DNA of 64,000 nt from Eunapius fragilis (lineage: Eukaryota > Porifera > Demospongiae > Spongillida > Spongillidae). How positions within the stretch are numbered: position 1 is the stretch's first letter; every line of letters begins with the position of its first letter. The position numbers and the translations under genes were made by a program. The notes under the pieces were generated by a model. That model saw only the letters and a list, made by a program, of their open reading frames with translations, ran no database searches and was not told the DNA's origin. Location: assembly GCA_963681505.1 (NCBI GenBank), contig OY811989.1, forward strand, positions 4,430,736 through 4,494,735, given 5' to 3'. Positions 1 to 64,000 of the stretch are shown piece by piece.

Positions 1-344
1 TCCTCTGAAGGCACAACTCAAGGCAACCCCTCTGCTATGCATGGGGATGTATGCCTACATCAACACTATCCAGCAGTCTAGCGTATTTGGTATGGCAAAT
101 CCATCTTGCAGCAACTTGAGATTAATGTAGGTTATTGAGATGCACTGATTGTGAAGGTACAATGCAAAGCAACATGGCCATCAATATACAAAGAAAGCTA
201 CATATCTAGGATGTGACTGTGACAATGGGTACGGAAAATCCGATTTTTGACAATGTGGAAAAATATGACTTGCAGAGCAGAACATGAGAGGCTGAGGGAG
301 AGAGAGAGAGAGGGACAATGAGAGAGAGGAAGGGAGAGAGAGAC
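1..344. repeat. Dispersed duplicated flank, also seen near 11.28 and 12.18-12.30 kb
   Basis: No gene is seen. Short blocks recur elsewhere: the opening GAAGGCACAACTCAAGG is found again near 11,287, and the block around CTATCCAGCAGTCTAGCGTA is found again near 12,200. This suggests the zinc-finger block was duplicated together with its flanks. A short GA-rich stretch lies at about 295-345. Confidence 0.55.
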
Positions 345-625
345 ATGTTTTGTCTATAGTGAAAAAGTCTCTCCACGTTGGTCACATTGGCATGGCTTCT
401 CCCCCATATGAGTGATCTTGGGTGTTTTCAGGTTTGGCTGTCATGAAAATGTCTTTCCACTGTTCATACTGATGTGGCTTTGTCCCTGAGGACAATACCT
501 CTCCAACTTGTTCACTCTGATGTGCTTCCTCTCTATTGGCCATTTCTTCACTAGTATAATACAGAGGGGGAAATGCAGTGATTAAAGCAGTGAGGTTTGC
601 ATATGGGCAGTGCGGGTACAATAGA
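345..625 (-). pseudogene. C2H2 zinc-finger gene remnant (5' end)
   Basis: The minus strand opens with the same leader as the zinc-finger gene at 6024 (MYPHCPYANLTAL, then EEMANREEAHQ). It then reaches a finger in which both zinc-binding cysteines are lost: HQYEQW where the paralogues have HQCEQC. The frame ends at 382 after about 79 codons. No run of intact fingers follows, so this is a decayed relative of the genes at 4641-6024 and 6970-7743. The 5' flank matches that of the 6024 copy for several hundred bases, which indicates duplication of the whole unit. Confidence 0.7.
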
Positions 626-1924
626 CATCCTTACTTACATACTAACTAGTAAGAAATAATAAACTCTGTCTATCCATCTGGGCTCGTTTCTTGTTGGAGC
701 ATTTGGCTAGGCCATTTTAGAAAAAAAAGAGGGCTCTTAATTCTTTTCAACAATATGCGGTGACAAACTTCCTTTTTTCAAGTTCACGCATTTTTTCTCT
801 TGCATGTTGTGTGCATTCAAGTTTTATTACAACTATGTACGTGCAAACCAAAATGTACCACATTCATTGTATGTGGCACATTTTGGTTTTCAATTCGATT
901 GTGTACATTAATGGTGATACTCAATCTCTATATGAAAGAGCTGCAACGGGCCTCTAGTAGAGTAAATGCCCTTTGTTATGAAATGCATACATATTAACAC
1001 ATGCCACATAAGAGAGGATTTGCACCAACCACCATGCTCTTTAAGTGCGCCGTGACTCTAAGTATATCTTGGATAAGGCTGTCCAGGCTCAGGTTTGGAT
1101 TTTTTTAAACTAGTGGCTTACGATACAAAATATAATAATCTCAACTTAACTTAATGGCATGCAGAACAAGTCTGCTAGTTGTAATCGATGGGTTTATTTG
1201 ATCAACACCAAAGGCACGAGATAGCGGACACTTGTTTGGGACACATCACCTTCAAGCTCTAACACCCAATAGAACTCCAGTAAACCATGTGAATTCAAGC
1301 AACGCCTGCATCAATTTAAGCAAGAAACATGCTCTCACCTGTAGATCCACAGCAGCCGCCAGTAATCGCATTGCCTCTAACTTTGCAGCTGCAGACATCA
1401 CCACCATCTTCGTCACTGCGGCGACCTTCATCTCCCCCCCAGCTCTTTTCACCAACCCAACAGCCTCTACCACAACCACCTTCACCACATCCACAGTCAT
1501 TGCTAATGACATCACAAGCACAATCACCACAACCACCGATGCTACAGCCACCACCACAGACACATATCACCAGAAGTGGCTGATCCTTCTGTCAGGAGTC
1601 ACACACACCCCTCTTCTCAGTTAAGTGTATCTTAGCATCTCCTCCACTTCATCGACACAACCAGTGTGACAGACCACACAGGAAGAAGTGTATTGTGCAA
1701 GACTGCACTGAACTTGTAGCCCCTTCAATGTGAAAAAATCACCTCAATTTACATACTCAAGGCGTTCTACCTGGATCAGTTCCTGAATACTGGCTTCAGG
1801 AGAACAATATGGTAAGCTGTTCGCACTGTCATCATTTGGTGGCATACATTACAAAAAACTGTTAAGGATAACTTTTTGCATCTGGAAAGGTTCCTAAGTT
1901 CCTAGCAGGTAGTAACCTCATCAT
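626..1924. other. Intergenic stretch, no supported gene
   Basis: Nothing recognisable as a gene. At 1100-1145 there is a block also present near 6130-6180, part of the zinc-finger duplication. At about 1329-1570 a CCA/CAC-rich low-complexity stretch is open in several frames on both strands and is not convincing as coding. Confidence 0.5.
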
Positions 1925-4440
1925 CCTAGAATAAACCTGGCTCCCCTCCAGATATTCGCCCGATCACTGTTGGAAAAACATTGAGACGTTTGTCAGCAAA
2001 TTCCTATGTTGGATCACTAAGATGAAGGCTTCTGATTTTTTTTTCTCTCTCACCAATTATAGGTGTTGCCTGTCAATATGGGGTTGAGAAGATTGTACAT
2101 GGGTTCCGCATGTGTGTGGTTGGGAATGACAATGATTTCGTAGTGATGAAGATTGACTTGCGGAATGCTTTTAATCTTGTTTCTCGCCAAGCTTTCCTTG
2201 AGGAATGCAGGGAACACTTTTCTGAGCTCCTCCAATGGGCAGCATGGTGTTACGGTGATCACCCCTTACTTTTGTCTGCCATGGGGGGATTGAGGTCGGA
2301 GACTGGAGTCCAGCAGGGAGACCCATTAGGACCTTTACTTTTTTGCTTGGTTCTTCATAAGGTGGTTAATGCTACTGCAGCTGACTCAATTTGCTCACAG
2401 ATTTCATTTCACTCCTGGTACATGGATGATGGGGTCATTGCTGGGGCAAAACAGGCAGTGTTACTGGCAATCAGCATTATTAAACAGCTTGGTCCTCCAT
2501 TAGGTCTCTTTATAAATACTTCCATGTTCAGTATAAGAGACTTCCTGATGAGATGAAGAAGCCATATGCACTAAACTTTGAAATTTTAGGCATGCCAATT
2601 GGAGACCCAATCTTTTGTGCCCAGTCCATTGCGGAGAAAAGGGAGAATGCCTCTAAGTTTACGGCACCGCTTAAGAGGTAGATTCTGTCGACTCCCAAGT
2701 TGCTCTGTTGCTGCTATGTCAATGTGGTGGTTTCTTCAGATGGTCCATATTACCAGATGCACCCCTCCTTTTGTAGCACTGGAAGGATTGCATTTATTTG
2801 ATGAAGAGGTCCGTCAGACTTTTTCAGATAGCATGTGCATTGATCCATCTGATTTAGTTTGACAACAGGCCCAGCTGAGTTTGAGTAGAGGTGGTCTGGG
2901 GCTTCGCAGTGCATCATTACACTCATCAGCAGCATTCATGTCTTTGTTTTTTATGTCGGGTTTTGCTATACACTGCGCCACAGCATTTAGCATGCATGCA
3001 GAGTTGTGCAGAGTCTGCATACCAACCATATGCAGATGAGTATTGTTGAAGTGATCGTATGCTGACGTCTGCATATGAACACTTCAATGATACCCGTCTG
3101 CATACGGTTGATATGCAGACTCTGCACAGCTCTGCATACTAAATGCTGTGGCGCAGTGCTACCAACACTAGCCATCTTCTCCATTCTTTGGACCACTTTA
3201 ATTCCTGTGAATACATGACTTACTTGAGTCTCCAATGACCCAAAATATGCTGTTGTCCATAAAAACAAGCAGTTTCAGTTGCTGTTTGATGCTTCCTCTA
3301 TTCCAAACAGAGCTCGTTTAATGTCTGCTTCAAACCTTGCAGCTTTTTGGTTATCAGTTCTATATACCATTCCCTGGTCTTAACCTCCACCTTGATAAGG
3401 CTGCTATCCAGACAGTTTTAAAATGGTGGCTAGGTATTCACAAGTTTGGTGGTAGCATCTTGTTCAACCCAGTCGTTAGATCCTTTAGGTCACCATGCCC
3501 TAACTTGTAAATATAGTGTGACGACAAGCACAGCCAACTCAGGAATACCTTCTTTGAATCCTGCAGACCGGCTGGTGTTGGTGGACAAATGGTCGTAGAA
3601 AGTGGTTTGGGACATGATGAACGACGCACCTGATGTTCTAGTGCCAAATTGTGATCTAGGGAAACCTGCGACTTTTGATCTCACAGTTGCACCAGCGCTT
3701 AATCAAAGCATCCTCACTGAAGCGTGTGTGTCAGCGGGATCATCTCCTCGGGTTTCAGAACAAAGGAAACATGCCTCCAGTGATGTTAAGGGCACTGCTA
3801 TCCCCAGCATATGGCATCAGCTTTGACATCACAGCTTAACTACTATAAGCTGATATTCAGACATAGTCGTTGTGTATTTTGTGTGTGATAATAATAATAA
3901 GTATAATGTAGAATTTTCATGTGGTATCACAAACCGACACAATCGTCTTCACAATGCTATCTTTATTGCTTGTCAACGTGCCTCTTTACCTGCTTGCCAA
4001 GAGGCAGGATGTGGTTTAGGCAGTGATGAACTCGGAACAAGGTGCCTGCTGATATACTATACTAGTATCAAATTGGGGAGTTAAAGACACTGCTGCTTTT
4101 GACATCACAGTAACTTCACTGCTAAGTCCCAAAAGCAGGGCTCTCTGCTGGTGTAACTGCAAAAGCTGCAGAATCGAGAAAACACGAACAAAATGACACA
4201 AAGTGCTCAGAATTCAGTTGGCAGTGCATTCCACTAGCAGTGGAAACATATGTAGACTGGGGTGAAGAGGCATGTAATGCCTTCTCCTGCATAGCCATGC
4301 GTGAAGCCATCCTCACAAATTGCAGTAAATGCCAAGGTTTAGGGGACCTATATGGCAGACTGAACATCATACTTGTGAGAGCAAATGCCAGAGCTATCCA
4401 TGCAGGTGGCATACATATGGGTCGACATAATGGACTACTG
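1925..4440 (+). mobile_element. Non-LTR retrotransposon copy A (RT plus restriction-like endonuclease), degraded
   Basis: Reading frames joined across frameshifts and stops show a reverse transcriptase: KIDLRNAFNLVSRQA (motif A region, near 2150), ETGVQQGDPLGPLLF (near 2300) and the catalytic YMDDG box (near 2420). Downstream come a GGLGLRSAS block, LDPLGHHALTCK (end of a CCHC-type finger, near 3485) and the motif DVLVPNCDLGKPATFDLTV (near 3630). A zinc finger followed by a KPD..D-like nuclease motif is the arrangement of R2/R4-type elements with a C-terminal restriction-like endonuclease. The 3' coding part appears twice, at about 3480-3830 and 3920-4440. A MITE interrupts the element at 2971-3158. 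No complete frame remains, so it is dead. Confidence 0.8.
2971..3158. repeat. Palindromic MITE-like element inside retrotransposon copy A
   Basis: Both ends are CACTGCGCCACAGCATTTAG in opposite orientation. The arms run about 80 bp each with small mismatches, giving a foldback of roughly 190 bp. It lies between two parts of the retrotransposon frame, so it arrived later. No coding capacity. Confidence 0.75.
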
Positions 4441-4640
4441 ATGTTAATTCATTCTGTGTGTAACTATGAATGTATTCATGTGCATGTTTTATTGTTTTCA
4501 TATGTATTTCAGTATTCTTGCAACTGTACGTATTTATTCTTTCTTGTACACCTTTAATGTGTTGAAAGACAATAATAACCACATAATGAGGGATACCACA
4601 TTATTGACAATAACAGAAAAACACAACAAAATACAACAGC

Positions 4641-6024
4641 TCAGTCACTATAGACACTGGAAGACCTGTTGCTCTCACTGTCATGTTTGCAGAACCTGAG
4701 ATGATACTTCAACCCTTTCATGTATAAAAATGTTCTGGAGCATCCACTGTTCTGGCATTTCAATCTAACATCACAATGTATCCGGCAGTGGGCCTTTAAT
4801 CCAGACATTGATGTGAATGATTTCTTGCAAAAACAGATGAACGGTCTCTCCCCTGTATGAGTGAGCAGATGTGTTTTCAGGTGTGACTGCACTGAAAATG
4901 TCTTTCCACATTGTTCACAATGATGTGGCTTCTCCTCTGTATGAGTGAGCATGTGTGTTTTCACGGTTGACTGTCTTGAAAATGTCTTTCCACATTGTTC
5001 ACACTGATGTGGCTTCTCCCCTGTATGAGTGAGCATGTGTGTTTTCAGGGTTGACCGTAGTGAAAATGTCTTTCCACATTGTTCACACTGGTAAGGCTTC
5101 TCCTCTGTATGAGTGAGCATGTGTGTTTTCAGGGTTGACTGTAGTGAAAATGTCTTTCCACATTGTTCACACTGGTAAGACTTCTCCCCTGTATGAGTGA
5201 GCATGTATTTTTTCAGGTTTGACTGTAGTGAAAATGTCTTTCCACATTGTTCACACTGGTAAGGCTTCTCCTCTGTATGAGTGAGCATGTTTTCAGGGTT
5301 GACTGTCTTGAAAATGTCTTTCCACATTGCTCACACTGGTAAGGCTTCTTCCCTGTATAAGTGAGCATGTGTGTTTTTAGGTTTGACTGTAGTGAAAATG
5401 TCTTTCCACATTGTTCACACTGGTAAGGCTTCTCCTCTGTATGAGTGAGCATGTGTGTTTTCAGGGTTGACTGTAGTGAAAATGTCTTTCCACATTGTTC
5501 ACACTGGTAAGACTTCTCCCCTGTATGAGTGAGCATGTATTTTTTCAGGTTTGACTGTAGTGAAAATGTCTTTCCACATTGTTCACACTGGTAAGGCTTC
5601 TCCTCTGTATGAGTGAGCATGTTTTCAGGGTTGACTGTCTTGAAAATGTCTTTCCACATTGCTCACACTGGTAAGGCTTCTTCCCTGTATAAGTGAGCAT
5701 GTGTGTTTTTAGGTTTGACTGTAGTGAAAATGTCTTTCCACATTGTTCACACTGGTAAAGCTTCTCCCCTGTATGAGTGAGCATGTGTCTTTTCAGGGTT
5801 GACTGTCTTGAAAATGTCTTTCCACATTGTTCACACTGATGTGGCTTCTCCCCTGTATGAGTGAGCATGTGTATTTTCAGGTGTGACAGATATGAAAATG
5901 TCTTTCCACATTGTTCACACTGATGTGCTTCCTCTCTATTGGCCATTTCTTCACTAGTGTAATACAGAGGGGGAAATGCAGTGATTAAAGCAGTGAGGTT
6001 TGCATATGGGCAGAGTGGGTACAA
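4641..6024 (-). pseudogene. C2H2 zinc-finger gene with two identical frameshifts
   Basis: Starting at 6024 the frame reads a short leader (MYPLCPYANL..EEMANREEAHQ) and then tandem 28-residue fingers of the type CEQCGKTFS..L..HMLTHTGEKP. The carboxy end carries two atypical fingers and the tail SSSVYSD, as in the intact paralogue at 6970-7743. The frame breaks near 5621 and again near 5289, because GTGT is missing from the usual linker at both places. The gene therefore lies in three different frames (6024, 5659, 5327). Both deletions sit in the two copies of a 332-bp tandem duplication. No splice signals that would remove them are apparent. Sequence-specific DNA binding would be the role of the family; this copy is probably non-functional. 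Confidence 0.75.
5064..5759. repeat. 332-bp tandem duplication of four zinc fingers
   Basis: Positions x and x+332 are identical by eye from about 5064 to 5427. The period equals four 84-bp fingers minus 4 bp, so the 4-bp deletion was already present when the block doubled. Confidence 0.8.
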
Positions 6025-6340
6025 CAGACATCCTTGCTTACATACTAAATAGTAAGAAAAAATAAACTCTGTCTATCCGTCTGTTCTCGTTTGCATACAT
6101 ATTATAATGTGCAGTTTCTTGCCACTTCATTTGGGTTTTATAATGCTAGTGACTTACAATACAAAATAGATAATAATCTCAAAACCACAGGTGTTGCCAG
6201 AGACCATTTATGATCCCACCAAGTGATGTCAGGGAACTGAATTTCAGTTCAGCTTGGTATACTTTCGCTTCTCAGGATTATTAAAGTTTTGGATTGCGAT
6301 GTCCGTCACATTTCCCGCGCACGCGTTCATCGCTCAATAC

Positions 6341-6402
6341 CGGATAGTCTGGGGACCCGACTGATAGTACAGCCATCAGCCGGGTCCCCAGACTATCTGC
6401 CG
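6341..6402. repeat. Perfect-loop inverted repeat (hairpin)
   Basis: The arms read ATAGTCTGGGGACCC and GGGTCCCCAGACTAT with near-matching extensions (about 25 bp per arm) around a loop of about 9 bp. Strong DNA or RNA hairpin potential. No associated gene is seen. Confidence 0.75.
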
Positions 6403-6532
6403 GACTGATGTCATTTTCAGCCCCTACTACTAGCTTCCTCATAAGGATTAGTACTCCACATTAGAGATGTATGGAAAATTGCTTTTTAATTTTAATAATG
6501 ATTTTTCATCACTATTCTTCTTGTTGCTCTGA

Positions 6533-6803
6533 AACAAGATATAAAAAACATTCTCTTTGAGAAAGTTGGTGGTACATAGGATTTGAAGGCAATGGGATGT
6601 AAAAGGAAGGGAACAAGAGATCAATGATGATACTTAAAATTTAGCAATGTAAAATATATGAGCTATACAAAGTACTAGTGCTAAAAACAGAATCTTAAAT
6701 TTTACGTATCATCATTGGTTCCTAGTTCCCTTCATGTTTACATCCCATTGCCTTCAAATCCTCTGTACCAACTTTCTCAGAGGTTTTTAAATATCTTGTT
6801 ACA
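6533..6803. repeat. Foldback MITE, family 1 copy a
   Basis: The two halves are inverted copies. AACAAGATAT opens it and ATATCTTGTT closes it. Inside, GATTTGAAGGCAATGGGATG on the left is matched by CATCCCATTGCCTTCAAATC on the right. About 270 bp with arms of over 100 bp and a short AT-rich centre. The same family recurs at 16,185-16,435. Confidence 0.8.
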
Positions 6804-6969
6804 TGACGCATTGCAATCTTGTTAAATGTGAGCTCTTTGTCACAACGAAATAAGAACCACCTATCAGCAGTGATAAAAAGTTATAATGTGCCATACTTCA
6901 AGATACCACATTATTGCACATTTAATTACAATACCAGGGGGGTGGGGTGAAAAGACAACAGACAACAGC

Positions 6970-7743
6970 TCAGTCACTATAGACACTGGAAGACCTGTCA
7001 CTCTCACTGTCATGTTTGCAGAACCTGAGATGATACTTCAACCCTTTCATGTATAAAAATGATCTGGAGCATCCTCTATTCTGACATTTCAATCTCTCAT
7101 CACAATGTATTCGGCAGTGGGCCTTTAATCCAGTTATTGATGCAAATGATTTCTTACAAAAACAGATAAATGGTTTCACCCCTGAATGAGTGAACATGTG
7201 TGTTTTCAGGCATGACTGTAGTGAAAATGTCTTTCCACATTGTTCACATTGATATGGCTTCTCTCCTGTATGAGTGAGCATGTGTGTTTTCAGGTGTGAC
7301 TGTAGTGAAAATGTCTTTTCACATTGTTCACATTGATGTGGCTTCTCCCTTGTATGAGTGAGCATGTGTGTTTTCAGGTGTGACTGTTGTGAAAATGTCT
7401 TTCCACATTGTTCACACTGATGTGGCTTCTCCCCTGTATGAGTGAGCATGTGTGTTTTCAGATTTGACTGTAGTGAAAATGTCTTTCCACATTGTTCACA
7501 CTGGTAAGGCTTCTCCCCTGTATGAGTGAGCATGTGTCTTTTCAGGGTTGACTGTCTTGAAAATGTCTTTCCACATTGTTCACACTGATGTGGCTTCTCC
7601 CCTGTATGAATGAGCATGTGTCTTTTCAGTTGTGACTGATATGAAAAATTCTTTCCACATTGTTCACACTGATGTGGTCTCATCCCTAAGGACAATACCT
7701 CTCCAACCTGTTGACTCTGATGTGCTTCCTCTCTATTGGCCAT
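6970..7743 (-). CDS. C2H2 zinc-finger protein, intact single-exon frame
   Basis: A 257-residue protein from MANREEAHQ at 7743 to a stop at 6970. Six canonical fingers (about residues 27-190) follow the pattern C-x2-C-x12-H-x3-H with HTGEKP-type linkers. They are followed by an atypical C-x1-C finger (ICFCKKSF) and a C-x4-C..H-x3-C finger (KCQNRGCSRSF), then a serine-rich tail. The other copies carry an upstream leader starting MYP. Here a 2-bp loss breaks that leader, so the Met of MANREE is the best start unless an intron lies upstream. The fingers suggest nuclear, sequence-specific DNA binding; the target cannot be read. Finger 5 has CEQCEK in place of CEQCGK, which does not touch zinc ligands. 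It is the only intact member of a local cluster of four. Confidence 0.8.
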   Translation of the reverse strand: MANREEAHQSQQVGEVLSLGMRPHQCEQCGKNFSYQSQLKRHMLIHTGEKPHQCEQCGKTFSRQSTLKRHMLTHTGEKPYQCEQCGKTFSLQSNLKTHMLTHTGEKPHQCEQCGKTFSQQSHLKTHMLTHTREKPHQCEQCEKTFSLQSHLKTHMLTHTGEKPYQCEQCGKTFSLQSCLKTHMFTHSGVKPFICFCKKSFASITGLKAHCRIHCDERLKCQNRGCSRSFLYMKGLKYHLRFCKHDSESDRSSSVYSD

Positions 7744-8203
7744 TTCCTCACTAGTATAATACAGAGGGGGATGCAGTAATTAAAGCAGTGAGGTTTGCAT
7801 ATGGGCAGTGTGGATACAACATACATCCTTGATTAAGGTGACAGGATACCCTCCTGGATATTGAAAAAAAATCATACTAGCTTGTAGCCTGAGAGAATCT
7901 TAGAGAACCGTATCATTTTGACAGTTATTAAATGAGCAGTAAAAATAGTACAAATATTCTAAGAATTAAACTTTAGTTTGTTGAAAACTGTAGTGATTAA
8001 AAATCCCCAAATTAGGAGGATAAATATGAAATAATATCTTCTTTTGTTTGGTGCATTCGTTTCGAAACGTAGCAGTAGGTTTTGTGCCAAAGCTTATACT
8101 AACCATCATTTCAGGGTGAACTAATTGGGCTACTCATGGATTACTCATGCTGGGCATTCCAGAACAGCTATTTTATCGTGAATACATGTTCTTCATTACT
8201 TAA
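7744..8203. other. Intergenic, upstream flank of the zinc-finger gene
   Basis: The first about 100 bases match the 5' flank of the other zinc-finger copies. The rest is AT-rich with no recognised feature. Confidence 0.4.
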
Positions 8204-8679
8204 TGTCTAATGTCCTGGGCGTGCTCCGCGGTGCACGTTTGTACACCGCGGGGTACGCAAAACAAAGTTTTTTGCATTCTGCTGTTTCAGCATTCTAGTG
8301 AAGTCTGACTGTTATGCCACGTTGTATAAGTCCTTATCTGCTTGGGCTGAAGCTTTGAAGGCCTAGAACCTTTCGCTGCTAATACAACAAGTCACCACAG
8401 CGGAGGTACCCTGTACGGCGAGTGTACGCGGTAATTGAAAAATAATAATAACGTACGTACCGGAAGTTTCGCGTACCTCCGCTGTGACAAGTTGCTGTAA
8501 GAGCAGCGAACGGTATTAGGCCTTCAATGCTTCGGCCCAGGCAGATAAGGACTGATACAACGTGGCATAACAGTCAAACTTCACTAGAATGCTGAAACAG
8601 CGGAATGCAAAAAAACTTTGTTTTGTGTACCCCGCGGTGTACAAACGTGCACCGCGGAGCACACCCAGGACATTAGACA
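8204..8679. repeat. Long palindromic element flanked by TTAA
   Basis: It opens TGTCTAATGTCCTGGG and closes with the inverse, CCCAGGACATTAGACA. Arms of about 220 bp are inverted copies (GCTCCGCGGTGCACGTTTGT on the left is repeated inverted on the right) around a centre near 8440-8460. TTAA sits directly on both sides (8200-8203 and 8680-8683), which looks like a target-site duplication. No coding capacity. Confidence 0.8.
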
Positions 8680-8683
8680 TTAA

Positions 8684-10075
8684 TTGTCCTTTTGGTGCAT
8701 CGATAACATTACTATCCTCTTCCACAAATTTACAGCAATTTTTTTACAAAGTTACGCATCTCTGGACGCCATATTTGTACCTTGAAATTGAAATGTTATT
8801 AATAGATAGATTTTCGGTTTTCGACTATTTAGAAAAAAGTAACTTATTTTGAAAACAAGGACAAGATATTTTCCTACACGTATGCTCTTCTTGGTGCTTA
8901 GCTCCTATCGTAATAATATGCTCAACACTTGATCATAAGGTCTGCTGTACAGGAAAAAGAGTTTTTGCCATTCGTATTTCAAAGGTGCTCGTAAAACAAG
9001 CGGTGCTAGTGTTTCTGCGCGTTATTGAAATGCTATCAAGGTGGCATATCATAAACAATAAGATGGATTCTCTCCGAATTATATACGGTACTTGAACAGA
9101 ACTACCAATTGTTGATGACGTATTTTAATAATTCAGACCCCAAAAAACATGGCGGACTCAAACTGCGCATGCGTGCACGAATTACAAGATGGCGGATGCG
9201 AAAATGTAAGGCACTGCGATCGGTTAAATACGTTACTTATCCAAATGATATCAGGGTGGCAATCTTAAACAATAAGGTGGATCTTACCGATTTTTTTTTC
9301 CAAAAAAACCTCATTATGGGTACAACTACCTTAACTCACAAGGAACGATTACACATTTCAAGTAGTGCACATTGGTAGAAGGCTGTGTTCACATGTGTGA
9401 AATTGGACTATTTGGGAGATCTATTTCCAGTGATTTTTGGTTGAGTTAAGCTACATTTCATAATTTGGTTGTCATAGCTGATTGTGCAGACTGATAGCTA
9501 CTGCCATTTCGGGTTATCAAATTAATATTTTGCTAAACCATTTCTATATTATACATTTTTTCTCCAAAGCATGTCGACCCTATTGGTTCTAAAGTAATAT
9601 ATGCCGGATCAAATTGTAATGGCCTGTAGATAGTTACTATGATAACATTCATGACCTTTGATCGACTAGAGCAATTATGAAATTAAGTTATTAACACTTA
9701 ATAATAATTTTTCCAAAAAAAAACTGCATTGTCCCGCCGTCACCTGACCAGCCATGTTACAACAACAGTCTGTAAAGCTAGCGATGGATAACGCTCAGTA
9801 TGATCATGTGAATTCCTCGTTGTGTACTGGGCACAATGTGAATAATCGTTCGACATGTGCATTAATTGGAACTGCACCATTAATACGCAGTTTGACTAGT
9901 AGGGTAGAGTCAGCAGTGGGGTGTGTTTCAGCAACCACAATTTCAACACAATACAGAGCTTTCAAGAAGACGTTTCAATATCTAAAAAGGATAAAAGCCA
10001 TCCTTCTGGGTTGTCTTAGGAAGCAGTAAGTATAGGTTAATGCAACTTTTAATAACACATCGGTTGCCGAACACT
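8684..10075. other. Non-coding stretch with diverged repeats
   Basis: No gene recognised. Two diverged copies of a unit (GTGGCATATCATAAACAATAAG-like) occur near 9041 and 9255. ATGGCGG at 9149, TGCGCATGCG at 9164 and AAGATGGCGG at 9186 resemble YY1 and NRF1 promoter motifs. An open frame of about 90 codons at 9754-10029 has no recognisable domain and is not called. Confidence 0.4.
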
Positions 10076-10346
10076 CAGGGACGTAGGAATAGGTCCGGCA
10101 AGACTGGCTTTCGCCGGACCACTTTTCCCCCTGCACTTATTTTTTTTTTAAATGTGCGTCTGTTCATTTTACTATATAACAACCAGGTCATTGCAAGTGC
10201 AAGTGAATCGTGGGAACACAACATCGGCCAGGGTTATTTTTTCTGTCTTAATTTGTGATTTTGCTATAACAGTAAAAGAGTTTTTTATTGTGTTATGAAA
10301 TAATTAAATTCGCCGGACCACTCCTATTATGAGTGCTACATCCCTG
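10076..10346. repeat. hAT-like MITE
   Basis: The ends are CAGGGACGTAG and CTACATCCCTG, with GGTCCGGC/GCCGGACC continuing the inverted repeat inward. ACACT flanks both sides (10071-10075 and 10347-10351). About 271 bp with an AT-rich centre and no transposase. Confidence 0.75.
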
Positions 10347-10351
10347 ACACT

Positions 10352-11394
10352 ACAGGGGCTGCAGAAGGTAGATAAGATTGGGGGGTGGGAGGAACTCCCC
10401 CAGACCCAGAAAGCTGGCATATTATTGCACTACAATCTATCTGTACTGTTTGCATTTGGCATGCAGCTAAAATTCAATCAGGACAGTTAGCCCTCTGCAA
10501 CCTTACCGTCTTCACATATGACGTCTAGCTAACCGGCCTTCGCTTCACATTGTCAAGCACGCAAAGCATAAGGCGTCCGCTCATTATTTTCACGGGGGGA
10601 GGGGAGCAAGAACCAGGAGGTGCGCCCTCCCGCGGAAAGCGCGGAAGCTCTTTTCGATGCCTAAGAAAACTAGCTCTATGAATATTTGCGGGGGGGGGGG
10701 GGGGGGGCCCTCCCCCACTTTGCCCCATCGACAGATCGATGGGTGTCATAATATAAATTGAAATGCGCGGGCACAGGCGAACGGTAAAGCATGGTTCACA
10801 ATATGACGCGATGCGACATCGCAGTGATAAACCACACCTAAACCACGCCCGATACTGGTACGTTATTAAAAATTGATGGCCGAGTCCAGAGCAGTTTTAT
10901 TTTTCCCTACATCGCGGGCTCTTGCATCACATTGTGAAGCAGGCTTAACAATATATACAAGAGCGATCTCGCGGCGAGGAATAAAAATTGTACTGTACCA
11001 GTTGTTGTTTGGTTAGGAGGGGTGTGCCTCCCCCCCACCCCCGCCACTGCACTACCTACACCTACATACAAACAGTACGCCCGAAAGAAAAGGACAATCA
11101 AATGCCACACCTCTATGGCGGCAATGTCGTAAGGACATCACTAATCAAAAATGCCTTCGTACCTTGACATACCTTGACATTGGGTTCACGTTCCACGTAA
11201 TACACGTGCTCGAAAAGAAAAAATCGGGACCGTATATTATACCGCCATTCCTCGGCCCCACTCCCACCGGTACGGGGGTTTCTCCGAAGGCACAACTCAA
11301 GGCCAGGGGCGGATACAGTAGTTCTGAAAAAGGGGGGGGGGGGGGGGGGGGGGGGTCCGACATGAATAACTAATAGAGGGAACGGTGCGGGAGG
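10352..11394. other. Non-coding stretch with two long poly-G tracts
   Basis: No supported gene. Homopolymer G runs lie at about 10,689-10,707 and 11,332-11,355. The open frames here are short and proline- or glycine-rich because of those runs. Confidence 0.45.
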
Positions 11395-11530
11395 GGGATT
11401 TGGATTTACAGGCATTTCCATGAATGGCCAAGTGTGTGGCTACTTGGGCACCCCAAGCTCCTTAACTTTCTACCACCAGTGCAATATGTTTCCAGCCCAA
11501 TTCTGCATGTTATGTATTATCATTATTTAA
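11395..11530. repeat. Dispersed duplicated block (partner at about 12,905-13,030)
   Basis: GAATGGCCAAGTG, then GTGGCTACTTG and CACCCCAAGCTCCT occur in the same order in both places and continue to AATTCTGCATGTTATGTATT. No function seen. Confidence 0.7.
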
Positions 11531-11574
11531 ACATTTATTTTTGTTACCACATTATTGTACTTACAATATAAGAA

Positions 11575-11930
<356 letters not shown>

Positions 11931-12077
11931 CAATGTAAATGCAATTACACATCATGCATGAATGCTTTTACAGTATTGTATTTCACATATTGCCTGTACA
12001 CATTAACTGTTAATGTTCTTTGATATGTCAAATCAGTAACTGCATGAAGGACAGTTAAATTATCTTCACTTGACAGT

Positions 12078-12358
12078 GTATATGGTAATACAGAAAAAAA
12101 AAAAAAAAACAGAATGTGCATGTCCTTACTTTACAGACCATATATAAAAATCAAGGTTTTATATTTTGCCAGGTTGGCAGCCCTGAGGGACAACAACACT
12201 ATCCAGCAGTCTAGCGTATAGCAACATTTGCAATGGAATTGTATGTCCTTTGCCTCTGGAGATGTCTGCCTATTCGGTATGGCAAATACTGCACATGTAG
12301 GGAGGGAGAGAGACAGAAAGAGAGAGAAAGATAGGAGAGAGAAGTAGGAGAAGAAGGA
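12078..12358. other. Duplicated flank with short A-run
   Basis: Contains an A16 run and the CTATCCAGCAGTCTAGCGTA block shared with position 65-85. No gene. Confidence 0.4.
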
Positions 12359-12472
<114 letters not shown>

Positions 12473-13044
12473 CCAGCTCCTCCAGTTGTTGGATCATATT
12501 TCTCAGCAGAAGAACACTGTGAGATGCAAGGTAAGATCCATAGTTGCTTTTGTAGTAATCAGCAGAGTGGCCTCTATTAAAAAAACATGGCTGAGGCTAC
12601 TCATATTTACAGCCTTCCCAGTACATCATTAAACACTAAATTTCCATACCAGTTGATGTAACTATATAACATTGGCCCTTCACATTTGTCCATTGCATTA
12701 ATGAGGCAACATGTTGAGGTATTGCTGGTCCATGTTTTGCCTGCCAAAGTCCCTGAATTTTAGTGAATGTGATCGCTTTGTATGTAAATTAATCCTCAAT
12801 GCAATGCACACTACATGATAATTACAAATCAATTTCATTTGCCTGCAGCAAAGAATGAGGGTATGACCAAGTCAGGGTGGCACGAGCATTTTAGCTCATA
12901 TTAAGGAGCCATGCAGCATCTTTGGATTAACAGGCATTCCCAAGAATGGCCAAGTGCGTGGCTACTTGAACACCCCAAGCTCCTGAGTGCAATATGTTTC
13001 CAATCCAATTCTGCATGTTATGTATTATGATCATTAAAGAAATA

Positions 13045-14725
13045 CCCCACCTTCTCTAGTTAAGGAGGCCTTTGCTCTCTTTGACGACTGTGTGCAACGA
13101 TGCTTCTCAGAATGTACCGCAGTGGATGCTTCTGCCTGCACCTGGCGCTGGCACAACTGAGCTTAAAGGGAGGGGGCTTAGGGCTTCGGCGCCATTCCCT
13201 TGCAGCATACATAGTTTCATTTCAATGGGCTATTTCATTATTTAAACATACACCCCTACAGATGACAATAATTGCGAACGTAACCCCCCAGGACAATATG
13301 TAAAATCACCCCTGGACAGGCATCCGTTTTGTCTACACCCCCCGGGACAGGCTTTAAAGTACTCCCTGGACAAGCGTCTATTTTATTACACCTACCCTGG
13401 ACAAGCGTATGCTTTACCTGCAAACCCCCCGGACAGGCATTTATACCACCATTCCCTGGAACATGTTTCCAAAACTCCCCTGGACAATCTCATGTTTATG
13501 AACACCCCCATGGACACCATTTATTGTCATCTGTAGGGGTGTACAACTAAATAATGGAATAGCCCAATACACTTCTGGCCTTTCCCATTTGTACGGTAAG
13601 TATATGTCCTCACATTTACAACAGTCTTGAAGACCCCTAGGATGCCCTCACCCCTGAGTTGGTAGGCGATTCCCCTCTCTCGCTGGTTTTATTTTCCAAG
13701 ATTGAAGACCAATAGTTCAGTAACCTTTTTCACAGCACAACCTTGACTGACAGAGCTCATCTTTTGTCCATCTCTTCCTCGCATGCCTCTGCCTGGCTGT
13801 CCGTCACTCCATCCCCTCGCCTCAACCACCTGGAGCCAGTGGTATTCCAACTGGCACTAAAGTGGTGGTTGGGTATCCCAGTTGCCCAAGGCCAAAGTTG
13901 CCCTCACTGTCCTTCCCTTGCGTTGGATAACTTTGTCCATCATGCCCTCAGTTGTAAGCATGGAGGGGATGTGGTTTCACGCCATAAAAAGCTCCGGAAT
14001 GTTTTTTTATAGACCTCTGCCAACGTGCTTGCCTGGGCCCATGTCTGGAGATAGGCTGTGGGGCTGGGTACACCAATTCACAATCTCACCCTGCAGACGT
14101 TCTTGTCCCTACCTGGGACCTTGGCAAACCTGCTCCTTTTGACTTGTCCGTCGCGTCCACGCAACATTCAAGTGTCTTACTAGCAGCGAGCATGACGGCA
14201 GGTTTGGCAGTCCTTGTGGCCAAGAACAGAGAACACAACAATGACAGGATGTGTGAGGAACTGTGTTGGGTCTGCGCATGCATCCCACTTGTGGTCGAGA
14301 CCTATGATTGTTGGGGTGCTGCAGCAGTGGCGGCTTTTTCTAAGCTCGCTGGTTGCCTTTCCACCGGGCTAAACGAACCCAAGTCTAAGACCATGTTTGG
14401 AATATACAGCGCCTAGGCCTAGCCCAACTGTAGAACCATTTCGTGAGGGTGTGCTGCTGCTAGAAAAGAAGCATGCAGCCAACGACCCTACATGTGCTGA
14501 GCTGGGCTGGGTATGTACTGCAACTAGAGAAAGGAAGCCAGGTGAACCTTCTTCACTCTACTGGTCACACGCCTAGCCTTGGGCTCCTCCTCCTTACACC
14601 ACAAAGCCAGGGTGATCAGCGACATGTTTGGGAGGCTGAATATCACCCTGGCGAGAGCCATTGAAAGGGCTATTCTAGCTAGGAATATGTACCTGCAGAC
14701 CCGTGTTGCATCATAGTTATGTAAC
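13045..14725 (+). mobile_element. Non-LTR retrotransposon copy B (3' half), degraded
   Basis: Belongs to the same family as copy A at 1925-4440. It keeps FDDCVQRCFSECTAVDAS (near 13,080), GGGLGLRRHSLAAY (near 13,180), LKWWLGIPVAQGQSCPHC..HHALSCKHGGDVVSRH (near 13,860-13,990), DVLVPTWDLGKPAPFDLSV (near 14,095) and the end FGRLNITLARAIERAI (near 14,630), which matches the end of copy A. The C-x2-C..H..C finger and the KPx..FD nuclease motif point to a restriction-like endonuclease. It has no RT catalytic box, is broken by stops and frameshifts, and is interrupted by a MITE at 13,226-13,566. Confidence 0.8.
13226..13566. repeat. MITE with internal tandem repeats, inserted in retrotransposon copy B
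   Basis: Terminal inverted repeats of about 44 bp: TGGGCTATT at the edge, CACCCCTACAGATGACAATA further in. Between them are about seven diverged units of roughly 35 bp, each containing CCCTGGACA. It splits the retrotransposon frame after the LAAY block. Confidence 0.75.
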
Positions 14726-16184
14726 TTGTTTTTAAATGGCTTTTTATCAAACACACAGGTATCATAGATACATGCATGCATAATACATAAAATGGTGATT
14801 GAAAGAGAGATACTGGGCAATCCTACTCTACCTCTCATTCCTGTTGTGCATTTGATGTGCGGCATAGGTTTGCCAATCTTTTCACTTTTGAATGTGATTT
14901 TGAACAGCTAAATTTTTTGGACACTATGGTCTATAAAGCCTATGGTTTCAAGACACTGACGGGATTCTAGTGACTGTAAGATACACTTGGACATGATTCT
15001 CTCCGACAAACTGGTCAGATGTTTGACCTCTCATTAGATCTTTAATGTTAATTATTGTGTTACCGGTATTTGAGGAAAGTTTCACTGTAGTATTTAAAGC
15101 GGTAAAAAATAATTTAATTAAAATTACAAAAGAGTGGACCCCTACACCTGGTCACTACATAGTAACCCCTGGGCGTAGGGCGTGTACAGCAATTTCTCCT
15201 CTCTGTTTGAATGAATCTGATGAGTGACACCACCAAGTCAACAGAAGCCAGATTGGAGACAAGTATATCGGTAGGTGGCGCTAGAGCTGTCACGAGGGCT
15301 CGTTCAACTTTCGGTATCATTTATGCGAATGCAGAAAGCAGTCTCGCACAAGAGGAACCGGCCTTGCGTACATGCTGTGAACATGTACCACTCTCCGCGA
15401 GCTTGGTCTTGGGGAGGAGATGGTGAGGGACCCCAAGCCACTGAAACACCATACCTCGACCATAAGGTCTTGCCAACACTCGCTAACCCCGCAAAAGACT
15501 ATGTGCGGAGGAAGCTTTTTATACCTCTCATGCAGCGTGGCGTAACGCTACCTTTAATTAATCAATAGAAGCCAGAAAGGCCGCTCGAACCCTGGGGAGC
15601 CGTCCTTCCTATTCATGATTATAACACACAAGAACGATGCGAGATGTCAATTACAAATTACTTTTTTAATTTACTTACCAGCATGATAATTATAACTTCC
15701 ATTATCAATTGAATAGACGTACGACCATTGAAATGAGGCTAGCCTCTCGATTAAACTAGGAATTGGTGGTTTGGAACCCATCTTTGCCAGTTGCTGGATC
15801 CACAACTGAAATTCTCTGGTGAATTATGTCACATCGAGAAATGGCACATTGTCAAATATGACCGTGTGTCATCACTTCCTCATGGAGGGCACAGCGACAC
15901 AATGATGTTGAGGGACAGATAGTTAAAGGATTTGCTGTGGCCCCTGTTTCTAAAAACCGCGCGGCAGTAGGGGAAAAAAAGGGTCCTGCCCGTCCTCGTT
16001 CCCGAAAAATCCTTCATTCACCCATAACTTGGGATAGGAACATGTATAAATAGTGGAGATTTCACCAGAAGCTTCAGAAATGGCTGGAAGAGTGCCTTCT
16101 GTGGTTTAGAATTGTCAATACCAAACAAGAAAACTACAGAAGCAGTAGCAAATGATTTTTTTTTTAATCAACAAAACAAGTTAA
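14726..16184. other. Intergenic, no supported gene
   Basis: Short open frames only, none with a recognisable domain. No microsatellite or clear inverted repeat noticed. Confidence 0.45.
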
Positions 16185-16435
16185 AAAATTTTAAAAACAT
16201 TCTCAGTGAGAAAGTTAGGATTTGAAGGCAATAGTGGTGTAAAAAGCATGGAAACAAGGGTCTAACAATAAAATTTAATTTAGCACATTTGTTGGATGTT
16301 ATGTTTTCGTGTGCTAAATATAAGGCCTATTAAAATTTCCCTTTTTTGTTAGACCCTTGTTTCCATGCTTTATACACCACTATTGCCTTCAAACCACCAA
16401 CTTTCTCATTGAGAATGTTTTAGGTTACAAATTGA
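16185..16435. repeat. Foldback MITE, family 1 copy b
   Basis: Shares ACATTCTC, TGAGAAAGTT and GGATTTGAAGGCAAT with the element at 6533-6803. The left half (TGAAGGCAATAGTGGTGTA, GCATGGAAACAAGGGTCTAAC) is repeated inverted in the right half. Confidence 0.8.
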
Positions 16436-17117
16436 GAGGGACAAAACCAGTGTAGGGGAAAGTATTGTGTTTCTGTTGCTGTGGTGATGTGACATTGCTA
16501 TTTTCAAATTCAAGTTTGATATGATGTGAGCCAGAATTATGAAGGTTATGTATTAGTTCAGCTAGTATGTTATGTTAAACTGTGGGGGGTTTGCTTATGA
16601 GTTCTTTCCAGAACGCACTGCAGCTTTGTTGAACCTAATGGTTGCTATGGAGATTCAAAGATGCCAAGGGATAAAGATACCAGCAATCTCATAAGATAAG
16701 AAAACACTTTTTTGTGTGATGACTTTGCCCCATCTTCAAAATGAAATGACATGTATGGCTGTATTCAATGCTGCATGTGTGTCCAGTGCATGTGAGCGTA
16801 TCTGTGACCATAGGAATGTATAGTCCCTTTAGTGCTGCCATAACCCTTAGACCCTTAAGTGTTGCCATAATAGTGCTGCCATATCCCAATGACCCTCTGT
16901 TGCTAATTAATTCAAATGTTTTAATACCTCATGTACCCGTCCGTTCTGTTCACGAGTAGAATGCACCCTTTAATATATTGAGGTCGTGCCTTGCACCTAG
17001 CACCTTCTTATTTCTTGTCAAACATGCATCACGCAGGAGGGAAATATGCATCACGTGCATAGACGTGAGCTCAGTGATTTGCGCGGTTTTTTTTAGTAAC
17101 GTTCACACTACTCTGCC
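16436..17117. other. Upstream region of RRM1
   Basis: No gene seen. The last about 150 bases directly precede the RRM1 start and should contain its promoter. No TATA box is obvious. Confidence 0.4.
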
Positions 17118-17582
17118 ATGTCGAGGATGCAAGTAATAAAGCGAGGTGAGGCCTTTGGTGCGCTCCTGTGCACGGTAGCTCAGCTTTGGTATCTCTACTC
17201 AGATGGCCGCAAGGAAAAGGTGATGTTTGACAAAATCACATCGAGGATAAGCAAGCTGTGTTACGGATTAAACCAAGATCACGTTGATGCTGTAGGTTCA
17301 ATTTAGAAGCGCTGTTTTTGATGCTTTTTTAATCTTGCCGCCTTTTTCTTGTTGCTTAGGCCGAGATCACTATGAAGGTGATATCAGGAGTTTACAACGG
17401 AGTAACCACGGTGGAACTTGACACCTTGGCGGCTGAAACTACCGCAACTATGACCACAAAGCACCCTGACTACGCAATCCTTGCTGCTAGAATAGCCATT
17501 TCAAATCTTCACAAAGAAACCAAAAAGCAGTTCAGCGGTAGGGGGAATACCATGTGACTTGCATGTGACCAAGTTATAGTGG

Positions 17583-17644
<62 letters not shown>

Positions 17645-19283
17645 CTGTGATGGATGACTTGTATCAATACGTGAACTCAAAAAATGGAAGACACTCCCCA
17701 ATGATTTCCAAAGAGGTCCATGATATCATAATGAAGAATGCTGATGTAAGGATGATGTCATCATTTTTTGTAATACTTAATAATTATTTTGTTCCTGAAA
17801 GAGATTAAATTCAGCTATCATATATGACAGGGACTTCAACTATCAGTATTTTGGATTCAAGGTTTGTGTCTGTGCATGTGTGTTGGCAATGTAGTTGAAA
17901 GGTGTGGGAAGGGTGAGGGGAATAGGCAGGGGGTGGGTGAGGGGGAATAGGCAGGGGGCGGGGATAAAATTGAAGTATCATTAGTGATAGGGTGATGTGG
18001 AGCAGAGGGAAAGGGTGAGGGGGTAGTGCTGTAGAGCTGACCCAACTGTTCCATGTGCTACCTGCAAGACAAGAGGTGCACATTTTTAGTGGGTCACAGA
18101 TCACCTCGCAGTGTATTCACCCAGTTGACTCCTTGCACGCCCACCTGGGGGTGGGGCTTGGGAGTGGGCGGGCAGAGGACCTGCCTCAATGGTCAAGCTG
18201 GTTTTGCACACTGAAACATCCTTTGAACCAGACAACGCAGGTTAACTCTGGTGGAAGCTCATAGCAATTCTAATGTGCAAATCGATAGCTGGACTTGGGT
18301 AGGGGTGAAAGACTAATCGAACCCATCTAGTGTAGCTGGTCCCCTCTAAAGTTCCCTTCAGGATAGCTGGAATCCGATATTAATTTTATTAGTTGCCTGT
18401 ACCAGCAGTGGAATTAGTAGGGGGGGGGGGGGGGGGGCAAAAGGGGCCCTGGGGTGTTTCCAGTGGAGCTTTAACCCTGCGGCAGACAGCAGTATCCAGA
18501 ATTTCAATCTGTAACTGGGTATAAGTCCCTCACTGATGCCTATTTCTTCAAGCTGTTTTTATTATTTTGTGTTTTCTTCTAGACACTAGAAAGGTCATAC
18601 CTTCTCAAGATCGATGGGAAAGGTATTGTAATAATTCCACCTGGTTAGTTGTTAGTTGCCCCCCCCCCCCCCCCAATCAGTTGCCGAGCGACCACAGCAC
18701 ATGTTGATGCGTGTCGCAGTGGGGATCCACAAGGAAGACATCGATGCAGCAATAGAGGTGTGTTGTGACTCATGACTATGATATCACTGTGTGATGTCAT
18801 CCCTTTGATCCTCCCACACATACACTTCCCTCCAGACCTACGACCTGATGTCTGAGAGGTGGTTTGTGCACGCCTCTCCCACCCTCTTCAATGCAGGGAC
18901 CTGCAAGCCTCAGCTGTCCAGCTGTTTTCTTCTGTGTATGAAAGATGATAGCATTGAGGTACTCCCTCCCACCACCCACCCCCACACCCCTCTGGGAGAT
19001 ACAAATAGCATTAGTTATCACTCTTAAGTGCACCATTACATCATGGGGTCAACTTTCCAGGGCGGCTTGTTGTCAGTTTACTGGATGGTAAACTGAACTT
19101 TTCATTTGAGGTGGCCACAATAGTTATTTCCCATAACATGATTAATGCACCAACACTTCCTGTAACCATTGACCTGAGGTGTTTACAGTAAACACCCACA
19201 CTGTCCCTCCTCCTCCTCCTCCTTCGCCTTCTGCAATCCTTCACTGTCATCTTACATCTTCACCCATCACATTTTCCACACAT

Positions 19284-19350
<67 letters not shown>

Positions 19351-22300
19351 GCATCTACGACACCCTAAAGATGTGTGCCAACATATCTAAGTCTGCTGGA
19401 GGCATAGGGCTTGCTGCCCATTGCATCAGGGCCAGTGGTAGCTATATTGCTGGGGTGAGTAGAGCTGCCACACACAAGCACACGTACACACACACCACCC
19501 CTGTGTGTGCTTGGAATGGTGCTCTTGTGTATGTCTGGAACTGTTTTATAAAAATACTTGTACATCTCCCACAGACCAATGGAACTTCCAATGGACTGGT
19601 CCCTATGCTCAGGGTATACAACAACACAGCCAGATATGTGGACCAAGGGGGTAATAAGGTAGTGCTCCAACAGTCCTGGGGGGGAGGGGGAGGGGCCTCC
19701 AGTCATTTACGTCTGTCGTCATCCATTGCAGCGCCCGGGAGCCTTTGCAATATATCTGGAGCCATGGCACCCTGATGTGTTTGACTTCTTGGAACTCAGA
19801 AAGAACCATGGAGCGGAGGAAAAGGTAACGTCACCTCACCTCCACTCACCATTTGCACTAATGTCACCCGTCATTTCCACCTTATCCACTCCTGCTCATC
19901 CACTCTACCCCCATCCACTCCACCATCCACTTCTCACATCCACCCCTCCTCATCCACTTCTCACATCCACCCCTCCTCATCCACTTCTCACATCCACTCC
20001 TCATCCACTTCTCACATCCACCCCTCCTCATCCACTTCTCACATCCACCCCTCCTCATCCACTTCTCACATCCACCCCTCCTCATCCACTTCTCACATCC
20101 ACCCCTCCTCATCCACTTCTCACATCCACTCTACCCCTCATCCACTCCACCATCCACTTCTCACATCCACTCCTCATCCACTCCACCCATCCACTTCTCA
20201 CATCCACCCCTCCTCATCCACTTCTCACATCCACCCCTCCTCATCCACTCCACCATCCACTTCTCACATCCACCCCTCCTCATCCACTCCACCCATCCAC
20301 TTTTCACATCCACTCCTCCTCATCCACTCCACCCATCCACTTCTCACATCCACTCCTCATCCACCTCTATCACCTTCACCTTCACACATCATCACTACAT
20401 CCAGCGAGCACGTGATCTCTTCTATGCCCTTTGGATACCGGACCTCTTCATGAAGAGGGTCGAGAACAACGAGAACTGGTCTCTCATGTGTCCTGACGAG
20501 TGCCCAGGCCTTGCTGACGTGTGGGGGGCAAAATTTGAAGAGCTCTACACCAGGTAGGCCTCTTCCCCATCCCATCCCACTTGCACCCTCATGGGGAAAC
20601 CTCTTTGTAACCACGTCCACCTCTCGGTGAGTTAGATACGAGAAGGAAGGGAAGGCACGCAAAGTTGTGGAGGCTCAGAAGCTGTGGTTTGCCATCCTTG
20701 AGTCCCAGACTGAGTCAGGAACTCCTTACATGTTGTACAAGGATAGCTGTAACAGCAAGAGTAACCAGCAGAACCTGGGGACCATCAAGTGTAGCAACCT
20801 GTGCACTGAGATAGTGGAGTACACCTCACCGGATGAAGTAAGGGGGTGTGGCTTGGATGTGATAGGGACAGGAGGTTATTCTTTTTCCCTGTTTTCTCCC
20901 CTTCTTTCCTCCTCCCATCCCTCCCCTTCTTTCCTCCTCCCCTTCCCTTCTTGCCTCCTCCCCTTCTTTCCTCCTCCCCATCCCTCCCCTTCTTTCCTCC
21001 TCCCCATCCCTCCCCTTCTTTCCTCCTCCCCCATCCCTCCCTTTCTTTCCTCCTCCCCCATCCCTCCCTTTCTTTCCTCCTCCCCATCCCTCCCCTTCTT
21101 TCCTCCTCCCCATCCCTCCCCTTCTTTTCTCCTCCCCATCCCTCCCCTTATTTTCTCCTCCCCATCCCTCCCCTTCTTTCCTCCTCCCCATCCCTCCCCT
21201 TCTTTCCTCCTCCCCTTATTTCCTCCTCCCCATCCCTCCCCTTCTTTCCTCCTCCCCATTTCTCCCCTTCTTTCCTCCTCCCCATCCCTCCCCTTCTTTC
21301 CTCCTCCCCATTTCTCCCCTTCTTTCCTCCTCCCCATCCCTCCCCTTCTTTCCTCCTCCCCCATCCCTCCCCTTCTTTCCTCCTCCCCCATCCCTCCCCT
21401 TTTTTCCTCCTCCCCCATCCCTCCCCTTCTCTCCTCCTCCCCCATCTCTCCTCTGTCAGGTAGCTGTGTGCAATCTTGCCTCCTTAGCTCTGAACAGGTA
21501 TGTTACTGCTGATGGTGAGTATGACTTCAAAAAGCTCTTTGAGATCACAAAGGTACCCTCTTCCCCATGCCCTCACCAGGCTTTACAATCTGTTCCTCCC
21601 TCATGTCTCAGGTTGTAACTCGCAATCTGAACAAAATTATTGATGTCAATTACTACCCTGTCCCAGAGGTAATAAACCTCTTCCCCAGTCCTTTTCCTCT
21701 TCTATCACACCTCCACACCTCTTTTTCCCCTCTCACACCTCCACATACCCCTTATCCCCTCTCACACTTCCACACACCCCTTATCCCTCTCACTCCCCAT
21801 ACACCCCTTATCCCCTCTCACACCCACACACCCCTTATCTCCTCACACTCCACACACCCTTATCCCCTCACACATCCACACGCCCTTATCCCCTCTCACA
21901 TCCCACACCCCCCTTATCACCTACACAGGCCGAGTACTCCAACAAGAGGCACCGTCCCATTGGGATTGGCGTCCAGGGGCTGGCCGACGCCTTCATCCTC
22001 ATGCGGTTCCCTTTTGACAGTCCCCAGGCCGAAGATCTGAACAAGAAGATCTTCGAGACGATATACTATGGAGCCCTGACAGCATCATGTGAACTCGCTG
22101 CTACGTACGGACCTTACGACACTTACCAAGGGTCTCCAGTCAGCCAAGGAGTAAGTCGCTACCCAGGTTGAGTACTGGTAGGTGGCTGGTTAGATGTTGG
22201 GGAGTACTTGGGTGGGAGGTGCATGTCCAAGGTATGGGAAGCAACAGCCTACTTTTAAAAAATAAAATTTTTAGCTAGTGAATGTCTTCTTTGCAGATCT

Positions 22301-25300
22301 TGCAGTATGACATGTGGGGCGTGACCCCCTCAGACCTGTGGGACTGGGCAAAGCTTAAAGCAGACATTGCGAAGTAAGCCCCTCCCCCTTCCTGCTGCTT
22401 TGCTATCAGCATTGTGTGTGTATTTTCAAATACTGAAAATAATAAGTGATTGATTATGCTAATAGAAGCCCACCCCACCCACTGTTATTTGATGTTTTCT
22501 AACTGCCTTTCTCAGGTATGGGGTGCGCAACAGCCTATTGGTGGCTCCCATGCCAACAGCCTCCACTGCCCAGATCCTGGGCAACAACGAGTCCATTGAG
22601 CCATACACCAGCAACATATACACACGAAGGGTCTTATCTGGGGAGTTCCAGGTGTGAGGGTGTGTGTGTGGGGGGGGGGGGGGGGGAGCATGTGTTCTAA
22701 AAGGCTGTGTGCAACTTTTTCTGTTCCCATGAGCTCGTGGGGTTTGTTGGCCACTTCTTCTTTGATACAATGCCTCTTTGTAACTGTTTAACCTTAAATT
22801 GTAGCAGGGTTCGTACAAAAGTATTGAAAAGGCATAAATGCAATTAAAAAGGCATTAAATCTGGTGTATTTATTGATAAAGCATTAAAATCCATTAAAAA
22901 GGCATTGAATTTTGTACTTTATCTTTTAACCCTCCCTGCCTCACCCCCAAAACACGAGAAAACCTGAATGTGTAGCGTCCCTGGGTGTATAGCTTCATGT
23001 ACATTGTAACATACTACATGCACGTGCTGCTTCAATTGAGGCCTGGGGATGAGGTAATGTAATGGAAGTGTACAAGCTATTTTAAGGCAGTTAATATTGT
23101 GGTCTGATGTCCATTTGTATGTACATGTACATGTATTTAAAAGTATGGTTTTTACATTATAAAGGCATTAAAAAGGTCTTATTTTGACCACATGAATATG
23201 TGTACAAACCCTTCAGGGACACTGCAGGCCAAAAGTCTGCTTAAGCCAGGTACACATTCTGTTGTGTACCTGGCTATGAACAGAGTGTAATGATGATATG
23301 TAAGAACGCCCGGCTTGACTATCTCGAGACCTGATGTGGGCGGTTGTTCTTAGCCACCAAACATACACGTTTTACAACAACGAACTAACTCATAATCACG
23401 TGCACTAACTAGTATATTACAATTCTCCCTTTTTAGAAGTTCAGATTCTGACATAGTCGTTGTATCGTTTAGGCTCTCTTACAGCTCTTCTACTTCTTGT
23501 CCTGTATTCAACTCCAGAACCATCACTTGTGACATTCATGTGCCCTTGCAGTAGTGACTCGTCATTTGGTCGAAATACTTCACAACGCTGGATCTTGCTA
23601 GTGGACACTGGTGGGTGGAAGTTGCCGAGGAAGACCAGCCGAAGACTGCTTTCACCACACCGGAAGGACTATTCCAATTTAAAGTCATGCCGTTTGGGCT
23701 GTGCAATGCGCCTGCCACCTTCTAGCGGTTAATGGACAGAGTTCTAAGCGGGTTAAAATGGTCCAGCTGCCTGGTGTATTTTGGTGATATCATCGTGGTA
23801 GGGACATCCTTTGCAGACCACCTCTCCAATATTGGTGGCATTCTTGCACGACTCCAGGGGGTGGAGCTGAAGTTGAAACCAGGGAAGTGCCATCTTTGCC
23901 TGGAGAGTGTTGCTTTTCTTGGGCACATTGTCTCATCGCAGGGAATTACCACCGACCTGAGCAAAACGGGTGCAGTTGCAAAATGGCCTATCCCACAGTC
24001 AAGACGAGAAGTGCAGAAGTTCCTAGGACTCGCAACAACTACAGAAGATTTGTGAAGAATTTAGCATCCATTGCAAAGCCGCTGCAGCGACTTACGGAGA
24101 ATAACAGTAATTTTGACTGGAGTGTAGAGTGTCAGATTGCGTTTGATGAGTTGCATGCATGCTTGATCTCTTTCGTATCCAGACTACAGTCATCGATTAG
24201 TTCTGGACACCGATGCCAGTGTGGAGCTGTGCTGTCACAAATAAGAATGGCTCTGAAGTGGTTGTTGCATATGCCAGTCGCTCTCTAAGTTGACTAAAAC
24301 AGCGATACTGCGTAACCCGGAAGGAACTGTTGGCAGTTGTGGAATTTGTGCAGCATTTCCGGCAGTATCAGAGTTCACCCTGAGGACCGATCATGGCTCG
24401 CTAGTGTGGGTCCGGAATTTCAAGGAGCCAGAAGGACAGCTTGCCCGCTGGTTGGAGAAATTGGAAGAGTACACGTTCACAGGCGGGGCAACCTGCATAG
24501 CAATGCTGATGCTATGTCTCGAATTCCTTGCAGACAGTGTGGAAGAGAGACCCATACGGAGGATATCAATGTTGGGATCCTCATGTCCCACCCTTTAACA
24601 CATTCACCAGACAACATGGCACAACAGTAACTTGAGGATGACTGCATTAAACCCGTATATCTTGCTGTCAAGAGTGGGAATTCTCCCTCTCCTGATGCAG
24701 TAAGAACATGGGGTCGCGAAAGCCGTCTCCTGTTTCAACAATGGAAATCGCTCTTAATTAGGGAAGGTGTGCTGTGGAGAAGAAAACTAGGTGGTAACGA
24801 GAATGAATTGCAGCTAGTACTACCTGCTAAATTTCATTCGGACGTCCTGCGATGCCTACACGAAGGAGCACTTTCTGCTCATCTCGGTGAAGAGAAAATG
24901 CTAATGCTGGGCAAGTTGAAGGAGCGGTTTTATTGGCCCGGCTGTGCTGATGCAGTGAAGGACTGGTGTGCAACATGCGTTACTTGTTGCACAAGAAAAT
25001 CAGCTGCCCCAAAGAAAAGAACAGGTTTGCAGGCCATTAGCGCTGGATATCCCCTACAGGTTGTGAGTGTGGATATAATGGGTCCGCTACCCGAAACAGA
25101 TGAGGGAAGCAAGTATGTACTGGTAGCAGTCGACTTTTTACCAGGTGGGTTGATGTATACGGCATCCACAACCAAGAAGTGACAACGATGGCTAGGAAGT
25201 TCGTAGATGAGATTTTCACCTCCTAAACAGCTTGCATAGTGACCAGGGTGGGCAGTTCGAATCTGAACTTGTGAAGGAAGACTCGCATGTCACCCTACCA

Positions 25301-28300
25301 TCCACAAGGCAAAACGGGATGGTGGAAAGGTTCAATAGAACCCTGCTAGATATGCTGTTGACCACAGTCGGAAGCCACCCTTGAAGCTGGGAGCATAATA
25401 TACGCAAGGTCTGTCTGGCCTATAATTCCAGCGTCCACTCTTCGACCGGCTACAGTCCCTTCTTCCTCATGTTCGGGCGACAAGTGAAGCTGCCAGTCGA
25501 CTTGATGTACGGCACTGGCGAGGTGGCGGAAGTTGCAGTCCCCATGTACGTGCAAAGACTGAAGGATACGCTCCGAGAGGCATATGCACTTGTGAGAGAC
25601 AAGTGCGCCACAGAACACAGACAGCAAAAGGGAATATACGACGAGAAAATTAATGGAAAATCCCTTCAATAGTGGAGACCTTGTATGTTTACATTCCCCA
25701 GCAGTCCTCAGGGGTCAGTCCTGGAAACTTCACCGACCGTGGAAAGGGCCGTTCAAAGTGGAGGAGCAAATAGGAGACAGCACCTATAAAGTCAAAGGAT
25801 TACGAAGTAAAAAATACCAGGTAATGCACTTTGACAGATTGAAACCATTCCCGTCCAATGCTAGGACAGAGGATAGAGAAGACACACGACGAGATATTGA
25901 TGTTCGGCCGGCGTATGCACCTTTGGAGAAACTTAGGGAGCACATACAGCTGCTAGAGGTAAATGCAACCCCTCTAGAGGAAGTCCAACCAATGCAACAA
26001 CCTGGTGTGGTAGCTCCAGAGTGTGCACCTATCCCTTTGGGGATGCCAGCGCAACCGATGTTAGAACCTGGTGGGGTGGTTCCTGATCATGAGCCCGCGC
26101 CAATACCATTGGGAATGCCGGGACCTGAAGCACCAAAACATCGGTATCCATCTCGGGCACGAAGACCGACTGACTTCGATGGAGAATACGTCACTCACTG
26201 GGAATGAGGGGTTAGCAGTGCAACGCATGCGCAATCCCTTACTCCCAGGTGATCGACCAAAGGATATATAGATAGCTCTATTATTGCATTAGTCAGACTG
26301 TGTGTGTGCCTATTTACTGCTATTAGCGTTAGCTGCAACACCTCTTACATGTGCATTCGCCAACTATTTTCAAAGGATCTCCTGTGTACCCAAATAGTTT
26401 CACTCTCGACTTTGCCAATGTAGGTTTACCATTGCATCAAGTTGTACTCACTCAGTGGTCACCTGAGAGCAGTGTCTATCTTGAACTTGATGATTCTACC
26501 TTGAACTCCAAAAGATGCAAAACATTCATTGACACCCGTTTCTACAGCTTGCTTTTTCTTCACAGCTCCTACCACAAACTCATCGGCATCACCATGCTCT
26601 TCTTCCTCTTCTTTTTGAGTTAATGCTGATACTTCTTTGCAGTATCTGGCAAAATGGTTAAGTTTGTGGCAATTATTACAGCACTTGCCAAAAGCAGGGT
26701 ACTTGTCTCTCTTGTGTTGATGTCCACAATGTCGACAGTTAGAGCCCGCATGTTGTGTTGTGACCGGCTTGGCAACACCTGTGTCCTCATTTGGCAGTGT
26801 GCCACGAGACTGTTGATTGATGCTTTGGATGAGGATTTTGCACCAATGACAAATCTGCAGATGCTTCCTCTATGATACATTTCAGCTGTTTTTTTGATTG
26901 CTCTTCGGCCCGACATAGATCTATAGCTTTGTCTAAGGTGAGGTCCCGCTCCCTTTAATAGCCTTTCTTTGATCTTTTCTGAGAAAACACCAGAAACAAT
27001 TCTGTCCCTGATAAGTTCCTCTTCAAGCGCTCCAAAAGCACAATTCCTAGTCATCAATTTCAATGCAGTCACGTACTGATCTATGGATTCCCCCTTGATG
27101 CTCTGTCCTTGTGTTAAATTGGTACTGCTCATCAGTTACATTATGTTTCGGTCTGCAATACCCTTCGAAATTTTTGAATAGGATACTTATCTTGTTCTTC
27201 TCTTGTTCTGAGATGTTGAAGGTGTTGTAGACGTCTCTCCCTGCTGGGCCTATGATATGGAGGAAAGCACTACACTGTTCCGCTGAGGGTAAGAAAATAG
27301 TTCCATTGATTGACGCCATTTTCGCCATGCTTCTGCTACAGAGGTTCCGTCACTCGATCCGAAGTCTATCTCAGGCAGTGGCTTTATATGCTCCATTTCA
27401 GATATCTCACTTCTGACACCATGTAAGAACGCCCGGCTTGACTATCTCGAGACCTGATGTCGGCGGTCGTTCTTAGACACGTTTTACAACAACGAACTAA
27501 CTCATAATCACGTGCACTAACTAGTATATTACACAGAGAAGTATGACTATTTCATGAAGGGAGAAACTTCACCTTATATTGACATATGTAGCTGCCACAC
27601 CAAAAAATTTTTTGCAATTCGTGTGTAGTATGAAGTTGAAGCAAAATTCGAACACAACAGATGTGTGTATCCATCCATCTCGGTATATGAAATCCAGGGG
27701 TGGAAGTAAGAATTGACAATTCTTCAGAACAATTTTCTGAGCATTGCCAAATCCTGGTCGTTATTTCCACCCCTGTGAAACTATAAAAGCTTCAATAACA
27801 GACATAGATGTACTGAGGATCGGCGGCCATTTTTTGCCTGTTTTTCATTCAGCACGCCTTATTGCCAACGTACAAACAAAAAAAACTTAAACCGTTCCTA
27901 TGGAGATAAATATGCTTTAACTACTTACCCTAATACCTGTCATCATACGAATCCTTAAATACAAAGGACGACAGTATGGACAGCATTCAAGCAACACCTG
28001 CGTGTAAGGATAAGAACACATTTTTTGCCCCAAGTAGGCACGTGGTTGATCTAACATTAACGTCTGTGGAGTTATCTTTTAACACTTTGCCCCACCCTAA
28101 AGTGTGTTGAGCTGCCTTTGTTAGTCACATGATGTAATGTACACATTTTGTCATGTTGTATGGGATCGAGGCAGTGAAAAGGGACCTAGTGCGTATTTTT
28201 TCAAGTTTTCAAATTATTTCATATTCCAACAGAAACCTGTGGCCTACAAATTCTTTCTTACGCACTGGGAATTAGTCCGTCCATCATGGAGTTACAGTGG

Positions 28301-29182
28301 CCTGAATTTTTAATTACACATACATTTTAATTGCTCGTGTAAACTTTGATGCTCCATCCTGGAAAATTTTATAATATGCGCTAGGTACCTTTTCGCTGAC
28401 TCAAACTTTAAACTGTTCCAACAACGTTCCTTATATGTTGCTTTCAAAAAGTTAACCACCATGTGTGGGGGCTATGCTCCCTTCTCCACCTGTGTGTGTG
28501 TGTAGGTTGTGAACCATCACCTGTTGAAGGACCTCACTGATAAAGGCTTGTGGGATGAAGACCTGAAACAGAAGCTCATAGCACATAACGGATCAGTGCA
28601 GGTACAAATGCATCACCTGTTCATCTTTAATTATCGGCCAACCTCATTATCGTATTGATCTCCTTGCACCACTCAGAATATCGACGAGATTCCGGATGAT
28701 ATCAAAGGACTTTACAAAACTGTGTGGGAGGTGTCTCAGAAGACCCTTATCAACATGGCCGCCGACCGGGGTGCCTACATTGACCAGAGCCAGTCCTTCA
28801 ACGTCCACATTGCTGAGCCCAACTTTGGCAAGCTAACCAGCATGCACTTCTATGCCTGGAAGAAGGTCAGTACTTGTTAATGGGGGGGGGGGGGGGGTGC
28901 CTTATTGTGGCAAACTATTGTGTGCACATCTTAATCCCTTCCACCCATCCTCCCTCCTCCTCCGTCCTCCAGGGGTTGAAGACTGGTATGTACTACCTTC
29001 GCTCGCGACCTGCAGCCAATGCTATTCAGTTCACGGTGGATCAGAGGGTGGTGATTGAAGCCAAGAAGAAGCAAGGAGGGTCTGGCCCTGGTGCTGAAGA
29101 TGCAGAGAAAACTGCTAAAGACTACACTGACATGGCTTGCTCCCTGCAGAACCGGGAAGGCTGTATCTCCTGCAGTGCCTGA
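17118..29182 (+). CDS. RRM1: Ribonucleoside-diphosphate reductase large subunit (class I, RRM1), 21 exons
   Basis: Reduces ribonucleoside diphosphates to deoxy forms together with the small subunit RRM2, the rate-limiting step of dNTP supply, in the cytosol. Exons: 17118-17145, 17203-17291, 17360-17537, 17645-17745, 17802-17861, 18583-18622, 18681-18757, 18836-18958, 19350-19454, 19575-19658, 19732-19824, 20405-20553, 20636-20837, 21460-21552, 21612-21668, 21929-22150, 22297-22373, 22516-22651, 28506-28601, 28677-28865, 28973-29182. All joins keep frame and give 802 residues, close to the vertebrate protein. Seen: N-terminal ATP cone ([16 protein letters not shown]), active-site Cys in QLSSCFLL (about residue 219), NLCTEIVEY with catalytic Asn/Cys/Glu, its partner Cys in VAVCNLAS, radical-path tyrosines in GMYYLR, and the C-terminal redox pair CISC just before the stop. 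Introns range from 57 bp (intron 1) to 5.9 kb (intron 18, carrying LTR elements). Confidence 0.97.
17587..17641. repeat. (GT)n microsatellite, RRM1 intron 3
   Basis: Pure GT repeat ending directly at the exon 4 acceptor (GTGTGCAG). Confidence 0.95.
19283..19347. repeat. (CA)n microsatellite, RRM1 intron 8
   Basis: Pure CA repeat running into the exon 9 acceptor (CACACAG). Confidence 0.95.
19855..20360. repeat. 27-bp minisatellite, RRM1 intron 11
   Basis: Units such as CACATCCACCCCTCCTCATC plus CACTTCT, repeated with small variants. Pyrimidine-rich on the coding strand. Confidence 0.9.
20880..21450. repeat. About 26-bp minisatellite, RRM1 intron 13
   Basis: Units like TTTCCTCCTCCCCATCCCTC repeated some 20 times. 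Pyrimidine-only on the coding strand and reaching nearly to the exon 14 acceptor. Open frames through it are repeat artefacts. Confidence 0.9.
21690..21915. repeat. Imperfect CT/CA-rich minisatellite, RRM1 intron 15
   Basis: Repeats of ACCCCTTATCCCCTCTCAC, shorter and less regular than the array in intron 13. Confidence 0.8.
22805..23213. repeat. hAT-like MITE in RRM1 intron 18
   Basis: The ends CAGGGTTCGTACA and TGTACAAACCCTT are inverted matches. The interior is AT-rich with repeated AAAAGGCATT. No coding capacity. Confidence 0.65.
23299..23421 (-). repeat. 3' LTR (left) of the minus-strand element
   Basis: 123 bp. Matches the LTR at 27422-27533 with an 11-bp length difference around the CCACCAAACAT stretch and a few substitutions. 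Confidence 0.85.
23570..26207 (+). pseudogene. Ty3/Gypsy-type pol remnant (RT-RNase H-integrase), opposite strand
   Basis: In order on the plus strand: RT from the motif A region ([11 protein letters not shown]), [15 protein letters not shown], then YFGDI where the family has Y-x-DD, an RNase H segment and an integrase with an HHCC-type zinc domain (HLGEEKML.., CATCVTCC near 24,970) followed by [14 protein letters not shown]. The end has a GPF-type module (WKGPFKVEE) and the tail up to a stop at 26207. The 5' part of RT and all of gag are missing. Frameshifts and stops occur near 23,725, 24,060, 24,290, 25,180 and 25,670. Its tail differs from that of the surrounding minus-strand element, so it is a second element and not an inverted piece of the first. 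Confidence 0.8.
26208..26344 (+). other. Possible 3' LTR remnant of the plus-strand element
   Basis: Follows the pol stop and a GAGGGG purine stretch. Contains GGATATATAGATAG (TATA-like) and ends GCAACACCTCTTACA. No matching 5' copy was found, so the call is tentative. Confidence 0.35.
26345..27328 (-). pseudogene. Gag and start of protease of the minus-strand LTR element
   Basis: From [19 protein letters not shown] at 27328 the frame shows a Ty3-type capsid region ([14 protein letters not shown]; after a frameshift [14 protein letters not shown] and [14 protein letters not shown]). It is followed by a zinc-knuckle region ([20 protein letters not shown]) and a possible protease start (KFKIDT). 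Frameshifts separate the parts and the rest of the polyprotein is lost. Confidence 0.75.
27422..27533 (-). repeat. 5' LTR (right) of the minus-strand element
   Basis: 112 bp. Bounded inside by the tRNA-type primer-binding site and outside by CAGAG. Confidence 0.85.
27695..27775. repeat. 81-bp MITE, RRM1 intron 18
   Basis: The ends CAGGGGTGGAAGTAA and TTATTTCCACCCCTG form an almost perfect inverted repeat. Typical size and termini of a small hAT-like element. Confidence 0.75.
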
Positions 29183-29322
29183 GGGGGAGGGCCTCCTTCC
29201 CTCACTTCCCCTACACACACACACACACACGTTGTGCACTTTTTAGTGTTAACACTGCACACAAGGCAGATCCACTTCAGACTGGTTTGGCTCCTGTACA
29301 GCTGTATTACATAAGCCGCTCT

Positions 29323-29328
29323 ATTAAA
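29323..29328 (+). terminator. Candidate poly(A) signal of RRM1
   Basis: ATTAAA about 140 bases after the RRM1 stop, followed by T-rich sequence. Confidence 0.5.
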
Positions 29329-29643
29329 ATCATTAATTACATATATTTTAGGGTGCTTGATTGCCTGGTGGAGGTTTTTATCATCTTGTAGCACCCACCA
29401 CCTGTATTTTTTTTTTTTTTGGGGGGGGGGGGGGGGGAGAGCTTACTCTTGCAAGCCAGTTTGGGGTGAAGAGTTGATGCATCGCGTAGTTCACAAAGCT
29501 ACCTGACAAAGATAATGGTCAAGCAGTTGGACCAAAAAAGCTGAAGGAACAAAGGGGGTACTGAGACAAAAAATGCACTTGCACCTATATTGTCACAGAC
29601 ATCTAAATATATGACATATAAACAGTGGAGTCAGGTACTTTGG

Positions 29644-31950
<2,307 letters not shown>

Positions 31951-32199
31951 GTTAACGTATATGATACTTTACAGCCGCCGTAATATGTGTATACATTCGA
32001 CTTTCTAATTATTATTATTATTATAATTAGGGCCAATCTACATGCATGTGTATTGCAAAGAGATCTTTGCCACATCACCTTCATAGAGCAATGGAGGCCA
32101 CCAGTGAATGTGGAGTTTCTACATATCATGGCTTTCTGCTATTCCATTCTCTGAGTATGATATTGGTCTCTTTCAACTGTGTATGTTTTCAGGAACATT

Positions 32200-32510
32200 T
32201 ACTTAATGAAGTTCGTCACTATCAAATCTCATCTCTTTCACCTTCATCAGATGAACAGTTCAAATACAAAACAGCAAATATTTCTGATGAGGCATGTCTT
32301 GATGTTGTAGCTGATAATTTCTGGAGGGAAAAACAGGCAAATAGCTTACTTTGATATCAAGGTTTTCAACTCTTTTGCCAAATCTCATAAGAACAAGCCC
32401 TCCAAAGCAATGCTATCATAATATCAAACAAGGGGGGGAAATATTCTTATGAAGCAAGACATATTGAACTTGGCTTCTTCTCTCCGTTCGTTTTATCCAT
32501 CTCTTGAGGG
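32200..32510 (+). pseudogene. Retrotransposon 3' coding fragment
   Basis: A short frame contains TANISDEACLDVVADNFW and, after a stop, DIKVFNSFAKSHKNKPS and EARHIELGFFSPFV. This resembles the carboxy-terminal part of invertebrate RT-type ORFs (the ..DEARLDI..GFW..FFDVRVFNP pattern as I recall it). Isolated, with no RT nearby. Its end runs straight into the 26-bp minisatellite. Confidence 0.5.
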
Positions 32511-33905
32511 GTTGGACCAGTTACTTCTCTTGAGGAGTTGGACCAGTTACTTCTCTTGAGGGGTTGGACCAGTTACCTCTCTTGAGGAGTTGGACCAGTT
32601 ACTTCTCTTGAGGGGTTGGACCAGTTACTTCTCTTGAGGGGTTGGACCAGTTACTTCTCTTGAGGAGTTGGACCAGTTACTTCTCTTGAGGGGTTGAACC
32701 AGTTACTTCTCTTGAGGGGTTGGACCAGTTACTTCTCTTGAGGGGTTGGACCAGTTACCTCTCTTGAGGGGTTGGACCAGTTACTTCTCTTGAGGGGTTG
32801 GACCAGTTACTTCTCTTGAGGGGTTGGACCAGTTACCTCTCTTGAGGGGTTGGACCAGTTACTTCTCTTGAGGGGTTGGACCAGTTACTTCTCTTGAGGG
32901 GTTGGACCAGTTACTTCTCTTGAGGAGTTGGACCAGTTACTTCTCTTGAGGGGTTGAACCAGTTACTTCTCTTGAGGGGTTGAACCAGTTACTTCTCTTG
33001 AGGGGTTGGACCAGTTACTTCTCTTGAGGGGTTGGACCAGTTACTTCTCTTGAGGAGTTGGACCAGTTACTTCTCTTGAGGGGTTGAACCAGTTACTTCT
33101 CTTGAGGGGTTGGACCAGTTACTTCTCTTGAGGGGTTGAACCAGTTTCTTCTCTTGAGGGGTTGGACCAGTTACTTCTCTTGAGGGGTTGGACCAGTTAC
33201 TTCTCTTGAGGGGTTGGACCAGTTACTTCTCTTGAGGGGTTGAACCAGTTACTTCTCTTGAGGGGTTGGACCAGTTACTTCTCTTGAGGGGTTGGACCAG
33301 TTACTTCTCTTGAGGGGTTGAACCAGTTACTTCTCTTGAGGAGTTGGACCAGTTACTTCTCTTGAGGGGTTGAACCAGTTACTTCTCTTGAGGGATTGGA
33401 CCAGTTACTTCTCTTGAGGGGTTGAACCAGTTACTTCTCTTGAGGGGTTGGACCAGTTACTTCTCTTGAGGGGTTGGACCAGTTACTTCTCTTGAGGGGT
33501 TGGACCAGTTACTTCTCTTGAGGGGTTGGACCAGTTACTTCTCTTGAGGGGTTGGACCAGTTACTTCTCTTGAGGGGTTGAACCAGTTACTTCTCTTGAG
33601 GGGTTGGACCAGTTACTTCTCTTGAGGGGTTGGACCAGTTACTTCTCTTGAGGGGTTGAACCAGTTACTTCTCTTGAGGAGTTGGACCAGTTACTTCTCT
33701 TGAGGGGTTGAACCAGTTACTTCTCTTGAGGGATTGGACCAGTTACTTCTCTTGAGGGGTTGAACCAGTTACTTCTCTTGAGGGGTTGGACCAGTTACTT
33801 CTCTTGAGGGGTTGGACCAGTTACTTCTCTTGAGGGGTTGGACCAGTTACTTCTCTTGAGGGGTTGGACCAGTTACTTCTCTTGAGGGGTTGGACCAGTT
33901 ACTTA
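32497..33905. repeat. 26-bp minisatellite, about 54 units
   Basis: The unit CTTGAGGGGTTGGACCAGTT plus ACTTCT is repeated in register with a few recurrent variants (GAGGAGTT, TTGAACC, TTACCTC). Higher-order blocks of several units recur. Not coding and not CRISPR-like, since there are no unique spacers. Confidence 0.95.
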
Positions 33906-34322
33906 TAGCTTTTTATAAGAGACTTTGCCTGATAAACATGACACCTGTTCTAGCTACAGATCAACAACGTTAGGCTTCTCATTGCTTTGTTCTGCTACAG
34001 TGTGAATTACTTTGGGGTTCACTACTGTCGTCCCATGCCAAAGATTTAACATACTCTACTTTCAGGATACCTATTTACCTTCGCAATTATGGTTGTGTTT
34101 GGGAAAAAATTCAAGGCCACTGTAATTCCATGATGGACAGGCCAATTTCCTGTACATAAGATATAAGTTTTAGAGAACCTAAGTGTTTCTCAGAATATCA
34201 AATTTAAAACATGCATTTTAAGGTCCTTTTTTGGCAGAAAAAATCCCATATTATATTCATCAAGCACAGTCCTATACCATTATATATAAACTTTGATGTG
34301 TGTGTATGTGTATGTGTGTGTA

Positions 34323-34355
<33 letters not shown>

Positions 34356-34669
34356 GTATGTGTGTGTGCGTGTGAAGAATCCACCACTACTATGACAAGA
34401 GGCTGACAGATCAGACATCACTGGTGGATTCATGTAGTACTAGACATTAATAACTTATTAGACAAAATTATTAATGTCTAGTTAAGTGGCTGGTACCCAA
34501 AGCTACAGTGTTGAGTACAAGGTATAAATAACAATCGACCGGAACGATAGATGTAATTACATTAGACTGCCATGTGCACACTATTAGTGTTCTTTTGCCG
34601 TGTGGTTCATTAGTTAGGCTTCGACGCTTCACCCTAATGTTATGTTACTGCACACTGCATTGATAAATT
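33906..34669. other. Non-coding spacer with GT repeat and a hairpin
   Basis: No gene. An imperfect GT microsatellite lies at 34,298-34,372. A perfect inverted repeat lies at 34,441-34,480 (TAGACATTAATAA, 14-base loop, TTATTAATGTCTA). Confidence 0.6.
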
Positions 34670-34890
34670 ACAATACACATACATACACTTACATACACAT
34701 ACATACAAATACACACACATACACACACATACAAACACATACACACATACATACACATACATACACATACATACAAATACACACACATACAAACACATAC
34801 ACACATACATACAATACATACAAATACACACACATACATACATACATACACATACATACATACATACACATACATACAAATACACACACA
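34670..34890. repeat. CA/TACA-type microsatellite
   Basis: Imperfect ACATAC/ACACAC repeats, just outside the 3' end of TMEM144 copy B. Confidence 0.9.
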
Positions 34891-35042
34891 TAAAGTACTC
34901 AGCACTTGATGGTGCACTTTGAAATACCGCTCATAGCCAGTCCACAAACCGAAACTAAAAATGCAAAAAAGTATAGTCCAATGTTTAGCTTTCCCTGAAA
35001 TATAAAATAAAGTGATAACAACATAACAGGACAAGCAGGCTG

Positions 35043-36635
35043 TGGAGGGTGGAGGAGGTATGGAAGGTGGAGGAGAGTGTGGAGGGTGGAGGAGAGTGTG
35101 GAGGGTGGAGGAGAGTGTGGAGGGTGGAGGAGAGTGTGGAGGGTGGAGGAGAGTGTGAAGGAGAGTGTGGAGTGTGTAGGGTGGAGAGTGTGGAGGTGGA
35201 GGAGGTATGGAGGGTGGAGGAGAGTGTGGAGTGTGGAGGGTGGAGGAGAGTGTGGAGGGTGGAGGGTGGAGGAGGTATGGAGGGTGGAGGAGAGTGTGGA
35301 GTGTGGAGGGTGGAGGAGTGTGGAGGGTGGAGGGTGGAGGAGAGTGTGGAGGGTGGAAGAGAGTGTGGAGGGTGGAGGAGAGTGTGGAGGGTGGAAGAGA
35401 GTGTGGAGGGTGGAAGGGAGTGTGGAGGGTGGAGGAGAGTGTGGAGGGTGGAGGGTGGAGGAGAGTGTGGAGGGTGGAGGGTGGAGGAGAGTGTGGAGGG
35501 TGGAGGGTGGAGGAGAGTGTGGAGGGTGGAGGGTGGAGGAGGTATGGAGGGTGGAAGAGAGTGTGGAGTGTGGAGGGTGGAGGAGAGTGTGGAGTGTGGA
35601 GTGTGGAGGGTGGAGGGTGGAGGAGGTATGGAGGGTGGAGGAGAGTGTGGAGGGTGGAGGGTGGAGGAGAGTGTGGAGGGTCGAAGGGAGTGTGGAGGGT
35701 GGAGGGTGGAGGAGAGTGTGGAGGGTGGAGGAAAGTGTGAAGGAGAGTGTGGAGTGTGTAGGGTGGAGAGTGTGGAGGTGGAGGAGGTATGGAGGGTGGA
35801 GGAGAGTGTGGAGTGTGGAGGGTGGAGGAGAGTGTGGAGGGTGGAGGGTGGAGGAGGTATGGAGGGTGGAGGAGAGTGTGGAGTGTGGAGGGTGGAGGAG
35901 AGTGTGGAGGGTGGAGGGTGGAGGAGAGTGTGGAGGGTGGAAGAGAGTGTGGAGGGTGGAGGAGAGTGTGGAGGGTGGAAGAGAGTGTGGAGGGTGGAAG
36001 GGAGTGTGGAGGGTGGAGGAGAGTGTGGAGGGTGGAGGGTGGAGGAGAGTGTGGAGGGTGGAGGGTGGAGGAGGTATGGAGGGTGGAAGAGAGTGTGGAG
36101 TGTGGAGGGTGGAGGAGAGTGTGGAGTGTGGAGTGTGGAGGGTGGAGGGTGGAGGAGGTATGGAGGGTGGAGGAGAGTGTGGAGGGTGGAGGGTGGAGGA
36201 GAGTGTGGAGGGTCGAAGGGAGTGTGGAGGGTGGAGGAGAGTGTGGAGGGTGGAGGGTGGAGGAGAGTGTGGAGGGTGGAGGGTGGAGGAGGTATGGAGG
36301 GTGGAAGAGAGTGTGGAGTGTGGAGGGTGGAGGAGAGTGTGGAGTGTGGAGTGTGGAGGGTGGAGGGTGGAGGAGGTATGGAGGGTGGAGGAGAGTGTGG
36401 AGGGTGGAAGAGAGTGGAGGGTGGAGGAGTGTGGAGGGTGGAGGGTGGAGGAGAGTGTGGAGGGTGGAGGAGAGTGTGAAGGAGAGTGTGGAGTGTGTAG
36501 GGTGGAGAGTGTGGAGGTGGAGGGTGTGGAGTGTGGAGGAGAGTGTGGATAAAGGCTGTAGAAGGTGGAAGAGGGTGTGGAGGGTGAGGGGTATGGAGGG
36601 TAGAGGAGGGTGTGGAGGGTGGAGGAGGCATCAAT
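35043..36635. repeat. 1.6-kb GTGTGGAGGGTGGAG minisatellite in TMEM144-B intron 11
   Basis: Irregular units built from GGTGGAGGAGAGTGTGGA with variants, in at least two long higher-order blocks (a segment with GTGTGTAGGGTGGAGAGTG recurs near 35,170, 35,755 and 36,495). Open frames on both strands are repeat artefacts. The last TMEM144-B exon lies beyond it. Confidence 0.92.
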
Positions 36636-37280
36636 ATGTGCAATTATACAGGGGATGGGTGGAGTGAAGGTGGGATGTGGAAGGAGATTAGTGAAGGATA
36701 GTGGCTGGGGATGGAGGAAAGGCCCAGGTAATAACAGTAACCATGACAGAAGAGGAAGGGAAAGGACTTGTCATTACATCCAATAGTACCTTAATCTCTT
36801 TGAACACCAGGATACCCAAGGCTGAGCTGATAAAACCAGGACCCTGTGTTAACAAGCGGGCAAGGAACATGGGTGGGGGGCACTTATTAGAAACAGACAC
36901 TCACAGCGCTGCACAACGGCATGCTAACTCCAAGTGAGAGGTGCTGGTTTGCAACAAAAAAACCTGCTATGGGAGGAGAGGGAGAAAGAAAAGAAGGTAA
37001 AGTAACAGGTGTGTGAGGTGTGGTCACTGCCATATGATCTCACTCATTGCAATGCCCCACATGATGCCTGACAAGAGGCCAGGGATAATGACTTTGGGGT
37101 AGACCTTGGGCTTGTTCCTATTGAAGGCTGAGTAGCCTATAAACCACAGCGTACTGACCAGCCGAAGAGGTAGTCTAGATCTGTGTGAGGGAGGAGGGGG
37201 GGGGAGGGAGGGAAAGGAGGAAAGAGGGAAGAAATAACTTGAAAACCAAAAGAGGCTCATAACAGAGTGGGGAGGGAGGA

Positions 37281-37460
37281 GGGGAAGGACTGACCATTGC
37301 AGAAGTGGGGAGTGGGGAGGGGAAGGACTGACCATTGCAGGAGTGGGGAGGGAGGAGGGGAAGGACTGACCATTGCAGGAGTGGGGAGTGGGGAGGGGAA
37401 GGACTGACCATTGCAGGAGTGGGGAGGGAGGAGGGGAAGGACTGACCATTGCAGGAGTGG
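37281..37460. repeat. 38-bp minisatellite spanning the TMEM144-B exon 8 donor
   Basis: Five units. On the gene strand each carries CACTCCTGCAATGGTCAGTC: the last codons of exon 8 (..HSCN) plus its GT donor. The first copy on the gene strand is the real exon end at 37447; the others lie in intron 8. Confidence 0.85.
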
Positions 37461-37555
37461 TAGGTATCGTCACATAGCTTCATCAACTGAATAGGAAGAA
37501 ATGAGAAGCCATAGAGGGATCCCACGATGCAGGCGAGAGCAAAGCCCCTGTGGGA

Positions 37556-37940
37556 ATGATGGGTGGGGGTGAGGGTGGGGTGGGTGGGGTGGGGGTGAGG
37601 GTGGGGTGGGGTGAGGGTGGGGTGGGGTGGGGTGGGGTGGGGTGGGGGTGAGGGTGGGGTGGGGTGGGGGTGAGGGTGGGGTGGGGTGGGGGTGAGGGTG
37701 GGGTGGGGGTGAGGGTGGGGTGGGGGTGAGGGTGGGGTGGGGTGAGGGTGGGTGGGGTGGGGTGAGGGTGGGTGGGGTGGGGTGAGGGTGAGGTGGGATG
37801 GGGTGAGGGTGGGGTGGGATGAGTAGGGGTGAGGGTGGATGGGGTGAGGGATGAGGTGAAGGTGGGTGGGGTGGGGGTGAGGGTGGGGTGAGGGTGGGGT
37901 GAGGGTGGGGTGAGGGTGAGGGTGGGGTGGCGAGTGAGGG
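37556..37940. repeat. GGGTG-based minisatellite in TMEM144-B intron 7
   Basis: GGGGTGAGGGTGGGGTGG units. The same motif fills a NUP98 intron at 62,262-62,722. Pyrimidine-rich on the gene strand. Confidence 0.9.
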
Positions 37941-38554
37941 GTGGGGTGAGGAGAAATGGAGGGAAGAAGGTAGTGGGACCAATTTGAGTACGACTGTGCT
38001 ACGTACAGTATTCTCCGAGGCCACACTCTGAGTTTATCAACCCAAGAATGGTCATCATCATTATCCTCACTCCCACCCCCAAGACCAACGGATTGGCTGA
38101 AGACAAGCTTTTCACTGGTGTCTGGTGCGGTGGTGTTGAGCTGTAGAGGTAGGTGGGCAGAGGGTTAAAAAATAAACAATGAAGGCAGACATATAAAAGA
38201 AAATAATTACAAATCTAAATAAGTGATGAACCATGCAGCATCAGCTGAAGGTAATCAAGAGTGGGAGGGTGGTGGGAGGGTGATGGGAGGGTGATGGGAG
38301 GAGTATGCTTTTCTTTTTAAAATGACAACTCAGTATGGTGTTATCCAATTCAATGGCATAACATCAACATGCAGCACACATCCCTTCAGGTCAAACATTG
38401 CAATTTGAGATAACAGTGATAAGTTTCATGTTTCACAATGCACCCAAATTCACGGCATGCCATTTGAAATAACCAGAGTACGTAAATGGTCACAGTTTAC
38501 CACGGCTATGTGCTAATGACCTGTTATGGTTGACACTGGCGGTCATTGTTATTG

Positions 38555-38750
38555 ACAGGAGAGCAGGGAGGGTGGAGGGGTGAGGAGGGCAAGGGTGGAG
38601 GGGTGAGAAGGGTGAGGGTGGAAGGGTGAGAAGGGTGAGGGTGGAGGGGTGAGAAGGGTGAGGGTGGAGGGTGAGGGTAGAGGAGTGAGAAGAAGGGCAA
38701 GGGTGGAGGGTGCAAAGGGTGAGGGTGGAGCAGTGTGAAGATGGAGGGGT
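38555..38750. repeat. GGGTGAGGGTGGAGGGGTGAG array, TMEM144-B intron 6 side
   Basis: Roughly 20-bp units just downstream, on the gene strand, of exon 6. A partial copy of this intron is found at 42,905-43,012. Confidence 0.8.
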
Positions 38751-38998
38751 GGTGGATAAAGGCACACCTTCTTGCTCACAAGACGCTCTTGGGTACTGTC
38801 CACTGTGGTACCATGTGACTGAGCTCCAATGGTCACCTTTCCCTCAGTTTTTATGAAGGCCAGGATAACAGTACTGTTAGAGAAAACATCAGTGCAATAT
38901 GAATTAACAGCTGCAGGAGTGCATTGTTCCCCATCCATGTGAGCTATTATGAAAAGTGGAAACACAGTGCAATTTCCAAGGCTGCAAGTTGTAGAGCA

Positions 38999-39115
38999 GA
39001 ATCTGTGTGTAGTGTGGTGTGGTGAGGGTGTAGTGTGGTGTAGGTGTGGTGTGGTGTAGTATGGGTGTGTGGTGTGGTGTAGTGTGGGTGTGGTGCAGGT
39101 GTGGTGTTTTCCATA
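38999..39115. repeat. GTGGTGTAGTGTGGGT short array, TMEM144-B intron 5
   Basis: Units of GTGTGGTGTAG and GTGTGGTG. A second small array (GGAGCCCAGATATGGA, three to four units) lies at 39,535-39,590. Confidence 0.75.
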
Positions 39116-39664
39116 GCAATGTTTGTAGGGGGGAAGGGGGGCACATGGCATGCATACATGAAATGGCATTGAAGGATCGGGTGGCAACGCCCTAAGGATG
39201 GGTGAAATGCCAATCAATTTGGCACTATCAGTTATGATACACACCTGCCTGTCAATCAAACAACAATACAGACATGTGTCTTTTCCATGTTTTAAATAGA
39301 ACACTTTTTAAAAAATTATTTCTTCTCATCCCCTTAAAAAGTAATAATAATAAAAAACATACTGGCAAGAGTTTTTTTTTTGGTTAAAACTAACACCTCG
39401 ATATACTGCAGTGCATTGTGGGAAGTGAGCAGAGACAGTGACTCAAGGAGCGACGAGATGTACGGCAGTGTGAACAGCAGTGTGGTGCCGAAAACAAGCT
39501 AAGCATAGGGATGGCAAGACGGGTGTAATCGGAGCCCAGATATGGAGCCCAGATATGGAGCCCAGATTTGGAGCCCAGATTTGGAGAGTGGGTGAAAAAT
39601 GGTCCCTGTGACCCCAAACCCTTGACCCCAAGATCCCAATTTCAAGCACACCTAGTTAATATGT

Positions 39665-40275
39665 TTACTTAGGATGAGGTGGTGATGATGAGGTAGTGAA
39701 GTGTGGAGATGTGATGAGGTGGTGATGATGAGGTGTGGAAGTGTGAGGATTTTTGAGGTGGTGGTGATGAGGTAGTGGGTGTGGGGATGTGATGAGGTAG
39801 TGAAGTGTGGAGATGTGATGAGTGGTGATGATGAGGTGTGGAAGTCTGAGGATTTTTGAGGTGGTAGTGATTAGGTAGTGGGTGTGGGATGTGATGAGGT
39901 AGTGAAGTGTAGAGATGTGATGAGGTGGTGGTGAAGAGGTAGTGGAAATGTGGAGATGTGATGAGGTGGTGGAAGTGTGGAGATGTGATGTGGTGGTGAT
40001 GAGGTAGTGGAAATGTGGGGATGTGATGAGGTGGTGATGATGAGGTAGTGGAAATGTGATGAGGGGTGTGATGAGGTAGTTAGAAGTGTGAGGTGGTGGT
40101 GATGAGGTGGTGGTGATGAGAGGTAGTTGGAAGTGTGAGGTGATGGTGATGAGGTAGTGAAGTGTGGGGATGTGATGAGGTGGTGGTGATGAGGTAGTGG
40201 AAGTGTGGGGGTGCGATGAGGTGGTGATGATGATGAGGTAGTGGAAGTGTGGGGATGTGATGAGGTGGTGATGAT
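39665..40275. repeat. GATGAGGTGGTGATGATGAG minisatellite, TMEM144-B intron 5
   Basis: Irregular units combining GATGAGGTAGTG, AAGTGTGGAGATGT and GGTGATGAT. About 600 bp, ending about 100 bp from exon 5. Confidence 0.85.
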
Positions 40276-40681
40276 GATGGAGTGTGTACCTGTTAATAGA
40301 GTAGACAAGCATGTGATGGGGCATTAGAACAGTTTACATTTTAATATCATCAGTTCATCACATCCATCATTACCTTGCCACCACAAACAGTATCCCACCA
40401 TAGTTGAGCCAGCGACACTCAATCTGGTTTACCTGGTCCAGTATAAACCTTTTGGCCGGTCAAAACAATTGGTTGTAAGGGCAGCAGGCATGTGACGCGT
40501 GGGTGAGGAGTGTGAGGTGTGTGAGGCAGGCAAGGCTTAAGTGTAAACACGACACAGCTAACAGTCAGCCTCACATTGCTGTTATCCATCCTCCAAGGAG
40601 GTTAGTGGTCCCCCACACTGTCAGCCCCATGGTGAGCCCTATCATCTTGATGATAGAGACTGTCAAGATGTTGCCTTTTGA

Positions 40682-40714
<33 letters not shown>
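40682..40714. repeat. Poly-G tract
   Basis: More than 30 consecutive G, starting a few bases outside the TMEM144-B exon 4 acceptor. A second run lies at 40,925-40,946 next to exon 3. Confidence 0.9.
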
Positions 40715-40715
<1 letters not shown>

Positions 40716-41567
40716 AGACAAGTGGGTGGGTGGAGTCAAGTGCATGGCTCAGTGTACAGGACCTCTATACCAGTGGTCCACAAGAGGCCACCTCCCAACA
40801 TGGAGGGTAAGAACATGGGAGGTTGGTCCCTGATCATGTTCACTACCAGTCCCACCAACCATATCCCTATGCAGAGCACCCACTGAAAGAAAAACCCTGG
40901 GGTGGTACAGAGAAGGTGTGTGTGGGGGGGGGGGGGGGGGGGGGGGAAAGGGGGAGAGAGTGGAGTACAAGAGAGGGGAGAGGGATAGAAGAGTAGGAAG
41001 CAAGGAGAAGAATGCAAAGGGGGTCAGAGAATGCTTGCAATCCTTTGGACTCACGCCTACCATCTCCCGTGTCGAACTTCTTGACCGGGATAAAGTTGCT
41101 TCCGAAGAACAGGATAGCAACAGCAGCTCCAAAGTAGCCTTTCCACGGTTCGCTTCCAGGGTCGCAAAGCTTCCCGCAATGGAAATCACTGCGCGATCCG
41201 CCAGCTGTTTGAACACCTTTACGGAAACGTTACAACTTATAAATACCGGTATGTTTTCTCCCGGTTTAATACGAAGGGTCACCTTCGGAGGTTGTATAGC
41301 AGATCCCTTCTCGCGGGGTTCCCGGTGGGAAGAGTGCGAGCGCCCTTCCTGCCGAACAGAGGATAAGCAGGAGCGCTCCAACTGAGCCAAACATCCCAAA
41401 AACCATTTATATCTACCGCATTACAAAAATAATAAAACTAAAAATCGAACGCGATATTATCAAAAGTTGACGTCGCGTGCAATTAAAAAAAAAACGAATG
41501 CATAGGGGCACTGTCTAATTTCCAGTGCGTAAGAAAGAAGTTGTAGAAGACATGTAGGTGTCTCTTA

Positions 41568-41820
41568 TGCACCTATCAATGGTCTCCCCCACCTGTCCCA
41601 GTGCGAGCACAGGTGGGGCGAAGGTGGGGATTTGACGATTGCAAATCCTCCACTGCTGGGGCATTTTAACCGATCAAATTACCCATAAATGTATAAGTCA
41701 TTTCTCATGAATAATTAAGCACATGGTCATTTGTCAACCCCCCCCCCCCCCAAGGGGCAAAAATCTTAGTCAATCCCCACCCAAATGTGCCCGCAGTGGG
41801 GGAGGCCATTGATAGGTGCA
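41568..41820. repeat. MITE with TTA flanks
   Basis: The ends TGCACCTATCAATGG and CCATTGATAGGTGCA are perfect inverted repeats, continuing into CTCCCCCAC/GTGGGGGAG. TTA abuts both sides (41565-41567 and 41821-41823). A poly-C tract lies inside. Confidence 0.8.
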
Positions 41821-41972
41821 TTAAATAATTTGAAAGCTTGAAAAACCGATCCATTACTAGTAGTGGTATTAGGGATGCACAGGGTTAGAAGCTCCTCGTG
41901 TTTGTTGTGCCTGGATGTCCAATGATGGTTAGGTGTGGACAGGGCTAGGTGGTTAGGGATGGTTATCGTAAC

Positions 41973-42069
<97 letters not shown>
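41973..42069. repeat. (GA)n microsatellite
   Basis: About 97 bp of pure GA. Confidence 0.95.
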
Positions 42070-42071
<2 letters not shown>

Positions 42072-42146
42072 GCATGCTGCCTTTGATATCATGGTCACCT
42101 CTCCCCTTAACTCCTAGCAGCATCCTAACAGCAGCAAGCTTGTCTA

Positions 42147-42149
<3 letters not shown>

Positions 42150-42178
<29 letters not shown>
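42150..42178. repeat. Poly-G tract
   Basis: About 28 consecutive G in an otherwise gene-free stretch between TMEM144-B and TMEM144-C. Confidence 0.9.
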
Positions 42179-42180
<2 letters not shown>

Positions 42181-42504
42181 AAACCAGGAAGTACAACATC
42201 AATTACCCTAAGTGTTTTAGTGCTAGGTTGGGTGTTCATCTCACTCTTATGGGAACTGGGGCAGAGAGGCCCAAACCACCTTCTTCCACCTGGCTTCTCA
42301 CTTCCTGCCATAAATGCAAAGCTCCAACTTAGATTGTATAGCAGGACGAACTTCCCCCTAGTTCTAGGTATGGCTAGAATATGAAATCCCTCCTCCCTCA
42401 GGCTTCTGGACATCCCATAGGGACTGATGTTTGTATGTGCTGTGATATAATCCAATAGTGTGTATACATCCCATTATTGTAATGTGTGCAATGAGGGCGC
42501 CATA

Positions 42505-42905
42505 ACAGGAGCTCTCCCTTTGGTGACCGGGATGAATATTCAGGCTGTGATCCCCGCACTGGTTCTCTGCCCTTCTGTATCATTGACGGTACCCGCCATG
42601 GTTCTTGTGTACCATTGATGGTACCAGCAATGGTTCCCCGCCCTTGTGTATCATTGACGGTACCCGCAATGGTTCTTGTGTACCACTGATGGTACCAGCA
42701 ATGGTTCCCCGCCCTTGTGTATCGTTGACGGTACCATTGATGGTACCAGCAATGGTTCCCCGCCCTTGTGTATCATTGACGGTACCATTGATGGTACCAG
42801 CAATGGTTCCCCGCCCTTGTGTATCATTGACGGTACCCACCATGGTTCTTGTGTACCATTGATGGTACCAGCACTGGTTCCCCGCCCTTGTGTATCATTG
42901 ACTGT
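42505..42905. repeat. Minisatellite grown from a copy of RhoGEF exon 1
   Basis: The start (42,505-42,590) parallels RhoGEF codons at 44,575-44,650: GGAGCTCTCCCTT, GGATGAATATTC, then CCCGCAATGGT/CCCGCACTGGT and CCGCCCTCGTGT/TGCCCTTCTGT. From there, units of AGCAATGGTTCCCCGCCC plus TTGTGTATCATTGACGGTAC are repeated about eight times. Confidence 0.75.
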
Positions 42906-44365
42906 CAGACAACAGTACACAGTTTACATAGCTACATGCTAATGATCTGTTATGGTTGACATACTAAACAGACACTGTTATTGACAGGAGAGCAGGGAGG
43001 GTGGAGGGGTGAGTAAGGTAGCTGGCTCTCTTTGCTGATCTGTGGAAACACAGGCAAACAAAGGAAGATTAGCTCCAATATAAAAACAACTAGAATTTTG
43101 CATTTTGTTGCAATAAGATCAGACTGTATTTACAATTTGCAGATGTGTGAAAGGTTTTCATATATACGTAGACAAATTAACGATTGACAAGCAAGACGTG
43201 GACAAATCGACAGCTTCTAGGCATTGTTAGGACTAATCACATATTCGAACAATGTACATGTGTCTAATTAAAGATGTTTTAATAGATTCGTAAATCAGTC
43301 TCAAATGAATATATTTGTATGCTGCGTGTTAATGACATGCAAATTAGCCCACGTCGAAAGGGCACTGTCGATAGGGCCGTCCACAAATGACGTCACGCAA
43401 AAATGGCGGAATTTGACCCCCCTCGTCACACATTATCCCATACTGATGTATGCTTTAATGTATAAATCGTCACACTGCTGATACCCCCCTCCCCCCCTTC
43501 AGCGTGACGTAATTTATGAACGGCCCCAAACCAACGGCTATTGCGGCAAATCAACACTAAAGCACCATACATGTAGTCTAGACAGCTGGTTTACCTGGTC
43601 CAGCATAAACCTTTTGGGGTTAGTGGATTTAAACAATATAGGTCAATGAAGGCACGTGACGAGTGGGAGTACACATGACACAGCTATAGTTGCTAGGGCT
43701 TGCCTCCTCCAAGGAGGTTAGTGGTCCCCATATGGTGAGGCTTATCATTGATGTTGCTTTTTGATGGAGGGGAGGGGGGGGGAGGGGAAGACAAGTGGGT
43801 GGGTGGAGTTAAGTGCATGGTTCAGTGTACAGGATCTCTATGCCAGTGGTCCACAAGAGGTCGCCTCCCAACATGGAGGGTAAGAACATGGGAGGCTTGT
43901 CCCTGATCATCCACCAGTCCCACCAACCATATCCCTATGCAGAGCACCCACTGAAAGAAAAACCCTGGGGTGGTACAGAGAAGGTGTGTGTGGGGGGAAG
44001 AGGGAGAGTGGGGAAGAGAGAGTGGGAAAGAGAGAGAGGAGAGGGATAGAAGAATAGGAGCAATGAAAAGAAGAATGAAAAGGGGGTGGGAGAATGCTTA
44101 CAGTCCGTTGGACCCACGCCTGTTGAACTTCTTGACTGGAATTAAGTTGCTTCGAAGAACAGGATTGCAACAGCAGCTCCAAAGTAGCGTTCGCTTCACA
44201 CAATGGAAATCACTGCGCGATCCACCAGCTGTTCGAACGCCTTTTACGGGAACGTTATAAATATATTTACATATGAATGGTTACCTTCGGCGGTTGTGTA
44301 GCAGATCCCTTCATTATCGCGAGCGCGAGAGCCTTTCCTGCTTTAAGCAGGAGCGTTCCGACATC
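42906..44365 (-). pseudogene. TMEM144-like copy C, decayed 5' fragment
   Basis: Carries, in the same order as copy B, an intron 6 piece (42,906-43,012, matching 38,490-38,590), exon 5 (43,588-43,622), exon 4 (43,709-43,770), exon 3 (43,840-43,976), exon 2 (about 44,118-44,225) and exon 1 (44,290-44,360). Every exon has deletions, for example most of exon 4, and exon 1 has lost much of its leader. No 3' half is present. It is a segmental duplicate of copy B that has lost coding ability. Confidence 0.8.
43373..43527. repeat. MITE inside TMEM144-C
   Basis: The ends GGGCCGTCCACAAATGACGT and ACGTAATTTATGAACGGCCC are inverted matches. About 155 bp. Confidence 0.7.
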
Positions 44366-44543
44366 ATATATATAATATATATATACATTAGTGTTAATTA
44401 ATTAACTTTATCGGATAATTCATTTCGACGTGGGCAGTGACCTCGTACATAAACGCTTCCAATTAACTTGGTCATGTCGCTTTGCCTGAAATCCACGGCG
44501 TTCTGCATCGTGTGCGTTTAGTGTGCGTTTAGCGCCTGGCAAA

Positions 44544-46472
44544 ATGAGCGCACAGCTGATCGAAGCGCGCCACGACAGGAGCTCTCCCTTCGGTGTCCAG
44601 GATGAATATTCGGACTGCGATACCCGCAATGGTCCCCGCCCTCGTGTAATAGTGTCCCCTATGAAGCCCGAAGCTTTGTCGAGGGAAGGGACGCATTCTT
44701 CATGGAACACGAACCATTGCGTCGAAAGTGAAAATGTCGTTGAAAGTGTCGATCAGTTTGCCAAGCGAAAAGGTGCGAATGGATTGGTTAGTAATCACGT
44801 TGTTGCCGCTAAGAGAAACTCCAAGGCAACGGTGTGCATCCTGCCGGAAGAGAAACCCCTGCACTTAGGCGAGCCCCTCTTTCCCAATACAACTGCATCA
44901 CCAAAGAGCTCCCTCGTATCCGGGAAGCTGCAAAGTAAAACGCTACCAGAAAGGACCATGTCTTGCGTCTTCGATGCCCCAACCTCAAAGAAACAGAAGC
45001 ACGTCCTGGGCTTTTTCGGAGCGCTTCGCAGAGGCTCCGTAGAGTCTGCTACACGCCCGACTCCTGCTCTTCTTACCACGCCGCTGGAGGTCATTAGGCC
45101 GCCGGCTAGCCCCATCCTGTTGGGACGCTCTCGGAGCGCGACGCTCCCTCCCAAGCAACCAGCTCCCGCCGAAAGCCGCGGGACACCCGGGGCCTCCGTG
45201 AATGGTGGTGAGTTGCGTCATGCACAGTGCGGTAGTGGCCTTCCTCCAACGACAACAACGGAATCCCGCTCGCGAAAGGTCGACACCAAACTCCCGCTGC
45301 AGCGGTCCACCACTAGTAGACCCGCCAAACTGGAAACGGTGCCGGGAAGTCCCGCACCCCACACACACAGCGTCGCTAGCACGATGCCCAATCCGCGGAA
45401 GGATACAGATAAGGATGCGGAGGACGATAGAGAGCTACCCCCCTTCCCGGTCTTAGACGACATTGTTCCCGCCACACAGTCCAACTTGCGCGCGCGTCGC
45501 CTACGCAACAGCTCCAGCGCCGGCGGCCATCCCACAGCGGAGATGGTCCTGTCCACAGGTACGCTGTCGTCGGACCCCGAGTGCGCCGACCTGCCTCCCG
45601 TTCCGGTCCACGTTCCCCCGGGATGGACGGAGGAACCGGCGAAGGTCAAGCCTCGCCACTTGATAAGGAAAGGCCACACCTTCACCGAAGGGGAACTGAG
45701 AGGGTCCCATCAGGCACCAGCTGACTGGGTGAGTGTATACCATATGGCCTCTGATAGCTAAGGGGTATAATATATAAAGCACGTTTCTTACTAAGTGTTC
45801 AGTGCACTGGAATCAAACCTTTACCTCCTTACTTACCCTGTTCATGCACGCATCGTATGCACAATACATATGCACCCTCTCCTCTTTCTTACTCACATGT
45901 ACGTAGCGTGAGATGAGACAGCATGTGGTCAGATTTCTCCTGGAAACGGAGCAATCATACGTGCAGTCGCTGGTGACCATCGTTAAGGTTAGCAAAGCTG
46001 GTGTGGTGAAAACATCCATCAACGCGTTGAACATCGCAGGTTTACTCTGAGTCTCTGAAGAGTTCCTCTCTGATGGAGGGAGCCTTGCTGAATGAAATCT
46101 TCTCACACATCCCTGAGATCTGCACGTTACACGAAAAGTTCCTCCAGGAGATACGGGAGCGCGTAGAGAGGTGGCACCATATGCAAAAGATAGGCGACAT
46201 CCTTGTCAATACGGTATGTTGGTCCCCAGTCCATCTTGCACCTTGCTTCTTTTCAAACGTGGGCAAATCTGTCTTTCTGCAGTTCACCAGGTGTCAGCTA
46301 ATGGAGCTGTATAGTGCTTTCATACAGAACTTCATGCGTGCCAAAACTGCTGTCGAGATAGCCAAGCATTCACGTCCTGACTTTTCAAGGTTGCTTGAGG
46401 TTGGTAGAGCGTGTACCAGCATGTAGGCCTCTCTTTTTCTCTCTCCCTCTTCCTAACCCTGTGTCTCTCTCT

Positions 46473-46507
<35 letters not shown>

Positions 46508-46531
46508 CTTTCTCTCTCTCTCTCTCTTTTT

Positions 46532-46618
<87 letters not shown>

Positions 46619-49600
46619 GCAACTGTCTCGGGACAGTGAAGGCAAGCTCAGTTTGAATGACCTTCTCATCAAACCTGTCCAACGCATACCTCGGTACGTC
46701 CTCTTCATCAAGGACCTCCTCAAGTACACGGCGCCCACCCACCCGGACCACACCCACCTGCAACAAGCGCTAGGAGCCCTCACGACGCTAGCCGAGAGGG
46801 TGAACGAGAGTGAACGAGAAGCCAGCCGCTTGGAGAGACAGAAGGAACTGTTGGCTGCTGTTGATGGACTGGCAATGGTAAACTGGAATTTGTATGATGG
46901 ATACTTTAAAAATCAAACTGTTTTCTTTTTTTTTTTAATACCAATTTCTAGTTTTTGACTCCCTACAGCTCCTTAATTCGCTATGACATGATTACTGAGA
47001 TTGTAAGTCAATGCAAACTGTTTACACTGTCCTTAATTAAGGGTGTTTATCTGTGCTTGTGAAGTGTGTGTTTTGTGCATGGTTTGCATATGCATGTATG
47101 TGTGTGTGCTTATCTTTGCTCTGTTGTGGGCATTGCAGAAAGGAAGCGTTCAGAAGAAGGATCGTTTCCTAATTTTGTTCTCTGATCTAATAATCTGTGC
47201 ATCCACCAGACGTAAAAGCACTAGCTTCAGAAGGAGTTCACTCATGTAGGTTATCTCTTTTCACAAGCAGAAACCCTCCACCCTATTCACCCTCTCCCCC
47301 CCCCCCCCCCCCATGCTTATCTTCGCAGTAACCTAAACGCAATGCTCCCAGAGGCAATTCGATACAAGATCAAATGGTTCTGTAAGCTGACAGATATTTC
47401 TCTCGCTCAGATACAAGGTGAGGATCATACAAGGGGTGTCTGGGGCTAACTAATGTCTCATGTCTCATGCTATTATATTTGCCCCCCCCCCCCCACCTCC
47501 ACCTCTAATTTGTCCGGTAGCGCCTTGCGCGGAGAAGAGAAAACTCAACACGCTTGAGAAGATTCTAGAGAACCAGCGTAAAGATGAGGCCTGTCTGCTT
47601 CAAATGTTGGAGCAGGCCGGCGGGCTTCATAGACCACATCAGGTTAGATGGCGCTTTTGGGGGGCGGGCGTGCGGTGTCGCAGCAGGTGTGGTGCGTTTG
47701 AGTGCGGTTAGTTAGAGCACCGCCACAATTTTATTCATTAGCTTATTTTACTGCCCGCAATGTACATAAGATTATGACTGCACAATTGTAATTGTGCGTG
47801 TGTGGTGTGTGTATGTGTGTGTGTGTGTGTGTGTGGTGTGTGTATGTGTGTGTGGTGTGTGTATGTGTGTGTGTGGTGTGCGTGTGTGTGTGCGTGTGCG
47901 TGCGCATGGGCGAACAAGGGAACACAATCTAGGCTTAGTTTGAAAGAATGCTGTCATACAAAACACTACACCTGGGCTCCATACATGCCTTCATCTCTCT
48001 CTCTGTCTCTCTCTCTCTCTCTGTCTCTCTCTCTCTTACACACACACACACACGCACACAGCCGTTGGTTGGCATGCTTAAGGATATGCTCATAGAGACA
48101 AGGGCTGACATTGCATCGAAGAAAGCTGAGATTGACAGCCTTCCCCATGACTCACTTCGTCTTGACCTTATCTCCTACGCAAGGCAAGGAGTGTGCATAA
48201 TGCCTTCCTGTTTCAAAACTTACCATGTCCATTTTTACCGCAGCAACCCACCCTTCCAGTATGCCATTGTCTTTCCATTGCAAAGAATCAAAGAGTCCTG
48301 GGAGAGGCAGTTCTCAGAAGTCAAACTTACAGCAAACAAGAATGCTCCGGTCAACCAGATCGTGTCCTCAGTCACGTCCCCACCCCCAGTGAAGGGTCCC
48401 ACGCTGACCAGCATGACTTTCCTCCATCCAATTCTCCTTCAGTCGAACAGGGTGGACACACAGGTGAGCTTGAAGTGGGAGCCTTTTAGCCCCCCCCCCC
48501 CCCTCCCCTCCTCTCCCTTCCCCTCCCCTCCTCCCCCTCCCTCCACTCACACCCAGTGTACCTCATTAAAAAATGTCCTCCACTTGTCTCCACCCCTTCA
48601 ATAAACAAACAACAACAACAACAACAACAACAAACGTAGCTCACATGTGCAGGTGTGGGTCTACCTGTGGAGTCTAACTCCACCAGCTGTCTCTGGGTGT
48701 GCTGCAGTGACGGTCACAACGGGCAGGTCTGCCTTATGGATCTCCACGCCTCCACCAAACCCCACCAGATTGTCAACATCACTGTGTGCGACTCCCCAAT
48801 CCTCTGCCTGACGTCCATCACCGCAGACAGCAAAGGGGCATCCCATCATTCCAAGGGCCCAGGCGGGACCGGGGACGAGGAAGACAAGGAGAGCGAGACA
48901 TCCTCCCTCTCCTCTCAATCCACCGCCGACCTCACCCTGGCCAACAACGACCCCCTCCCTGTCTTCTCCAGCAACAGTTCCAGTACCTCTTCCCCTCAGC
49001 CCAACACTGTCACCTTCACCGGTACCACCACCACCACCACCACCCACCAGGACGGCTTTCGCCGGGTCCGTTCCAATTCCGCCCCGCCGGACCCCGAACG
49101 TGTCACGGACTCTGCCAGTAACCCCCTCGCCCACGTCGACGACAGGCGCAACCCAAACGTCGCCACCCTTCCATCCGAGCCAGCCAAGCTGTTCTCACCC
49201 CTCACGCTCTTGCCAGCCAACAAGCACACCTCCTCCTGTGTGTGGATGGGAACAGAGGGAGGGTGGGTACACGTGTACTTTGCCGGCTGCAACCTCAGGT
49301 CCCGCGTGGCCAGACAGAGCAGACAGCTCTCCTCCCCAGTCCACTGCATCAAGTGAGCAAGGGGGGTGGGAGGGGGCTTGTAAGGACTATGGGGAGGAGC
49401 TTGTAAGGACTATGGGGAGGGGCTTGTAAGGACTATGGGGAGGGGCTTGTAAAGACCCAGGAATGAAGAGGAGATTAATGTATATCATATAACAGCTCCT
49501 ATGGATGTGTGTGTGTGGTGTGTGTGTGTGTGTGTGTGTATGTGGGGAGACATGATACACCTTTCCTTCCCTCTACCTTTGACGTGCTCTGTCCACCAGA

Positions 49601-49897
49601 CACCATAAAGGCAGCGTGTTTGCAGGGCTTGGGAATGGAACCATAGCAATGTTTGCTCAGGATGAAGGTCAGTACCCCCCCCCCCCCCCCTCTCGCCTCC
49701 CCCGCCCCCACGGTTGTGCTTAGTTCCCTGGTCCTGACAGTCATGTCATTTAATTCAGACATCTCTGCCGGACCAAGACACATAGTGGCTGTTGGACAGG
49801 ACCCTATTGTTTCCTGCTTCTCTGTACAGGAGACATTATGGGCAGCCGGAGGAACTAATCTGTATACAATCAACATAGCCAACCACACTGCACTGGT

Positions 49898-49976
<79 letters not shown>

Positions 49977-50249
49977 TGTTGTGTGTTTGTATGTTTGTGG
50001 TGCATACGCACGTTGTGTGCGTATGTTTGTTTACATGCCTGTTGCTGCAGGTGCGGTACCTGGTATGTGTGTTGTGCTGGGAGTTTCTTGGGCGTGTGTG
50101 CTGTTGCTAATTAATTGGTAATGTTTTATAGAGAGAGAGAGAGCAGGCCTTTGCATATCATGTCTGTGGTGGATGCCAGAGGTATAAGGGTGCCAGTATG
50201 GATTGGTTGCCAGGGGTGGACATGTCTACAAGAAGGACCATTTCATCCT

Positions 50250-50324
<75 letters not shown>

Positions 50325-50384
50325 TGTGTGTGTATGTATATGTATATGTGCGTGTGGCATATATGCATCTCATCTTTGTATGCA

Positions 50385-50419
<35 letters not shown>

Positions 50420-51111
50420 TTGTGTTTTGAATGCAGGTGTTAGTATTAGGAACTCTGTACCTGGATAATAAGTGTGTTGTGTTCCTGTTAGCACAGTTGA
50501 GTGTGTGCAGTAAGGGGCTCAGGTTATGAGGAGGAGGGTGAGTGGGAGAAAAGGAGACAGGAAGGTGCAAGGGTGTCAGATTTCCCCCTTTTTGGTCACC
50601 CCACGTATCCACAAGATTATTTGAGGTGTAGGAAAATTAGGTACAATTGTAAAGATTATTTGGACAACCCACTCTCTTTCTCTCCCTTGTAGTGTTTTAT
50701 TATTTTTTCTTTCTTTTTCTCTCTTCTCTCCTCCATAGGCTGCTGTGAAGCTTCCAGGCCGGTACAACAGAGTCCACTCAGCTGTCACCATAGGGCACTG
50801 TGTGTGTGTGAGTGTGTGTGAGTCACCTCTCATCCATCTCTACCACATGCCTTCCAACAACCTCCTGCTGACAATTGACATCACCAACTCAATTATGGAC
50901 CTTCTCAAGGGTAAAGTAGACATCACACACACACACATATACACATATACACATGCATGCACACACATACACACATATACACACACATGCATACACACAT
51001 ATACATACACACATACACATATGCATACACACATACACACATGCATACACACACATATATACAAGCACACACACACATACACACACAGATACACATGCAT
51101 ACATACATATA

Positions 51112-51165
<54 letters not shown>

Positions 51166-51562
51166 AAAGCCCTGAACCATTCATCCCAATCATTAATCAT
51201 TTCTTTTTTTTTCTCCTCCAGGCTACGATAACATCCTCCTCCAGCACAGGAGTGCTTGCTTGAAGGTGACAAGCCTCTGTCCCTTTGAGCAGCTCCTGAT
51301 GGTTGGCACCAGTGCTGGAGTCATTGTGGGCCTACCCATCCCCGTCCTGGGTCCAGACCCCCAACCCCTCCCCTACCTGACACAGGTCTTGCCCCTCCTT
51401 CAGGGTCATGTGGGTGGTGTTCAAGTGATGACCACCCTCAAAAGGGAAGGGGTGCCCTTCTTGGTGAGTGGAGGCAGTGGTTGTGAGGACTTTTTGCACA
51501 CCACCATAGCCAAGGACTTCCCAGAGACAGCAAGCTGTCTCTTGTTGTGGAAACCGTCCTAG
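44544..51562 (+). CDS. Rho guanine-nucleotide exchange factor, DH-PH plus WD40-like propeller (ARHGEF10/17 type)
   Basis: Activates Rho GTPases by GDP/GTP exchange. Exons: 44544-45728, 45907-45987, 46040-46213, 46283-46399, 46620-46877, 46952-47002, 47139-47245, 47329-47417, 47521-47642, 48062-48463, 48640-49352, 49600-49667, 49759-49895, 50739-50910, 51222-51562. Phases agree and give about 1338 residues, near the size of ARHGEF10. Residues 1-395 are a low-complexity Ser/Pro-rich N-terminus in one exon. The DH domain is at about 396-605 (VRFLLETEQSYVQSL, LSLNDLLIKPVQRIPRY), then a PH domain (KKDRFLILFSDLIICAS) to about 860. A Ser/Thr-rich insert precedes the propeller (VWMGTEGGWVHVYFAG, VFAGLGNGTIAMFAQDE, LMVGTSAGVIVGLPIP), which ends VSGG..LLLWKPS. 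A further small exon between 49,896 and 50,738 cannot be excluded. ARHGEF10 and ARHGEF17 cannot be told apart here. Confidence 0.9.
46451..46619. repeat. (CT)n microsatellite, RhoGEF intron 4
   Basis: About 165 bp of CT/TTTCT repeat that also serves as the polypyrimidine tract of the exon 5 acceptor. Confidence 0.95.
47805..48060. repeat. GT, CT and CA microsatellites, RhoGEF intron 9
   Basis: Imperfect GT (47,805-47,905), CT (47,995-48,036) and CA (48,038-48,060) runs. Confidence 0.85.
49376..49455. repeat. 24-bp tandem repeat with GTAAGG in each unit, RhoGEF intron 11
   Basis: GCTTGTAAGGACTATGGGGA plus GGG, repeated four times within 25-100 bp after the exon 11 donor. Each unit except the last contains a consensus-like 5' splice site. 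Confidence 0.85.
49906..51165. repeat. GT and CA microsatellites in RhoGEF introns 13 and 14
   Basis: GT runs at 49,906-49,978, 50,254-50,332 and 50,388-50,416; CA/TACA runs at 50,927-51,165. The stretch 50,120-50,250 is open in frame and might hold a small exon, which is unproven. Confidence 0.8.
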
Positions 51563-51607
51563 TTCAGCCTTCCTATTCCCAAAAATTTGTAATGTGTACC
51601 GTTGATA

Positions 51608-51613
51608 AATAAA
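51608..51613 (+). terminator. Candidate poly(A) signal of the RhoGEF gene
   Basis: AATAAA 46 bases after the stop, overlapping a second AATAAA. Confidence 0.7.
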
Positions 51614-51918
51614 TAAAAAATATCCACTGTTGTTATCCAAATTGTGTTCAGGTTTTTCCAGTACTGCAAATGTTATCTGTTATGAATATGCCTTCCATTA
51701 AGTGGTCATTGATGGTTATTAATAACCTATCTCGAATAGAATAGTGGTTTTAGATGTATTGTGCTGATCTCATTCAACAATTGCACAACAGCTTCTCTTA
51801 AAAATTAATGACGGTTTAATGTGTAGTGAGGGTACCCCCCCCACCCTTGCACCTTGGATTAATGTGTGAGCACCACTTGATTTGCTTTGAACATCAGCAC
51901 AACAGCATGAAGAAGACT

Positions 51919-51956
<38 letters not shown>

Positions 51957-52076
51957 CACAAACCACTCATATAGGTCACAGATGTGAACAATTAAAAAGA
52001 AAAAGATTTTGGGAAGAGTAACAATGCTCTACTGGAGAAGCAAAGTGCCCCTCGCACTCTGTAAAGAACCTCGGCA

Positions 52077-54666
52077 TTAAAGTGAATCAAGAGACTCCGA
52101 GGCGTCAGAGATGCTTCTGATGTTGGTGAGCAAGAGGGGACACGACACAACGCCAGCCCCCGCCCGACATGTCTTCATTGGGGCCACCATCTTCCAGGTG
52201 TCTGTCGCAGGTGAGTACATCTCAGCCGTGTTCAAATAAGACGTCCCGTCGTGACCTCCCACGGCAAACATGTGGCCGCCCAGTGCAGCCAGCCCCACCC
52301 CCCCTCTGCACACGTGCATGGATCGAACCAGCGTCCACGTGTTGGTCTGGGGATCGTACCTGTGGGGGAAGACAAAGGAGAGGGCATTATGGAGGAGGGA
52401 TCATAACTGTAATTTAAAAAAAAAAAAGAGCCATTCATTTAAAATTCAAAGGGTGCCCCTCAAAACTAAATTATTGCAACAGCCAAGGATCCCTTGGTAG
52501 CAATTGATTAGTCTACCACATTGACTGTGAGAAGCCACTGGAGGTGTGAGAGAAACATTATCCAACTATAGGAGGTCTGTTATCCCACACACCTGGACAC
52601 ACCACACACACACACAGCTCCAATTATTCTTTAATCTCTCACATTCCACCTCGTACTCTCCACACTATTCCCATACCCCTTCACACTATCCCCACACCAC
52701 CTCGTACCCTCCACACTATCCTCACTCCACCTTGTACCTCTCCACCTCATACCCTCCACACTATCCTCACACTCCACCTTGTACCGTCCACACTATCCCC
52801 ACACTCCACCTTGTACCTCTCCACACTATCCTCACACTCCACCTTGTACTTCTCCACACTCCACCCTGTACCTCTCCACACTATCACCACACTCCACCTC
52901 ATACCTCTCCACACTATCCAGCGGCGAAGCATCGTCAAATCCCCCCACTGCATACAGGTACCCATTAAGGGCAGCCAGGCCCACCCCTGCACGTCTCTTG
53001 GCCATAGGTGTGACCTCCATCCACTTGTTGGTGTGTGGGTCATAGCGTTCCATCGTCTGGAGAGAAGTGCTCCCATCATTGCCCCCGCATGCGTACAGGT
53101 ATCTGCCCAGAGTAGCCACACCCACACCACCTCGCGAGGTACGCAGGGGGGATATCTCCACCCACTCATTGGACTCTGGGTCGTAGCGTTCCACTGTTCT
53201 GTAGCAGTTAACGTCATCAAGGCCACCTGTTATATGTGCGTGTGTGTGTGGATGTGTGTATGTGTGTGTGTGTGTGTGTGTAGGTGGGACTGTGGTTATG
53301 CAAGCTTAGCAGGAGAGAGACAGGAGGACTAGTGGTCAACTCCTTTACATGCAACATCCCTCAGCTCTCTCACAAGCACAAACACACACACATACACACA
53401 CATACACACACACAGGGGGGGTGGGGGCACAAGCGCTTGTGTACCTATGGCGTACATGGGACCCCCCAGGGTGCCCACGGCTATCCCCCTCCTCAGGGTC
53501 TTCATGGGCTGCACGTACTCCCACTTTCCAACCTTGGGGTCGTAGCACTCCACAGAGTTTAGGTGCTGGTTCCCATCGTGCCCGCCCACAGCGTACAGCT
53601 TCCCGCCCAAGCAGGCCACTCCCACGTGCCTCCTCCTGGAACGTAGCTCCGGTCCCTCGTACCACGCATTGGCGAGGAAGTCGAAGCACTCGACACTGTT
53701 GAACGGTTCCCCTACGGCACCCCGCCCACCAATGGCAAAGAGGACACCCACAGTGGACTTCCGCGGTTGGAAGCAGGTTCGGGGGTTGTGCCAGTACTGA
53801 TCGGGCATTAAATGGAAATTTTTGGCCTCGTCCAAGAGGTCCCTGCATTCGAGGCTTTTCTTGACGTACTGGTGGGTCTCCACCTCCGTGGCGAGGAAGG
53901 AGGGGGACAGAAGGGGCAGTCGCACGGCCCTGAGGAGGCTCGGGAGGTGTTCCTTGCGGGGCTCCGGGTCGTGTTCGAGCCACGCGAGCACGGCCCGAAA
54001 GACGTCCTCTTCGGATCGCACGTTGACGTCGCCACTGTCGATGAGGGCGGCAAGTTCGTCTCCCGCGATTCCCGGAAACTCCTCGCTCTTGACGGCGTCC
54101 ATGAAGTGGTTCCTGAAGTAGCAAGAGGCCTTCTCCACTAGCTTTGCGCAACCATGGGTACGCGCGAAGCTCCGTATACCGAGGCAGTTGGACGGGTGAA
54201 GCTGGCCTATCAGAAACTTGCCGCACGCCTCCCTGACCGCGGGAAAGTCGAAGAGCGATGCTGCCGTGAGCAGGGACTGGACGTTGGCAACCGTTATCTC
54301 CAGCCTGGAAGTGTAGGCGAACTCAACCAGGAGCTTCATGGCCGCGTACTCGACGTCCTTGAGAAGTACCACGTCTTGCCGGGACTCGCGCATGTCCCCC
54401 GCGAACATTGAATAGAAGTAGTGACTGCTCGAGGCCAGGACGAGCTTGTGGGCGGGGAGGGTCTTCCCCTCCACCTCCAACACCACGTCGCACAGCTTTC
54501 CGTCCCGTCGCATCTGCTGGATGAGTTCGAACGCTTCAGAGGAGTGCTCCTTGGAGAGAAACTGGAGGACACCCTTGCTGGAGGACTCCTTGTTGATATT
54601 GAGTTCGCCTGTGGTGGTCTCCTTCTCCGGCAAAGTAGGAGCAAACGAGGTTCCGTTTGCGTCCAT
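52077..54666 (-). CDS. KLHL8: Kelch-like protein 8 (BTB-BACK-Kelch), 3 exons
   Basis: KLHL proteins are substrate adaptors of CUL3 ubiquitin ligases. Exons (minus): 53445-54666, 52905-53226, 52077-52359; 608 residues versus about 620 in vertebrates. BTB at about 57-165 (GKLCDVVLEVEGKTLPAHKL), BACK at about 170-300 (HPSNCLGIRSFARTHG, KKSLECRDLLDEAKNFHL), then six Kelch blades (RRRHVGVACLGGKLYAVGG, NDGSTSLQTMERYDPHTNKW, FAVGGHDGTSYLNTAEMY). CRDLLDEA.NYHL-type and GGRG..GEPF.S.EC-type segments and the CRAGAGV end agree with KLHL8 over other KLHLs. The start at 54666 faces the TRMT9B-like start at 54726. Intron 2 carries a minisatellite derived from the end of exon 2. Confidence 0.92.
52600..52905. 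repeat. Minisatellite built on the KLHL8 exon 2 donor
   Basis: On the gene strand the exon ends GATAGTGTGGAGAG followed by GTATGAGG. In the first 250 bases of intron 2, GATAGTGTGGAGAGGTAC or a close variant comes back about seven times, separated by AAGGTGGAGTGTG. Confidence 0.8.
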
Positions 54667-54725
54667 GTACGATTATTATCTGCAAGTAATTGCCGCAAAT
54701 TGTGACGTCACGCGGGATAAGTTTG
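54667..54725. promoter_or_regulatory. Bidirectional promoter / shared 5' region, KLHL8 and TRMT9B-like
   Basis: Only 59 bases separate the two opposing start codons. The interval includes GTGACGTCACG, a full CRE-like palindrome (TGACGTCA) at about 54,701-54,708. Transcription starts must overlap the genes or lie inside this stretch. Confidence 0.7.
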
Positions 54726-55829
54726 ATGGACGCCGACGTGGAGCAAACGCACGTGCACAATGTGTACTCTCAGATAGCGCCACACTTTAGTGACACTAGG
54801 TACAAACCCTGGCCCAGGATAGAGGAGTTCCTCAATTCACAGCCTTCTGGTAGCTTAATAGCAGATGTTGGTAAGGGTGACGTCGGTCCAAGAATTCAAG
54901 GCATGTGAGTAAAATTTAAATTTCTATTTTTTTTTTAGGGTGCGGTAATGGCAAATATCTCGGGCTAAACCGTCAAGCGTACAAGATTGGCTCTGATATC
55001 TGCCCGGAACTGGTTGCCATAGCGCGACATCGCGGTCACGAGGTCGCCGTGTGCGATTGCCTGCGCCTTCCTTACAGGGCGGACCTGTTTGATGCCGTCA
55101 TCTGCATCGCGGTGATCCACCACCTGTCGACCGAGGAGCGTCGGATAGCGGCCCTGCGAGAGCTCACCCGGATATTGAGGCCAGGCGGGAGGCTGCTTGT
55201 GTACGTGTGGGCTATGGAACAGGACGGGAAGAAGGTGTGTGCACTAGTGCTGATGTGACCTACGGCAGGCACACTGACTCTCCTTTCTCTTTCCTCCACC
55301 TCAGTTCGATCGCCAAGACGTTTTGGTCCCGTGGCACCTTCAACCCAAGTATTCCAGGGGTGCGGATCTGAAAGTTACGTCATCGGCCATGACGGTGTTG
55401 CAGTCGGGTAGGCGCGGCAGGCGCGGGAAGCGGGCGGAATCTGCGCCCACACCATGTTGCACCACTCGAGTTCCATCTCCTGTGCCGTTATACCCTGATC
55501 GGGCCTATGCAGACAACACTGTGAGACAGTGCGCTGAAAAACAGGTACAGCAGGACCGTGGGGTGGTTGAGCCTCTTCAGACTAGCACATTGGAGGATTC
55601 ACTTCCTATGCAACATGGCAAGGTAGAACTCTCTCCAAACGAGGAGGGGAGTGAGGATCGCAATGACCCTGGCTTAAGAGAACTTGGATACCAAACATTC
55701 CTACGCTATTATCATGTCTTCCAGCGAGGGGAACTCTTACGCTTGTTTGCACGCGACATCAGTGATTTGGTTGTTACAGAAGAGGTGTTTGACCATGACA
55801 ACTGGTGTGTCACGGCGCAGAAGGTGTAA
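54726..55829 (+). CDS. TRMT9B: tRNA wobble-uridine methyltransferase, TRM9/TRMT9B/ALKBH8-MT type
   Basis: SAM-dependent methyltransferases of this type finish the 5-methoxycarbonylmethyl group on wobble uridines of some tRNAs. Exons: 54726-54870, 54939-55234, 55305-55829; 321 residues. Near the start [20 protein letters not shown] and PWPRIEEFL, then the SAM-binding motif [12 protein letters not shown] (about 46-57), [34 protein letters not shown] and QDVLVPWH. A Ser-rich linker precedes the carboxy block [26 protein letters not shown], which is found in TRMT9B and TRM9 proteins. No AlkB or RRM domain is present, so it is TRMT9B-like and not full ALKBH8. Tail-to-tail with the next gene, with 59 bases between stops. 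Confidence 0.88.
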
Positions 55830-55888
55830 AAATAGTAATTTAGAAATGTATTATTTGCAACAAATCACAGACAGAACAGACATGAGCG

Positions 55889-56515
55889 CTACTGTGGCGC
55901 GTTTCTCGCTTCGGCGGCCGCCGCAGGAGGTTGGGCTTGTGCCGGATGGCCGTCTCGGATGTGCACTTCTGCTTCAGTGTACGCCGGCGGCTGGCCCTGA
56001 GAGCAAGCGTATGAGGGCGGGGCATCTTCTAGTGCTCTCCTCTCTTCCAGGACGCGGCGGTAACTGTAGGCGACGGAGTGCGGATAGTCCTTGTAACTCC
56101 TGCATTTGATGAGTATACAGATTATGAGGATGACGAGTACGACCACTAGGACGATGAAGAAAACTGGAATACTGATCCCCAGACCGATCGACAGACTGTA
56201 CACGTTTGGGACGGAGGAAAAACTTAAATGTAAAGATGGCGTCTGTTAATAATCCTTACTAAGGATTGCAGCATGTCAGATAACCGTCACCAGAAGCACA
56301 GCAGTACTTGGCGTAGTTCGGGTCCCCCTCCCGAGGGCATGTGAATGATCGTAATTTACATTCTGCCTCATCTATTATGCTCTCTCCCCTAACTGTTGGG
56401 GGAAGACAGTTGACATGGAAAGAGAAGTTGTGGGAGTGGAAAAAAAAAAAAAAACATCACATTTACCGTGTTGCAAATGGCTGACCACAAGAAGCAGTGA
56501 TAGGGACAATAACAT
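55889..56515 (-). CDS. Small type I membrane protein with Cys-rich ectodomain and PPxY tail (Shisa/WBP1/VOPP1-like)
   Basis: Exons (minus): 56467-56515, 56260-56392, 55889-56195; introns of 74 and 64 bp; 162 residues. Order: signal peptide (MLLSLSLLLVVSHLQH), short Cys-rich ectodomain (AKYCCASGDGYLTCCNPY), one membrane helix (about 65-90: PVFFIVLVVVLVILIICIL), then a cytosolic tail with two WW-domain ligands, PPSY and PPAY. This is the layout of Shisa, WBP1 and VOPP1 proteins, which recruit WW-domain ubiquitin ligases or traffic in endosomes. Orthology cannot be fixed by eye. Head-to-head with UFM1. Confidence 0.75.
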
Positions 56516-56640
56516 TGTGAAACGCTCGTTTTTGTTTACTTCCGCATCAGATGATTGTGGTATTGTCGTAATGATCTCTCTATTTAGCCGGCTTTTAGTA
56601 ATATTGTACTGCAGGAACAAAAGTTTCTTATTTGGAAATT
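56516..56640. promoter_or_regulatory. Shared 5' region between the Shisa/WBP1-like gene and UFM1
   Basis: About 125 bases separate the minus-strand ATG at 56515 from the UFM1 start. No TATA box seen. Likely bidirectional. Confidence 0.5.
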
Positions 56641-57137
<497 letters not shown>

Positions 57138-57260
57138 CAGCTTGAAGTATCAATTTTGGTTGAAGAAAAAAAAAATGGTTGTGCACAATTCATTCATAAT
57201 TCATTTACACAACATAAGTGAGAAGCGGAAGGTAGGACGTGGGAGGAGTTATACACAGAT

Positions 57261-59527
57261 TTATGTACTGGTTAGTTCTGCGATATACGCATGGACCAAG
57301 TGTCGATATTCACTGATGGAGTAGTCCTCTGGCATCGGAAGACGTGCACAGCACTGGGCCATGTCCCTTATAGTACTGAAGGATGTGCCGCTGTTTGTTA
57401 GGGAGCACTACAGAGGGTGGTGTGGGGTGGAGATAGTTGGCGAGGTAGATGGTGGATAGCTGTGGTACCCCCTTACCTTTAGTTCAACCACAGTTCTGAT
57501 GTATGCGGCTACTCTCTTGGACATCTCAGCCTGACAAAGCCTAGATGAGGAGAGTCGTGGTGTGATAGATAACAAGCATATACACAATTACACACACAAA
57601 TTACACATGCACACACAATTACACACACAATTATACATGCACACAATTACACGCACAACTACACACACACAATTACACATGCACACACACACACCACAAT
57701 TACACACACAAATTACACATGCACACAATTACACACACAACTACACACACAATTACACACACACACACACACACACACACAATTACACATGCACACACAC
57801 AATTACACATGCACACACATACTTACACTTCCTTGGCTGAAGGTGTGGGAACTTGTTGGATACGATGGCAGAGGTCAACTAACTTCACCAAAAGCTCCTC
57901 TATCAAGTGTAATGTGATCTAAACCACACACCCAGTCAAGATAAAAGGAATGATGAAAGGCATATGATGCTTACTCTGTCAGGTAATGACTTCATTTCCT
58001 CTGAGAGATGAAGATATTCCAGGTACACCTGCAAAGATGAGGGTATGGTCAGAAATAAAGTGGGAGCATTTGAATAGGGGTGTGTAGGTTGCCCATAGCA
58101 AAAATGACATAGCATGTACTAAACATATGCAGGGGGGGGGGCAATATCCTCACCCCCCGCCCCCATTTCACAAAAGGAGCCCCGCCCCCATTTTACCTAA
58201 CAACTTGTTAATTAATATTTTGGCTTCGAACTTGAAGGCCATATATAGCCTCTATTCATTGTTATTGTAAAAAGCAAAAAGTAATAATTACTAATGAAAT
58301 AATTAGGATCCCCTGAGCTCATTCCAATACACATGTACCTCTGCTTTGATGAGGCTAACTTACCTGTCCTTTGACCTCCCAGCCTTCTATCAACTCAACA
58401 TGTTCAGGGATTGACAGCTGCTGTAGATAATCCAGGACTTGTTCTGTTTCATCTGTTATACACACACTGTTGATGAGAACTCACCAATCCCCCTCCCCTC
58501 CCACCCTCCTCCCAATGTACATTATTATCACTGTACATATGTAATCTGCTTTAGCTGAAGTATTGGAACATGTCAGCTAGCACATCATGTTCGTACCAAC
58601 CAGTGACCAGCAGTGGGAACTGTTATGATGGATGAGCACTAGGGAAGCATCAATGTGACCCCCCTTATGATGGATGGGCACTAGGGAAGCATCAATGTGA
58701 CCCCCTTATGATGGATGGGCACTAGGGAAGCATCAATGTGACCCCCTTATGATGGATGGGCACTAGGGAAGCATCAATGTGACCCCCTTATGATGGATGG
58801 GCACTAGGGAAGCATCAATGTGACCCCCTTATGATGGATGGGCACTAGGGCAACATCTATGTGACCCCCTTATGATGGATGGGCACTAGGGAAGCATCAA
58901 TGTGACCCCCTTATGATGGATGGGCACTAGGGAAGCATCAATGTGACCCCCTTATGATGGATGGGCACTAGGGCAACATCTATGTGACCCCCTTATGATG
59001 GATGGGCACTAGGGAAGCATCAATGTGACCCCCTTATGATGGATGGGCACTAGGGAAGCATCAATGTGACCCCCTTATGATGGATGGGCACTAGGGCAAC
59101 ATCTATGTGACCCCCTTATGATGGATGGGCACTAGGGAAGCATCAATGTGACCCCCTTATGATGGATGGGCACTAGGGAAGCATCAATGTGACCCCCTTA
59201 TGATGGATGGGCACTAGGGAAGCATCAATGTGACCCCCTTATGATGGATGGGCACTAGGGAAGCATCAATGTGACCCCCTTATGATGGATGGGCACTAGG
59301 GAAGCATCAATGTGACCCCCTTATGATGGATGGGCACTAGGGCAACATCTATGTGACCCCTTACAGTACAACTGGCTGCAATTCATTCAATACAATTCAA
59401 TTCAATGCGAATGAAGATAGACCAGGTTTTCAACCAGATTTTTTTCTGGTCGTGCAATGGCAGGTATTTCCCCACAATAACCCCTCTCACCTCATGCTAC
59501 AACTGCACACACAACGGACGAGGCTTT

Positions 59528-59558
<31 letters not shown>

Positions 59559-59952
59559 ATACCCCTTTCTACATATGCCATTGATGATGTAATCAGCCAC
59601 ACACCATTGATGATGTAATCAGCCACACACCATTGATGATGTAATCAGCCACACCATTGATGATGTAATCAGCCACACACCATTGATGATGTAATCAGCC
59701 ACACACCATTGATGATGTAATCAGCCACATACCATTGATGATGTAATCAGCCACAAGGTGCTCCATGATAACACTATGAGCTGCGTCCCACTGTTCTGCC
59801 CTTATAAGGTGTGACGCCTCTACGTCATATAGCTTCTCATAGTGTGCTCGCTGAGCCTATGGGAGGGAGGGGAGGGGAGGAGGGGGATGTCAGCAATGGT
59901 GATGGACAATAATGTGAGACAGTGCTGGTATGTACAATACTTATAACTGCAT

Positions 59953-59994
<42 letters not shown>

Positions 59995-62900
59995 TACATG
60001 ATATACACGCACAAGTACATGTACACATATACACATACATATATGAGTATACATATATATACAACTACACATACACACATATACACATACACATAGGAAC
60101 ACACACACACACACCACATACCCCATACCCACCTTAGCTCGGTACACCCACTGTTCAGGGACTTTGAGCCTCTCGATGACAAAACCCTCTGCCTCACTGA
60201 GATCCTCCTCCGCTGATGTCTGGCGCCCCAGGACCCCGGCCACTGCCTCCTCCCTCTGCACACGGTCCCTCAGGTGTAGCAACACAAGCACTGCCCACTG
60301 CCACAGGCCCAATGACTCCAGCTGGGCTGCATAGCCGCAGTGAAGGGAACCCAGAGGGGCGGGGTCAAGATGTCTGTAGCCTAGAGCACTAAGGGTACAC
60401 CACAAGTGCCAGCTGCAGAGGTAGGGGGAGGGGAGGAGGAGGGGAGAGGAGGAGAGGAAGGAGGGGAGGAGAAGGGGAGGAGGAGGAGGGAGGAGGAGGA
60501 GGAGGAGAAGGAGGAGGAGAAGAGGAGGAGGAGGGGAGAGGAATATATGTAGATAAAAATTTCCCAACACCTTATCATGTTACAGATATGTCTTTCATGC
60601 TAACCAACCAGACAGGTTCAATCCAATGCCTCGCACAGAAGTCTATAAATTTATATGCAGCAACTGAATTTCATGAAGGTGGAATTCTTTTACAGATGTA
60701 TCAGATGAACCCCATCCATCAAATATCACGCCAGTGCAACTCTTTCATCAGGCCCCAATGGGATCACCCTTAAGGGAACACCCTATTGTAACGTCAGTAT
60801 GCATTCCATGGACATCCAAAAAGACCCATAGGCTCTCTCTCTCACTATCTTTCTGGAGCACCACTCAAACCACAATCACACACATGTACTGTGTTCATTT
60901 AGTGTGCAGAACAGTCTTATTTATTACGCAAGTCCTGCACATGTAAACTGACGTGCCAGATGACTGCATTGTATGCCACTCCACAGAACTTCCCAGTGGA
61001 AACAAAACCAACCTAAGCCTGAAGTCTAGGAGATATGGAGTGGAGGCAGCTGGGTCAATGGTGGCATCTAAATTGTAGTCCCGCGAACAGTACAGCCGAA
61101 GCAGATGATAGCATGTGTCCAGAACTGGTTCACCCGTGACAGTAACTGGTCCTGAGGCATACGCAGGCCATGGGGGTGGGGCATAGGGTTCTTGTGCCTC
61201 AGGGGTCTGCTGGTGTGAGGAGGGATGAGGAGAGGGAAGAGGGTAAAGATGGAGGAGGGGAGGGATGAAGGTAAAGATGGAGGAGGGGAGAGATGAAGGC
61301 AAAGATGGAGGAGGGGAGGGATGAAGGCAAAGATGGAGGAGGGGAGGGATGAAGGCAAAGATGGAGGAGGGGAGGGATGAAGGCAAAGATGGAGGAGGGG
61401 AGAGATGAGGGCAAAGATGGAGGAGGGGAGAGATGAAGGCAAAGATGGAGGAGGGGAGAGATGAGGGCAAAGATGGAGAAGGGGAGGGATGAAGGCAAAG
61501 ATGGAGGAGGGGAGGGATGAAGGCAAAGATGGAGGAGGGGAGGGATGAAGGCAAAGATGGAGGAGGGGAGGGATGAGGGGTAAAGATGGAGGAGGGGAGG
61601 GATGAAGGCAAAGATGGAGGAGGGGAGGGATGAAGGCAAAGATGGAGGAGGGGAGGGATGAAGGCAAAGATGGAGGAGGGGAGAGATGAAGGCAAAGATG
61701 GAGGAGGGGAGGGATGAAGGCAAAGATGGAGGAGGGGAGGGATGAAGGCAAAGATGGAGGAGGGGAGGGATGAAGGCAAAGATGGAGGAGGGGAGGGATG
61801 AAGGCAAAGATGGAGGAGGGGAGGGATGAGGGGTAAAGATGGAGGAGGGGAGGGATGAAGGCAAAGATGGAGGAGGGGAGAGATGAGGGCAAAGATGGAG
61901 GAGGGGAGGAGGGAGGGATGGGGTGGGGAGGGATGAGGGCAAGGGTGATGTTCCATTGCACAATAAGTCGACAAAAAAATATCTCCCAAGGTTACCTCAA
62001 ATGCTTGTGTGTATCTTCGAGTCACCTCCCTGATGGACGTAAAGGTGTCACTCTCATACCACAGATGGATAGCAAACACCCTCTTCCAGTCCAGTTCCTC
62101 GCAGACATTGAAGTGTAAAGCATTCCAGTACATCTTCCCTGCCAAAAGGCAGTAGACCTTCAGACGCTCCTCACTGATATACTTGTGGTTCTAGGGTGAG
62201 GCAGGTAAGAAAGGGGTTAATGTGTACACGTACAAGTGAGAAAATTAATGGAGTTGTGGGTTGGGTTGGGGTGAGGGTGGGGGTGAGGGTGGGGTGAGGG
62301 TGGGGTGAGGGTGGGGTGGGGTGGGGTTGGGGTGAGGGTGGGGGTGAGGGTGGGGTGAGGGTGGGGTGAGGGTGAGGTGGGGGTGAGGGTGGGGTGGGGT
62401 GGGGTGGGGTGAGGGTGGGGTGGGGATGAGGGTGGGGTGGGGTGAGGGTGGGGTGGGGGTGAGGGTGGGGTGGGGGTGAGGGTGGGGTGGGGTGAGGGTG
62501 AGGGTGGGGTGGGGGTGAGGGTGGGGTGGGGGTGAGGATGGGGTGGGGTGGGGGTGAGGGTGGGGTGGGGTGGGGGTGAGGGTGGGGTGAGGGTGGGGTG
62601 GGGTGGGGGTGAGGGTGGGGTGGGGTGGGGGTGAGGGTGGGGTGGGGTGGGGTGGGGTGGGGTGGGGTGGGGTGGGGTGGGGTGGGGTGGGGTGGGGTGG
62701 GGTGGGGTGGGGTGGGGTGGAGTAGTGGACTTAAAATATTCTTGTCACATGCATATCCTGAACAGTATGAAATAGCACTGGAGAAAGTGTGACTTGGGGG
62801 GGGGAGGTGGGGGAGAGGGGAGGGAGTAGGGAGAGGGAAGGGAGTAGGGAGAGGGAGGGGAAGAGGATACGTGTCTTACTGCATTTTCCCACACTGACAG

Positions 62901-63110
62901 CTGATTGGAGAGGTACTCCCGGGACGAAGCAGACTGGGCAAACAGGAGTAGTGCCAAGCGATGGTCCCTATGCTTGTGACAGAGTGCCTGTGCAGCTGAC
63001 AGCTGCTGCCCTGTGAGCAGGCTGAACAGGGACCTCATGTAGCCTTCCTCCTGCTGTGGTGGAAAGGTGAGGGGGAAAGAGGTGATGGCAAGGAGAATGG
63101 TCATGGACAG

Positions 63111-63168
<58 letters not shown>

Positions 63169-64000
63169 AAGGTTCAGTAGGTCACTCAACATTCTCATTT
63201 GCGGCACGAAGGTCCCGTTCCACAGCAGGACTGTTGGCTTGCATCAGCCACTTGGAGAGAGCACGCCTTCTTGCCTGCTGGTGGTTGTACGACTCCAAAT
63301 CTACACACAGGAAAGAAATTACTTTTAAACATGTGAAATATGAACAATCAGGAAGATGGCAGAAGAGGAAAGGGGGAGGAGCATGAATATTAACTAAGGA
63401 GTGAGCACTAATTAAAGGAAGAGAGTGGGCACGAACTAACACCTAAAGCTGAATGTAGCATCATTGATGGAAGTAGTTAAATAAACATTGTACTGCTGCA
63501 AATGTTATATCACTATGGGAAGGAAATGTGGAACATAATGTATTTTTAACGTTTGTGCAACAATATTGTATCAGGAATAATTATGTAAGAAATACATCCA
63601 TCAACAACATCAAAACATACAAACTGATCAATGCTTTAATACTTGCACAAAATTTAATATGATTAAAAGCCTTTAGTGTATAATATAATTTTAATTCAAA
63701 TAACTGAATCAAGATTAAATGATCTCAAGTTAATTGTCACAAAATTGATTATCGCAAAAATATCGCAGACAGGTACATATGAACATACGCTATATCACTA
63801 CACACAGATAGCCACATGTAATATCTAACGTGAGCTACATTTGTATCACTCCAGCACCCTAACCGGCAAGGGTTTGGTCCGGGTAAGCAATGCTCGCATC
63901 CAGCATTAGTTCTCACAAGGTGCTTACCTGGGTCACAATTCTCCAGATTTCCCCAAAGAGCTTCTGCTAGTTCAAACACAAGCTGCGCCTGTCCTTGTGT
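57261..64000 (-). CDS. NUP98: NUP98 (NUP96 portion), C-terminal 12 exons, partial
   Basis: The NUP98-NUP96 precursor supplies two nuclear-pore proteins; the window holds the alpha-helical carboxy part of NUP96, which belongs to the Y-complex scaffold. Exons (minus): 63928->64000, 63191-63300, 62880-63050, 61996-62190, 61013-61206, 60133-60412, 59733-59856, 58364-58452, 57975-58028, 57827-57918, 57477-57540, 57261-57407. All phases agree. Recognisable blocks: ARRRALSKWLM, HRDHRLALLLFAQSAS, EELDWKRVFAIHLWYES, LSWHLWCTLSALGY, SQLESLGLWQWAV-type helix (AAQLESLGLWQWAVLVLLH), LKVPEQWVYRAKAQRAHYE, EHLVADYIIN and ARLPMPEDYSISEYRHLV just before the stop. The N-terminal GLFG repeats and autoproteolysis site lie beyond the window. 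Introns contain four minisatellites, one of them repeating a 5' splice site. Confidence 0.92.
57580..57825. repeat. ACACAATTACACATGC microsatellite, NUP98 intron
   Basis: Imperfect CA repeats with interspersed AATTAC and CATGC, ending at the donor of exon 57827-57918. Confidence 0.85.
58625..59360. repeat. 41-bp minisatellite, about 18 units, NUP98 intron
   Basis: Unit TTATGATGGATGGGCACTAG plus GGAAGCATCAATGTGACCCCC. A variant with GGCAACATCTATG recurs every third to fourth unit, showing higher-order duplication. Confidence 0.95.
59577..59757. repeat. 26-bp minisatellite spanning a NUP98 exon donor
   Basis: Seven units of CATTGATGATGTAATCAGCC plus ACACAC. On the gene strand each reads GTGGCTGATTACATCATCAATG followed by GT in every unit: the last codons VADYIIN of exon 59733-59856 with its donor. 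Spacing is 26 bp, with one 24-bp step. Confidence 0.9.
60425..60540. repeat. GGA-rich microsatellite next to a NUP98 acceptor
   Basis: Imperfect GGAGGA repeat, which on the gene strand forms the pyrimidine tract before exon 60133-60412. Confidence 0.9.
61215..61925. repeat. 27-bp minisatellite, about 26 units, NUP98 intron
   Basis: Unit GATGGAGGAGGGGAGGGATG plus AAGGCAA. The period is divisible by three, so long frames on the minus strand are artefacts. Confidence 0.95.
62262..62722. repeat. GGGTG-based minisatellite, NUP98 intron
   Basis: Blocks of GTGAGGGTGGGGTGGGG, ending in pure GGGGT repeats at 62,636-62,720. Same motif as TMEM144-B intron 7. Confidence 0.95.
63113..63168. repeat. (GT)n microsatellite, NUP98 intron
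   Basis: Pure GT, about 56 bp, in the intron between exons 62880-63050 and 63191-63300. Confidence 0.95.

Follow-up and report, generated by a model that had tools for sequence, protein, structure and literature searches.

A tandem repeat across the exon 26 donor of NUP98-96

The window, i.e. the whole stretch of 64,000 nt analysed here, holds together with the adjoining 10 kb (L033) a NUP98-96 gene on the minus strand. Its coding model (window 57261-64000 plus L033) has 31 exons that together read as a single open frame, 1,980 codons long and closed by a stop. Pieces of the model match the Pfam families Nup96 at E 8e-74 and, at E 3e-45, Nucleoporin2 (the NUP98-96 autopeptidase). These matches, with an alignment to NUP96 chains from the PDB, bear out the gene name proposed by an earlier sequence-only reading of this DNA. 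The glycine-rich region of NUP98 (L033 7340-9091, minus) contains coding minisatellites whose unit lengths of 15, 24 and 30 bp are each divisible by three.

Several other genes were recognised. In the region 22700-28800 of the window (plus strand) the frame of RRM1, judged by eye, seems to pick up again near 28.9 kb, past retroelement-like frames. Two TMEM144-like genes lie side by side on the minus strand (window 36800-41200 and 29300-31700). In an ARHGEF10-like gene (window 48184, plus) intron 10 was modelled with a GC donor, AAG/GCAAGG. The window further contains a kelch gene and, at 4641-7779 (minus), C2H2 zinc-finger genes with tandem finger units of 84 bp. Features discussed below are listed in Table 1.

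Table 1. Position and basis of the features under discussion; coordinates are those of the window unless L033 is given
Feature	Coordinates	Strand	Basis or remark
NUP98-96 exon 26, 124 nt, last 20 nt are copy 0	59733..59856	minus	open frame, peptide alignment
NUP98-96 exon 27, directly after exon 26 in the model, phase 1	58364..58452	minus	31-exon model
Minisatellite across the donor, seven copies of a 26-bp unit (24 bp in one)	59578-59755	minus	TRF, copy list, unique in assembly
Exonic donor ATG/GTATGT	59731..59732	minus	only one of seven giving the full frame with exon 27
Extra donors GTGTGT at 59706, 59680, 59630, 59604; GTGTGG at 59654	59603..59706	minus	
Last copy, GC in place of GT	59577..59578	minus	
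TGA, in frame, second extra unit, 35 nt past exonic donor	59695..59697	minus	
Minisatellite 41 bp x 18 in the same NUP98-96 intron 26, no exon contact	58623..59360	minus	TRF
NUP98-96 intron 10 array, 56-bp units, ~10 copies, last copy GC	L033 5530-6092	minus	TRF
Kelch (KLHL-type) gene, intron 2 donor-spanning array	52635-52919	minus	TRF, junction word
TMEM144-like copy 2, donor-spanning array, 38 bp x 5	37265..37460	minus	TRF, junction word

Structure and descent of the exon 26 array

The 20 bases that end exon 26, GGCTGATTACATCATCAATG, stand seven times head to tail, once in the exon and six times in the intron according to the copy listing, each unit being composed of the 20-nt exon end and some 6 nt of intron start. 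Successive copies are spaced by 26, 26, 26, 24, 26 and 26 bp, and TRF describes the array as 26 bp x 6.9 with 96% matches and a score of 335. The exon boundaries and the seven copies had been placed correctly in the sequence-only reading. Its wording that the same 26 bases, donor included, follow six more times holds for the six further copies but not for their length, as one unit has 24 bp, nor does each unit carry the same candidate donor as it had supposed: the 6-mers after successive copies read GTATGT, GTGTGT, GTGTGT, GTGTGG, GTGTGT, GTGTGT and GCATAT. The splice signal is hence kept in many but not all units, with GT in five of the six intronic copies and GC in the last.

The assembly that was searched comprises 219 Mb in 24 contigs. 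GGCTGATTACATCATCAATG has seven matches in these 218.9 Mb, every one at the exon 26 array, and its reversed control has none, so that its copy number is far above chance. The same assembly yielded at least 18 homeodomain matches, five of them within about 110 kb on C16, and no innexin match in a search that had no positive control. A low number of homeoboxes, some of them in a small cluster, would suit a demosponge and not amphioxus, and in this respect the genome looks sponge-like.

The Pfam Nup96 match stops at residue 393 of the model piece and the exon 26 peptide starts at residue 392, so the assignment of this exon relies on the open frame together with the PDB alignment. The exon 26 peptide aligned with NUP96 chains through its final IIN (best E 0.0011, six sequences at E up to 1), ..VADYIIN corresponding to ..ASDAIIN in the two best chains and to ..AADAVIN in two others among the matches shown. 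A genome search with the protein from exon 26 onward gave six matches, all inside the NUP98-96 gene. Since the alignment with NUP96 reaches the end of the exon, this end is old coding sequence and older than the array. Judged by these alignments the array is derived from the end of exon 26, and the proposal that the repeat is exon-derived agrees with homologous NUP96 chains sharing the exon end up to its last residues.

Coding consequences of the extra donors

The exonic donor joined to exon 27 gives the 1,980 codons of the model. The donor at +26, which had been predicted to shift the frame, does so and leads to a stop in exon 27, 86 nt past the exonic donor; the products of those at +52, +78, +102, +128 and +154 are truncated by a TGA 35 nt past it. 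Three extra units do add a multiple of three (+78), as the earlier reading calculated, and the 24-bp unit makes +102 one too. The TGA, however, lies in frame in the second extra unit, and these products are not open. This rules out frame-keeping NUP98 isoforms from +52 and beyond, and the suggestion that donor choice yields isoforms fails for NUP98, as each of the six extra donors cuts the protein short when joined to the modelled exon 27. That they act as silent decoys, the other half of that suggestion, is possible.

Alternative acceptors were tried for each donor, starting with AGs 30 nt beyond it and going on almost to the end of exon 27. Six of these keep the full-length frame with the exonic donor, the normal one included. 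Rescue of an extra donor was found for +26 only, by four AGs that all lie inside exon 27; none of the tried AGs gave a full-length frame with the other five.

Donor strength was scored with a matrix built from 77 GT donors of the region, the exonic donor of exon 26 included. This donor has the top score among the six GT donors of the array (8.01, 75th percentile), followed by the GTGTGT copies (6.88, 49th) and GTGTGG (6.07, 23rd). We do not read the weaker scores of the copies as selection, since a selected site, once copied, should give copies that drift to lower scores, and since, in the TMEM144-like array, first and copied donors have equal scores.

Donor-spanning arrays in the surrounding 74 kb

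Gene models covering the window and L033 contain 78 introns in 74 kb: 30 in NUP98-96, 17 in RRM1, 15 in the ARHGEF10-like gene, 14 in the TMEM144-like genes and two in the kelch gene. The 14 TMEM144-like introns come from two genes modelled in four pieces; the introns between the two pieces of each of these genes and the RRM1 introns after exon 18 lie outside the 78, and the C1 and C5 blocks and L034 enter no intron count. Two stops interrupt the last piece modelled for TMEM144-like copy 2; all other modelled frames are open. TRF arrays with periods of 10-150, simple repeats excluded, were merged into 51. These cover four of the 78 donors, namely those of NUP98 introns 10 and 26, kelch intron 2 and TMEM144-like copy 2, and none of the 78 acceptors in the 74 kb.

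A second test looked for a copy of the junction word in the same intron, with at least 8/10 exon and 4/6 intron letters identical and the GT or AG kept; one acceptor word was left out as simple. Copies were found at five of 78 donors (NUP98 14, 26 and 27, kelch 2, TMEM144-like copy 2) and at one of 78 acceptors (kelch 2), with an expectation, from words tried against other introns, of 0.13 for donors and acceptors each. NUP98 introns 14 and 27 have a single copy each and are weak cases. At a strict threshold (8/10 + 5/6) three donors remain against 0 expected (0/6006 cross pairs) and no acceptors against 0.03; at a loose one (7/10 + 4/6) there are six donors against 1.04 and three acceptors against 0.55.

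The array in NUP98 intron 10 repeats the exon end GGCCTRCAGCTTG with GTGGTGAGC; the 8/10 + 4/6 test missed it, since GTGAGC at the exon is replaced by GTGGTGAGC in the units. As in intron 26, its last copy has GC for GT. The extra donors tested in NUP98 introns 10, 14 and 27 are truncating. In kelch intron 2 the donors at +55, +88, +167 and +228 truncate as well, but the copy at +33 (GT at 52871, score 5.53 vs 8.00) gives a full-length frame that adds 11 residues in a kelch repeat. Because of this donor the isoform idea survives for such arrays in general, among which frame-keeping extra donors are conceivable. The neighbouring paralogue of TMEM144-like copy 2 has a matching exon end, a different intron start and no array. 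Compared with copy 1, the exon of copy 2 that follows the array lacks 19 nt, and the frame breaks.

Placed uniformly on the 74 kb, 51 arrays would on average cover 13.6 donors and 13.6 acceptors; with four donors observed, junction overlaps are thus depleted, as selection would make them. When placements could take in no more than 30 exon bases, the expectation was 0.87 for donors and 0.81 for acceptors; of 2,000 such exon-sparing runs, 0.95% reached four or more donors and 44% covered no acceptor. A donor excess, visible only under exon-sparing placement, is suggested, in one region, with small numbers and with the starting array itself as one of the cases. A wider scan of the window, 200 kb of C1 and 50 kb of C5 gave 57 candidate rows which, judged by eye, are mostly low-complexity, coding, or have no visible exon; the 200 kb of C1 contain few recognisable genes in the ORF list.

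Origin of the array and its relation to known systems

Tandem duplications of exon-intron boundaries are described, in the parts of PMC3087553 and PMC3902484 that bear on them, as mirages in amphioxus Adh3, the globins BflGb6 and BflGb9, PGBD5 and TnC. Splice signals are present there in many units and unit length ranges from 10 to 160 bp (PMC3087553, in the same parts); normal splicing, followed by RT-PCR, is reported as undisturbed and length as unstable (same parts of PMC3087553 and PMC3902484). The exon 26 array is alike: its tandem units of 24-26 bp span the boundary, one copy is the real exon end and many units carry the signal. By structural definition it is a mirage, in a new gene, and it is probably one in a new lineage; reports of mirages have so far come from cephalochordates. 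Amphioxus mirages, as far as these sources describe them, differ in duplicating both 5' and 3' boundaries, where TRF here finds four donors and no acceptor, and in being backed by RNA, the NUP98 array being known from genomic sequence. Variable tandem repeats with units of about 30 bp at exon-intron boundaries, a comparable kind of unit, are described for human paralogues in the relevant part of PMC2812944; that part concerns segmental duplications with novel introns and alternative transcripts, whereas the NUP98 region matched one place in the assembly only.

A human minisatellite with multiple donors in its units, resembling the NUP98 array in this respect, is reportedly the subject of Turri et al. 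1995, whose title has these donors used; the extra NUP98 donors, in contrast, truncate the protein.

In our view the array is most likely a minisatellite of the mirage type which arose by tandem duplication across the donor of NUP98-96 intron 26, the outermost donor being used and the copies being intronic passengers. It would have begun with one tandem duplication spanning this donor, perhaps at the TGT common to the exon (CTTGTGGC) and the intron (TATGT). Growth and homogenisation would have followed, with the exonic copy spared and left apart. As long as the outermost donor is used, a normal mRNA would result and all copies would fall inside the intron, which may be why the change was tolerated; the copies would have no function of their own. 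When equal donors compete, splicing often prefers the one nearest to its acceptor, and a choice of the outermost donor here would therefore need explaining.

The extra donors could instead be regulated decoys or poison sites: they would bind U1, or be spliced now and then into early-stop transcripts destined for degradation, the NUP98 level then depending on copy number. It suits this idea that five extra GT donors have ordinary strength (23rd to 49th percentile) and that their products would bear early stops, but the GT is lost in the last copy, there is no sign of regulation and unrelated genes carry similar arrays, which makes it unlikely. NUP98 isoforms by donor choice are highly improbable: +78 and +102 are divisible by three, +26 keeps the frame with the four unusual AGs and a comparable kelch donor stays open, yet +26 shifts the frame with the normal exon 27 and the in-frame TGA stops the rest.

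Tandem repeats are error-prone in assemblies, and the true locus might have fewer units or a single one. Against such an artefact, which we regard as very unlikely, speak the differences among the units (the 24-bp unit, GTATGT, GTGTGG, GC) and the other units of the similar arrays nearby. There is hardly any chance, finally, that the array is a step toward a new intron, as has been suggested both for mirages and for AG/GT duplications and as the model in the pertinent part of PMC3087553 would have it. To gain an intron from tandemly duplicated AG/GT sites requires a unit that supplies both, and AG is absent from the array unit even when it is read as a dimer, so no acceptor is brought by the array.

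Returning to the mirage-type duplication with passenger copies, a broader version of it is tentative and, we feel, somewhat doubtful. In this sponge-like genome minisatellites may be seeded repeatedly at donors and almost never at acceptors, since use of the outermost donor would make the duplication harmless. Such loci would be natural donor competitions in which the farthest site must win, and some copies, such as kelch +33, might be ready-made in-frame alternative exon ends. The equal donors of the TMEM144-like array and the full frame from kelch +33 indicate that copies are not always out of play.

Exon ends at donor-spanning arrays can be misplaced by gene callers. If RNA agrees, the seven near-identical exon ends of NUP98-96 test in a living gene how the spliceosome chooses the outermost donor, and minisatellites across splice junctions, with several cases in 74 kb, would be a by-product of genomes rich in minisatellites and no cephalochordate speciality. 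If the host is a sponge, mirages extend beyond cephalochordates.
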